Shown here one piece after another: positions 1 to 64,000 of a stretch of DNA of 64,000 bases. Numbering within the stretch: position 1 is the first letter of the stretch; each line of letters starts with the position of its first letter. This DNA is from Scilla litardierei (taxonomy: Eukaryota; Streptophyta; Magnoliopsida; Asparagales; Asparagaceae). The translations under genes were made by a program, and so were the position numbers. The notes beneath the pieces were generated by a model. That model was not told the origin of the DNA. It saw only the letters and a program-made list of their open reading frames with translations, and ran no database searches. The stretch covers positions 136,040,448 through 136,104,447 of the forward strand of contig CM061136.1 of the NCBI GenBank assembly GCA_030789695.1. Reading direction: 5' to 3'.

Positions 1-590
1 AAGACGCTGAGGAGAAGGCTCAGAGGTTCCTGCAGGGGCTTGCTTCGGAGCTCCAGAGTTTTGTGACCTCTTCTGACCAGGAATCTTATCAGAAGGTTCT
101 GGTAGCAGCAAAGAGGCAGGAGCTGCTCGTGAACCAGAGGAAGGGGTCTGTTGTTGGTGCTGGGAAGAGGCCTTTGGAACAGGCGAGAGCTGTGGTTAGG
201 TCTGGATTCAGGCCGAACCCACCTGTTCAGTTTAAGAGGCCAGGAGGGCCTGTTCGGAGGACTTGCCATTTCTGTGGCAAGGAGGGCCATATCAAGGAAT
301 CGTGTAGGAAGTTCTTGGGGCAATGTATTATCTGTGGAGATCCCGCCCATGCTATCAGGGAGTGCCCGAGGTTGAAGCAACCTTGGCGGACACCTATTGC
401 TGCCCCGCCGTTGCAGCAGAGAGCCCCGGTGCCCGCTGGTCGTGGGGTGCCCCTCGTTCCGCAGAGGCAGGCTTTTCAGCAGGCCGCTCCGCCGAGGAGG
501 CAGGCATTTCTGATGACCGTGGAGGAGGTTTTGGCCATGGATGAGGTCGTTGCAGGTAACTTCCAATCTAGTTGTTCCTTCCCTAATTAA
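1..590 (+). pseudogene. gag: Element A gag, 3' part (nucleocapsid with two CCHC knuckles)
   Basis: This is the C-terminal part of the Gag structural protein that packages element RNA in virus-like particles. The frame is open from base 3 and carries two zinc knuckles, CHFCGKEGHIKESC (about bases 267-308) and CIICGDPAHAIREC, followed by a Gln/Ala/Pro/Arg-rich tail. It matches the gag of D and F, so the missing N-terminal half lies left of the window. Read unspliced, the frame stops at 588-590 inside an apparent intron. Read with splicing at 555/668 it continues in frame into protease. No stop is seen in the visible coding part, but the element is dead in pol. Confidence 0.9.
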
Positions 591-667
591 TTGATTGTTA
601 AATTATGTTGGTTGCATGTGTATGAATGTGGCTAGAGTAAGATTTGATTGATTAGACTGTTTGTTAG
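556..667 (+). other. Putative gag/pol junction intron (intron 1), element A
   Basis: GT-AG interval of 112 bp: donor GCAG|GTAAC and acceptor GTTAG|GTGTGG. Removal joins Gag to protease in frame (phase 1, the codon GGT is split). The same interval with the same phase is present in D, F and G. Confidence 0.72.
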
Positions 668-3600
668 GTGTGGTTTTGGTTTGCACGTTCCCTGCCCGAG
701 TCCTCTTTGACTCTGGTGCATCGATGTGCATTTTGGCCCAGAGCTTCGTGGAGAAGCATTCTTTGTCGACGTCCCCTCTCTCCAAGAGTTGGAACATCGT
801 TACGGGGAATGGAGTAGTCACGGTGCATCGTGGATGCAGTCCTTGCTCTGTGGTGGTTTGTGGACATGAGCTTTATGCTGATTTTATTGTCCACAACATC
901 ACCAACTACGATGCGGTCTTTGGGATGGATTGGCTTGCGAGCTTCTATGCTACGATCGACTGCAGGAGGAAGAAGGTGGTGTTCGAGATTCCCGGACATC
1001 CAGTGTTTGAGTTCAGTCGTGGTAGCAGTTCGCTTGGTCCTGTCAGATTTCGGGCCAGGCCGGTGGAGGCTATGGCTATGCAGATGGAGCTGGAGTGGCC
1101 AGCTGTGGTGCGTGATTTTGGCGACGTCTTCCCCGAGGAGATGTCCGGTTTGCCGCCTGATCGAGCTTTAGAATTCTCTATCGATCTTGTTCCAGGTGCG
1201 CAGCCGATTTCGAAGGCGCCGTATCGTATGGCACCTGCAGAATTGGAAGAGTTGCGGAAGCAGTTGGATGAGCTGTTGCAGAAGGGTTATATTAATCCTA
1301 GCGTGTCTCCGTGGGGAGCACCGGTGTTGCTGGTTAAGAAGAAGGATGGTTCGCGTCGCATGTGCGTGGACTATCGGGAGTTGAATGCGGTGACCATTAA
1401 GAATAAATACCCGTTGCCTCGCATCGATGATATTTTTGATCAGCTTGGAGGTTCGAGGGTGTTTTCTAAATTGGATTTGAGGAGTGGTTACCATCAGTTG
1501 AAGGTGAAGAAGGATGATGCTCCGAAGACAGCGTTCAGGACGAAGTATGGACATTATGAGTTTGTGGTTATGCCTTTCGGTGTAACTAACGCGCCCGCAG
1601 TTTTCATGAATCTGATGAACCTGATTTTCTACGACTTTTTGGATAAGTTTGTCGTTATCTTTATTGACGACATTCTGATCTATTCGAAATCGGAGGAAGA
1701 GCATGCATCGCACTTGAGGACGGTATTGGAAATCTTGAGGAAGCATCGTTTGTATGCTAAGTTTTCGAAGTGCGAGTTTTGGCTGGATCGAGTTGCTTTT
1801 CTGGGGCATGTGGTGACTGGAGATGGTATTTCAGTGGATCCCGAGAAGATTCGGGCCATCAGGGAGTGGCCTATTCCGTCGTCTGCATCTGAGATTCGGA
1901 GTTTTCTTGGACTTGCTGGTTATTATCGGCGATTTATTAAGGACTTTTCTCGTATTGCTGAGCCGATGACCAGGTTGACACGGAAGGATGTTGCTTTTGT
2001 TTGGTCGGATGATTGTGAGGGTGCTTTTGGTGTTCTGAAGGAGAGGTTGACGACTGCCCCTATTCTTGTTGTGCCTGATCGCAACGGTGGATTTGAGATC
2101 TTTTGCGATGCTTCTGGCAAGGGTCTCGGTTGTGTGTTGCATCAGCATGGGCATGTTGTGGCGTATGCGTCATGTCAGCTTAAGGTTCATGAGAAGAATT
2201 ACCCGACGCATGATTTGGAGTTGGCTGCCGTTGTGTTTGCTCTTAAGATTTGGAGGCACTTCCTGCTGAGTGAGAAAGTGAAGATTTTCACCGATCACAA
2301 AAGCTTGAAGTATATTTTCACTCAGAAGGAGCTCAACATGCGACAGCGTCGATGGTTGGAGCTTATGGCGGATTATGAGATTGATTTGCAGTTTCACCCT
2401 GGCAAGGTGAATGTGGTTCCGGATGCTTTGAGTAGGCTTCCAGCGGTGATGATTTTGACCTCGTAGTGGAGATTGCAGCAGGATTTTTGCGAGTTTGGCG
2501 TGGAGATTGTTCTTCCTGGAGAGACTTCTACGTTGATGTACATGCAGGTACGGTCGACGATCATGGATCGGATTAAGGCTGGCCAGGCCGAGGATCCAAG
2601 GCTGGTGAGGATTCGGGAGCAGGTGGAAGCCGGTCTGCGGACTGACTTTTTGATTCATGAGGATGGCTCGCTGAGGTTTGGGGCCAGGTTGTGTGTGCCT
2701 GCTGGGGATATCAGAGAGGAGTTGATGGTGGAGGCACACAGTTCGCCGTATTCTGTGCATCCCGGTGGCACCTAGATGTACTAGGATCTTCGTCTGAATT
2801 ATTGGTGGCATGGTATGAAGAGGAGCGTGGCTCGGAGTGTAGCCAAGTGCTTGGTTTGCCAGCAAGTGAAGGTGGAGCATCAGCGTTCGGCCGGGTTGCT
2901 ACAACCGCTTCCGATTCTGGAGTGGAAGTGGCAGCACATCACTATGGATTTCGTGACTGGACTACCTCGGAGTCCGAAGCAGAATGACGCGATTTGGGTA
3001 ATCGTGGATCGGTTGACCAAATCTGCGCATTTTATTCCGTTTCGAGTGGGACAGTCCACTGAGGCGCTGGCGAGGAGGTATATGGAGGAGGTCGTGCGAC
3101 TTCATGGAGTCCCCGTGAGTATCGTGTCTGACAGAGACACGAGGTTCACATCTCAGTTCTGGCAGAGTTTGCAGAAGAGCTTGGGTACGCGTCTGAGTTT
3201 CAGCACGGCGTACCATCCGCAGACGGATGGCCAGTCCGAGAGGACGATTCAGATTTTGGAAGACATGCTGAGGGCGTGCATGTTGGATTTCAAGGGTTCG
3301 TGGGAGGACCATCTACATTTGGTGGAGTTTTCCTACAACAACAGTTTCCAGGCGAGTATTGGCATGGCGCCTTTCGCCGCTCTTTATGGGAGGAAATGTC
3401 GATCGACATTGAGTTGGGATGACGTTGGTGATCGGGAGTTATTGGGACCTGAGATGATCGTGGAGGCCGTGGATATCGTCAGGAATATTCGGGAGAGGTT
3501 GAGGATTGCTCAGGACCGTTTAAGCATTGGGCGGATGCTAAACGTCGTCCTTTGGAGTTTCAGCCGGGCGACCATGTGTTCTTGAAGATTTCCCCGAATC

Positions 3601-3989
3601 GTGGTGTGATTCGTTTCGGGAAGCGTGGGAAGTTGAGCCCGCGATACATTGGACCGTTTGACGTTTTGGAGAGGGTTGGCGAGGTAGCTTATCGCTTGGC
3701 CTTGCCGCCATCTTTGGAAGGAGTTCACAATGTTTTCCATGTGTCGCAGCTTCGTCGATACATTAGCGATCCGTCTCATGCGGTAGATTTTTTGGAGATT
3801 ACCGTTCGCCCCGATATGACGTATGACCAGCATCCGGTGCAGATTTTGGATAGGCGTCAGAAATCGCTTCGGAACAAGATTGTCAATCTTGTGAGGGTGA
3901 TGTGGTGACACGGTTCACCTGGAGAGTCTACTTGGGAGAATGAGGATGAGATGCGAGAGCGTTTCCCACTTTTGTTTCCGGACTCGTGA
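668..3989 (+). pseudogene. pol: Element A pol: protease, RT, RNase H, integrase, chromodomain-like tail
   Basis: Pol makes cDNA from element RNA and integrates it. Visible in order: retropepsin site LFDSGAS (about 706-726), RT core with FIDDIL (about 1660-1677), RNase H with CDASGKGLG (about 2104-2130), integrase zinc finger ending CLVCQQ (about 2848), catalytic core with DFVTGLP and SDRDTRF, the GPF-containing module (about 3650), and a chromodomain-like tail ending at 3987-3989. Stops: TAG 2464 (paralogues CAG), TAG 2773 (AAG), TAG 2782 (CAG), TGA 3906 (CGA). One T is missing at about 3520, shifting frame. At 3087/3088 the two integrase exons are joined exactly where D, E, F and G have a 69-72 bp intron. 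The exon from 668 to 3087 is 2420 nt, the same length as in D and F. Confidence 0.92.
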
Positions 3990-4020
3990 GTATTTGGAAA
4001 TTCCGAGGACGGAATTTTCT

Positions 4021-4034
4021 TAAGTTGTGGAGGA
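4021..4034 (+). promoter_or_regulatory. Polypurine tract of element A
   Basis: The purine-rich stretch aagttgtggagga directly precedes the 3' LTR (TGTAACGAC at 4035). It is the expected plus-strand primer, and D, E and F have related tracts at the same place. Confidence 0.8.
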
Positions 4035-4325
4035 TGTAACGACTGCTTTTCATGTATCTGGATTTAATATAATATAATATATGTTTTGGTGGATTTTCTC
4101 CTCTTGTGTGGTTTTCGTCTCCGTAGTTTTCATTTTCGATCGATTCGTCGTATTTTCTCGTTTCTTCCTTAGGATTGTCGATTTCGAAGTATGTCACTCG
4201 TGACGGGCTACATAACGGTCATATCTAACTATTAGATTAAGCCTAGGAGTCTTAGAAATCGATCCCGGGGCCCCGCGCTCCGTATCGGAACTTTTTGTGC
4301 TCATTAGCCGGTATAAGAAGGGGCA

Positions 4326-4724
4326 CCGACTGACTAGATGACGATCCAGTCGGTCGGCAATCCTTCTTGGACCGACTAGTTAGCTTTCTAAATTTCTCAG
4401 GAGTTACTGTTTATCGTTAGTCGGTCTAAGAACGTTGGTTGACCGACTAGGTTGCAAACTAGTCGGTCGGCAATGCTTCTTTAACCGACTAACACATCAT
4501 CTTAATTTTAGTTGAGTTACTGTTTACTCTTAGTCGGTCTAAGAACGTTCATCGACCGACTAGATGATAAACTAGTCGGTCAGTATTTGTTCATGGACCG
4601 ACTAACTCTAAATCCTATTTTCGTTCAGGAGTTACTGTTTGCACTTAGTCGGTCTGCGTTGGTCGACCGACCGACTAGTTGCCAAACTAGTCGGTCAGTG
4701 GTTGCTCTTTGACCGACTAACCAG
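4326..4724 (+). promoter_or_regulatory. DRE-like palindrome array in U3 of element A
   Basis: Four units, each with an inner palindrome (GACCGACTAG, 6-8 bp spacer, CTAGTCGGTC) flanked by outer half-sites TTAGTCGGTC and GACCGACTAA, separated by spacers with gagttactgttta. The first unit is partly decayed. Every half-site contains ACCGAC, the DRE/CRT core recognised by plant DREB factors. The array ends about 40 bp before the TATA-like box. A regulatory role is inferred. Confidence 0.75.
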
Positions 4725-4763
4725 TGTTAAAACCCTAATTTCTGGGCAGCCGCCAGCCCAACC

Positions 4764-4771
4764 TATTTAAA
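4764..4771 (+). promoter_or_regulatory. TATA-like box of element A LTR
   Basis: TATTTAAA about 40 bp after the palindrome array. F (55246, TATTTATA), E (37609) and D have a TATA-like box in the same relative place. Confidence 0.6.
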
Positions 4772-5049
4772 CTCAACCCAAGCGTTTTCTTCTTCCCCAA
4801 CACGACCCAAAACCCTAAAATCTTCCCCCTTGAGCCCACATCTTCCTCCAAGCTTCAATCCTTCATTCCAAGCCCCAAATCCATCATCCAAACCATCCAT
4901 CCACTCTTTCTATCTCTCATCTTCCCCAAAATCTCACCAAATCCATCAAAATCCCCAAATCCCCCAAAACCCTAGTTTCCCCAAACTTCTCCATTTGCTT
5001 CCAGATCTGATCCTAGGGTTCCCCGGAGTGTTTCTTCCGCCTCCTCTCG

Positions 5050-5146
5050 GTAAGAAATCGATCTACCGTTGTTTTCATATCCTATTGTAATTTTTTATGA
5101 AACCCTAATAAAATACTTGTGTTTTGATGATTGTTCCCCATAACAG
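5050..5146 (+). other. Putative leader intron L1 in element A LTR
   Basis: Consensus donor CTCG|GTAAGA and acceptor CATAACAG|CGATT, 97 bp. The F LTRs have the same structure at 55523-55620 (98 bp), and E has a comparable acceptor that is duplicated. Splicing is inferred. Confidence 0.5.
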
Positions 5147-5207
5147 CGATTCCCCGTAGGCTAGCATCCGCGGAAACGAACTTTCGTAACCGTCATCCCC
5201 GGTGATA

Positions 5208-5340
5208 GGCAAGTGAAACTTGCATCTCTTGATTTGGGCCATGTCTTAGGCCATTTACCTTGCTTAGCGTAAAAGAGACTAGGCAGTGAAAGGATAGCTG
5301 CCTAGACGCATTTGATCTAGCTTGACAACGAAGCTAGATC
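5208..5340 (+). promoter_or_regulatory. Conserved RNA hairpin cluster in element A leader
   Basis: Three stem-loops: 5208-5224 (GGCAAGT, loop GAA), 5279-5305 (CTAGGCAG / CTGCCTAG around loop tgaaaggatag) and 5314-5340 (GATCTAGCTT / AAGCTAGATC around loop GACAACG). The stems of the second and third differ in E, F and G by compensating changes while the loops stay nearly fixed, which suggests a functional RNA structure in the genomic RNA leader (packaging, translation or reverse transcription). Confidence 0.7.
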
Positions 5341-6055
5341 CGTCACCTTCATCATGCTTGTATGTCACGTTTAATTTCAATTAACGGTACGCAAATATCT
5401 GTTCATGTCATTGCATTTTGCCTGTCATGTTTAATTCCTATTAACGGTACGCAATTATCTGCTCATGGCATTGCATAGTGATTATTTATTGTGACTGCGT
5501 AGCACACGCTACAATACCATGTTTCCTGGCTCGTGTTCCAGAAGCGAGCCCTGTATTTGCTAACCCCAATGCTCGGATACCGGCTAGGTGTACCCCTATG
5601 CCAAACACACACTTCTTTTCCTGGCCCGTGACCAGAAGCGAGCATAATGAGTTGCTAACCACAACGCTCGACACATGTGGGTGGGGTAAGAGATAAGCGG
5701 CCACCTGAGCACGAGTGGCTTGATCCGCCACTCCGGCCAGCAGGCGAAATCTCTAGTGTTTAAGTGATTGATAGTGATAGAGATAAACGGACTGAGCCAC
5801 GAGCTGGCCAGCAAGTGGACTCTCTATGCACTAAGTGATAAGTGTTAAGTGATAAGTGATAAGTGATAAGTGATTAGTGAATTGGTAGCTTTTGCTACAT
5901 CGTGCATGCTTGTCACTCTTTTAAACTGTTGCATCATATTCAACTGCCATGCCATTGTTTAACATTTAAATGCTAGGTTGTTAGTCACTTTCAGTTTCCT
6001 TGCCCAAGTCTTTTTAGACTTGCTGACATGTGCCCCTTTCTCTTTTGGGTGACGC

Positions 6056-6163
6056 ATGTTAGACCTTGAGCCTGAGTTTCTTGCTGAGGGTGAGGTGTTT
6101 GCGGACGCCGAGCTTGCGCCCGTGTTGGACGGGGAGTACGTGGACACTGGGGACCAGTCCTAG
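6056..6163 (+). CDS. LTR-encoded acidic 35-aa ORF, element A
   Basis: A short ORF in the transcribed part of the LTR; I recognise no family. It encodes 35 residues with 11 Asp/Glu and no Lys, Arg or His, and ends YVDTGDQS. The ATG lies in the 3' arm of a hairpin whose 5' arm is acatgtg (about 6027). The D and F copies have the same length and nearly the same sequence; E is much more diverged but keeps 35 codons and ends YEDTGDQS; G keeps 35 codons up to FEDTGDQS, then TAC replaces the stop. Equal length and a conserved C-terminus despite nucleotide divergence argue for translation. It could act as an upstream ORF or as a small acidic protein; neither is shown. Confidence 0.55.
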   Translation: MLDLEPEFLAEGEVFADAELAPVLDGEYVDTGDQS

Positions 6164-6209
6164 TGTCTTCGTGGTGTTTTACTTTTGTTAGACAGTTGTT
6201 TTGTTGTCG

Positions 6210-6393
6210 GTGCGTAGCACCTTTACTCTGTTATGTCGTTGCTTTTGTTTGGCCTTGTTCTGGGCCCTTAGACTCTTTCTTTTAGCCTGGAGGCTTTTCT
6301 GTGATGTTGAATACTTTGTGGACAACCGTGGGATTGGTATTTTATATCCGTCTTATATTATTATTATTGTTGTTGTTTCGTTTGCAATTACAG
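6210..6393 (+). other. Candidate leader intron L2 in element A LTR
   Basis: Donor-like TCG|GTGCGTAG and acceptor-like pyrimidine-rich TTTGCAATTACAG|GGACC, 184 bp. F has 56639-56826 and E has 39215-39395 with a stronger GTGAGT donor. The donor also forms the hairpin GGTGCGTAGCACC, so conservation may have another cause. Confidence 0.35.
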
Positions 6394-6502
6394 GGACCTG
6401 CTTATACTAAATTGATGCTTATCGGGTTTGGGGCTTCACCGCTCCACTCCCGTGCGGACCTTTTCACGTCTCGCCTCCATTTTAGGGAAGCGGGTCGTGA
6501 CA

Positions 6503-7259
6503 TTTTCTATTGTATTTTGCTATTGGATTGATGTATTTTGCTATGAAACTTGTTTATTCTTGCACCATGAGTAGCTAAATTGTTATTGTGCATGGTATGG
6601 CGTAGTTAGGGGATATGATGCGTGTTTATTTGGTTGTATTCCTTGTGCTAAATCGTTAAACGTCATTAAAGTTGTAATCTTTGTTCGTAAATCGTCTTTT
6701 TCATCTTCCAAAAGAAGTGATTGAGTTGATGATCGCCCCAAAAGGGTGAGTTTTGATCTCCCGAAATGGGAGTTTCATACCGTAGTTTTGATCTCTCCAA
6801 AAGAGAGTTTCATATCGTATTATAACTTTAGCGACGATCTTATTGAATATTGTGCTTGAACCCCCAAAAGGGTATCTTCCGATGAGTTGCTCCCAAAAGG
6901 AGAATTCATTGAGTTATATTGGATATTTTCCGGTGAATTGCTCTCAAAAAGAGAATTCATTGTGTTATATTCATCAACCAAATTAATACGGATCATTGAT
7001 CCTAACGAACCCATACCATGTGCATACTTTTTATAGATATTTTCAGACACGAATTTCCTTGTTTATATTGTTCACGTATTCACATCACCATCACTGTCAT
7101 CATTGTTGAAGTGGTTTGTTTCTTTTCGTTGGATTTCTATTTGATTTGAGCTGTGGTTGCAACAGATTTTCTCCTGAGGATTCGACATCTGGACTCCCAG
7201 ATTATATTACTTGTACGGACTCTTGCACTTGAGAGAGAGCACCTTTTCGGAGCCCACCA
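6503..7259 (+). repeat. 5' LTR of element B, 3' portion
   Basis: Matches 10674-10790 followed by 33333-33973 almost base for base, and ends agcccacca just before the primer site. The first part of this LTR lies left of element A, outside the window. Confidence 0.9.
6735..6953 (+). promoter_or_regulatory. Comb of short AAAA-loop hairpins in element B LTR
   Basis: Six small hairpins with A-rich loops and different stems: ccccaaaaggg, ctcccgaaatgggag (6758-6772), ctctccaaaagagag (6793-6807), acccccaaaagggt (6860-6873), ctcccaaaaggag (6890-6902) and ctctcaaaaagag (6941-6953). They alternate with repeated phrases gttttgatct, gagtttcat and gaattcattg. The other LTR copy (about 33440-33675) keeps them. 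Confidence 0.6.
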
Positions 7260-7265
7260 AGTTTT

Positions 7266-7283
7266 TGGCGCCGTTGTCGGGGA
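7266..7283 (+). promoter_or_regulatory. Primer binding site of element B (tRNA-Asp type)
   Basis: TGGCGCCGTTGTCGGGGA lies six bases after the LTR end. It is complementary, with one mismatch, to the 3' end of plant tRNA-Asp as I recall it (CCCCGGCAACGGCGCCA). Athila and Tat relatives commonly use this site. Confidence 0.85.
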
Positions 7284-7387
7284 GGAATGGTTTGTTACCA
7301 CGGTTTATTTCATTCAGAGGACCTTCGGTGAGATCTTTCCACTTTACTGTACATAAACTTTTTTTTATTTGTTTTTTTTATTTCAAA

Positions 7388-8509
7388 ATGGAGTATATGA
7401 ATTTCTATTGCACAACCAATCTGTATGATGCAAAGTATGCTAATGCACACAAACATAGGATGGAGAAGCTCAAGATTGTTAATTTTAATCAAACTGATTG
7501 TGAAACTTTCTTTCAGGCCTGGAGGAGGTTCACAAACATAGTATCGAGTTATCCGCAGCATGGGTACACAAATGAAGAGCTTATGGCGTTCTTCCTAGAT
7601 GTACTACAACCCCAGCTGTAGGAATTTTTGGGAGTCATGACGCCGACAGAGGCGTGCGAATACATGGAGTCTCTGCAAGAAAATGAAGAAACCATAGAAG
7701 AGACTTCAGAGTGCGAATCAAAGGAGACTTCGTGCCTCGATCAAGGGGAGCAAAGCGTAGACGTACCTTTGCAATCCTTGAAAGAGGAAGTTTACTTGCT
7801 TATTCAGACACAGGAGGCTACATCCCATCAATTCCAAGAGAATTTCCTTGCTCGGAGTCGGCAGATTCAAAAATCTATTGAAAATCGTAATTTGATTGCC
7901 ACTTGCTTAGAAGAAAATAATTCTTTTGAAATCCAACTTCAAGAATCTAATACGAGTTTATCTTCTATTGCAGGAAAATCGAGCAAGCCATGTCACGTCG
8001 AGGACACGAATAAAAATATCTACATGGCAGAAAGTGTGTGCAAGAGAGAGGACGAGCTAGCAATTTTGGATGAACGAGAGGAGGAGACAGCTAGGGACAA
8101 GGGTTTTGAGATTATCGCCATGGAGTCAGAACCATGCCCTCCTCCAGTTTTGTCCCAAAATCATTTACCCCTCTCCCCATTGATCGAGCATCATACCGAG
8201 AGTAGTGCATATATTTCAGGGAGTAGTCGTCAACTTGCTTTAATTTATTTCAACTATTTTGATGACTACATTTGGAATACTTTTGTTGAAAGGAATCTTA
8301 AACTAATTTGGACTGACATAACTCATCTCTCGCAGGACATTGGCAAACAAGTTATAGAGATGCTTGGAGTTGTGTTGCTGGGGTCCAATTTAGCTTCTGG
8401 AGGAAAAATAATCGCCGAGGAGCGCAACGAGCAAATTGAAAAACTTCCTCCACAATTAAAGATTCGGGATCCACCATTTGATCACGGTGTGTTCTTTCCA
8501 GTAGTGTAG
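7388..8509 (+). pseudogene. gag: Element B gag-like ORF with one internal stop
   Basis: The frame starts MEYMNFY and is interrupted by TAG at 7619-7621, continuing in the same frame to 8509 (374 codons in all). The N-terminal part contains an aromatic motif FFQAWRRF, then YPQHGY and an FFLDVLQPQL stretch, resembling the capsid-type Retrotrans_gag domain of Athila/Tat elements. The rest is Glu-rich and probably helical, with no zinc knuckle. No pol follows. As the only ORF of the element it may once have encoded a structural or RNA-binding protein. Similarity was judged by eye, so the exact family is uncertain. Confidence 0.65.
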
Positions 8510-9512
8510 TTTTTATATGCTTTCTAGGTTGCTTGCTTGAATAACTTCGTGCCCCTTTCGACATTGAGGACAATGTCCATCTTTAGTTGGGGGGTGTGTA
8601 TGAGATCTTAGGATTTTTTTGAGAAGAATAAATCACCAAATCTCATCTTTTTAAAACTCCTTCGTATGCCACAAATGCGGATGATTATACATTGATTGTG
8701 TTCTAAAAATTGTTTATGGCTTGATTAAATTATTTTCCCTTCATGGAATTACCGTTAATATGCTATTCATGAAAATTTTCAATTTCCATGATTAATATCT
8801 TGAAATAGTTTGAATTTATTTCATGCATGCTAATGTGATGAAAAAGCTTAAGTATACTCGATTTATAAGAATAGTCTTCAAGTTGAAGAGGAATTTGGCC
8901 ATTGTTGTTGATGTTTATGATTCAAAGAATGGGTGTTGAGTTGCTAAAAAAATGAGAAAGAAAAGAAAAGAAATATATGAATGAAACGAATAAGTATGTC
9001 ACTAATAAATAACTTGGGTGGCTCGAGTAGTACAGTCCGATGGGTCCTTTTTGGCCTAATGCCCTATTATCGTCTGATTTGGGAGCCATTGACAGGAAAC
9101 TCACTCATTTGATGGAGCGATCCAAGTTATACATTTTTCTGTGAATGTTGCTTGATGCGCGTTACGCGGAACTAATCAAAGAAAAGAAGTGGTGAATAAA
9201 CTAAGCAACATCAATACCCATGATTTGAACGATCTTTGTGAGATGCCAATTCCTTGGAAACAAGAAAACTAAAGAAAAACGATGTGTTATACTTTCGCTT
9301 GCGCAAAACGATGCTTGCATGTTATTTATTCAAATTAAATTAGAGAATATATCGTGTGATTGATCTTAGTCATGGATTGTGTATATTGATGGTCAAAATC
9401 ATGTTGGAATGCGTATTATTGAGCCATGCCATAAGCGAGATTTTATTGTTTTATTAATCATCCGAATTAATCGCTCTTTTTGCTAGAGACTAGCAAATCG
9501 CTAGTTGGGGGG
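8510..9512 (+). other. Non-coding 3' region of element B
   Basis: AT-rich with no credible ORF. It holds the inverted repeat GGACAATGTCC (about 8569) followed by ttagttggggggtgtgt (about 8583), a first polypurine-tract-like motif, and a second one, ctagttggggggtgtgattc, at the LTR start (9501-9520). I see nothing else. Confidence 0.6.
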
Positions 9513-9932
9513 TGTGATTCGGGTTCAATATTACATATTTAACCCCCCATTTAGCCCTATTTTGTGCTCATGTGATGCTATATTGTTCTCTAATACGCGC
9601 GTATTTTATATATCATCATTTATTAGAGAATTCACCTTGTTTGAGCATAAAACAGTAATTAATGGAGTATTTCTGCAATTTTTATATTTTTCCTAGCTTC
9701 GTCTCGATCTCACGATTCCAACGACTATTTATTTGTATTTTTCTGAGATCTGTGCTAATTTCTATGAATTTTTGAATGCAGAATACTATTTAATTGAAGA
9801 AATACGGAAGAAAATACGTTTAAATACGTATATACGGTCGGCGCACGGTTTTTGGTGACCACGTGGCAAGATCGCAAAAATTCCCGCTCAGATCGAGCGG
9901 CTATCAGCCATTGCAACGCGGCATACTTTCGA

Positions 9933-10084
9933 CCGTTGGATGATGATCCAACGGCCTAACTCGCAGCGGAGATTCGCACAGCAGCGGGGTGACGTGGCTC
10001 GATCCACGCCGTCCTTTATTCATCCGAAGGCAGCTGTGAGAGAGAGACGCTGAGGTCTGAAGAGCGTTGGATGCGAATCCAACG
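9933..10084 (+). promoter_or_regulatory. Palindromes CCGTTGGAT/ATCCAACGG in element B U3
   Basis: 9933-9954 is a perfect 9-bp inverted repeat with a 4-bp spacer. 10065-10084 repeats the same arms (CGTTGGAT, spacer gcga, ATCCAACG). Related half-sites (ccgacgg, ctaacgg) recur to about 10380, before TATATAAG at 10469-10476. Confidence 0.6.
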
Positions 10085-10468
10085 GTGAGATTCGAAGCAG
10101 CGAAGCGGTCAGCTCTCGAGCGCAGGATCAAGATCTAACGGCTGTAATTCATTCCGCCTCGCGAATTCGATCCGATCCGACGGTAGCTCCGAGATCCTAC
10201 GGCCCGTGTTTACCCCGCTCGAATCAACCCTCATCCGACGGTCCATCAAATGCAGCAGCAGCGGAAAAATCGAAATAAAATGTAAGCGGATCGGGCGCGA
10301 TGGCTTGGGCGACGCGGGTATGGATCCGCAACATGCCACGTGTCGCCACGAGAAGCGATCCCGCCCAGATCTAACGACGGAGAATCGATGCGGGCTGCGG
10401 ATCGGGTTATAGCGCAAAATGGGTACGGGTTTAGACCTGTTAGCACGACTTAAACCCGCAATGCCTAT

Positions 10469-10476
10469 TATATAAG
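10469..10476 (+). promoter_or_regulatory. TATA box of element B LTR
   Basis: TATATAAG following the palindromes in U3. Transcription would start about 30 bp downstream, near the ctagggttttggg sequence. Confidence 0.6.
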
Positions 10477-11097
10477 CGTATTCTAGGGTTTTGGGACGTA
10501 TTCTTGGCAAATCCTGGCGTATTTTGGGCGTATTGAAGGCTCTAAGAGCCGTATTTCGCCACCACAAAATTCTGTAAAATTTCAGAGGCTATTTTCTTAT
10601 TTCTAGAGAGTTTTGGTGTCTTTTCAAGGATATTTGGTGATAAATTTCTTAACTTAAACCTCGTATTTGGTGCTTTTCTATTGTATTTTGCTATTGGATT
10701 GATGTATTTTGCTATGAAACTTGTTTATTCTTGCACCATGAATAGCTAAATTGTTATTGTGCATGGTATGGCGTAGTTAGGGGATATGATTGTTGGATAT
10801 TGGACTCCCCGGATTTGGTTTTGGATGATGAACAAACATAAATATATCGTGAACTAACACTTTGTGAGCGCAGTTATGGAGATCGTCGCCAAATTCATAT
10901 GAATATCACTTACGACATCTCAAGACTTCTCAAAGCACGTGATCGTATGCCTAAAGCTTCGTTGAAGCTTATGGACCATTTTAGAAGTCATGAAGATTCG
11001 ATTGAAGCTATTGAAGACGGTATCGTCAAGTTTTATTTAAAGTCTTTAAGCTTCTTTCGTAGAATGTTAAGCCTTGAGTAGGTCTTACGGTTTAAAT

Positions 11098-11870
11098 CTT
11101 CATAACGCTCCTATCTTAGCTCTAGGATCTTAGTAGAAGTCCATACAATCTTTCCCGAAGCTTCGCGCTTCGATTCGCGACTTCTTGTGCATGTTAGTTG
11201 GTTCAAGAAGAAGAACTGACCGACTAGATGGTGATCTAGTCGGTCGGCAAAGCTTCTTGGACCGACTAGTTTTTGTCAGTCATTTCCAAGCTCTTTACTG
11301 TTTACAGTTAGTCGGTCTAAGTTGACTCTCCGACCGACTAGTTTGTGAACTAGTCGGTCAGTGATGCTTCTGTGACCGACTAGTTGAGCTTTCCCTGTAC
11401 ATGCACATTTGAGCCTGAGCTACTGTTTATCATTAGTCGGTCTGTGTTCATTGATCGACCGACTAGTTGATGAACTAGTCAGTCAACGTTCCTTCTTGGA
11501 CCGACTAGTTTAGCTTTACTGTTCATGCCAATTTTCACCTAATTTATTGTTTATCGTTAGTCGGTCTATGCTCATTTGGTGACCGACTAGTTGGTGAATT
11601 AGTCGGTCAACATTTGTTCTTGGACCGACTAAGTCAATTTATGCTCAGACTTCAGTTTTATCTGTTAGTCGGTCTCAGTTGAGTAACCGACCGACTAGTT
11701 GTGAAACTAGTCGGTCAGCTACTCTTCTTGGACCGACTAGTTCCTTTTGTCTATGCTTCAACCTTTTGGCTATTCTTCCATTAGTCGGTAAACGTTAATT
11801 GACCGACCGACTAGTTGATGAACTAGTCGGTCGATGGTTGTTCTTTGACCACCTAGTTGGGTTCAGAAAA
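11098..11870 (+). promoter_or_regulatory. Shared promoter module with six-palindrome DRE-like array, element C 5' LTR
   Basis: After a lead-in sequence (cttcataacg at 11098; ctttcccgaagcttcgcgct at about 11149) come six palindromes GACCGACTAG ... CTAGTCGGTC about 105-115 bp apart, each with outer half-sites TTAGTCGGTC and GACCGACTA. Spacers keep an actgttta motif before the next half-site. Each half-site holds ACCGAC. The same module, lead-in included, is in the Tekay-like LTRs. It ends about 55 bp before TATAAATA. Confidence 0.78.
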
Positions 11871-11922
11871 GAGCCGTTGGAGCATTAATTGAAACGTTTT
11901 TCTTTATCTCTCTCCTCTATCC

Positions 11923-11930
11923 TATAAATA
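11923..11930 (+). promoter_or_regulatory. TATA box of element C 5' LTR
   Basis: TATAAATA after the palindrome array and a ctctctcctctatcc pyrimidine stretch. It is repeated in the 3' LTR at about 32589. Confidence 0.7.
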
Positions 11931-12280
11931 CTTGATGGGCTGCATTCATTGCAGTCAAGGCTGATATTATTGCAAGTTTAGAGATCAAGAGAAATCATTC
12001 CAAGCTCATTCAAAGCTCTTTCATTCCATTCAATAATCTCTCCCCACTCTTACTTCCAAAGAGAGATTCATTGATTGTGAAGCCTTCCAAGCCAAGTGCT
12101 TGATCCTAGGTCACCATCATTCCCATAGCTCTCCATCGCTGATCTACGTCTTGGAGCTAGAGTTTGGTGCCTCTTCTTCTTCCTCAAAATCATCTTTGCC
12201 CTAATTCGTAAGTATTACTCAAGGCATAGGTATTTTGTCGGTAAGAAGTTTTGTTTCATTTCAATTCATATTGTAAGTTT

Positions 12281-12435
12281 CACTCTCGGTTGTGAGAGTG
12301 TGGTTGTGATCCCGGGTTGTGGGAGTCACAAATTATTTTGTGTATGATTTGACTTGTGAAGGTTTTTCACAAGTATTTCATAGTGGAAATCTTGAGTTAG
12401 GGTTTCTAACTCAAGTATCCGGAGGAGATCCGGGT
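12281..12435 (+). promoter_or_regulatory. Comb of five strong hairpins in element C leader
   Basis: Consecutive stem-loops: CACTCTC/GAGAGTG (12281-12300), TTGTGA/TCACAA with inner ccc/ggg (12304-12332), ACTTGTGAA/TTCACAAGT (12352-12374), CTTGAGTTAG/CTAACTCAAG (12391-12415) and a ccgga/tccgg pair (12417-12435). Most loops are ggtt or ggttt. The 3' LTR copy keeps all five (32941-33100). This accounts for the apparent ORF here. Confidence 0.6.
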
Positions 12436-12608
12436 GGTTGGGACGTAGGATCACCGGGAACATGTCGGGGAGACTTGGGTGGATCCGAACCCAGTAATAT
12501 CGTTGTTTGCGATTGTTTCTTTGTTGTCTAACATTTACATTTCCGCATTTTTCGCATTGTTTGGTAGAGTTTGCAAGTAATTAGGAATTAGCCTCTTAAT
12601 TATTTTAA

Positions 12609-12935
12609 GGGTAAATGACATTAAAATACCCTAACGTTTGGGCCATTTTCACTTATATACCCTATCGTTCATTTTGGTAAACTTTGATACCCAAATCTAA
12701 ATTTGATGTAGGATTGGAGGAGGAAATATTGTCTGAAGAGGAGGCTGAAAACACTGTGCATCCCAGACATAGGAAGACTGATGGAATGCATGTATTTGGA
12801 GGCCTCTTCAGACAATATTTCCTCCTCCAATCCTACAACAAATTTAGATTTGGGTATCAAAGTTTACCAAAATGAACGATAGGGTATATAAGTGAAAATG
12901 GCCCAAACGTTGGGGTATTTTAATGTCATTTACCC
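12609..12935. mobile_element. MULE-type MITE (327 bp) with 9-bp TSD
   Basis: Terminal inverted repeats of about 130 bp run from GGGTAAATGACATTAAAATA to the matching reverse complement at 12935, with a short unique centre. The flanking direct repeat ttattttaa (12600-12608 and 12936-12944) is 9 bp, as for Mutator-like elements. The 3' LTR of C has the unoccupied site with one ttattttaa, which proves insertion after C integrated. No transposase. Confidence 0.93.
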
Positions 12936-13000
12936 TTATTTTAAAGTACTATTCACCCCCCCTCTAGTACTTGTGCAGTAGCTTAGCAGGGCATTACATT

Positions 13001-13013
13001 TGGTATCAGAGCC
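13001..13013 (+). promoter_or_regulatory. Primer binding site of element C (initiator tRNA-Met)
   Basis: TGGTATCAGAGCC two bases after the LTR end (12998): the standard initiator-Met primer site of plant copia elements. Confidence 0.95.
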
Positions 13014-13025
13014 AAGTCTATAGCT

Positions 13026-15275
13026 ATGTCTGCCAACGACAACAAGACCGTTCGTCCACCTTCCGACTATAGCACCTTCAAGAACCGTGAGGGAGCGTCT
13101 TCGGTAATGGAAGGACATTCCTCAACGAGGCCTCCATTCTTCAACGGTACCAACTACGGGTACTGGAAATGCCGGATGGAGACTTTCCTCCGGAGTGCTT
13201 CACTATGGAGGACCACGATGAAGGAATACGTCGAGCCCACCGAAGAAGATTTTGAGAAATGGACTCCCGCGGAGGTCGCCGCGGAGGTGAGCAATGCCAA
13301 GGCAATGAACACCTTGCAATGCGCTTTGGAGCCCGAGGATTTCAACAAGATATGCACATGTAAGAGTGCATATCAAATATGGAACTCCCTCCTCATATTA
13401 CATGAAGGGACGAGTAGGGTAAGAGACTCCAAACTCGTTGTAGTTAATCAAGATTACGAGATGTTTCATATGCTACAGGGTGAGAAGATGAAGGAGTATT
13501 ATGCTCGCTTTGTCGACATCATAAACGAGTTAGAGGCTCTCGGCAAATCCTACACCCAAAAGGAGAAATGTTCGAAGCTTATCGAAGGACTTCCTTCGAG
13601 TTGGGAAAAGCGTACCTTCGCCATCGAGGAAGGTAATGATATGAACAAATATACCGTTGTTCAACTAATGGGTACCTTGATGTCTTATGAGGTACGCAAG
13701 GATAGCAAGTTGAAGTTGCAGGAAAAGATGAAGTCTTACCTACAACAAGAAGAGCCAAAGAAGAAAGCTATTGCTTTCAAGGCCGCTCCATCTACTTCCA
13801 CATCAACCGATGATGAGAACTCGGAAAACGAGTTGGACTTGGAGTCCATGGCACTCATGGCCAAGAAGTTCAACCGGTTCTTCCGGAAAGGTAACTTCAA
13901 AAACAAATCGAAGTTCAATTCATCTAACTCCTCTTCTTCTTCTTTGTGCTTTAAATGCAACAAGCCAGGACACATGAAAGCGGAGTGTCCTCTAAACAAG
14001 CAAAAGGAGAAGTGGAAGGCGCCAAAGTTCGACAAGTCCAAGAAGTACAAGAAAGGGAACAAAAAGGGGCTTGTCGGGGCAACATTCACCAACTCCGAGG
14101 ATTCCTCAAGCGGAGAGTCGGATGATGAGCAAGTGGAGCAAGCACACATGTGCTTCATGGCAAGAGAGGAGCATGATCAAGGATCTTCCTCTTCCGATGA
14201 TAGCGACAACGAAGGCGATGAGGTAACTATGGATGACCTTAGGAATGCTAATTCTCAATTATGGTCTAAGTATACTAAATTAGTAAATAGGTATACTAAA
14301 GTAAAAGATGACTTAGCTAGCATTCAAACCTCGCCTAAAACTATCATCACCAACAACGACACCGTTGTTGAAGGGTTGAAGAATGAGATTGTTAATATCA
14401 AGACTCAACTTGAACATGTTAGCATTGAAGATCCGGAGGAACACAAGATAGCGGATTTGACTTCTCAAAACTCGACTTTGAGTATTGAGAATGAGAGTCT
14501 TAAATCTCGTGTTTATGTGCTCACATCGCAAGTATCCAATTTGGATACTTCTATGCGTTCTCTCACCGAGAAATATGAGAACACATTAGGCCGAATTAAT
14601 AAATTCAATAAGGGTAAGGACCATTTGGATAAAATCCTAAGTGACTTACTTCCGGCCAATCACCACATTGGCTTGGGGTATACGATGGGAAGTTCATCCA
14701 AATCGGCCACTACTTTTGTTAGGCCAATTTCCGGTGACTCAATGAGTGGTAGCAAACACTCTATTGGTAGTTCTTCTACCAATGGTGCTTCCACCTCGTC
14801 CACACCCTCTTTCAGAAAGAAACCCACTTTGGGTGGACCTCCAAAGAATGGGCATGCTTATATGTACACCAATACTATGCCACGTAGGAACACACGTCCT
14901 ACTCCACCGGCTCACACATATGATGATTTCTATGCTACACGTTCACGGGCACGTGCACACCATGTGAGACACCCTCACGCACGTGTTCCTCCACATGCAT
15001 ATGTTCACCCACATCATCGTATGAATAACTATCCACATGCACCATTCCATCATGTTCCTTATGCCTATCCACGACATGCATCACGTAGAAACCAACAACG
15101 CATGCATGCACCCAATAGGATGAGGGCTCCCAAGATTTTCACTATTTGGAGCCCAAAGGACACAAGCATGGATGAAAAACAAGTTTACATGAATGCTTAT
15201 TTTTCGGATGTTGTGCATAGTAGAAATTATGTGGGGAAGTCTAAGTCCAATTGGACTTGGCTTCCAAAGGTCTAA
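13026..15275 (+). CDS. gag: Element C Gag, 749 aa, Sirevirus type
   Basis: Structural protein that forms particles and binds element RNA. The ATG at 13026 is the first after the primer site and the frame is intact. The N-terminal part (about residues 25-250) is a copia-type gag domain (FNGTNYGYWKCRM near residue 38). One CCHC knuckle, CFKCNKPGHMKAEC, lies near residue 307, followed by a Lys-rich basic stretch, an acidic Ser-rich stretch and predicted coiled coil (about 400-530). The C-terminus has a striking His-rich tract (about residues 640-690). Long C-terminal extensions of Gag are typical of Sireviruses. The frame ends just before the protease frame; a 59-bp GT-AG interval (15270-15328) would join them in frame. 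Confidence 0.9.
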   Translation: MSANDNKTVRPPSDYSTFKNREGASSVMEGHSSTRPPFFNGTNYGYWKCRMETFLRSASLWRTTMKEYVEPTEEDFEKWTPAEVAAEVSNAKAMNTLQCALEPEDFNKICTCKSAYQIWNSLLILHEGTSRVRDSKLVVVNQDYEMFHMLQGEKMKEYYARFVDIINELEALGKSYTQKEKCSKLIEGLPSSWEKRTFAIEEGNDMNKYTVVQLMGTLMSYEVRKDSKLKLQEKMKSYLQQEEPKKKAIAFKAAPSTSTSTDDENSENELDLESMALMAKKFNRFFRKGNFKNKSKFNSSNSSSSSLCFKCNKPGHMKAECPLNKQKEKWKAPKFDKSKKYKKGNKKGLVGATFTNSEDSSSGESDDEQVEQAHMCFMAREEHDQGSSSSDDSDNEGDEVTMDDLRNANSQLWSKYTKLVNRYTKVKDDLASIQTSPKTIITNNDTVVEGLKNEIVNIKTQLEHVSIEDPEEHKIADLTSQNSTLSIENESLKSRVYVLTSQVSNLDTSMRSLTEKYENTLGRINKFNKGKDHLDKILSDLLPANHHIGLGYTMGSSSKSATTFVRPISGDSMSGSKHSIGSSSTNGASTSSTPSFRKKPTLGGPPKNGHAYMYTNTMPRRNTRPTPPAHTYDDFYATRSRARAHHVRHPHARVPPHAYVHPHHRMNNYPHAPFHHVPYAYPRHASRRNQQRMHAPNRMRAPKIFTIWSPKDTSMDEKQVYMNAYFSDVVHSRNYVGKSKSNWTWLPKV

Positions 15276-15328
15276 TCTTTTGGACCCAATGACCTTGGGT
15301 ACCATGATATGAAATTTTCTATCTTTAG

Positions 15329-18300
15329 GTACTCAAGGAAAAGAAAAAGAAAAGGAGCAACAAATTTAAATTTAGCTCCAAGGGGAATTGGATACTCGAT
15401 AGCGGGTGTTCAAAACACATGACGGGTGACTCTCAATTGCTCTCCGGAGTGGTTCCCATTGCAAATGGAAACCGCGTCGTATTTGGAGGCAACGAGAGCG
15501 GAACCATCATAGGTGTTGGTAAAGTGGGTAATCCTTCTAAACCCCTTATATGTGATGTTTACCTTGTTAAAGGATTAAACCACAATCTCATTTCAATAAG
15601 TCAACTTTGTGACAAAGATTACAAAGTTAACTTTGCGAAAGGAATGTGCCATATTTTAAGAAAAGATAATAATGAATTATTGTTTTCCGGCACATGCCAT
15701 AAGGATATATATATCTTAGATCTTCCAAGATCACATGAACAATGTCTTATTGCCAACACAAGTGAACAACACTTATGGCATCGACGTTTTGGTCATGTGA
15801 ACTTTGGAACACTTTTAAGCTTTCCAAGTTAAATTCTATTAGAGGCTTCCCTAAGCTTGTCTTTCAAAAGAAAAGCTTTTGTGACTCGTGTCAACGAGGC
15901 AAGCTTCCAAAATCTTCATTTAAACCTAAGAAAAGCATTTCTTCTAAGCGGCCTCTAGAGCTATTACATCTAGATTTATTTGGGCCAACTAGAGTTGCTT
16001 CATTAGGTAATGATAGATATGGACTTGTCATCGTTGATGACTTTTCTAGGTTTACTTGGGTATTTTCATTGTGTAATAAAAATGAAGCTTTTGAAAACTT
16101 CACAATTTTTGTTAAGAAAGTACAAAATCTCTTAGGAACCACCATTGCCACTATTCGTAGTGATCATGGAGGTGAATTTGAGAATGAGTCTTTTGAGACA
16201 TTTTGTGATGAAGTTGGTATTACACACACCTTTTCATTCCCTCGCGCACCTCCTCAAAATGGTGTTGTTGAGAGAAAGAATATGACGCTACTGGAATGTG
16301 CTCGCACTATGCTTGATGATAGCCAACTTGGCCATCAATTTTGGGCGGAAGCGGTACATACCGCTTGCTATGTGTTTAATAGAATACTTTTGAGGCCCGG
16401 CAATAAACAAACTTGTTATGAATTGTTGTTTGGTAGGTTGTCTCAAGTTAAACATTTTCGTGTTTTTGGTTCGAAATGTTTTATTAAGAACACGTATGGT
16501 AGTTTGGACAAATTCGATCCAAGATCCGATGAGGGGATTTTTGTTGGATATTCTTCGCGTAGCAAAGCCTACCGGATATTCAACAAACGAACCTCAACGA
16601 TCGAGGAATCGCTTCATGTGTCATTTAATGAAGGATTTGTTCCAACTAGAATTACTAATGATGATGACTCTATGGATGTCTTATGTGATTCAATTGGTAA
16701 TTCTAACTCTAATGATTCTATTGATTCTATTGAGACTAACCCGTCTAATGAAGTTGTTGAGAATGTTCCTAGTGATCAAGGTATTCCCAAACGGCTTCAT
16801 ACCGTTCGTGACCATCCTCATGAGCAAGTCATCGGCAATATCCATGATAGTGTCAAGACGAGATCGCAAGTGAACTACTTCGCTCATTGTGCCTTTGCCT
16901 CCTCGATAGAGCCAAAGAATGTTAATGAAGCTTGCGAAGATAGCACTTGGATCTTAGCCATGGATGAGGAACTCATTCAATTCGAGAGGAATGAAGTTTG
17001 GGAGCTTGTTCCATTGCCATGGAAGAACCACACCGTCATAGGGACAAAGTGGATCTTCAAGAACAAAACCGACGAAAACCAAGTCGTCGTCCGGAACAAA
17101 GCTCGGTTAGTTGCTCAAGGCTACCGTCAAGAGGAAGGTATTGATTTCGAAGAATCCTTCGCTCCGGTAGCTAGATTAGAATCAATTAGAGTATTATTGT
17201 CTTTTGCATGCCATAAGGATTTTAAATTATTTCAAATGGATGTTAAAAGTGCATTTTTAAACGGAGATGTTGTTGAGGAAGTTTACGTTTCTCAACCTCC
17301 GGGCTTTATTAATGAAAAATTTCCAAATCATGTTTTTAAACTAAAGAAAGCGCTTTATGTTTTGAGACAAGCTCCTCGAGCTTGGTATGATCGCCTAAAG
17401 AATTTTCTTTTGGATTTGAATTTTAAAATGGGAGAAGCCGATTCTACACTTTTTGTTAAGCATTCGAATAATGATATAATTTTAGTTCAAATATATGTTG
17501 ATGATATCATTTTCGGTGCTACTAACTTTGCTCTTTGCGAAGAGTTTTCTAATGTGATGAAGGATCAATTTGAGATGAGCCACATGGGTGAGCTCAAATA
17601 TTTCTTAGGTCTCCAAATTCGCCAAATGGACGATGCAATCTTCATCCACCAAAAGAAGTACACGGTGGAGTTGCTAAAGCGATTTGGAATGGAGAATGCC
17701 TCCGGGAAAAAGACTCCAATGAGCACGACTACGCATCTTGATAAGGATACGGGCGGTAAGGATGTAGACATTCGTCTATATCGAGGTATGATAGGTAGTT
17801 TACTTTATCTTACCGCAAGTAGGCCCGATATTATGTTTGCCGTATGCGTATGTGCTCGTTATCAGTCTCAACCTAAGGAGTCTCACTTAGTAGCGGTAAA
17901 ACATATTTTCCGTTATCTAAGTTATACACTTGATTTTGGATTACTTTATCCAAAATCTAGCACGTATGAGTTAATCTCATATAGTGATGCCGATTATGTG
18001 GGATGCAAATCCGACAGGAAAAGTACCAGTGGCACTTGCCATTTTATAGAAATTCCCTTGTCTCTTGGTTTTCCAAGAAGCAAAATTCCGTATCACTTTC
18101 AACCACCGAGGCGGAATACATTGCCGCCGGTGCCGCGTGTGCTCAAGTTCTTTGGATGAGACACACACTTAAAGACTTTGGTATAAACTGTGATACTTGC
18201 CCTATCATGGTGGACAACCAAAGTGCAATATGTCTTTCCAAGAACCCAGTACACCATTCCCGTTCGAAACACATAGATGTCCGACACCATTTCTTAGATG

Positions 18301-18443
18301 ATCATGTTGCTAAAAAGGACATCATATTAGTGTACGTTGAAACCCAGAAGCAAATCGCCGATATTTTCACGAAACCCCTAAAGGAGGACTCCTTTGTGCG
18401 GTTGCGTCAAGAATTGGGGATTATGGGCGAATCCGAGATATAG
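15329..18443 (+). pseudogene. pol: Element C pol: protease, integrase, RT, RNase H
   Basis: Copia-order polyprotein. The protease site WILDSGCSKHM is at about 15387-15415; the integrase zinc-binding HH..CC part spans about 15779-15900, with core motifs HLDLFGP and [11 protein letters not shown] has [10 protein letters not shown] and YVDDIIFG (about 17499); RNase H has SDADYVGC (about 17985) and ends at 18441-18443. Two frameshifts disable it: a missing base near 15816, after which the frame is -1, and another near 18045 in RNase H. No in-frame stops were noticed otherwise. The RT sequence ([11 protein letters not shown]) fits the SIRE/Maximus lineage. The stretch before the Asp-Ser-Gly site has no ATG, so expression needs readthrough, splicing or frameshifting from gag. 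Confidence 0.9.
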
Positions 18444-18692
18444 GATTCATTTTTATTCAATATTCTTGCATGCTATTCTATTCGTTATATTTGCTCATGC
18501 TTGAAGTATTGAAATTTTCTGGATTTTTGTTGAATTTTCGGAATTTTCACTCGATTTGTGCGTAATCGTCAAATTTCAGATTTTCGATGTTTAATGGGAT
18601 AGTATAATGATTAATGAGAGTATTTTGATGTTTCATCCAAGTGTGATTAGGAGAGAAATCAAATTTCATAGTTTTTCAATTTTTGAACTCTC
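18444..18692 (+). other. Non-coding spacer after element C RNase H
   Basis: AT-rich and without an ORF; separates pol from the internal palindrome array. No further signal seen. Confidence 0.5.
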
Positions 18693-18883
18693 TTAGTCGG
18701 TCCAAGTTCATTGGCCGACCGACTAGATTCAGTTCTAGTCGGTCAGCAAATGAGCTTAGACCGACTAAATCTTGTCAGGAAATTTGCCTTCAGTTACTGT
18801 TTACAACTATTCGGTTCAAGCTCATTGACCGACCGACTAGATCGTGATCTAGTCGGTCAGTGCTTGAACTGTGACCGACTAGT
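18693..18883 (+). promoter_or_regulatory. Internal two-unit DRE-like palindrome array upstream of the extra ORF, element C
   Basis: Two units of the LTR-type palindrome: GACCGACTAGATTCAGTT.. with CTAGTCGGTC, and GACCGACTAGATCGTGAT.. with CTAGTCGGTC, with outer half-sites and the actgttta spacer. An isolated ttagtcggtct follows near 18956, then a C/T-rich stretch (18960-19083) like a plant 5' UTR, ending ctcctcctag. This looks like a second, internal promoter for the ORF at 19219. Confidence 0.55.
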
Positions 18884-19218
18884 TGTGACGGGGACTGAAT
18901 CGTCTTTTCGACTTCCGATCGATTAAAACCCCATCTATCCGACTTCTTCCATTTTTAGTCGGTCTCTCTCTCACTCCAACTCAAAAATCCCTCCGACCTT
19001 TCGACTTCCCTCCTCCCTCTCCGTCGTGCCCGGCCATTTTCCAACCATCCCCGCCGTCGCCGACCGTCGCCCTCTCCTCCTAGGTGATCTCTCCTCCCTC
19101 TCCTAGTTCTAGGGTTCAGTTTTCAGCTCTAGGGTTAGGGTTTCTTGTTATTTCGATTTCTAGGGTTTCGTTTTTAGGTTCTTCGATTCGATCTCTTGCG
19201 TCGTGTCGTGCCTCGATT

Positions 19219-20297
19219 ATGGCTCGTACACGTATCCCGATCACTCCCTCTGGCCCTTCGCCCATGACCGTCGATTCGCCACCCTCGGACCCTCCTCCTC
19301 CGAAACGTCGTTCGAAGCCTTACGAACCCTCTTCGTCTTCGCCTCCTCTTAAGCGTAAGAGGACGACAAAAGCGAAGCCCCGTGCTCAACCTAGAGACCA
19401 ACCCAAGCCTAAGCCCAAGCCCAAGCAACTTGCGTCTCCCTCTTCTTTCCATACTCCTACCGATTCCGATACCGAGTATAGACCCGAGCCTGAGACTCAT
19501 AGGGAACCCACTACTCCTACCCATCCTGAGTCTAGCTCCCGACCTCGTACGTCTACCCGTAAGCCTAAGGGAAAGGCTCCGATGCCGGTAGGCGGTGTCA
19601 ATATCTCGTTGTGTCGCGACGACCCTTTGTGTCTCGCGGCTTACAACCGTATCGAACATTGCCCACTGCTTCTGGAGCATTTCGTCCAGTATAGTGACTT
19701 CCTAGGCCTCGACGATCTTCTTTTGTCCTCCGGTCTACTCGATTACCTTCGATATGACCCGAAGGCGAACCCTCACCCCTACCCTCGCCTAGTAAAACTT
19801 TTCTATGCCAATAGGATCCGGGGTCAGTACGATGGGACCCACTCTGTTGAGACGACTGTTTTGGGGACTCCTATAGTCCTCACATCAGAAATCTTAGGAG
19901 AGATTTTGGGTATCTCCTCGTCTGGCCTCCTCCCCTCTGACATTTCTGTTGATGATATCACCTCCCTTGATCAGGTCGTCCTATCCAAGATTTTCCACCA
20001 GATTCCTCCCGCCATGATTGGCGTGCCCTCCAAATCCTTCAAGCCTAATGCATGGGTCTTGAATTTGATTCTGAAGTCGTGCTTGCTTCCCAAGTACGGC
20101 TCCTCATCTCTACCGTCCCAGCCCTTCTTGAAGTTGATCTATGCTATTTTCATGGGGAGCTCGATTAACTGGGCTCGCATTATACTCGATAAGATGGACA
20201 CTTTCGAGTGTATTCGCAAGTCCACGAAGTCGGCTCATATCCCCTTCCCGTGCTTGTTGACTCTGGTATTCCGTCACTTCCGTGTCACATTGCCTCC
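19219..20297 (+). pseudogene. Element C extra 3' ORF, N-terminal part (interrupted by D)
   Basis: Starts MARTRIPI at 19219, the first ATG of the long frame. The first 140 residues are Pro/Ser/Arg/Lys-rich and low complexity; then comes a globular region (about residues 135-355) rich in Leu and Tyr that resembles the putative plant transposon protein domain (PF20167 type) seen in retroelement-associated plant ORFs. I see no convincing signal peptide or transmembrane segment, so calling it an envelope is not supported. Element D is inserted at 20297 (TSD cctcc 20293-20297 and 29924-29928). Joining across one TSD copy restores the frame exactly, continuing at 29929. The combined ORF would be 541 codons plus stop with no other lesion seen. 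Function unknown. Confidence 0.72.
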
Positions 20298-20639
20298 TGT
20301 CACGACCCGCTTCTCTAAAATGGAGGCGAGACGTGAAAAGGTCCGCACGAGAGTGGAGCTGTGAAGCCCCAAACCCGATAAGCGTCCAAAATACATAAGC
20401 AGGTCCCTGTAACCACAACGGAATAACAATAATAACACAAGGAGAGACTGAAATAAAATTTACATCTCATAAATTGTCCAACATCAACATAAGTCCAACA
20501 TCCAGAAAAGCCACCAGGCTAAAAGAAAAGAGTCCAAGGCCCAGAACAAAGCCAACAAAAGCGACGACATAACAAAGTATAGGTGCTACGCACCGATAAC
20601 AAAACAACTCTCTAACAAAAGTAAAACACAACGAAGACA

Positions 20640-20747
20640 CTAGGACTGGTCCCCAGTGTCCACGTACTCCCCGTCAAACACAAGCTCGGGCTCGGCGTCA
20701 GCAAACACCTCGTCCTCAACAAGGTACTCGGGCTCAGGATCTAACAT
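20640..20747 (-). CDS. LTR-encoded acidic 35-aa ORF, element D 3' LTR
   Basis: Same ORF as in A, F and the other D LTR: ATG at 20747 in the 3' arm of the acatgtg hairpin, 35 codons, no basic residue, ending YVDTGDQS before TAG. The frame is open. Confidence 0.55.
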   Translation of the reverse strand: MLDPEPEYLVEDEVFADAEPELVFDGEYVDTGDQS

Positions 20748-22011
20748 GTGTCACCCAAAAGAGTAAAGGGGCACATGTCAGCAAGTCTAAAAAGACTTGG
20801 GCAAGGAAACTGAAGGTAAGGCAACTAGCAACCTAGCAGTTTAGTATGCATGACATGGCAGTTATAACATGAGTGCACAATTAAAACATGGCAAGACAAT
20901 TTGTACAAGGGAACAATTTATCGGGACAAGACAAGAGTAGCCAAACTACTATCAATTCAATCAATTCACATTTTGTAGGTGTTTACGCCCTTCGCTGAAT
21001 GGTATAACATTTCAGACCGATCGGCACTAAACACTACCCAATACCCACACGATATGGAGCCTGGGGTCCCCGCACATGGAACTCAGCTAGTGAGCCTGGG
21101 GTTGCCCCGCACATTGAGCTCGCATTCTTAGTTCACAATTCAATACATTTCGAGCATTGGGGTTAGCAACTCATTATGCTCGCTTCTGGTCACGAGCCAG
21201 GAACACAAGTATCGTAGCAAAGCTACGCAATCACAGCAATACCTAAAGAATGCGAGGTCATGACAATTTATTTGCGTACCGTTAATTAAATTAAACGTGA
21301 CAGGCGAAATGCAATGACATGAACATATTCGCGTACCGTTAATTGAAAGTAAACATGACATGGAAATTGTGCAACATGCTAAATGTCGGAACTAGCTTCG
21401 TTGTCAAGCTAGTTCCCCAATTTGCACCTAGGCGAGTATCATTTCGTCGCCTAGCCTCTTTTACGCCTACAACAAGCAAATGGCCTAAAACATGGCCTAA
21501 ACCCTAAGTGGCAAGTTTCACTTGCCTAGCACCGGGGATGACGACCACTTCGTTACACGGGTACCAATCTACGGGGAAATCGCTGTTTTGGGGGAACAAT
21601 CAACAAACAACATGAATTTTATTAGGGTTTCATAAAAATACCAATATGCTATAAAAACAACGGTAGATCGATTTCTTACCGAGAAGAGACGGAAGGAACT
21701 CTCCGGGGAACCCTAGGTTCAGATCTGGAGAAGATTGGAGAAGTTTGGGAGAATTAGGGTTTTGGTGGATTTGGGGATTTTGATGGGTTTTGGTGAGATT
21801 TTAGGGAAGATGAGAGGTAGATGGAGTGAATGGATGGTTTGGATGATGGATTTGAGGCTTGGAATGAAGAAATAAAGCTTGGAGGAAGATGGGGGCTCAA
21901 GGGGGAAGATTTTAGGGTTTTGGGTCGTGTTGGAGAAGATGAAATCGTTTGGGTTGGGTATAAATAGGTTGGGCTGGCGGCTGCCCAGAAATTAGGGTTT
22001 CAACACTGGTT

Positions 22012-22430
22012 AGTCGGTCAAAGAGCAACCACTGACCGACTAGTTTGGCAACTAGTCGGTCGGTCGACCAACGTAGACCGACTAAGTGCAAACAGTAACT
22101 CCTGAACGAAAATAGGATTCTAGAGTTAGTCGGTCCATGAACAAATACTGACCGACTAGTTTGGCATCTAGTCGGTCGATGAACGTTCTTAGACCGACTA
22201 AGAGTAAACAGTAACTCAACTAAAATTAAGATGATGTGTTAGTCGGTTAAAGAAGCATTGCTGACCGACTAGTTTGCAACCTAGTCGGTCAACCAACGTT
22301 CTTAGACCGACTAACGATAAACAGTAACTCCTGAGAAATTTAGAAAGCTAACTAGTCGGTCCAAGAAGGATTGCCGACCGACTGGATCGTCATCTAGTCG
22401 GTCGGTGGCCCTTCTTACACCGGCTAATGA
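22012..22430 (-). promoter_or_regulatory. DRE-like palindrome array, element D 3' LTR
   Basis: Four palindromes of GACCGACTAG/CTAGTCGGTC with outer half-sites and the agtaactc (reverse of gagttact) spacer, ending near the TATA-like ctatttatac on the minus strand (about 21960). Confidence 0.75.
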
Positions 22431-22742
22431 GCACCAAAAGTTCTGATACGGAGCGCGGAGCCCCGGGATCGATTCCTAAGACTCCTAGGCTTGATCTAAT
22501 AGTAAGATACGACCGTTATGAAGTCCGTCACGAGTGACATACTTCGAAATCGACAATCCTAAGGAAGAAACGAGAAAATACGACGAATCGATCGAAAATG
22601 AAATCTACGGAGACGAAAACCACACAAGAGGAGAAAATCCACCAAAACATATATTATATTATATTAAATCCAGATACATGAAAAGCAGTCGTTACATCCT
22701 CCCCAACTTAAGAAAAATTCCGTCCTCGGAATTTCCAAATAC

Positions 22743-25700
22743 TCACGAGTCCGGAAACAAAAGTGGGAAACGCTCTCGCATCTCATCCTCATTCTCCTAA
22801 GTAGACTCTCCAGGTGAACCGTGTCGCCACATCACCCTCACAAGATTGACAATCTTGTTCCGAAGCGATTTCTGACGCCTGTCCAGAATCTGCACTGGAT
22901 GCTGGTCATATGTCATATCGGGGCGAACGGTAATCTCCGAAAAATCCACAGCATGAGATGGATCGCTAATGTATCGACGAAGCTGTGACACATGGAAAAC
23001 ATTGTGAACTCCTTCCAAAGATGGCGGCAAGGCCAAGCGATAAGCTACCTCGCCAACCCTCTCCAAAACGTCAAACGGTCCAATGTATCGCGGGCTCAAC
23101 TTTCCACGCTTCCCGAAACGAATCACACCACGATTCGGGGAAATCTTCAAGAACACATGGGCGCCCGGCTAAAACTCCAAAGGACGACGTTTAGCATCCG
23201 CCCAATGCTTAAAACGGTCCTGAGCAATTCTCAACCTCTCCCGAATATTCCTGACGATCTCCACGGCCTCCACGATCATCTCAGGTCCCAACAACTCCCG
23301 ATCACCAACGTCATCCCAACTCAATGGCGATAGACATTTCCTCCCATAAAGAGCGGCGAAAGGCGCCATGCCAATACTCGCCTGGAAGCTGTTGTTGTAA
23401 GAGAACTCCACCAAATGTAGATGGTCCTCCCACGAACCCTTGAAATCCAACATGCACGCCCTCAGCATGTCCTCCAAAATCTGAATCGTCCTCTCAGACT
23501 GGCCATCCGTCTGCGGATGGTACGCCGTGCTGAAACTCAGACGCGTACCCAAGCTCTTCTGCAAACTCTGCCAGAACTGAGATGTGAACCTCGTGTCTCT
23601 GTCAGACACGATACTCACGGGGACTCCATGAAGTCGCACAACCTCCTGCACGATTGACGTTACATCACTACCCAAACTAGGAAAAGGAAATAAAACGGAG
23701 AGTAAAAGAATTTTACCTCCATATATCTCCTCGCTAGCGCCTCAGTGGACTGTCCCACTCGGAACGGAATAAAGTGCGCAGATTTGGTCAATCGATCTAC
23801 GATCACCCAAATCGCGTCATTCTGCTTCGGACTCCGAGGTAGTCCAGTCACGAAATCCATAGTGATGTGTTGCCATTTTCACTCCGGAATCGGAAGCGGT
23901 TGTAGCAACCCGGCCGTACACTGATGCTCCGCCTTCACTTGCTGGCAAACCAAGCACTTGGCTACACTCCGAGCCACGCTCCTCTTCATACCATGCCACC
24001 AATAATTCAGACGAAGATCCTGGTACATCTTAGTGCCACCAGGATGCACAGAATACGGCGAACTGTGTGCCTCCACCATCAGCTCCTCTCTGATATCCCC
24101 AGCTGGCACACACAACCTGGCCCCAAACCTCAGCGAGCCATCCTCATGAATCAAAAAGTCAGTCCGCAGACCGACTTCCACCTGCTCCCGAATCCTCACC
24201 AGCTTCGGATCCTCAGCCTGGCCATCCTTAATCCGATCCACGATCATCGACTACACATGCATGTACATCATCGACGAAGCCTCTCCAGGAAGAACAATCA
24301 TCACACCAGACTCGCAAAAATCCTGCTGCAATCTCCACTGCGAGGTCAAAATCATCGCCGCTGGAAGCCTACTCAAAGCATCCGGAACCACATTCACCTT
24401 GCCAGGGTGAAACTGCAAATCAATATCATAATCCGCCATAAGCTCCAACCATCGACGCTGTCGCATGTTGAGCTTCTTCTGAGTGAAAATATACTTCAAG
24501 CTTTTGTGATCGGTGAAAATCTTCACTTTCTCACTCAGCAGGAAGTGCCTCCAAATCTTAAGAGCAAACACAACGGCAGCCAACTCCAAGTCATGCGTCG
24601 GGTAATTCTTCTCATGAACCTTAAGCTGACGAGACGCATACGCCACAACATACCCATGCTGATGCAACACACAACCGAGACCCTTGCCAGAAGCATCGCA
24701 AAAGATCTCAAATCCACCGCTGCGATCAGGCACAACAAGAATAGGGGCAGTCGTCAACCTCTCCTTCAGAACACCAAAAGCACCCTCACAATCACCCGAC
24801 CAAGCAAAAGCAACATCCTTCCGCGTCAACCTGTTCATCGGCTCAGCAATACGAGAAAAGTCCTTAATGAATCGCCGATAGTAACCAGCAAGTCCAAGAA
24901 AACTTCGAATCTCAGACGCTGACGACGGAACAGGCCACTCCCTGATGGCCCGAATCTTCTCGGGATCCACTGAAATACCATCTCCAGTCACCACATGCCC
25001 GAGAAAAGCAACTCGATCCAGCCAAAACTCGCACTTCGAAAACTTAGCATACAACCAATGCTTCCTCAAAATCTCCAACATCGTCCTTAAGTGCGAGGCA
25101 TGCTCCTCCTCCGACTTCGAATAGATCAGAATGTCGTCAATGAAGATAACGACAAACTTATCCAAAAAGTCGTAGAAAATCAGGTTCATCAGATTCATGA
25201 AAACTGCGGGCGCGTTAGTTACACCGAAAGGCATAACCACAAACTCATAGTGTCCATACTTCGTCCTGAACGCTGTCTTCGGAACATCTCCCTTCTTCAC
25301 CTTCAACTGATGGTAACCACTCCTCAAATCCAATTTTGAAAACACCCTCGAACCTCCAAGCTGATCAAAAATATCATCGATGCGAGGCAACGGGTATTTA
25401 TTCTTAATGGTCACCGCATTCAACTCCCGATAGTCCACGCACATGCGACGCGAACCATCCTTCTTCTTAACCAACAACACCGGTGCTCCCCACGGAGACA
25501 CGCTGGGATTAATATAACCCTTCTGCAAAAGCTCATCCAACTGCTTCCGCAACTCTTCCAACTCTGCAGGTGCCATACGATACGGCGCCTTCGAAATCGG
25601 CTGCGCACCTGGAACAAGATCGATAGAAAATTCCAAAGCCCGTTCAGGTGGCAAACCAGACATCTCCTCGGGGAAGACGTCGCCAAAATCACGCACCACA

Positions 25701-26136
25701 GCTGGCCACTCCAGCTCCATCTGCATAGCCACAGCCTCCACCGGCCTGGCCCGAAACCTGACAGGACCAAGCGAACTGCTACCACGACTGAACTCAAACA
25801 CTGGATGTCCGGGAATCTCGAACACCACCTTCTTCCTCCGACAGTCGATCGTAGCATAGAAGCTCGCAAGCCAGTCTATCCCAAGAACTGCATCATAGTT
25901 GATGATGTCGTGGACAATGAAATCAGCGAAAAGCTCATGTCCACAGACCACCAAAGAGCAAGAATTGCAACCACGATGCACCGAGACCACGACATTCCCT
26001 GTAACGATATTCCAACTCTTGGGAAGAGGGGATGTCGACAAGGAATGCCTCTCCACGAAGCTCCGAGAAATAATGCACATCGATGCACCAGAGTCAAAGA
26101 GGACTCGTGCAGGAAATGTGCAAACCAAAACCACAC
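22743..26136 (-). pseudogene. pol: Element D pol: protease to chromodomain-like tail
   Basis: Continues from gag across intron 1. Retropepsin LFDSGAS is near 26095, RT FIDDIL near 25140, RNase H CDASGKG near 24695, integrase zinc finger HH..CLVCQQ near 23960, core DFVTGLP near 23845 and SDRDTRF near 23600, the RYIGPF module near 23070, and a chromodomain-like tail to the stop at 22743-22745. Intron 2 (23646-23716) interrupts the integrase core. Stops: TAG at 24251-24253 (CAG in F), TGA 23879-23881 (TGG), TAG 23169-23171 (CAG), TAG 22797-22799 (TGG). All are C:G to T:A and there is no frameshift. The chromodomain-like tail would target insertion to methylated-histone chromatin in this family. 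Confidence 0.93.
23646..23716 (-). other. Putative integrase intron (intron 2), element D
   Basis: 71 bp, donor ATGGAG|GTAAAA and acceptor GTGCAG|GAGG on the minus strand, with a T-rich tract and the conserved tgatgtaacgt near the 3' end. Phase 0. Left in, it adds a hydrophobic tail and a stop. Confidence 0.78.
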
Positions 26137-26249
26137 CTAACAAGCAATTAACAATCAAACCCTAGTCTAGCAAACAACCATGTTCAAGCAAACAACATAA
26201 TCTAACAATCAAAACCAGCTAGGAAAGTAACAGCTAGATTGAGGATTAC
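26137..26249 (-). other. Putative gag/pol junction intron (intron 1), element D
   Basis: 113 bp, donor GCAG|GTAATCC and acceptor GTTAG|GTGTGG, phase 1. Splicing joins Gag and protease in frame. Unspliced RNA stops at 26209, giving Gag alone. Confidence 0.75.
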
Positions 26250-27381
26250 CTGCGATAACCTCATCCACAGCCTCGCTCTCCGCAGCTGTCATCAGAAAAG
26301 CCTGCCTCCTCGGTGGAACAGCCTGCCGAAAAGCCTGCCTCTGCGGAACAAGAGCTGCTCCACGTCCAGCAGGAACAGACGCTCGCTGCTGCAACGGCTG
26401 AGCTGCAACAGGAGCCCTCCGCAGCGGATCCGCATGTCGACAATCCTTCGCGACATGAGAAGCATCACCGCAAATCAGACACTGGCCCAAAATCTTCCGA
26501 CACTGATCCTTGACGTGGCCAGGCTTGCCGCAGAAATGGCAAAACTTCAGAATAGGCCCTCCTGGCCTCTTAAACTGAGCAGACTGATTAGGCCTAAATC
26601 CAGGTCTAACCACAGCTCTCGCCTGTTCCACAGGCCTCTTCCCAGCACCAACAACAGATCCCTTCCTCTGGTTCACGAGCAGCTCCTGCCTCTTGGCAGC
26701 GACCAGAACCTTCTGATAAGATTCCCAGTCGGAAGAGGTCAAAAAACTCTGGAGCTCCGAAGCAAGCCCCTGCAGGAACCTCTGAGCCTTCTCCTCAGCG
26801 TCCTGCACCATCTTTGGTGCAAACCGACTCAGCCTCATGAACTCTTGGTGATACATGTCCACCGACGAGTTCCCTTGCTTCAGATCGATAAAACGCTGCA
26901 GCATCTCTTCCCTGGCAGCTTTCGGGAAGAACTCACCATCAAATCTAGCCTTGAAGGTAGCCCAAGCTATCGGCTCCACCAACAACTTCTCTTCCGCATC
27001 CCACCAATTCCGAGCATTATCCTTGAGTTGCCTCTTTGCCAAATCAACCCATCCAGCCGGGGTGATCTTGGCCATCTTCAGATTGTCCTCGATGTTCCGA
27101 ATCCACTCAACGGCAGCCAGAGGACCCTCAGACCCATCAAAATATACGGGACCCAGCTCCCGAAATTGCTTCGCTCCTGGCTCAGAGCGAGGGGCATCCG
27201 GAAGAGCCCGGGCAGCTCGAGCAAGTGGAGCATTCTGGACTTGCAGAAGCACGCCCTGCTGAACTTGCTTCATCTGGAGCATCATCCGCATCATCTCACC
27301 GCTGGTGGGTTCCCGCTCAGGCTCCTCATCATGAGGGACCGCGCCACTACCCGCACCACGGGTGAAACGTCTTCCTGCCAT
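26209..27381 (-). CDS. gag: Element D Gag, 390 aa (unspliced form)
   Basis: Structural and nucleocapsid protein. The ATG at 27381 follows the leader after the primer site and the frame is intact. A Retrotrans_gag-type capsid domain covers about residues 80-200 (motifs WVDLAKRQL, ARNWWDAEE, MYHQEFMRLSRFAP). Two CCHC knuckles follow near residues 283-320, CHFCGKPGHVKDQC and CLICGDASHVAKDC, then a Gln/Arg/Pro-rich tail. The last 13 codons lie in intron 1. If spliced, the protein runs on into protease, so one gene can give Gag and Gag-Pol by intron retention or removal. This is the only complete, stop-free gag among the Tekay-like copies in the window. Confidence 0.92.
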   Translation of the reverse strand: MAGRRFTRGAGSGAVPHDEEPEREPTSGEMMRMMLQMKQVQQGVLLQVQNAPLARAARALPDAPRSEPGAKQFRELGPVYFDGSEGPLAAVEWIRNIEDNLKMAKITPAGWVDLAKRQLKDNARNWWDAEEKLLVEPIAWATFKARFDGEFFPKAAREEMLQRFIDLKQGNSSVDMYHQEFMRLSRFAPKMVQDAEEKAQRFLQGLASELQSFLTSSDWESYQKVLVAAKRQELLVNQRKGSVVGAGKRPVEQARAVVRPGFRPNQSAQFKRPGGPILKFCHFCGKPGHVKDQCRKILGQCLICGDASHVAKDCRHADPLRRAPVAAQPLQQRASVPAGRGAALVPQRQAFRQAVPPRRQAFLMTAAESEAVDEVIAGNPQSSCYFPSWF

Positions 27382-27498
27382 CTAGTGACACAGAAAACGA
27401 ATCAGATTAGACTCATAGCTTATGACTTGGACGTCGAACTTAGTTTATTGGACATTCTAATATTATTATCGCTATTCCAAAAATCGCAGTTACAGAAG

Positions 27499-27516
27499 GA
27501 CCTGCATGGGCCACCA
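27499..27516 (-). promoter_or_regulatory. Primer binding site of element D, tRNA-Ile type
   Basis: On the minus strand TGGTGGCCCATGCAGGTC begins eight bases after the LTR end. It is complementary to the 3' end of plant tRNA-Ile(AAU) as I recall it (GACCTGCATGGGCCA plus CCA), rather than the usual initiator Met. Confidence 0.7.
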
Positions 27517-27866
27517 CTAAAACCTGTCACGACCCGCTTCCCTAAAATGGAGGCGAGACGTAAAAAGGTCCGCACGAGAGTGGAGCTGTGAAGCCCCAAA
27601 CCCGATAAGCGTCCAAAATACATAAGCAGGTCCCTGTAACCACAACGGAATAACAATAATAACACAAGGAGAGACTGAAATAAAATTTACATCTCATAAA
27701 TTGTCCAACATCAACATAAGTCCAACATCCAGAAAAGCCACCAGGCTAAAAGAAAAGAGTCCAAGGCCCAGAACAAAGCCAACAAAAGCGACGACATAAC
27801 AAAGTATAGGTGCTACGCACCGATAACAAAACAACTGTCTAACAAAAGTAAAACACAACGAAGACA

Positions 27867-27974
27867 CTAGGACTGGTCCCCAGTGTCCACGTACTCCCCG
27901 TCAAACACAAGCTCGGGCTCGGCGTCAGCAAACACCTCGTCCTCAACAAGGTACTCGGGCTCAGGATCTAACAT
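27867..27974 (-). CDS. LTR-encoded acidic 35-aa ORF, element D 5' LTR
   Basis: Same 35-codon acidic ORF as at 20640-20747. In this 5' LTR it would lie in the leader of the genomic RNA, upstream of gag. Start in the hairpin arm, end YVDTGDQS. Confidence 0.55.
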   Translation of the reverse strand: MLDPEPEYLVEDEVFADAEPELVFDGEYVDTGDQS

Positions 27975-28614
27975 GTGTCACCCAAAAGAGTAAAGGGGCA
28001 CATGTCAACAAGTCTAAAAAGACTTGGGCAAGGAAACTGAAGGTAAGGCAACTAGCAACCTAGCAGTTTAGTATGCATGACATGGCAGTTATAACATGAG
28101 TGCACAATTAAAACATGGCAAGACAATTTGTATAAGGGAATAATTTATCGGGACAAGACAAGAGTAGCCAAGCTACTATCAATTCAATCAATTCACATTT
28201 TGTAGGTGTTTACGCCCTTCGCTGAATGGTATAACATTTCAGACCGATCGGCACTAAACACTACCCAATACCCACACGATATGGAGCCTGGGGTCCCCGC
28301 ACATGGAACTCAGCTAGTGAGCCTGGGGTTGCCCCGCACATTGAGCTCGCATTCTTAGTTCACAATTCAATACATTTCGAGCGTTGGGGTTAGCAACTCA
28401 TTATGCTCGCTTCTGGTCACGAGCCAGGAACACAAGTATCGTAGCAAAGCTACGCAATCACAGCAATACCTAAAGAATGCGAGGTCATGACAATTTATTT
28501 GCGTACCGTTAATTAAATTAAACGTGACAGGCGAAATGCAATGACATGAACATATTCGCGTACCGTTAATTGAAAGTAAACATGACGTGGAAATTGTGCA
28601 ACATGCTAAATGTC

Positions 28615-28681
28615 GGAACTAGCTTCGTTGTCAAGCTAGTTCCCCAATTTGCGCCTAGGCGAGTATCATTTCGTCGCCTAG
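28615..28681 (-). promoter_or_regulatory. Covarying leader hairpins, element D 5' LTR
   Basis: 28655-28681: stem CTAGGCGA/TCGCCTAG around cgaaatgatac. 28615-28643: stem GGAACTAGCTT/AAGCTAGTTCC around GACAACG. Same loops as A, E and G with other stem sequences. Confidence 0.7.
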
Positions 28682-29237
28682 CCTCTTTTACGCCTACAAC
28701 AAGCAAATGGCCTAAAACATGGCCTAAACCCTAAGTGGCAAGTTTCACTTGCCTAGCACCGGGGATGACGACCACTTCGTCACACGGGTACCAATCTACG
28801 GGGAAATCGCTGTTTTGGGAGAACAATCAACAAACAAAGTGAATTTTATTAGGGTTTCATAAAAATACCAATATGCTATAAAAACAACGGTAGATCGATT
28901 TCTTACCGAGAGGAGACGGAAGGAACTCTCCGGGGAACCCTAGGTTCAGATCTGGAGAAGATTGGAGAAGTTTGGGAGAATTAGGGTTTTGGGGGATTTG
29001 GGGATTTTGATGGGTTTTGGTGAGATTTTAGGGAAGATGAGAGGTAGATGGAGTGAATGGATGGTTTGGATGATGGATTTGAGGCTTGGAATGAAGAAAT
29101 GAAGCTTGGAGGAAGATGGGGGCTCAAGGGGGAAGATTTTAGGGTTTTGGGTCGTGTTGGAGAAGATGAAATCGTTTGGGTTGGGTATAAATAGGTTGGG
29201 CTGGCGACTGCCCAGAAATTAGGGTTTCAACACTGGT

Positions 29238-29656
29238 TAGTCGGTCAAAGAGCAACCACTGACCGACTAGTTTGGCAACTAGTCGGTCGGTCGACCAACG
29301 CAGACCAACTAAGTGCAAACAGTAACTCCTGAACGAAAATAGGATTCTAGAGTTAGTCGGTCCATGAACAAATACTGACCGACTAGTTTGGCATCTAGTC
29401 GGTCGATGAACGTTCTTAGACCGACAAAGAGTAAACAGTAACTCAACTAAAATTAAGATGATGTGTTAGTCGGTTAAAGAAGCATTGCTGACCGACTAGT
29501 TTGCAACCTAGTCGGTCAACCAACGTTCTTAGACCGACTAACGATAAACAGTAACTCCTGAGAAATTTAGAAAGCTAACTAGTCGGTCCAAGAAGGATTG
29601 CCGACCGACTGGATCGTCATCTAGTCGGTCGGTGGCCCTTCTTACACCGGCTAATG
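29238..29656 (-). promoter_or_regulatory. DRE-like palindrome array, element D 5' LTR
   Basis: Four-unit array like 22012-22430. Being in the 5' LTR, it is the one positioned to drive the element. Two half-sites carry single substitutions (agaccaact, agaccgacaaa). Confidence 0.75.
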
Positions 29657-29928
29657 AGCACCAAAAGTTCCGATACGGAGCGCGGGGCCCCGGGATCGAT
29701 TCCTAAGACTCCTAGGCTTGATCTAATAGTAAGATACGACCGTTATGAAGTCCGTCACGAGTGACATACTTCGAAATCGACAATCCTAAGGAAGAAACGA
29801 GAAAATACGACGAATCGATCGAAAATGAAATCTACGGAGACGAAAACCACACAAGAGGAGAAAATCCACCAAAACATATATTATATTATATTAAATCCAG
29901 ATACATGAAAAGTAGTCGTTACACCTCC

Positions 29929-30475
29929 TGACGATGAGCGTCCACTTGGTCCTCCCCTGAACGCAACGGCCGTCAAGAAGTCTCTTGCGACGCTCCGTCA
30001 CGTTCAGAGGATGACACCTTCAGCGTCTGCCTCTGCCTCTGCCTCAGCTGCTCCCTCTACCACTCTTGCCGATGTCGTTCATTCGATCCGTCGTTTGGAG
30101 TCTCGTCAGGCTCGTTCTGAGAAGATTCTCTGCCGTATCGCTCGACACCTTGATATTGAGGTCCCTCCGTCTTTCTCTAACGAGGATGAGTTGGATGAGG
30201 AGGACATTGAGGAGCTTGCTCGTGCTGCTGCTCGTGCCCCCGAGGGCACTTCTGGTGATGCTGCTGCTGCTTCGTCTGCTGGTGCCCCCGAGAGCACACC
30301 TGTTGCCACCGCTCCTGCGGTGGATGCTCTGACTGGTGCTCCTGAGGCCACTACTATTGCTGCTCCAGAGATTGCCACTTCTGTCGTCGCTCCCGTTGAC
30401 ATTCCAGATGTTCCTGTGACCACCACTTCTCCTGCAGAGCCTGCTGCTGCTGCAGATCCTGCCGCTTCCTCTTGA
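29929..30475 (+). pseudogene. Element C extra 3' ORF, C-terminal part
   Basis: Continues in frame from 20297 once D and one TSD copy are removed. It begins with a Pro-rich link, then a basic/helical segment with a possible coiled coil (SIRRLESRQARSEKIL), an acidic stretch EDELDEEDIEELA, and an Ala/Pro/Thr/Ser-rich tail of about 90 residues ending at 30473-30475. The low-complexity tail resembles a linker or mucin-like region. Function unknown. Confidence 0.68.
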
Positions 30476-31454
30476 GCTTCTTTGAGGACTCTCCGATGCT
30501 CCTTGGATGATACATCTAGTGTGAGAGAGTTTGGGTAGGATAGTGTGGGTGGCTATAATTTTTGGATCATTTTGATGATGTATTTTGATGTATTTTGATG
30601 TACTTTGATGATGTTGTATGTTATGTGACACTCTGATATCTGTTTGATATGATGATGTATTTTGTGCCCCGATCGTTGGATCGATGTTTTGTATGTCAGT
30701 GATGTATATTTTTGATGTACTCTGGTTCATATTTTTTATATATATACATCGACATTGACATTTCATTCTATTGTGCACATTATATTTTTTTTATGTCTCT
30801 GATGTTTGATTTCGTCGCTCGACGATATTAACTTGGTTTAATAGAAATTTCTTCTATGGAAACATAGAATTGTTTTCCATGCACTAAATTAACCAAGAAT
30901 GTTGATATTGGAGAGTATATTCCATAACTCAATCCGTAAAATTGCTTTGAGTTTTTGATGATTTCGTTTTACGATTTTTGACTATGGTATCATTGACACG
31001 CCTTGATTTTATTCGTATTTTTTTCTTTGGTGTCACTTGAACCGTCGTCGTATTCTACGACTTCCGTGCTTTTATTTGAAGCCATTGTTGTTATCGTTGA
31101 TCTCCTCCCGCTCTTTTTGCTAATGCCAAAGGGGGAGAGATATAATAATAACGATGTGCTAAATGATAATTTAAAGCACTATTCCAAGAATCTAATTTGA
31201 TATGTTAGATTCAGGGGGAGTTAAGATATATAAATGGATTTTCAAATCCGATATTTCAATAATCAACCTTTGGTACTCAATAATTCAATAATCGATTCTC
31301 TTTTATATACTTTACTCGTCTGCTTGATGCGAATTATTATTGTTTAATTTGGAATTAACGTGTCATCAATGTAGGGGGAGTAAGTAAATTTCATTTGAAT
31401 TATTATTTTTGATTATTATTTATGTTGGTTTGTCATCACCAAAAAGGAGGAGAA
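30476..31454 (+). other. Element C 3' non-coding region with multiple polypurine tracts
   Basis: Begins with a short gatgtatttt-type repeat (about 30570-30615). Then four purine tracts: ccaaagggggagaga (31126-31140), cagggggagtt (31212-31222), gtagggggagtaag (31371-31384) and ccaaaaaggaggagaa (31439-31454), the last directly before the 3' LTR. Repeated PPT-like motifs upstream of the 3' LTR are, as I recall, a known Sirevirus trait. Confidence 0.7.
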
Positions 31455-31760
31455 TGTTGGATATTGGACTCCCCGGATTTGGTTTTGGATGATGAACAAA
31501 CATAAATATATCGTGAACTAACACTTTGTGAGCGCAGTTATGGAGATCGTCGCCAAATTCATATGAATATCAATTACGACGTCTCAAGACTTCTCAAAGC
31601 ACGTGATCGTATGCCTAAAGCTTCGTTGAAGCTTATGGACCATTTTAGAAGTCATGAAGATTCGATTGAAGCTATTGAAAACGGTATCGTCAAGTTTTAT
31701 TTATAGTCTTTAAGCTTCTTTCGTAGAATGTTAAGCCTTGAGTAGGTCTTACGGTTTAAA

Positions 31761-32520
31761 TCTTCATAACGCTCCTATCTTAGCTCTAGGATCTTAGTAG
31801 AAGTCCATACAATCTTTCCCGAAGCTTCGCGCTTCGATTCGCGACTTCTTGTGCATGTTAGTTGGTTCAAGAAGAAGAACTGACCGACTAGATGGTGATC
31901 TAGTCGGTCGGCAAAGCTTCTTGGACCGACTAGTTTTTGTCAGTCATTTCCAAGCTCTTTACTGTTTACAGTTAGTCGGTCTAAGTTGACTCTCCGACCG
32001 ACTAGTTTGTGAACTAGTCGGTCAGTGATGCTTCTGTGACCGACTAGTTTAGCTTTCCCTGTACATGCACATTTGAGCCTGAGCTACTGTTTATCATTAG
32101 TCGGTCTGTGTTCATTGATCGACCGACTAGTTGATGAACTAGTCGGTCAACGTTCCTTCTTGGACCGACTAGTTTAGCTTTACTGTTCATGCCAATTTTC
32201 ACCTAACTTACTGTTTATCGTTAGTCGGTCTATGCTCATTTGGTGACCGACTAGTTGGTGAATTAGTCGGTCAACATTTGTTCTTGGACCGACTAAGTCA
32301 ATTTGTGCTCAGACTTCAGTTTTATCTGTTAGTCGGTCTCAGTTGAGTAACCGACCGACTAGTTGTGAAACTAGTCGGTCAGCTACTCTTCTTGGACCGA
32401 CTAGTTCCTTTTGTCTGTGCTTCAACCTTTTGGCTGTTCTTCCATTAGTCGGTATATGTTAATTGACCGACCGACTAGTTGATGAACTAGTCGGTCGGTG
32501 GTTGTTCTTTGACCGACTAG
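31761..32520 (+). promoter_or_regulatory. Shared promoter module with DRE-like array, element C 3' LTR
   Basis: Same lead-in and six palindromes as 11098-11870, here less decayed (for example ctagtcggtcaacg where the 5' LTR has ctagtcagtcaacg). Confidence 0.78.
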
Positions 32521-32940
32521 TTGGTTTCAGAAAAGAGCCGTTGGAGCATTAATTGAAACGTTTTTCTTTCTCTCTCTCCTCTATCCTATAAATACTTGAT
32601 GGGCTGCATTCATTACAGTCAAGGCTGATATTATTGCAAGTTTAGAGATCAAGAGAAATCATTCCAAGCTCATTCAAAGCTCTTTCATTCCATTCAATAA
32701 TCTCTCCCCACTCTTACTTCCAAAGAGAGATTCATTGATTGTGAAGCCTTCCAAGACAAGTGCTTGATCCTAGGTCACCATCATCCCCATAGCTCTCCAT
32801 CGCTGATCTACATCTTGGAGCTAGGGTTTGGTGCCTCTTCTTCTTCCTCAAAATCATCTTTGCCCTAATTCGTAAGTATTACTCAAGGCATAGATATTTT
32901 GTCGGTAAGAAGTTTTGTTTCATTTCAATTCATATTGTAA

Positions 32941-33100
32941 GTTTCACTCTCGGTTGTGAGAGTGTGGTTGTGATCCCGGGTTGTGGGAGTCACAAATTAC
33001 TTTGTGTATGATTTGACTTGTGAAGGTTTTTCACAAGTATTTCATAGTGGAAATCTTGAGTTAGGGTTTCTAACTCAAGTATCCGGAGGGGATCCGGGTG
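32941..33100 (+). promoter_or_regulatory. Hairpin comb, element C 3' LTR
   Basis: Same five stem-loops as 12281-12435, with stems unchanged apart from one base in the last. Confidence 0.6.
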
Positions 33101-33332
33101 GTTGGGACGTAGGATCACCGGGAACAAGTCGGGGAGACTTAGGTGGATCCGAACCCAGTAATATCGTTGTTTGCGATTGTTTCTTTGTTGTCTAACATTT
33201 ACATTTTCGCATTTTCCGCATTGTTTGGTAGAGTTTGCAAGTAATTAGGAATTAGCCTCTTAATTATTTTAAAGTACTATTCACCCCCCCATCTAGTACT
33301 TATGCAGTAGCTTAGTAGGGCATTACAATGAT

Positions 33333-33973
33333 GCATGTTTATTTGGTTGTATTCCTTGTGCTAAATCGTTAAACATCGTTAAAGTTGTAATCTTTGTTCG
33401 TAAATCGTCTTTTTCATCTTCCAAAAGAAGTGATTGAGTTGATGATCGCCCCAAAAGGGTGAGTTTTGATCTCCCCAAAAGGGAGTTTCATACCGTAGTT
33501 TTGATCTCTCCAAAAGAGAGTTTCATATCGTATTATAACGTTAGCGACGATCTTATTGAATATTGTGCTTGAACCCCCAAAAGGGTATCTTCCGATGAGT
33601 TGCTCCCAAAAGGAGAATTCATTGAGTTGTATTGGATATTTTTCGGTGACTTGCTCTCAAAAAGAGAATTCATTGTGTTATATTCATCAACCAAATTAAT
33701 ACGAATCATTGATCCTAACGAACCCATACCATGTGCATACTTTTTATAGATATTTTCAGACACGAATTTCCTTGTTTATATTGTTCACGTATTCACATCA
33801 CCATCACCGTCATCATTGTTGAAGTGGTTAGTTTCTTTTCGTTGGATTTCTATTTGATTTGAGATGTGGTTGCAACAGATTTTCTCCTGAGGATTCGACA
33901 TCTGGACTCCCAGATTATATTACTTGTACGGACTCTTGCACTTGAGAGAGAGAGCACCTTTTTGGAGCCCACC
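33333..33973 (+). repeat. 3' LTR of element B, second part
   Basis: Resumes after element C and its TSD, matching 6619-7259, and ends cccacca. Contains the AAAA-loop hairpin comb (about 33440-33675). Confidence 0.9.
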
Positions 33974-36729
33974 AGTCTCCGTGGGGAGCACCGGTCTTGC
34001 TGGTGAAGAAGGACGGTTCGCGTCGCATGTGTGTGGACTACCGGGAGTTGAATGCGGTGACCGTCATGAATCGATATCCGTTGCCTCGTACAGATGACAT
34101 CTTTGATCAGCTTGGAGGATCGAGGGTATTCTCTAAGTTGGATCTGAGGAGTGGTTATCATCAGCTGAAGGTGAGGAAGGAAGATGTTCCGAAGACAGCA
34201 TTCATGACGAAGTATGGACACTACGAGTTCGTGGTTATGCCTTTCGGTGTAACCAACGCACCCGTAGTTTTTATGAACCTGATGAATCTGATCTTCTATG
34301 ACTTTTTAGACAAGTTTGTCGTTATCTTCATTGACGACATTCTGATCTACTCAAAGTCAGAGGAGGAGCATGCATCGCACTTGAGGACAGTGTTGGAAAT
34401 CTTGAGGAAGCATCGGTTGTATGCTAAGTATTCCAAGTGCGAGTTTTGGCTGGACAGAGTTGCTTTTCTCGGGCATGTGGTGTCAGGAGATGGTATTTCA
34501 GTCGACCCCGAGAAGATCAAGGCTATCAGGGAGTGGCCTGTTCCGCAGTCAGCATCTGAGATTAGGAATTTCCTTGGATTGGCTGGTTATTACCGGCGGT
34601 TCATTAAGGACTTCTCCCGTATTGCCGAGCCGATGACCAGACTGACGCGGAAGGATGTACCATTTGTTTGGTCTGGTGGCTGTGAGGAGGCTTTTGGTGT
34701 TCTGAAGGAGAGACTGACTACTGCCCCTATTCTTGCTGTGCTTGATCGGAGTGGAGGATTCGAGATCTTTTGCGATGCTTCCGGCAAGGGTCTCGGTTGT
34801 GTATTGCATCAGCATGGGCACGTGGTAGCGTATGCTTCTCGTCAGATTAAGACCCATGAGAAGAATTACCCGACGCACGACTTGGAGTTGGCAGCAGTCG
34901 TGTTTGCGCTGAAGATTTGAAGGCACTTCCTGCTGAGTGAAAAGGTGAAGATCTTCACTGATCACAAAAGCTTGAAGTACATTTTTACTCAGAAGGAGCT
35001 CAACATGCGACAGCGTCGGTGGTTGGAGCTCATGGCAGATTACGAGATCGATTTGCAGTATCACCCTGGTAAGGTGAATGTGGTTCCGGATGCGCTGAGT
35101 AGGCTTCCGGCAGTGATGTTGTTGACTTCGCAGTGGATATTGCAGCAAGATTTTTGCGAGTCTGGTATTGAGATTATTCTTCCTGGAGAGGCCTCTTCGT
35201 TGATGTGTATGTAGATACAGTCGACGATCGTGGATAGGATCAAGGCTGGACAGGCAGGAGACCCGAAGTTGGTGAAGATACGGGAGCAGGTGGAAGCCGG
35301 TCTGCGGACTGACTTCTTGATTCATGAGGATGGCTCGCTGAGGTATGGAGCCAGGTTGTGTATGCCAGCTGGAGACATCAGAGAGGAGTTGTTGTTGAGG
35401 CACACAGTTCGTCGTATTCTGTGCATCCTGGTGGTACCAAGATGTATAAGGAGCTTCGCCTGAACTATTGGTGTCATGGTATGAAGAGGAGTGTGGCTCG
35501 GAGTGTAGCCAAGTGTCTGGTTTGCCAGCAGGTAAAGGCGGAGCATCAGCGTACGGCAGGGTTGCTATAACCGCTTCCGATTCCGGAGTGGAAGTGGCAA
35601 CACATCACTATGGACTTTGTGACTGGACTGCCTCGGTGTCCGAAGCAGAATGACGCGATTTGGGTGATCGTGGACCAATTAACCAAATCCGCGCACTTTA
35701 TTCATTTCCAAGTAGGACAGTCCACTGAGACGCTAGCGAGGAGATATATGGAGGTAAACCCCTTTTTCTTGCCATTTCTATTTCCTTTCCCTAGTTTAGA
35801 TAGTGATGCAACGTGAAACGTGCAGGAGATCGTACGACTTCATGGAGTCCCTGTGAGTATCATGTCGGACAGAGACACGAGGTTCACGTCTCAGTTCTGG
35901 CAGAGTCTGCAGAAGAGTTTGGGTTCGAGTCTGAGTTTCAGCACGGCGTACCATTTGCAGACAGATGGTCAGTCCGAGAGGACGATTCAGATCTTGGAGG
36001 ACATGCTGAGGGCGTGCATGTTGGACTTCAAGGGATCTTGGGAAGATCATCTCCACCATGTTGAGTTTGCCTACAATAACAGCTACCAGGCGAGTATTGG
36101 CATGACACCTTTCGCTGCGCTATATGGGAAGAAATGTTGATCGCCACTGAGCTGGGATGACATTGGAGACAGGGAGCTGTTAGGACCTGAGATGATCATG
36201 GAGGCAGTGGATGTTGTGAGGAACATACGGAAGAAGCTAAGGATTGCTCAGGACCGTTTCAAGCATTGAGCAGATGCTAAACGGCGTCCTTTGGAGTTTC
36301 AGCCAGGTGACCATGATGTTCCTGAAGATTTCCCCGAATCGAGGAGTGATTCGCTTTGGGAAACGAGGGAAGCTGAGCCTGAGATACATTGGACCGTTTG
36401 ACATTCTGGAGAGAATTGGCGAGGTAGCCTACCGCTTAGCCTTGTCGCCATCTTTGGAAGGAGTTCACGATGTCTTCCATGTGTCGCAGCTTCGTCGGTA
36501 CATCAGCGATCCATCTCATGCTGTGGATTTCTCGTATATCACCGTTCGTCCCGATCTGACGTATGACCAGCAGCCAGTGCAGATTTTGGACAGGCGTCAG
36601 AAGTCACTCCGGAACAAGACAGTCGATCTTGTTAGGGTGATGTGGCGACACGGCTCGCCAGGAGAGTCTACTTGGGAGAGAGAAGATGAGATGAGAGAGC
36701 GATACCCACTTTTGTTCCCTGACACGTGA
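33974..36729 (+). pseudogene. pol: Element E pol, RT to chromodomain-like tail
   Basis: Begins at the RT motif [15 protein letters not shown] is near 34330; RNase H CDASGKG near 34767; integrase zinc finger near 35420-35530; DFVTGLP near 35613; SDRDTRF near 35863; GPF module near 36390; tail to TGA 36727-36729. Intron 2 is at 35754-35825. Lesions: TGA 34918 (TGG in paralogues), TAG 35212 (CAG), TAA 35568 (CAA), TGA 36138 (CGA), TGA 36267 (TGG), a missing base near 35390 and an extra base near 36313. One Lys codon of the VKKKDG motif is also missing. It is more decayed than D or F, as expected for an older host element. Confidence 0.9.
35754..35825 (+). other. Putative integrase intron (intron 2), element E
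   Basis: 72 bp, donor ATGGAG|GTAAAC and acceptor GTGCAG|GAGAT, internal tgatgcaacgtgaa. Same position and phase as D, F and G. Confidence 0.75.
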
Positions 36730-37039
36730 GTGTTAGGAAATTCCGAGGGCGGAATTTTTCTTAAGGTGGGTAGGATGTAACGACTGGTTGTGTCTATGTA
36801 TTGTCTATTATATAAATATTATGGTTGTTCTCTTCCTTGTGAGTTTTCCCTGTTGGACGTTCTCTTTCAGTTCTTTCTGATCTTCTACTTTCCGTTGCAT
36901 ATCATGATGGGCTTGGAGTAAGTATTTTTACGATGAGCTTCATAGCGTCCATATCTTAGAGCTAGGTTGATCTTAGAAGCCATAGGAATCTTTCCCGAAG
37001 CTTCGCGCTTCAATTCGAGACTTTTCATGACTCTTAGTT

Positions 37040-37562
37040 GGTTCAAGAAGGAGAACCAACCGACTAGATTGCAATCTAGTCGGTCGGTAACTCTTCAGGA
37101 ACCGACTAGTTCATCTTGATTATTTCAGCTGAGTTACTGTTTCCACTTAGTCGGGCTAAGCACATCCATCGACCGACTAGTTGTGAAACTAGTCGGTTAG
37201 AACTTGTTCTCAGACCGACTAATTCAGAGTTCTTTCTGTCAGCCGAGTTACTGTTTACAGTTAGTCGGTCAAAGAACGACTATCGACCGACTAGTTGAGA
37301 AACTAGTCTGTTAGAGTTTCTTCTCAGACTGACTAACTCTCAGTACTTATTGTCTATCATATTCAACCCTTAGTCGGTCAATGAACATTCACCGACCAAC
37401 TTATTCTCAAACTAGTCGGTTGACGAGCCTTCACAGACCGACTAAATCTGTCTACCATGTATTGACCCTGTTCTCAGTTTGCCTTTTAGTCGGTCACAGT
37501 TGGACGACCGATCGACTAGTTCCCAAACTAATCGGTCGACCACTCTTCACTGACCGACTAAT
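37040..37562 (+). promoter_or_regulatory. DRE-like palindrome array, element E LTR
   Basis: Five palindromes, several half-sites decayed (gaccaactt, ctagtctgtt, gatcgactag). The lead-in at 36937-37011 shares ctttcccgaagcttcgcgct with copia element C. TATTTAAA follows at 37609-37616. Confidence 0.75.
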
Positions 37563-38052
37563 CTACCCAGAAACCCTAGGTTAAATTGCAGCCGCCGCTT
37601 GTTCTTTCTATTTAAACCCTATATTTCTTTCACTTCTTCCCTCACTTTTCCTAGCAGACCTTCTTCCCCAATCATCCCCCATCTTCCTCTTGCCTTTCCT
37701 CCTCCTCCCGTGCTCACTCTCACCCCCATTACGCCGGCAACCACCCTGCAAGCCGCCGGCCGACTCTAAAACCCCCCAATTCTCCTTTTGCTCCAGTTTT
37801 TCCCCTTCATTCTCCCATCTCCAGATCCGTTATATCTCAGCCGCCAGCAGATCTCTTCAGCCGTAGTTTTCCCAGGATCGCTTCTTCCGTTGCCATGCTA
37901 GATCAGTTTTGGCGACGGCAATCCGGATACGTCGAGATCCTCTCCTACCTGCAGATTCGTAGGCGTCTTGATCGTCGTTTCTTCCGCTTCATATACGGTT
38001 AGTGATCTACCATTAATCTTTCCATAACCCACACTATAAATTTAGAAAACCT

Positions 38053-38240
38053 AATAAAAATGGATTACTAGATGTTGTAGGACTCCACTACAAATCAGGA
38101 CTATATCATCCAATTCTGATTTTCTGTTTTGCCATAACAGTGACCCAATAAAAATGGATTACTAGATGTTGTAGGACTCCACTACAAATCAGGACTATAT
38201 CATCCAATTCTGATTTTCTGTTTTGCCATAACAGTGACCC
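38053..38240 (+). repeat. 94-bp tandem duplication in element E leader
   Basis: Units 38053-38146 and 38147-38240 are essentially identical (aataaaaatggattac to cataacagtgaccc). Each carries the putative L1 splice acceptor CATAACAG, so E would have two acceptors. Confidence 0.88.
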
Positions 38241-38298
38241 ATCCCCGTAGAATAGCGATTTTTGAGGCGACTCTCGTCGATCAACAACCTCGGTACCA

Positions 38299-38436
38299 GG
38301 CAAGTGAAACTTGCCAACCTTGTTTTAGGCCATGCTTTAGGCCATTTCCTTGCTTTTAGCGTAAAAGAGACTAGACCGTGAAATGATAGCGGTCTAGGCA
38401 CAATTTCAAGTTCTAGCTTGACAACGAAGCTAGAAC
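38299..38436 (+). promoter_or_regulatory. Covarying leader hairpins, element E
   Basis: 38299-38315 GGCAAGT(gaa)ACTTGCC; 38371-38397 CTAGACCG/CGGTCTAG around tgaaatgatag; 38410-38436 GTTCTAGCTT/AAGCTAGAAC around GACAACG. Stems differ from A and F on both arms; loops are kept. Confidence 0.72.
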
Positions 38437-39066
38437 TGCCTTTTGTCATGGCATGTCATGCATTTGCCTGTCACGTTAAATTTCTCTAACGATACGCATT
38501 TCTATTTAAATATCTGCCATGCATTTGCATTTTTTCATGTCATCTGATTTGCATGTTGCATCGTAGCACACGCTACAAAATACTTGTACAATCCTTGTTT
38601 CCGGCTAGGCACCTTCTATGCGGGCATAACCCTACGCCATACTTGTTAAAAACACTTCCTGGCTCGTGATCCAGAAGCGGGCCACATGTGTTGGTTGAAA
38701 ACCAATGCCCGATACACGTGGAGGGGTAGGGATAAACGAGCACTTGAGCGTAAGAGTTGGCCCGTACAGCCTCTCTAGCCAAAAGGCGTAATCCATGTGC
38801 ACGACGTGCTACTAGACTAGGACATTCCTTGTGAATGTTTACTTGTTTCCTTGTCATGTTATTTGTTTCTATGCCATTTCTTATCTGCCATGATATCATA
38901 TATGCCATGTCATAACTACTGTTTACTTTACTTGCTGCACTCATTATATAAATGTCATGTCATACCATACTTTAGAATTGCTAGGTTGCCTTTACTTTTC
39001 TACTAGTTTCCTTGCACAAAGTCTTGTAGACTTTGCTAACATGTGCCCCTTCTCTGTGGGTGTCGC

Positions 39067-39174
39067 ATGTTAGTTGCTGAGCCAGAGTCCGTAGTTGAGG
39101 GCGACGAGTTCGTGGAGTTCGTGCCTGATTCCACAACTGACGTTGGGTACGAGGACACTGGTGACCAGTCTTAG
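39067..39174 (+). CDS. LTR-encoded acidic 35-aa ORF, element E
   Basis: 35 codons, 11 acidic and no basic residues, ends YEDTGDQS then TAG. Most internal residues differ from A and F, yet length, charge, the Met-Leu start and the C-terminal motif are the same. The start lies in the cgcatgt arm of the hairpin. Confidence 0.58.
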   Translation: MLVAEPESVVEGDEFVEFVPDSTTDVGYEDTGDQS

Positions 39175-39504
39175 TTCCCTCCACAGTTTCTTTGTTAGTT
39201 GTTGTAGTTTGACGGTGAGTAGCACCATCTTGTTAGTTGCTTTCCTTGTTGGCCATGCTGGGCCCTTTTTAGACTCTTTTGTTAGCCTGGTGGCTTTTCT
39301 GGTGGTTGTTGAACTTTTATTTGGACATTTGAGATTGATAATTTATTATTCGTCTCTTTCTATTATTCTTGTCTTTGTTCCGTTTCGCATTACAGGGATC
39401 TGCGTGGTATTTCTAGACGCTTTACAGGCTTGGAGCCTCACAGCTCCCAGCCTGAGCGGGCCTCGTCACGCATCGCCTTCATTTTAGGGAAGCGGGTCGT
39501 GACA

Positions 39505-39821
39505 AGACTGGTCATGTGAAGGACCAGTGCAGGAGGCTTCTGGGCCAGTGCTTGGTTTGTGGCAATGCTTCGCATACTTTGAAGGATTGTCCGAGTGCTA
39601 AGCATCCATGGAAGGCACCAGTCGGAGTTCAGCAGCAGAGAGCTCCGGTAGTCGCTGGACGTGGAGCGCCTCTCATTCCCCAGAAGCAGGCTTTCCAGCA
39701 GGCCGTTCAGCCTAGGAGGCAAGCCTTCACGATGACTGCCGTAGAGGCAGAGACTGAGGACAGAGTTATTACAGGTAACCTCTATACTAGTCTTCTTTAT
39801 TTATGCATTATATTTGATTAG
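39505..39821 (+). pseudogene. gag: Element G gag, 3' fragment
   Basis: Begins inside the first zinc knuckle (KTGHVKDQC), followed by the second, CLVCGNASHTLKDC, and a Gln/Arg/Pro-rich tail matching D and F gag. The frame runs to a stop at 39819-39821 within intron 1; splicing at 39774/39859 joins it in frame to protease. The rest was separated by the insertion of E. Confidence 0.88.
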
Positions 39822-39858
39822 TTAGATCCATGTTAATCTAGTTGCATGTTACCCTTAG
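39775..39858 (+). other. Putative gag/pol junction intron (intron 1), element G
   Basis: 84 bp, donor ACAG|GTAACC and acceptor CCCTTAG|GTGTC, phase 1. Shorter than and different in sequence from the 112-113 bp introns of A, D and F, but with the same boundaries and phase. Confidence 0.75.
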
Positions 39859-41017
39859 GTGTCATCTTAGTTTCATCTCACCCTGCCTTGACCCTGTTCG
39901 ATTCTGGAGCTTCCGTGTGCATCCTATCTCGGAAGTTCGTAGTCGAACACTCGATACCCACCTATACACTTCCCAAGTGTTGGAATATTACAACTGGGAA
40001 TGGTGTTGTGAAGGTTGCACTGGGATGTAGACCATGCCCATTGGTGATTAGTGGACACGAACTGTATGCTAACTTCATTGTCCACGGCCTATCCAACTTT
40101 GATGCTATTCTCGGCATTGACTAGTTAGGAGCTTTTTATGCCATGATCGACTGTCACCGGAAGAAAGTGGTGTTCGAAATTCCTGACCATCCAGTGTTCG
40201 AGTTTGTCGGCGGAGGACGTTCGCTTGGACCTGTCAAGTTCCGAGCCCAGCCTTACCGATTGACCATTGCATCTATGATTGCTGAACTAGAGAAGCCTGA
40301 AGTAGTGAGAGATTTCGAAGACGTCTTTCCTGAAGACATTTCTGGACTACCGCCCGATCGAGCGTTGGAGTTCGTGCTGGGTTTTATCTGATCCAAGGGC
40401 TCTCTTTCGACTAGTGCATTGTCCGTCCTTCGCCCTACTTGAGAGCGAAGGCCGGACAACCTTGCACAAAATAACGCAGCGGAAGCGGAAAAATAAAGAA
40501 AAAAATTTATATAAACATTTTATATAAACTAGCCCTATCTGCATAAAACCCAAGCCAAGAAAATGCTACTATCCCTGGGTTAGGTCCAGACCAACCCCTA
40601 AGGATACTACTATCTAATTAACTACTTTAGCTACTGAAATTAAAATAATGCACATTAATTAAAACTAAGGTTGAGAAAACTCAACATACCCGTAACTCTT
40701 GCCTTGCAGCAAAAGTGTTACCGAAGGCAATCAATTGCCCTTCCCGCATAAGCCGCTCCGATCCCAGCAACTGCTTGCGCCGATCCCAGCAACTTTTGGT
40801 CGCCGAGACAACCACTTGCTCCAGAAAGTTTCACTTGAATGGATCCAACGCCTAGACTTCAGATCCGATCTGAGTTCCTTCGATGCCTTGCTAGGGCTCG
40901 ACCGAAACAAAGAATGAGAACAAGAACTTTTAATTTAGCTTCCAGATCAATGCTTGCTCTTAATTTGAACTGCCTTGATCATCGGCTGGTGCAAGTTTCA
41001 ATGAGGAGACCACCCAA

Positions 41018-41027
41018 CTATTTATAG
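41018..41027 (-). promoter_or_regulatory. TATA box of element H LTR
   Basis: ctatttatag, reading CTATAAATAG on the coding strand. Same site at 47995-48004 in the other LTR, which is the one driving the element. Confidence 0.6.
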
Positions 41028-41300
41028 GGGGAGAAAGGAGCTCCTCAAATGAAATATTCGATGTGGGACTAAATAATGGGAATGGAATGTTATAGTTCAA
41101 AACTATAAAGAGCCATAGATAATTCGCTTCTCAAGCAAAACTTACATATCATATATGTAAATCAGAGTGCTCGAAGAGACGAACGCATATGAAGAAACGG
41201 CACCTCATTTGGACTTCGTTTGACCCTTCAAACTAGAGATTGAAAATCTGATTTTCGAAACAATTGAAGAACTGCGATCTGAATCGCGTTCTCGGGAAAA

Positions 41301-41520
41301 ACACCCCCCCCCCCCAGCGCCACGTGGCGCGCCCGGAGCGCGCCACGTGGCGCGCTCCTATTTGCCACGCCGCCCGCACGAATGCGGGCGGCATTTCACT
41401 ACCGCTGCGCCCGCAGAAGCGGGCGCAAAATGTGACGCGGGCCCCGCTGCGGGGCCCGCATGCCGCGTCAGCTCGCAGACGCGCGCTGACGTCAGCGGGC
41501 CCCGCGTCAGCGCGCCAGCA
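41301..41520 (-). promoter_or_regulatory. GC-rich hairpin and G-box block in element H U3
   Basis: After a poly-C run come adjacent perfect or near-perfect inverted repeats: gccacgtggcgcgc with its partner gcgcgccacgtggc, gccgcccgc/gcgggcggc, tgcgcccgc/gcgggcgca, gcgggccccg/cggggcccgc and ctgacgtcag. It contains CACGTG and TGACGTCA, classical bZIP sites. The surrounding sequence is AT-rich. The right LTR has the same block at about 48280-48510. Confidence 0.65.
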
Positions 41521-41744
41521 AATGGGGGGTGGGGTTTTTCTCTCTGTCCTTTTACAAAAAGATCCATGTAATTCAACTAATTACAAAAAGACTCTTTTGA
41601 GCATAACGTGCTCATTTGATCTCCGATTCAGGTGCGGTTTCTTCCTATGCTCTTCTTAGAATGTCCACAACATTCCTAAGCATATAACGTCCCGTTAATT
41701 TATTGTATCGTATACAAATGATCTGAGGGCACCATCCCTTAACA

Positions 41745-42860
41745 TCTCACACTTGCACTCAGGATCATTTATCCCGGGTACAAAATTATCTGCAACTTCC
41801 TTGCAGCATCAGTTCTCATGCATCATAATGAATTATTCTCTATTCTTTTACTAGACGTAAGACCACACTCTTTGTGAGACCCTAAAGCCTGACCCTACTA
41901 CAGGTTTGGGTTCGTGACCCTAGACAGCAGTGACCACGAGCAGTAGTTGACGTCCCTGTTTCGGCATCATAATTATGTGGTTTAACCCATTGACAAAAAT
42001 CGTCGGGATGACCAAGACTGTATCCGTGATGAATACCGCAGTTTTAATCCTTTCGTCAAGATTATGTTGTTTATTCAAGTTTAGGGTATGGTAACATGTC
42101 AACCCCACCAACTTGAAACCGGTCAGTTACATCGGTCTTTAGTTAAATACATGTTGAACTTCTTTCAACATACTTTGATCAAAGATTTTCACTAAAGCAC
42201 CGAACCAACACATACAACACTAACTCTCCTTAATGAGAGAGACGAATCCTTTCTTGGACACAACTCCCCTCACACGCTTCAAGTGCCACCCAACCAAAAT
42301 CCTTTCGACAAGTAAAGCCTTGAAGCTAGGAAGATGATCTAAGTTACACCATTCACATGCAGGTTTGTTCAATGTCCTCAAGTCATAGGACCAACTTGCC
42401 TATCATCACTAAAAATTATCATTGACATTTTAAATTAAGTTTAACCAAATGATAACCTTTTATGAGTCGTTCAGTGAACTCATTCTCTAATGAGCACCTG
42501 TGTCTTGTTTCTGACTTCACCAAGTCAAACGATTATGAGTTCATCGTTACTAATCCATAGTGAATACAAAGACACAATGGTCTTTTAGATGTGTCGATAT
42601 CCTCTTCTCGACATATCAATGACCACGAACCAGTTTAAGACTTTAAGCTCCAATCGGTAAAAACACTTTCTCATAATTGTGATCGGCATCAAGATAAGTG
42701 TATACCTTGCTATAAGTCTAAGGAAATTATCAAAGTATATAAGATGACACGAATGCACAAAGATAATTTGATACCAATAAATTTATTTTATTCATGAATA
42801 AGATGTTTTACAAGACAATGTGCCTCATAGGCATACAACTCTCAAAACATCTACCACTCA
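41745..42860 (-). other. Non-coding region between pol and 3' LTR of element H
   Basis: 1.1 kb without an ORF. Unusual for copia elements, where RNase H normally ends close to the LTR. No strong polypurine tract is evident next to 41744; the nearest purine-rich minus-strand sequence is aagtgtgaga. Nothing else identified. Confidence 0.5.
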
Positions 42861-45800
42861 CTACAAGGCCCACTCTTTATGGTATTTCATACCGCTTTTA
42901 CACATTAGTTTCTCCAAACGATCACGTACAAGGGCCTTTGTAAATGGATCAGCTAAATTCTCTTCAGACGAGACTCTGAGGATTTCTATGTCCTTCCTCT
43001 TCTCAATGTCACGTATCAAGTGATATTTTCGAAGAATGTGTCTGGATCTCTTGTGGAATCTGGGTTCTTTGACCAAGCTCAAAGTGGCATTGTTATCACA
43101 ATACAACGGTATTGGATCTATAACAGTAGGCACCACTCCTAGCTGGCTCACAAACTTCCTAATCCAGACAGCTTCCTTTGCTGCATCATTGGCCGCTATA
43201 TATTCGGCCTCCATAGGTGAATCAGCAACGGTATCTTGCTTTGAACTCCTCCAGCTCAATGCACATCCGTTGAGAGTGAAAATGTATCCTGAAATTGATT
43301 TGCTGTCATCTACGTCACTCTGAAAGCTGGAATCTGTGAAGCCCTCAATCTTGAGTTCTTCACTTCCATAAATCAAAACTAGATCTCGTGTTCTTCGCAA
43401 GTACTTGAGAATCGTCTTGACTGCTTTCCAGTGTTCTTCTCCATAGTTAGACTGATATCGACTTACTGCACCTAGTGCAAAAGCGACATCAGGTCTGGTA
43501 CATATCATGGAATACATGATCGATCCAACTACCGAAGCATATGTAATATTGCTCATGCGTTCTCTTTCCAAGTCAGTCTTTGGAGACATCTTCTTGGAAA
43601 GACTTATTCCGTGATTTGCGGGTATAAACCCACCTTTACTGTTTTCCATGTTAAACCATTTTAACGCAGTATCAATGTACCTAGATTGGGAGAGTCCTAG
43701 CATCCTTTTAGATCTATCTCTATAGATCTTCACACCTAGTATGTAGGATGCTTCTCCCAAATCTTTCATGGAGAAGTTAGTTGATAACCAATCCTTAACA
43801 GACTTCAACATTGGTATGTTGTTACCTATTAAGAGAATGTCATCAACATAAAGTACGAGGATGACTAAATTGTTTCCACTGGTTTTCTTATAAACGCATG
43901 GCTCATCTTCATTTTTAATAAAATCAAACTCTTTGACTGTATTATCAAATCGGATGTTCCAGCTCTTGGATGCCTGCTTCAATCCATAAATGGATCTATG
44001 CAGTCTACACGCTTTCCCTTTGCTCCTACTGACTTCGAAACCTTCCGGCTGAGACATGTAAATATGCTCTTCTAAATCACCATTTAGAAATGCAGTTTTT
44101 ACATCCATCTGCCAGATTTCGTAGTTGTGATAGGCAGCAATAGCGAGTACGATCCGGATGGATTTGTGCATGGCTACGGGCGAGAAAGTTTCGTCATAAT
44201 CTACACCTAGAATCTGACGATAACCTTTCGCAACAAGTCTAGCCTTGTACGTTTCTATTTTTCCATCTGCACCGATCTTCCTTTTGAAGATCCATTTACA
44301 GCCAATAGGAACACTTCCCTTGGGTACATTCTCTAAAGTCCAAACTTTATTAATGTGCATGGAATCTATCTCAGATTTCATTGCATCCAGCCATTTCTTA
44401 GAGTCTTTACTCTGAATGGCTTCTTGGAAGCTAATAGGATCATCTTCAACTAAGATGTTATCCTCAACTCCTCCATATACGAGAAATCCGTAGTATCTTT
44501 CTGGAGCTCGAGGAATCCTATTTGACTTCCTAATAATTGCTTCAGGAGCATTAGGCTCTGCCTCTCCCACTGGTTCCGCGATCTGTTCATGTGTTGATTC
44601 GGTCTCTAGACTTTCGTCCAGTTCTATTACCTCGCCATTAGACTCCTTCACAAGGAATTCCTTTTCAAGAAAGGTGGCGTGTTTGGACACAACAATCTTT
44701 TGTTGTTCCTGGTGATAGAAAATGTGTCCCGTCGAGTGACTAGGATACCCAATGAATCTACACATAACAGACCTATCCTCCAGTTTATCTGGATTAAGCT
44801 TCTTGACATACGCAGGACAACCCCATACCTTAATATGCTTAAGGTTTGGTTTCTTCCCGTTCCATATCTCATATGGTGTCATTGGCACGGATCTAGATGG
44901 AACTCTATTAAGGATATGGGTAGCAGTTTCTAGGGCATAGCCCCGAAGGGAGATAGGTAACTCAGAGTCACTCATCATTGATCGAACCATGTCTAACAAG
45001 GTACGATTCCTTCTCTCTGACACACCATTATGTTAAGGTGTGTAAGGAGGAGTGATCTGAGAGAGAATCCCATTCTCTTTTAGATGCGCAAGGAATTCAT
45101 GGCTCAAGTATTCTCCTCCTCGATCAGATCGAAGAATTTTAATACTTTTGCCCGTCTGTTTTTCAACTTCGTTATGATACTCTTTGAATCGCTCAAATGT
45201 ATCAGACTTGTGCTTCATCAAGAACACATGTCCGAACCTAGAGTGATCATCAGTAAATGTAACAAAGTATGAATAACCTCCTTTCGCTAACGTAGACATT
45301 GGTCCACATACATCAGAATGTACTAGACCCAAGAGTTCACTAACTCTTTCCCCTTGACCCGCAAAGGGAGTTTTAGCCATTTTACCTTTGAGACAAGACT
45401 CGCAAGTGTCGAACGACTCATAATTCGAGAGGTCAAGAGACCCCTCTTTATGCAACTTGCTAAGTCTTTTTTCTCCGATATGGCCTAGTCTACAATGCCA
45501 AAGGAAAGTTTCATTAAAACTAGATTCCTTACGTTTTCGTGTGTTAACACTTAACACAACGTCATTAGACAGAGTGTATACACCATTATTCATTGTTCCA
45601 AATCCCAGCAATTTATCATTAAAGAAAATGTTCATAACAGATTCATCAATGGTAAATTTATATCCGTCTTTGGCCAAAGCCGAAATGGAAATAACGTTGC
45701 ATAGGAAATTTGGTATATAATAACATTGTTTCAAAAACAATGTGGCACCGTTTGCCAAGGTGTGCGTTAGGTCTCCTACAGCTTTAGCAGCTACATTAGC

Positions 45801-46073
45801 TCCATTACCGACTTGAAGAACTATTTCGTCTTTTCTTAAGTTTCTAAATGTGCTCATACCTTGTAAAGAATTACAAATATGAGTACCCGCACCAGTATCC
45901 AATACCCATGCGTTAGAAGTTACAGAAAGGACTTTACTCTGTATAACTAATACCTTAGAAGTCGAGACATCAATATGTCCTTTCTTCTCTCCGTTAAGCC
46001 CAGAGTTTTCTAAGCAATCAATATTTAAACCAGTCAATTTATTATTCAGGATAAGATTCATATTCGATTTCAT
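42861..46073 (-). pseudogene. pol: Element H pol: protease, integrase, RT, RNase H
   Basis: The protease site WVLDTGAGTHIC is near 45900; the gag-pre-integrase region with zinc-binding HCRLGH and CESCLKGK spans about 45500-45380; the integrase core has HSDVCGP and ILRSDRGGEY; RT has MDVKTAFLNGDL (about 44100) and YVDDILLIG (about 43840); RNase H has FTDSSFQSD (about 43340) and MEAEYIAA; it ends at 42861-42863. A single TAA at 45033-45035 replaces the Gln that usually precedes HNG in the integrase motif, a C-to-T type change. Otherwise it reads through for 1068 codons with no frameshift. The start at 46073 is the first ATG of the frame; a gag domain is absent. Confidence 0.9.
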
Positions 46074-47359
46074 GCTGCAAAAGACATAGAATTAATTTAG
46101 TGTAATTCATGATAAAATAATATAGTTAATATGGTTTTTAATTAACTATGGTCTCCCACTATTTTACGATCATTCTCTGAAATGAACGAGTTTTAATATT
46201 TAAAATATAGTGAAAGAGGGATCCAATCATCCTGAACCTCACAACCTTGAGGAGACTCAACAAGTTGATTGGTTCCATGATTGGTAGACTAACTCTTAGT
46301 CAATCACATCACATGTGACTTCCTTTCGAATTTTACCCACAGTCACTTATGATCTTGAGGAGACTCAACAAATCATAATGACTGGTCTAGTCAGACCCTT
46401 GATTTCGTGTCCAGATTTAACTTAGATCGATGCTCGAGGAGACCCGACGTATCGATTTGGGTCAAGTCTAGACTACATCACATGTATGTTGGAGTTTGTT
46501 CCTTAAAGAAAAACATGTCATAGCTTGAGGAGACTCAACAACTATAATTGTCTTCTTTGAGTTACCAAGCTCCAAAATCAAGGAGGGATACGAATTAATC
46601 TTAATAAGATTTGTAACGCATTGACTAGATATAACCAAAACTAACACATTTTATTATTAGCAACTTTGCGGTACAAGCGGGCATGACCAGGGTTAGGGCC
46701 GGGCAGGATCACTTGCGCCCAGCAAAGCTGAGTCGATCCACAACACCTTCCCTAACTACCTAACCATACCATTCTCCATTGAAAGTGCTAATGATAAAAA
46801 TGTGTTATATTGATTTAATCTGGTTGTTATGATTTATTTAACTAGTTAATCCTATCAACTAGTTATAACCTATAATTCAAAATTATTAGGATGTGTTTCA
46901 TAACTTTTATTAGAACCCTATCAACTATAAGATTTTAATAAATCACATCAAAATTGTTTCAACAAACAAGGGACAATCCTAATCATTCATTAGGATGTGT
47001 TATTTAAAATATTGTGAACAACATTTTAAAACATAGCCAAAGCTAGTCATTTAAATTTAATCAAATTAGAGATTTAAATGAATTTTAATGGCTAACCCAA
47101 CAAGTCTTTCTTTTAGCAATTATCAAATAAAAGCAAAAGAAATATAAAGTCAGTAATTATCACATAATTAAAAAAGATCTAATCTTGGTTTTCAAAACAA
47201 TTTTCGAAAAATTCGAAAACCAACATATAATTAGTGCAAGACTAACTAGACGTTTTAATGCATAAAACCATCGCATAGTTAGAAAAAATGCATAGAAAAC
47301 TTTCAAGTTTTAATCACATGCATTTTATAAAAGCAGTATATAGATAGTCTATGTAGCCT
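46074..47359 (-). other. Region where element H gag should be: no ORF, four repeats of a short motif
   Basis: Between primer site and protease there is no gag frame. A motif gaggagactcaacaa recurs on the plus strand at about 46249, 46357, 46438 (as gaggagacccgacg) and 46527. The rest is AT-rich. Either gag was lost and replaced or the element is a non-autonomous derivative that kept pol. Confidence 0.6.
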
Positions 47360-47372
47360 GGCTCCGATACCA
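47360..47372 (-). promoter_or_regulatory. Primer binding site of element H (initiator tRNA-Met type)
   Basis: Reverse complement reads TGGTATCGGAGCC, one base from the usual TGGTATCAGAGCC, directly after the 5' LTR end. Confidence 0.88.
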
Positions 47373-47373
47373 A

Positions 47374-48741
47374 TGCTGGGTTTTATCTGATCCAATGGCT
47401 CTCTTTCGACTAGTGCATTGTCCGTCCTTCGCCCTACTTGAGAGCGAAGGCCGGACAACCTTGCACAAAATAACGCAGCGGAATCGGAAAAATAAAGAAA
47501 AAAATTTATATAAACATTTTATATAAACTAGCCCTATCTGCATAAAACCCAAGCCAAGAAAATGCTACTATCCCGGGGTTGGGTCCAGACCGACCCCTAA
47601 GGATACTACTATCTAATTAACTACTTTAGCTACTGCAATTAAAATAATGCACATTAATTAAAACTAAGGTTGAGAAAATTCAACATACTCGTAACGCTTG
47701 CCTTGCAGCAAAAGTGTTACCGAAGGCAATCAATTGCCCTTCCCGCATAAGCCGCTCCGATCCCAGCAACTTCTGGTCGCCGAGCCAACCACTTGCTCCA
47801 GAAAGTTTCACTTGAATGGATCCAACGCCTAGACTTCAGATCCGATCTGAGTTCCTCTGATGCCTTGCTAGGGCTCGACCGAAACAAAGAATGAGAACGA
47901 GAATTTTTAATTTAGCTTCCAGATCAATGCTTGTTCTTAATTTGAACTGCCTTGATCATCGGCTGGTGCAAGTTTCAATGAGGAGACCAGCCAACTATTT
48001 ATAGCGGGAGAGAGGAGCTCCTCAAATGAAATAGTCGATGTGGGACTAAATAATGGGAATGGAATGTTATAGTTCAAAACTATAAAGAGCCATAGATAAT
48101 TCGTTTCTCAAGCAAAACTTACATATCATATATGTAAATCAGAGTGCTCGAAGAGACGAACGCATAGGAAGAAACGACACCTCATTTGGACTTCGTTTGA
48201 CCCTTCAAACTAGAGATTGAAAATCTGATTTTCGAAACAATTGAAGAACTGCGATCTGAATCGCGTTCTCGGGAAAAACACCCCCCCCAGTGCCACGTGG
48301 CGCACACGGAGCGCGCCACGTGGCGCGCTCCTATTTGCCACGCCGCCCGCACGAATGCGGGCGGCATTTCTTTACCGCTGCGCCCGCAGAAGCGGGCGCA
48401 GCATGTGACGCGGGCCCCGCTGCGGGGCCCGCATGCCGCGTCAGCGCGCTGCCGCACGCTGACGTCAGCGCGCAGACGCGCGCAGACGTCAGCGGGCCCC
48501 GCGTCAGCACGCCAGCAAATGGGGGGTGGGGTTTTTCTCTCTGTCCTTTTACAAAAAGATCCATGTAATTCCACTAATTACAAAAGGACTCTTTTGAGCA
48601 TAACTTGCTCACTTGATCTCTGATTCAGGTGCGGTTTCTTCCTATGATCTTCTTAGAATGTCCACAACATTCCTAAGCATATAACGTCCCGTTAATTTAT
48701 TGTATCGTATACAAATGATCTGAGGGCACCATCCCTCAACA
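47374..48741 (-). repeat. 5' LTR of element H (1368 bp)
   Basis: Right LTR, followed on the plus strand by TSD gttcg (48742-48746). GC-rich hairpin block at 48280-48510, TATA at 47995-48004. Confidence 0.93.
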
Positions 48742-50655
48742 GTTCGGCATCGATCTTATACCAGGAGCTCAACCAATTTCAAAGGCGCCGTACCGTATGG
48801 CTCCTGCAGAATTAGAAGAGTTGAGGAAGCAGTTGGATGAGATACTACAGACTGGTTTCATTCATCCCAGCGTATCTCCCTGGGGTGCACCCGTCTTACT
48901 GGTAAAGAAGAAGGATGGATCGAGGAGAATGTGCATTGATTATCGGGAATTGAATCAGATCACAGTGAAGAACAAGTACCCGCTGCCCCGCATTGATGAT
49001 ATCTTCGATCAGCTTGGTGGATCGAGGGTATTTTCGAAGTTGGATCTTCGGAGCGGATACCATCAAGTTGGAGTCAAGTTGGAAGATGTGCTCAAGACCA
49101 CTTTTCGGACTAAGTATGGGCATTATGAGTTCGTTGTCATGCCGTTCGGTGTGACCAATGCTCCTGTTGTGTTCATGAATCTCATGAACCTTATCTTTTA
49201 CGACTTCCTTGACAAGTTCATGGTGATTTTCATAGACGATATCCTGGTGTACTCGAAGAGCTAGGAGGAGCATGCAGAACATCTGAAGATGGTGTTAGAG
49301 ACGCTCTGTCACCATAGACTATATGCCAAGTACAGAAAATGCGAATTCTGGCTAGATAGAATTGCATTTCTTGGGCATGTAGTATCGGGAGCTGGTATCT
49401 CAGTGGATCTGGAGAAGGTCAAAGCAGTCAGTGAATGGCCTACACCTCGATCGGCATCAGACATCAGGAGTTTCCTTGGATTGGCTGGATACTACCGCAG
49501 ATTTATCAAGGATTTCTCGAGGATAGCTGAGTCAATGACGAAATTGACGAGGAAGGATGTTAAGTTCAGTTGGACAGACTCTTGTGAGCAAGCTTTTTCT
49601 ACTTTGAAGGAGAGACTGACTACTGCACCAGTCTTAGTTATTCCGGACAGAAGCGGAGGCTTCGAGATTTTCTACGACGCATCAGGTAAGGGACTTGGAT
49701 GCGTTTTGCGCCAGCACAATCATGTGGTCGCATATGCTTCGCGAAAATTGAAAATCCATGAGAAGAATTATCCGACCCACGATTTGGAGTTAGTCGCTGT
49801 CATCTTTGCATTGAAGATCTGGCGACATTTCTTACTGAGTGAGAAAGTGAAAATTTTCACTGATCACAAAAGTTCGAAATATATATTCACTCAGAAGAGC
49901 TGAATATGAGACAGCGCAGATGGTTGGAATTGATGGCAGAATACGACATCAATCTTCAGTATCATCCAGGGAAGGTGAATGTCGTACCAGATGCCTTGAG
50001 TCGACTGCCCGAAGTGATGATTCTCACAACTCAGTGGAGATTGCAGCAGGATCTGCGAAGGATGGATGTTGAAGCTGTTCTACCAGGAGTCACATCGTCA
50101 TTGATGAACATGCAGATTCAATCGACGATCGTGGATCGAATCAAGGCTGCTCAAGATGGAGATGCTAAGTTAAAAAAGATCAGAGAACAAGTCGAAGCAG
50201 GACTTCGGACAGATTTTCTGATTCACGCGGATGGATCTTTAAGATATGGTAGCAGGATCTGCGTACCTGCAGGAGATATCAGAGAGGAGTTAATGAATGA
50301 GGCTCACAGTTTGCCTTATTCTATTCATCCTGGAGGTACTAAGATGTACAAGGATTTTCGTCAGAATTTCTGGTGGCATGGGATGAAGAGAAGTGTGGCA
50401 CGTAGCGTTGCCAAGTGTCTTGTGTGTCAGCAAGTGAAGGCTAAACATCATCGCACTGCTGGACTACTACAACCTCTGTCGATTCACGAGTGGAAGTGGC
50501 AGCACATCACGATGGACTTCGTGACTGGCTTACCTTGGAGCACCAAGCAGAATGACACAATCTGGGTCATCGTTGATCGATTGACCAAGTCCACGCACTT
50601 TATACCTTTCCGAGTTGGGCAATCTACGGAGATATTAGCAAGGAAGTATATGGAG

Positions 50656-50724
50656 GTAATGACCTAACTCATGCCTTTATAATTTCTTTCTGGTACAAGT
50701 CGTGATGTAAATTATGTCATGTAG
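50656..50724 (+). other. Putative integrase intron (intron 2), element G
   Basis: 69 bp, donor ATGGAG|GTAATG and acceptor CATGTAG|GAGATC, internal tgatgtaa. Same position and phase as D, E and F though most internal bases differ. Confidence 0.75.
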
Positions 50725-53556
50725 GAGATCGTGCGCTTGCATGGAGTCCCTGTAAGCATTATATCAGATCGTGATATACGATTCACATCCCAGTTCTGGA
50801 AAAGTCTACAGACCAATCTGGGTACCATTCTGAAATTCAGTACTGCGTATCACCCGCAGACGGATGGACAGTCAGAGCGTACCATACAGATCTTGGAGGA
50901 TATGTTGAGAGCCTGTATGTTGGATCTCAAGGGTTCATGGGAGGATCATTTGCACCTGGTGGAGTTTTCCTACAACAACAGCTATCAGGCGAGCATTGGC
51001 ATGGCGCCTTTTGCTGCTCTCTACGGGAGGAAGTGTCGATCGCCACTAAGTTGGGATGACGTAGGTGATAGAGAGCTCTTGGGGCCACAGTTGATAGTGG
51101 AAGCAGTTGATGTTGTTCGAGATATTAGAGATAAGATTCGGATTGCCCAGGACCGTTATAAACATTGGGCAGATGCTAAACGGCGTCCTCTGGAGTTTCA
51201 GTCGGGCGATCATGTGTTTCTGAAGATTTCACCAAATCGAGGAGTGATTCGATTTGGGAAGAGAGGCAAGCTTAGTCCGAGATATATTGGACCATTCGAT
51301 GTGCTACAGCGAGTTGGTGAAGTAGCATATCGCTTAGCTTTGCCACCGTCCTTGGAGGGAGTTCATGACGTCTTTCATGTATCCTAGCTCCGTCGTTATA
51401 TCAGCGACCCTTCTCATGTTGTGGACTACTCAGAGATTACAGTTCGACCAGATCTGACGTACAAACACCAACCAGTTGAGATCATAGATCGACGTCAGAA
51501 AGTCTTCAGGAACAGCACTATTGATCTAGTCAGAGTGATGTGACGTCGTGACTCGCCAGGAGAGTCCACCTGGGAGCGGGAAGATGAGATACGAGAGCCT
51601 TATCCATATTTGTTTTCTGCTCCTTAGTTGATGAGAATTCCGAGGACGGAATTTTTTCTAAGGTGGATAGAATGTAACGGCCAGTATTTTTAGACGTGTT
51701 TTCAATTTTCCGTACCGGTATTTTTCTTCCGTCATCGGGTTAACTTTTCGTCCGTACGAGTTGACGCGAGCGCGTCACTATTTTTGTTTTACCGTGTCGT
51801 CATTATTTACCATCAAGTTTAACTAAAATAATTTAATTTAATTACCCTGCTAATACGATTTACTAATTACAACTAAATTGTTTTACTAATTACCCTAATT
51901 CAATTATTTTACTATTCACGATTAATTTTACTAATCACTTTAATTAACTGACTAATTAAAATTTGTCGAACGTGTGACATTGACTAAGTACTTACTGTCG
52001 TTTGTTATGTCAAACCAACCCATGAAGGCAGATGCATCCTCCCTTAAAAACAAAAGAGGAGATTAGTCAGCAATGTGATTCATCCTCATTTTAAATCAAC
52101 ACACACGTTTTTTCGTTTAAACAAAACCGCACGTCTCTTCTTCCCCGTTAGTCTACAGATTTCATTAAACATCCATCATAATCATATTAATATGGGTTTG
52201 ACGAATGATAAAGTGTGTCCCCCATGTTCATCCTATTAAGCCATAAGCCAGACGTCTCCTCCACTGAAACCCATTCTGCAAACCCATTCACCCAAATCTT
52301 CATCAGCCTAAACAAACCCAATCAACCAATCCCCAAAATTGAATCAAGAAAACAGAGAACTTCAGATATGAAGTTTTGGGACACAGATTCAAACACACAA
52401 CAATCAGATCTAAAATTAAGATTTGAGATTCAAAATACCCAAACAAACCCAAAAGTCTGAAAGAAATTTCAAATTCTTCAAACACATCCCTCTTCCCTAC
52501 AAAGCAAACCCCTTCTTCCTCATCTTCTTCCTCCTTCCTCCTCCCATATGCCCCGCCGTCGGAACACCTGAGGAGCCGCCGGCCTGTAGCCGCCCCAACC
52601 GCCGGACCGACTGTCAGAGAGCCCCTGACCGCTGGCGCCCCTCCTCTCCTCGTCGCGCGGAGGTAAGCTCCCTTCCCTTTTCGTTTTTACGTGAGAAGCC
52701 CTCCCATTTCGTTGGTTGCCTGCAAGCTTTCAAAACAAAAAAAAGAAAAAAAAAGAACTGAGAACAGACGAGAGACAGAAGGAGAAAGACAGAGAGAAAG
52801 AGAGAGTATTAGAAAGACTTAGCCTATAAAAGAAAGAGATGGGAATTGAATGAATAAAGAAAAGGCATTCATGTGACAACATGGGAATGTATTAATGTGT
52901 AGAGAGAGAGTGGTACATGTTGTTTCAAAACGAATAATTATATGTTAGAAAGCCCTGCATTAGTGATATAATAAAAAAATGAATAGGGTCAGAGAGAATC
53001 AGTAAGTGAGTAATAGAATATAGGAGGTTGGAGCCTTGTTTTAATAAGTATGAAAGGGTGGCCGGTTGCAAAGAAAGAGGGAGAAAGAGACTATAGTAAT
53101 ATGATTATAACATGTTACCCCCTTGGTAAGAGTTAGTAGGTAAGAAATATAACTTGTTATCCTATTACCCATAGTCAACGATTAATGTATGTTAAGCCAT
53201 GAAACTGGATCAGTGAATTAATTAGATTAATTAATTCGTTAATTGTTAATGTTAGTTAGAGGTATTAATTTGAATGTTAATTTGATTTCACCATGTTACT
53301 AATTTCTAAAACAATGTTAGATTGATGAATATTAAATGAATGAGGCGTATCTTGTTAGTGTAACACAATATAGTCATCACCCTAGCCAGAGAGCCCAATA
53401 AAATTAGACAAACCCAATTTAGGGATTAAATCGGTAATTTGATTATCTCACAATAAATCTAATTCGGTAATTTCTTTAACCAAAACAGAGAACCGGAAGT
53501 ACCGACACGTAGTACCTGTTCAGACAAACCCACGACAACCAATACCACCGGAAACA

Positions 53557-53680
53557 GGCAAGTGATACTTGCCAGTAATTATTTAGGCCAATTTGTGTAG
53601 TCGCCTAAAAGAGACTAGGCGATGAAATGATAGTCGCCTAGACGTCCTTGCTAGATCTAGCTTGACAACGAAGCTAGATC
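53557..53680 (+). promoter_or_regulatory. Covarying leader hairpins, element G
   Basis: 53557-53573 GGCAAGT(gat)ACTTGCC; 53615-53641 CTAGGCGA/TCGCCTAG around tgaaatgatag; 53654-53680 GATCTAGCTT/AAGCTAGATC around GACAACG. Kept although flanking sequence is strongly diverged from A, D, E and F. Confidence 0.72.
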
Positions 53681-54240
53681 CGACACCTTTACCATGCTAT
53701 CTTTTCATGATGTCGTGTCATGTTTACTTTCAATTAACTGTACGCACTTTTAACTGCTCATTACATGTCATGTCATGCATCAAATTGTTCTATTGTGATT
53801 GTGTAGCACACGCTACAATAATTGTAACTATTGAGGCTAGGCACCTGCTTTGCGGGCACAACCCTATGCCAATAACACTTCATGGCTCGTGATCCAGAAG
53901 ATAGGCGCCAGTCCATATACACGTGGAGGGGTAGGGTTAAACGATCGCTTGAGCATAGAAGTGAGCCCGTACAGCCACTTCAGCCAAAAGACGGAAACTC
54001 TGTGCACAAAGTGATAAATCAGTGATTCGTGAATCGTGAAATAGTGAATTGTAGCTTTCTGCTACACCGTGCTTGATTATTATTATCTTGTTCATTTAAT
54101 TGTTGCACTCTTTTAATGTCATGCCATATCATCATGTTAGAACTGCTAGTTGCATTATTTTATTTGTATCCTTGCACAAAAGTCCTCCGCCCTCTTAGGA
54201 GACTTTTGCTGACATGTGTCCTTTTCTCTTTGGGTGTCAC

Positions 54241-54450
54241 ATGTCAGGCTTTGAGACAGAGCAGGTAGCAGAGGACGAGCAGTTCGTGGACGATGAGTTT
54301 GAGGTCTTTGCAGAGACCGAGTTCGAGGACACTGGTGACCAGTCCTACACTCATTTGGAGTCTCCCCTTAGTTGTTACTTTTCCTTAGTCGCTGTTAGGT
54401 TTTGGTGCGTAGCACCTATCTCTTTCAGTTTTATTTCGGCCATGCTTTAG
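54241..54450 (+). CDS. LTR-encoded acidic ORF, element G (stop lost, extended)
   Basis: From the ATG at 54241, codons 1-35 follow the pattern of A, E and F (14 acidic, no basic residues, ending FEDTGDQS). Codon 36 is TAC (54346-54348) where the others have TAG, so the frame runs on to 54450. An in-frame upstream ATG at 54214 also exists. The hairpin arms acatgtg/cacatgt enclose both starts. Confidence 0.5.
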   Translation: MSGFETEQVAEDEQFVDDEFEVFAETEFEDTGDQSYTHLESPLSCYFSLVAVRFWCVAPISFSFISAML

Positions 54451-54794
54451 GCTTATTGTTCAGACTTTTACTTTTGTGACTATTCTGTGATGTTGGAATA
54501 ATTGTTGGATGTTTTGTGTAACGACTGGTTTTCATGTATCTGGATTTATTATATTATAATATATGTTTTGGTGGATTTTCTTCTCATGTGTGGTTTTCGT
54601 CTCCGTAACTTTCATTTTCGATCGTTCCGTCGTGTTTTCTCGTTTCTTCCTTAGGATCGTCGATTTCGGAGTAAGTCATTCGTGACAGGCTTCATAACGG
54701 TCGTATCTTACTGTTAGATCAAGCCTAGGAGTCTTAGGAATCGATCCCGGAGCTCCGCGCTCCGTATCGGAACTTTTGGTGCACGTTAGCCGGT

Positions 54795-55202
54795 ATGAGA
54801 AGGGGCACCGACCGACTAGATGACGATCCAGTCGGTCGGCAATCCTTCTTGGACCGACTAGTTGGCTTTCTAAATTATTCAGAAGTTACTGTTTATCTTT
54901 AGTCGGTCTAAGAACGTTGGTTGGCCGACTAGGTTGCAAACTAGTCGATCAGCAATGCTTCTTTAACCGACTAACTCTTCAACTTAATTTTAGTATCAAA
55001 ACTGTTCACTCTTAGTCGGTCTAAGAACGTTCATCGACCGACTAGATGTTAAACTAGTCGGTCAGTATTTGTTCATGGACCGACTAAATCTAAATCCTAT
55101 TTTCGTTCAGAAGTTACTGTTTACACTTAGTCGGTCTGCGTTGGTCGACCGACCGACTAGTTGCCAAACTAGTCGGTCAGTGGTTGCTCTTTGACCGACT
55201 AA
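54795..55202 (+). promoter_or_regulatory. DRE-like palindrome array, element F 5' LTR
   Basis: Four units; the last has a doubled GACCGACCGACTAG. The array ends about 45 bp before TATTTATA at 55246. Same arrangement as A, D and E. Confidence 0.75.
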
Positions 55203-55522
55203 TCTGTGTTAAAACCCTAATTTCTGGGCAGCCGCCAGCCCATCCTATTTATACCCCTCCCAAACGTTTTCTTCTTCCTCCACTCTACCCAAAACCCTAG
55301 TTTCTCCCCCATTGAGCCCCCTTCCACCTCCAACCCTTATTCCTTCATTCCAAGCCCTAACTTCATCATCTAAACCCTCCATCAACTCATTCTACCTCTC
55401 ATCTTCCCCGAAATCTCACCAAATCCCCAAAATCCCCCAAAAACCCTAACTCTCCAAACTTCTCCATTTGTTTCCAGATCTGGTCCTAGGGTTCTCCGGA
55501 GTGTTTCTTCCGCCTCCTCTCG

Positions 55523-55620
55523 GTAAGAACTCGATCTCTCGATGTTTTCATAACCTATTTGTATTTTTATGAAACCCTAATGAAATTTCATGTTGTTTGA
55601 TTATTGTTTCCCCATAACAG
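55523..55620 (+). other. Putative leader intron L1, element F 5' LTR
   Basis: 98 bp, donor CTCG|GTAAGA and acceptor CCCATAACAG|CGATT, equivalent to 5050-5146 in A. Confidence 0.5.
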
Positions 55621-55682
55621 CGATTTCCCCCGTAAATTAGCATCCGCGAGACAAACCTTCGTAATCGTCATCCCCGGTGCTA

Positions 55683-55822
55683 GGCAAGTGAAACTTGCCA
55701 CTTAGGGTTAGGGTCATGTTTTAGGCCATCTTGCTTGTAGTAGGCGTAAAAGAGGCTAGGCGACGAAATGATACTCGCCTAGGCGCAAATTGGGGAACTA
55801 GCTTGACAACGAAGCTAGTTCC
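55683..55822 (+). promoter_or_regulatory. Covarying leader hairpins, element F 5' LTR
   Basis: 55683-55699 GGCAAGT(gaa)ACTTGCC; 55756-55782 CTAGGCGA/TCGCCTAG around cgaaatgatac; 55794-55822 GGAACTAGCTT/AAGCTAGTTCC around GACAACG. Confidence 0.72.
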
Positions 55823-56483
55823 GACATATATCATGTTGCACAATTAGCATGTCATGTTTAAATTCCATTAACGGTACGCGAATTAATTGTCATGTCATTG
55901 CATTATTTAAGTGATCCCGTGATTACGTAGCATCGCTACAATACTTGTATTCCTGGCTCGTGACCAGAAGCGAGCATAATGAGTTGCTAACCCCAACGCT
56001 CGATATTGAATTGTGAACTAAGAAACAAGCTCCCGTGCGGGGCAACCCTGGCTCACTTGCTGGGCTCATGTACAGGGACCCTGGCTTGTCTACATGTGGG
56101 ATGGGGTAAGGGCTAAGCGGCCATTCAACTGGGAGTCTGCCCGATCAGCAACTGCAGTTGTAAGGCGTAAACTCTGGGGTGGGGTAGTGTTTAGTGCCGA
56201 TCGGCGTGAATGTTGTACCATTCAGCTGAAGGGCGTAAACATCTACAAAACAACGTGAATAGTGAATTGATTGAGATTGATAGTAGCTTGGCTACTCTTG
56301 TCTTGTCCCGATGATTGTTCTCTCGTACAAATTGTCTTGCCATGTCTTGATTGTGCACTCATGTTATAACTGCCATGTCATGCATACTATAACTGCTAGG
56401 TTGCTAGTTGCCTTACTTTCAGTTTCCTTCCCCAAGTCTTTTAGACTTGCTGACATGTGCCCCTTTACTCTTTTGGGTGACAC

Positions 56484-56591
56484 ATGTTAGATCCTGATCC
56501 TGAGTACCTTGTTGAGGACGAGGTGTTTGCGGACGCCGAGCCCGAGCTTGTGTTTGACGAGGAGTACGTGGACACTGGAGACCAGTCCTAG
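56484..56591 (+). CDS. LTR-encoded acidic 35-aa ORF, element F 5' LTR
   Basis: 35 codons, 14 acidic and no basic residues, ends YVDTGDQS then TAG. Lies in the leader between TATA box and primer site, about 600 nt upstream of the gag ATG. Confidence 0.57.
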   Translation: MLDPDPEYLVEDEVFADAEPELVFDEEYVDTGDQS

Positions 56592-56943
56592 TGTCTTCGT
56601 TGTGTTTTCCTTTTGTTTAGATTGATGTTTTGTTGTCGGTGCGTGGCACCCATACTTTGTTATGTTGTTGTTTTTGTTGGCCTTGTTCTGGGCCTTTAGA
56701 CTCTTTCTTTTAGCCTGGTGGCTTTTCTGGATGTTGAACTTATTTTCTTGTTGGACAATTTATGAGAAATGGGATTTTATTTCAGTCTATCCTTGTGTTA
56801 TTATTGTTGTTCCGTTGTGGTTACAGGGACCTGCTTATGTTTTATTGACGCTTATCGGGTTTGGGGCTTCACAGCTCCACTCTCATGCGGACCTTTTCAC
56901 GTCTCGCCTCCATTTTTGGGAAGCGGGGCGTGACAGGTTTTAG

Positions 56944-56961
56944 TGGTGGCCCATGCAAGTC
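56944..56961 (+). promoter_or_regulatory. Primer binding site of element F, tRNA-Ile type
   Basis: TGGTGGCCCATGCAAGTC, eight bases after the LTR end, one mismatch from the site of D. Confidence 0.68.
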
Positions 56962-57078
56962 CCTCTGTAACTGCAATTATCAGGGATAACAATAATAATA
57001 TAAGATTGTCCAACAAATAAGTTCGATATCCGAGTCATAAGCTATGAGTCTAATCTGCTTCGTTTCTTGTGTCATTAG

Positions 57079-58248
57079 ATGGCAGGAAGGCGATTCACCC
57101 GTGGTGGGGGTAGTGGTGCGCTCCCTCATGATGAGGAGCCTGAGCGGGAACCCACCAACAGTGAGATGATGCGGATGATGTTGCAGATGATGCAAGTGCA
57201 ACAGAGCGTGCTTCTGCAAGTCCAGAAAGCTCCACTTGCTCGAGCTGCCCGGGCTCTTCCGGATGCCCCTCGCTCTGAGCCAGGAGCGAAGCAATTTCGG
57301 GAGCTGGGTCCCGCATATTTTGATGGGTCTGAGGGTCCTCTGGCTGCCGATGAGTGGATTCGGAACATCGAGGACAATCTGAAGATGGCCAAGATCACCC
57401 CGGCTGGATGGGTTGATTTGGCGAAGAGGCAACTCAAGGATAATGCTCGGAATTGGTGGGATGCGGAAGAGAAGATGTTGGTGGAGCCGATAGCTTGGGC
57501 TACCTTCAAGGTCAGATTTGAGGGTGAGTTCTTTTCGAAAACTGCCAGAGAAGAGATGCTGCAGCGTTTTATCGATTTGAAGCAAGGAAGCTCGTCGGTG
57601 GACCTATATCACCAAGAGTTCATGAGGCTGAGTCGGTTTGCACCAAAGATGGTGCAGGACGCTGAGGAGAGAGCTCAGAGGTTCCTGCAGGGACGTGCTT
57701 CGGAGCTCCAGAGTTTTGTGACCTCTTCTGACCGGGAGTATCAGAAGGTTCTAGTAGCAGCCAAGAGGGAGGAGCTGCTCGTGAACCAGAGGAGGGGGTC
57801 TGTTGTTGGTGCTGGGAAGAGGCCTATGGAGCAGGCCAGAGCTATGGTTAGACCTGGATTCAGGCCTAATCAGTCCGCTCAGTTTAAGAGGCCAGGAGGG
57901 CCTATTCTGAAGACTTGCCATTTCTGCGGCAAGCCTGGCCACATCAAGGATCAGTGTCTGAAGTTTTTGGGCCAGTGTCTGGTTTGTGGTGATGCTTCCC
58001 ATGTCGCGAAGGATTGTCGACATGTGGGTCCGCTGCGGAGGGCACCTGTTGCAGCTCAGCCGTTGTAGCAGCGAGCGTATGTTCCTGCTGGTCGTGGAGC
58101 AGCTCTTGTTCCGCAGAGGCAAGCTTTTCAGCAGGCTGTTCCGCCGAGGAAGCAGGCTTTTCTGATGACCGCTGTGGAGAGCGAGGCTGTGGATGAGGTT
58201 ATCGCAGGTAATCCTCAATCTAGCTGTTACTTTCCTAGCTGGTTTTGA
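57079..58248 (+). pseudogene. gag: Element F gag with one internal stop
   Basis: ATG at 57079 (MAGRRFTRG, as in D). Capsid-type Retrotrans_gag domain and two CCHC knuckles (CHFCGKPGHIKDQC and CLVCGDASHVAKDC) as in D. TAG at 58066-58068 replaces CAG in D, cutting off the Gln/Arg-rich tail and, in the spliced form, everything downstream. One codon is missing near 57735 compared with D. The unspliced frame would stop at 58246-58248 within intron 1. Confidence 0.92.
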
Positions 58249-58320
58249 TTGTTAGATTATGTTGTTTACTTGAACATGGTTGTTTGCTAGACTAGGGTTT
58301 GATTGTTAATTGATTGTTAG
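58208..58320 (+). other. Putative gag/pol junction intron (intron 1), element F
   Basis: 113 bp, donor GCAG|GTAATCC and acceptor GTTAG|GTGTGG, phase 1; joins Gag and protease in frame. Confidence 0.75.
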
Positions 58321-61300
58321 GTGTGGTTTTGGTTTGCACATTTCCTGCACGAGTCCTCTTTGACTCTGGTGCATCGATGTGCATTATTTCTCGGAGCTTC
58401 GTGGAGAGGCATTCCTTGTCGACGTCCCCTCTTTCCAAGAGTTGGAATATCGTTACAGGGAATGGCGTGGTCTCGGTGCATCGTGGTTGCAATTCTTGCT
58501 CGTTGGTGGTCTGTGGACATGAGCTTTTCGCTGATTTCATTGTCCACGACATCATCAACTATGATGCAGTTCTTGGGATGGACTGGCTTGCGAGCTTCTA
58601 TGCTACGATCGACTGTCGAAGGAAGAAGGTGGTGTTCGAGATTCCCGGACATCCAGTATTTGAGTTCAGTCGTGGTAGCAGTTCGCTTGGTCCTGTCAGG
58701 TTTCAGGCCATGCCAGTGGAGGTTGTGGATTTGCAGATGGAGCTGGAGTGGCCAGCTGTGGTGCGAGACTTTGGCGACGTCTTCCCCGGGGAGATGTCTG
58801 GTTTGCCACCTGATCGAGCTTTAGAATTTTCTATCGATCTTATTCCAGGTGCGCAGCCGATTTCGAAGGCGCCGTATCGTATGGCACCTGCAGAATTGGA
58901 AGAGTTGCGAAAGCAGTTGGATGAGCTTTTGCAAAAGGGTTATATCAATCCTAGCGTGTCTTCGTGTGGAGCACCAGTGTTGCTGGTGAAGAAGAAGGAT
59001 GGTTCGCATCGCATGTGCGTGGACTATCGGGAGTTGAATGCGGTGACCATTAAGAATAAATACACGTTGCCTCGCATCGATGATATTTTTGATCAGCTTG
59101 GAGGTTCGAGTGTGTTTTCTAAATTGGATTTGAGGAGTGGTTACCATCAGTTGAAGGTGAAGAAGGGAGATGTTCCGAAGACAGCATTCAGGACGAAGTA
59201 TGGACACTATGAGTTTGTGGTTATGCCTTTCGGCGTAACTAACGCGCCCGCAGTTTTCATGAATCTGATGAACCTGATTTTCTACGACTTTTTGGATAAG
59301 TTTGTCGTTATCTTTATTGACGACATTCTGATCTATTCGAAGTCGGAGGAAGAGCATGCCTCGCACTTGAGGACGGTGTTGGAGATCTTGAGGAAGCATC
59401 ATTTGTATGCTAAGTTTTCGAAGTGCGAGTTTTGGCTGGATAGAGTTGCTTTTCTCGGGCATGTGGTGACTGGAGATGGTATTTCAGTGGATCCCGAGAA
59501 GATTAGGGCCATCAGAGAGTGGCCTGTTCCGTCGTCTGCATCTGAGATTCGGAGCTTCCTTGGACTCGCTGGTTACTATCGGCGTTTCATTAAGGACTTT
59601 TCCCGTATTGCTGAGCCGATGACCAGGTTGACGCGGAAGGATGTTCCTTTTGTTTGGTCGGGTGATTGTGAGAGTGCTTTTGGTATTCTGAAGGAGAGGT
59701 TGACGACTGCCCCTATTCTTGTTGTGTCTGATCGCAGCGGTGGATTTGAGATCTTTTGCGATGCTTCTGGCAAGGGTCTCGGTTGTGTGTTGCATCAGCA
59801 TGGACATGTTGTGGCTTATGCGTCTCGTCAACTTAAGGTTCACGAGAAGAATTACCCGACGCATGATTTGGAGTTGGCTGCCGTTGTGTTTGCTCTTAAG
59901 ATTTGGAGGCACTTCCTGCTGAGTGAGAAAGTGAAGATTTTCACCGATCACAAAAGCTTGAAGTATATTTTCACTCAGAAGGAGCTCAACATGCGACAGC
60001 GTTGATGGTTGGAGCTTATGGCGGATTATGATATTGATTTGCAGTTTCACCCTGGCAAGGTGAATGTGGTTCCTGATGCGCTGAGTAGGCTTCCAGCGGT
60101 GATGATTTTGACCTCGCAGTGGAGATTGCAGTAGGATTTTTGCGAGTCTGGTGTTGAGATTGTTCTTCCTGGGGAGGCTTCTTCGTTGATGTACATGCAG
60201 GTACAGTCGACGATCGTGGACCGGATTAAGGCTGGCCAGGCTGAGGATCCGAAGCTGATAAAGATTCGGGAGCAGGTGGAAGCCGGTCTGCGGACTGACT
60301 TTTTGATTCATGAGGATGGCTCGCTGAGGCTTGGAGCTAGGTTTTGTGTGCCAGCTGGAGATATTACAGAGGAGTTGATGGTGGAGGCACACAGTTCGCC
60401 GTATTCTGTGCATCCTGGTGGCACCAAGATGTACCAGGATCTTCGTCTGAATTATTGGTGGCATGGCATGAAGAGGAGTGTGGCTCGGAGTGTAGCCAAG
60501 TGCTTGGTTTTTCAGCAAGTGAAGGCGGAGCATCAGCGTGCGGCCGGGTTGCTACAACCGCTTCCGATTCCGGAGTGGAAATGGCAACACATCACTATGG
60601 ATTTCGTGACTGGACTACCTCGGAGTCCGAAGCAGAATGACGCGATTTGGGTGATCGTAGATCGATTGACCAAATCCGCGCACTTTATTCCATTCCGAGT
60701 GGGACAGTCCATTGAGGCGCTAGCAAGGAGATATATGGAGGTAAAATTCTTTTACTCTCCGTTTTATTTCCTTTTCCTAGTTTGGATAGTGATGTAACGT
60801 GAATCGTGCAGGAGGTCGTGCGACTTCATGGAGTCCCCGTGAGTATCGTGTCTGACAGAGACACGAGGTTCACATCTCAGTTCTGGCAGAGTTTGCAGAA
60901 GAGCTTGGGTACGCGTCTGAGTTTCAGCACGGCGTACCATCCGCAGACGGATGGCCAGTCCGAGAGGACGATTCAGATTTTGGAAGACATGCTGAGGGCG
61001 TGCATGTTGGATTTCAAGGGTTCGTGGGAGGACCATCTACATCTGGTAGAGTTTTCTTACAACAACAGCTTCCAGGCGAGTAATGGCATGGCGCCTTTCG
61101 CCGCTTTGTATGGGAGGAAATGTCGATCGCCCTTGAGTTGGGATGACGTTGGTGATCGGGAGCTGTTGGGACCTGAGATGATCGTGGAGGCCGTGGATAT
61201 CGTCAGGAATATTCGGGAGAGGTTGAGGATTGCTCAGGACCGTTTTAAGCATTGGGCGGATGCTAAACGTCGTCCTTTGGAATTTCAGCCGGGCGACCAT

Positions 61301-61714
61301 GTGTTCTTGAAGATTTCCCCGAATCGTGGTGTGATTCGTTTTGGGAAGCGAGGGAAGTTGAGCCCGCGATACATTGGACCATTTGACATTTTGGAGACGG
61401 TTGGCGAGGTAGCGTATCGCTTGGCCTTGCCGCCATCTTTGGAAGGAGTTCACAATGTTTTCCATGTGTCGCAGCTTCGTCGATACATTAGCGATCCATC
61501 TCATGCTGTGGATTTTTCGGAGATTACCGTTCGCCCCGATATGACGTATGATCAGCATCCAGTGCAGATTCTGGACAGGCGTCAGAAGTCACTTCGAAAC
61601 AAGGTCGTCGATCTTGTTAGAGTGATGTGGCGGCACGGTTCGCCGGGAGAGTCCACTTGGGAGAGAGAAGATGAGATGCGAGAGTGTTTCCCACTTTTGT
61701 TTCCGGACACGTGA
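58321..61714 (+). pseudogene. pol: Element F pol: protease to chromodomain-like tail
   Basis: Protease LFDSGAS near 58359; RT FIDDIL near 59314; RNase H CDASGKG near 59758; integrase zinc finger near 60400-60510; DFVTGLP near 60601; SDRDTRF near 60852; GPF module near 61375; chromodomain-like tail ending at 61712-61714. With both introns removed gag-pol would be 1484 codons, normal for the family. Lesions: TGA 60003 (CGA in D), TAG 60132 (CAG), and the zinc-finger motif CLVCQQ changed to CLVFQQ (about 60508), which removes a metal ligand. No frameshift. Confidence 0.93.
60741..60811 (+). other. Putative integrase intron (intron 2), element F
   Basis: 71 bp, donor ATGGAG|GTAAAA, T-rich middle ending ttttcctag, conserved tgatgtaacgtgaa, acceptor GTGCAG|GAGGTC. 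Phase 0. Element A lacks exactly this interval. Confidence 0.8.
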
Positions 61715-62039
61715 GTGTTTGGAAATTCCGAGGACGGAATTTTTCTTAAGTTGGGGAGGATGTAACGACTGGTTTTCATGTATCTGGATTTATTATATTA
61801 TAATATATGTTTTGGTGGATTTTCTTCTCATGTGTGGTTTTCGTCTCCGTAACTTTCATTTTCGATCGTTCCGTCGTGTTTTCTCGTTTCTTCCTTAGGA
61901 TCGTCGATTTCGGAGTAAGTCATTCGTGACGGGCTTCATAACGGTCGTATCTTACTGTTAGATCAAGCCTAGGAGTCTTAGGAATCGATCCCGGAGCTCC
62001 GCGCTCCGTATCGGAACTTTTGGTGCACGTTAGCCGGTA

Positions 62040-62447
62040 TGAGAAGGGGCACCGACCGACTAGATGACGATCCAGTCGGTCGGCAATCCTTCTTGGACCG
62101 ACTAGTTGGCTTTCTAAATTATTCAGAAGTTACTGTTTATCGTTAGTCGGTCTAAGAACGTTGGTTGACCGACTAGGTTGCAAACTAGTCGATCAGCAAT
62201 GCTTCTTTAACCGACTAACTCTTCAACTTAATTTTAGTATCAATACTATTCACTCTTAGTCGGTCTAAGAACGTTCATCGACCGACTAGATGTTAAACTA
62301 GTCGGTCAGTATTTGTTCATGGACGGACTAAATCTAAATCCTATTTTCGTTCAGAAGTTACTGTTTACACTTAGTCGGTCTGCGTTGGTCGACCGACCGA
62401 CTAGTTGCCAAACTAGTCGGTCAGTGGTTGCTCTTTGACCGACTAAT
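62040..62447 (+). promoter_or_regulatory. DRE-like palindrome array, element F 3' LTR
   Basis: As 54795-55202; one half-site is altered (ggacggacta at about 62322). Confidence 0.75.
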
Positions 62448-63727
62448 CTGTGTTAAAACCCTAATTTCTGGGCAGCCGCCAGCCCATCCTATTTATACCC
62501 CTCCCAAACGTTTTCTTCTTTCTCCACTCGACCCAAAACCCTAGTTTCTCCCCCATTGAGCCCCCTTCCACCTCCAACCCTTATTCCTTCATTCCAAGCC
62601 CTAACTTCATCATCTAAACCCTCCATCAACTCATTCTACCTCTCATCTTCCCCGAAATCTCACCAAATCCCCAAAATCCCCCAAAAACCCTAACTCTCCA
62701 AACTTCTCCATTTGTTTCCAGATCTGGTCCTAGGGTTCTCCGGAGTGTTTCTTCCGCCTCCTCTCGGTAAGAACTCGATCTCTCGATGTTTTCATAACCT
62801 ATTTGTATTTTTATGAAACCCTAATGAAATTTCATGTTGTTTGATGATTGTTTTCCCATAACAGCGATTTCCCCCGTAAATTAGCATCCGCGAGACGAAC
62901 CTTCGTAATCGTCATCCCCGGTGCTAGGCAAGTGAAACTTGCCACTTAGGGTTAGGGCCATGTTTTAGGCCATCTTGCTTGTAGTAGGCGTAAAAGAGGC
63001 TAGGCGACGAAATGATACTCGCCTAGGCGCAAATTGGGGAACTAGCTTGACAACGAAGCTAGTTACGACATATATCATGTTGCAAAATTACCATGTCATG
63101 TTTAAATTCCATTAACGGTACGCGAATTAATTGTCATGTCATTGCATTCTTTAAGTGATCCCGTGATTGCGTAGCATCGCTACAATACTTGTATTCCTGG
63201 CTCGTGACCAGAAGCGAGCATAATGAGTTGCTAACCCCAACGCTCGATATTGAATTGTGAACTAAGAAACAAGCTCCCGTGCGGGGCAACCCTGGCTCAC
63301 TTGCTGGGCTCATGTACAGGGACCCTGGCTTGTCTACATGTGGGATGGGGTAAGGGTTAAGCGGCCATTCAACTGGGAGTCTGCCCGATCAGCAACTGCA
63401 GTTGTAAGGCGTAAACTCTGGGGTGGGGTAGTGTTTAGTACCGATCGGCGTGAATGTTGTACCATTCAGCTGAAGGGCGTAAACATCTACAAAACAACGT
63501 GAATAGTGAATTGATTGAGATTGATAGTAGCTTGGCTACTCTTGTCTTGTCCCGATGATTGTTCTCTCGTACAAATTGTCTTGCCATGTCTTGATTGTGC
63601 ACTCATGTTATAACTGCCATGTCATGCATACTATAACTGCTAGGTTGCTAGTTGCCTTACTTTCAGTTTCCTTGCCCAAGTCTTTTAGACTTGCTGACAT
63701 GTGCCCCTTTACTCTTTTGGGTGACAC

Positions 63728-63835
63728 ATGTTAGATCCTGATCCTGAGTACCTTGTTGAGGACGAGGTGTTTGCGGACGCCGAGCCCGAGCTTGTGTTTG
63801 ACGAGGAGTACGTGGACACTGGGGACCAGTCCTAG
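63728..63835 (+). CDS. LTR-encoded acidic 35-aa ORF, element F 3' LTR
   Basis: Second F copy of the 35-codon ORF, open, ending YVDTGDQS then TAG. Confidence 0.55.
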   Translation: MLDPDPEYLVEDEVFADAEPELVFDEEYVDTGDQS

Positions 63836-64000
63836 TGTCTTCGTTGTGTTTTCCTTTTGTTTAGATTGATGTTTTGTTGTTGGTGCGTGGCACCCATACT
63901 TTGTTATGTTGTTGTTTTTGTTGGCCTTGTTCTGGGCCTTTAGACTCTTTCTTTTAGCCTGGTGGCTTTTCTGGATGTTGAACTTATTTTCTTGTTGGAC

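Follow-up and report, generated by a model that had tools for sequence, protein, structure and literature searches.

A palindrome-array block shared upstream of the TATA box by Sirevirus-like Ty1/copia and Tekay-like Ty3/gypsy LTRs of Scilla litardierei

The LTRs of a Sirevirus-like Ty1/copia element and of several Tekay-like Ty3/gypsy elements of Scilla litardierei carry a homologous block of about 510-760 bp, in which a lead-in of about 120 bp is followed by palindromes in the same order and at the same spacing. This block was analysed in a window of 64,000 nucleotides (the whole stretch, on contig CM061136.1) and in a sample of loci from the genome, whose labels begin with L. Its homology, the limits of that homology, its distribution in the sample and its conserved spacing are direct observations. 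Taken as a whole, it is probable that the block is a homologous upstream element that passed from Sirevirus-like to Tekay-like elements and serves as an upstream activating sequence with multiple sites for a DNA-binding protein. No report of a cis-acting block common to copia and gypsy LTRs was found in the literature searched, most of which was open-access.

Half-sites of the form GACCGACTAG, with at most one mismatch, number 133 in the window, where 2.34 would be expected, and 0 of 100 shuffles reached as many. They form nine clusters, namely eight LTR modules and one array inside copia element C (Table 1). Lead-in and array are present at every one of the eight LTRs, which bears out the preliminary description in giving C and the Tekay-like elements A, D, E and F the same layout, and its remark that element G lacks the array also holds, as no half-site cluster or module match occurs over the 2.84-kb LTR of G. 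The G+C content of the module is just 43-47%. The lead-in ends in TTAGTTGGTT or TTAGCCGGTN, followed by a 14-bp gap, and this terminal word has the look of a degenerate half-site that keeps the phase of the array. The identity noted earlier between C and E at the lead-in hairpin is real, but extends over 25 bases around GAAGCTTCGCGCTTC rather than 20, and the hairpin is shared with reservations: A and the minus-strand element have a stem that does not pair fully (GGGGC/GCTCC), and in F it reads GGAGC/GCTCC. In the columns around GAAGCTTCGCGCTTC, one stem pair is changed on both sides when C and E (GAAGC/GCTTC) are compared with F, and the stem is weakened or broken in other families. Of 21 Tekay-type LTRs, 16 have a TATA-like box 42-46 bp 3' of their last half-site, the search pattern having matched none in the other five; in copia LTRs the distance is 53-66 bp. 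The distance first given was 40-55 bp.

Table 1. Positions in the window of the modules, of the parts of copia element C and of the LTR without module
Feature	Position	Strand	Remark
Lead-in, copia C 5' LTR	11098..11217	+
Palindrome array, copia C 5' LTR	11218..11856	+
TATA-like box CTATAAATA, copia C 5' LTR	11922..11930	+	65 bp 3' of last half-site
Module, copia C 3' LTR	31762..32520	+
Module, Tekay-like A LTR	4208..4720	+
Module, one LTR of the minus-strand Tekay-like element within C	22010..22523	-	lead-in at 22523
Module, other LTR of minus-strand Tekay-like element	29237..29750	-	lead-in at 29750
Module, Tekay-like E LTR	36938..37561	+
Module, F 5' LTR	54690..55202	+
Module, F 3' LTR	61934..62446	+
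Second half-site array inside C	18693..18964	+	5' of env-position ORF
Copia C 5' LTR	10791..12608	+	extent of the match to the 3' LTR (98.3%)
Copia C 3' LTR	31455..33327	+	end taken at GGGCATTACA
C gag ORF	12987..15275	+	stop to stop; Retrotran_gag_2 and zf-CCHC
C pol ORF	15766..18159	+	stop to stop; integrase 5' of RVT_2, the Ty1/copia order
C env-position ORF	19084..20364	+	Pfam Transposase_32; continues into the minus-strand Tekay-like insertion starting near 20296
Tekay-like G LTR stretch without module (control)	51673..54516	+

The class of the elements was read from domain order and sequence marks. The pol of C has the Pfam domains rve (61-162) and RVT_2 (409-653) in a single ORF, which is the Ty1/copia order, and its gag likewise places it in Ty1/copia. 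Upstream of its 3' LTR stand repeats of AGGGGGAG, which we take to be the Sirevirus PPT octamer, at 31130, 31213 and 31373, with a terminal AGGAGGAG at 31445; locus L018 has four AGGGGGAG, the terminal one included. Runs of C near the LTR end, corresponding to a C-rich integrase signal, are present in C, L017, L027 and L028, and TTGGTATCRGAGC lies 3' of the LTR in L017 (of the C family) and L027. C also has palindromic repeats both in the LTR and 5' of an ORF that is env by position alone. The attachment site in C and L018 is AA/TG, and not the AT/TG given for 20 Sirevirus elements (PMC2829016); for this reason C is named Sirevirus-like rather than Sirevirus. L027/L031 and L030 make up a second copia group, whose gags share 61-68% identity with the gag of C. 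At window positions 12606-12938, where the 5' LTR of C stops matching its 3' LTR, there is a fold-back of about 330 bp that is 89% self-complementary.

Elements A, E and F and the minus-strand element that lies within C (20296-29928, probably the D of the preliminary description) all have a Ty3/gypsy reverse transcriptase (RVT_1). The ORF of F contains SH3_Tf2-1 and a C-terminal match to Chromo at 23.6 bits, slightly under the 25.1-bit cut-off, and the other three match the F protein at 89-97% in tblastn pieces. This combination of reverse transcriptase and C-terminal chromodomain characterises chromoviruses of the Tekay lineage, which is the same as Del, and suggests that the four are Tekay-like. 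L011 and L012 have LTR ends of the type of the Tekay-like elements, with no coding match between them. Two further features of the window were observed: a 647-bp stretch at 33328-33974 and 6615-7259 (97.5% identical), one copy of which lies exactly between the C 3' LTR and the truncated E, and another minus-strand copia element whose LTRs (40375-41744 and 47374-48741; 93.5% identical) have a doubled GCGCCACGTGGCGCGC palindrome and no module.

The lead-in aligns almost without gaps across 30 LTR copies, eight short loci (L001-L008) having been left out because they lie inside L009-L011. Over the 116 bp without the half-site, matches numbered 90 for C and E (z 18.0), 77 for C and F (13.7), 66 for C and L020 (10.2), 81 for C and L011 (15.2), 84 for L027 and E (15.3) and 71 for L027 and F (12.3), where 2000 dinucleotide shuffles per pair gave means of 36-38 and maxima of 48-52. 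In the 110-bp flanks on each side of the block, three copia-Tekay pairs reached z of only -0.4 to 2.4, against 7.2 and 4.7 in copia-copia pairs and 2.5-4.0 in two Tekay-type pairs; the upstream flank barely discriminates, since E and the minus-strand element give 2.5 there and C and E 2.4. When the C LTR was compared by BLAST with those of E, F, the minus-strand element, L011 and L013, the best nine matches of each comparison lay inside the module, and the match with the LTR of copia L027 spans nearly the whole LTR. The alignment proposed in the preliminary description finds homology well past the 10-bp palindrome, so that the outcome named there as refuting the exchange, homology confined to that palindrome, did not arise.

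The block ends 3' at the last half-site, after which the Tekay-like LTRs of the window have their own sequence; the TATA box and the LTR downstream of it are family-specific and outside the shared part. Because the TATA region is not common to both, what moved is the upstream array and not a whole promoter. The earlier proposal that the superfamilies had exchanged or captured a promoter is accordingly upheld as to exchange, by the gapless lead-in, the unit order and spacing and the unrelated flanks, and narrowed as to what was exchanged, an upstream block. These comparisons of sequence support an exchange between the Ty1/copia and Ty3/gypsy superfamilies. Separate gathering of sites for one host factor by the two superfamilies would account for half-sites being constrained in copia and Tekay alike, but such convergence is highly improbable given a near-gapless lead-in of 120 bp, shared unit order and spacing and position-specific spacers, and it was set aside on the lead-in and unit order.

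Successive palindromes are spaced 113/115/109/116 in copia L027 and 114/115/109/116 in copia L030, and 113/114/109/116 in E and 114/115/109/116 in L013 among the Tekay-type elements; relative to these four, C has one unit more, and F and the minus-strand element have one fewer. In 12 of the 30 modules, loop and spacer agreement between the first copia and the first Tekay-type units is 0.69-0.76, compared with 0.43-0.46 between first and non-first units. Copia-to-Tekay identity is 0.94-0.96 in the half-sites and 0.50-0.56 in loop and spacers. Among facing half-site pairs of the 30 modules (at most 2 mismatches per half-site), 134 have an 8-nt gap and none a gap of 5-7 or 9-31 nt, with 17 at 4 nt or less and 110 at 32-49 nt. 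Separators measure 14 nt in 231 of 260 cases, and 26 of the 29 odd ones are 10 nt; the 17 short-gap pairs and the 29 odd separators may be overlapping weak matches. Of 93 distinct palindromes, 92 have loop positions 2 and 7 paired and 72 have positions 1 and 8 paired, and the true arm is therefore about 12 bp, GACCGACTAGWT, giving a paired half-site unit with 12-bp arms and a 4-bp centre. As a separate observation, Tekay-type arrays are mosaics of near-identical units across families (unit 3 of L015 and L016; units 3 and 5 of L011): L015 and L011 share 95% identity in unit 3, and between L011 and F the last units are 96% and the first units 85% identical.

Across the 3.68-Gb genome (3.684 Gb in 7266 contigs as counted), the exact pair GACCGACTAG-N8-CTAGTCGGTC occurs at 238,470 places and its reversed control at none. 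Exact pairs with other loops number 265 at 0-7 nt and 215 at 9-30 nt, so that the loop is 8 nt in 99.8% of those with loops up to 30 nt. A 24-mer of the copia lead-in is present at 15,959 places. In the genome sample the carriers of the block are copia elements of two or three families and Tekay-like elements of several. A free-standing mobile module was considered and rejected: in tiles L009-L028, a biased sample picked for listed palindromes, none of 24 clusters of at least two sites is solitary, 22 being modules with a lead-in and two being arrays 5' of env-position matches in copies of C. Locus L029 contains a small cluster of three half-sites before a pol remnant (2183-2225), which fits neither category, and also a tandem array (8434-9661) with units about 76% alike and GATCGACCGTAAG-like words.

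The array of paired half-sites, which ends 42-66 bp before the TATA box belonging to the family in question, would act as a multi-site upstream activating sequence, whose half-sites a DNA-binding protein would read at fixed spacing. This is the most likely function as judged from sequence, and we infer a DNA-binding reader because the spacing is fixed, sequence rather than pairing is conserved and the array stands upstream of the TATA box. A factor of the AP2/ERF-DREB type is one candidate reader. The half-site includes the DRE core ACCGACTA, the core sequence of DREB-responsive promoters, and resembles the DRE/CRT element of DREB factors in that its ACCGAC-T-A fits ACCGACNA/G/C, described as the site of the DREB2A regulon (PMC3146422). 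Binding at ACCGACTA is predicted from this resemblance to the DREB2A site; unlike DRE/CRT, the conserved stretch GACCGACTAGWT is palindromic and longer than the core.

Palindromes might instead work as hairpins in the genomic RNA, as small-RNA template or in packaging or regulation, functions discussed for maize Sireviruses, to whose palindromes small RNAs map according to the account consulted (PMC10760457). With folding windows of 110 nt covering the whole LTR, module plus rest, energies below -40 kcal/mol were obtained in 37 of 171 windows of C, 35 of 157 of L027, 28 of 230 of the minus-strand Tekay element, 23 of 234 of F and 20 of 247 of L011, and in 0 of 276 of G. However, E reaches this level in just 9 of 273 windows, and in E and L013 it is sequence outside the module that folds most strongly. 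Nor would hairpin formation require an exact 8-nt loop, and half-sites also face each other over 32-49 nt. In the 93 distinct palindromes, excluding those with more than 3 changes per arm or more than 4 in total, 53 arm changes were counted and 0 were compensated on the other arm. An RNA-level function is therefore unlikely, and a DNA-binding protein is favoured, because half-sites and the 8-nt loop length are kept and none of the arm changes is matched opposite.

The reader of the array could, by analogy with the anti-silencing protein VANC of VANDAL elements, be encoded by the elements themselves, as an activator or anti-silencing protein made by the Sirevirus-like element, whose target array the Tekay-like elements took over. 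VANC target motifs are described as repeated and fast-diversifying (PMC12844716), and palindromes differ among the element families of this one genome; that other copia families have other palindromes would be odd if one host factor were the target. The first half of the C env-position ORF has basic Lys/Arg-rich stretches (KRRSKP/LKRKR), which would suit such a protein. Against this, Pfam at E <= 0.001 yields Transposase_32 alone in this ORF and no DNA-binding domain, and none of 5521 protein candidates is a relative at the same threshold. The idea is unlikely; if it were true, the Tekay-like elements would be cis-parasites, gypsy riding on a copia control system.

Other palindrome arrays exist in this genome. 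A third LTR type (L010 8753-10000 and L032 3827-5076) has its own array of CACTCGGCCGAGTG upstream of a TATA-like box; this word occurs at 130,572 exact places genome-wide, against 1 for its backwards control. The 270-aa ORF of this type has no Pfam match, and the type, which is unclassified, is possibly non-autonomous. Two further copia LTRs from which the module is absent (L012 3373-5150 and L016 5620-7305, minus strand) contain the palindromes TTAGTCGACTAA and GGTAGTCGACTACC, placed 5' of TATAAATA; TAGTCG is a short core common to these palindromes and the half-site of the module.

The block crossed from one superfamily to the other one or more times and has since diverged along with each family; as to direction, we infer Sirevirus to Tekay to be the most likely. 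C has arrays at both Sirevirus-typical places, before the TATA box and before the env-position ORF, the units of the internal array being diverged from those of the LTR (73-81% over 52 bp for the eight nearest). The block is absent from G and also from L010b, over the approximately 735 bp of its LTR visible before another insertion. That Del LTRs of five eudicots had no CpG island (PMC4029996) is a weak point for the same direction, given the G+C content of the module. In an integrase/chromodomain tree rooted on L010b, G falls outside 11 module-bearing rows (87/93), which favours the preliminary proposal of acquisition within the gypsy lineage, though not firmly: in the reverse transcriptase tree, drawn on a very distant outgroup, G groups with L026, L014 and L019 (93/97), inside module-bearing rows. 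As drawn, this tree would mean block loss in G; the two trees agree if the reverse transcriptase root is placed on G.

An origin in a Tekay-like or unsampled element, from which copia acquired the block, is less probable but a possibility of some weight. The module trees, being unrooted, carry no direction. With midpoint rooting the root falls among Tekay rows and copia inside gypsy, and the gypsy side also has the longest module stem (L013/L014/L019/L020, 0.34-0.35). The place of G in the reverse transcriptase tree as drawn agrees with such an origin, and the third LTR type means that arrays are not confined to Sireviruses in this genome. It is the lack of the block in G and L010b, both outside the module-bearing rows of the chromodomain tree, together with the second, diverged array of C at a Sirevirus-typical place, that speaks against it. 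The route of the transfer may have been template switching between co-packaged RNAs or, alternatively, nested insertion with illegitimate recombination, both of which are discussed for recombinant centromeric elements (PMC4079200); nested copia and gypsy insertions are present within this window.

A single exchange would suffice for the module trees, which are also compatible with more than one. Copia forms one side of a branch in the lead-in tree of 30 rows (96/94); with six rows added it does not do so in the best tree, but copia as one side is not rejected (p-AU 0.383). With unit 1 included (236 columns), copia is one side with 30 rows (95/97), and with 36 rows the 15 copia rows are one side (99/97) with E nearest (85/96). 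A clade of the C family and E gave p-AU of 0.0415 with 30 rows and 0.30 with 36. Twelve LTR pairs are 97.1-99.0% identical, equivalent to 0.4-1.1 My at an assumed rate of 1.3e-8 per site and year, and the copies are therefore young; the exchange is older than they are, because the lead-ins of the families have diverged (C and E are 78.5% identical).

A close known parallel is the repeated motif (RM) of Sireviruses, arrays of repeated palindromes upstream of the TATA box and before env (Bousios 2010, PMC2829016). As described there, RM are palindromic, contain CCG/CGG, occur in many copies upstream of TATA with extra copies before the env-like gene, and begin 200-400 bp into the LTR, in all of which they resemble the module, itself a palindrome with a CCG/CGG core present in many copies upstream of TATA. 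Unlike them, the module has a strict 8-nt loop and occurs in a Ty3/gypsy lineage too, and the 13 consensus motifs in Table 3 of that work do not include GACCGACTAGWT-N4-AWCTAGTCGGTC. The same work reports that classic Ty1/copia elements lack RM. In grasses, centromeric CR elements likewise exchanged part of the LTR and amplified the recombinants, but those exchanges, as presented, took place between CR variants or subfamilies, some horizontally acquired (PMC4079200), whereas here they join copia and gypsy and involve the upstream block only. The maize Sirevirus palindrome CACCGGACNNNGTCCGGTG, also present in Helitrons, is another case of a Sirevirus palindrome in a different transposon class; it is described as motif sharing, with Ty3 elements generally lacking the structure peak (PMC10760457), whereas the present case is block homology with order and lead-in. 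The 5' CpG islands of grass Del LTRs are similarly a variable block in the 5' part of the LTR (PMC4029996), a comparison weakened by the low G+C of the module; the word palindrome does not appear in that text, which describes the Del LTRs of five eudicots as without a CpG island.

The natural graft of this array into an unrelated superfamily argues for a role in transcription or escape from silencing over a copia-specific step. Tekay-like elements with and without the block provide paired material for a direct test of the role of the array. The exchange also shows that cis-control can be traded between LTR superfamilies, so that the regulation of LTRs need not track the pol tree.
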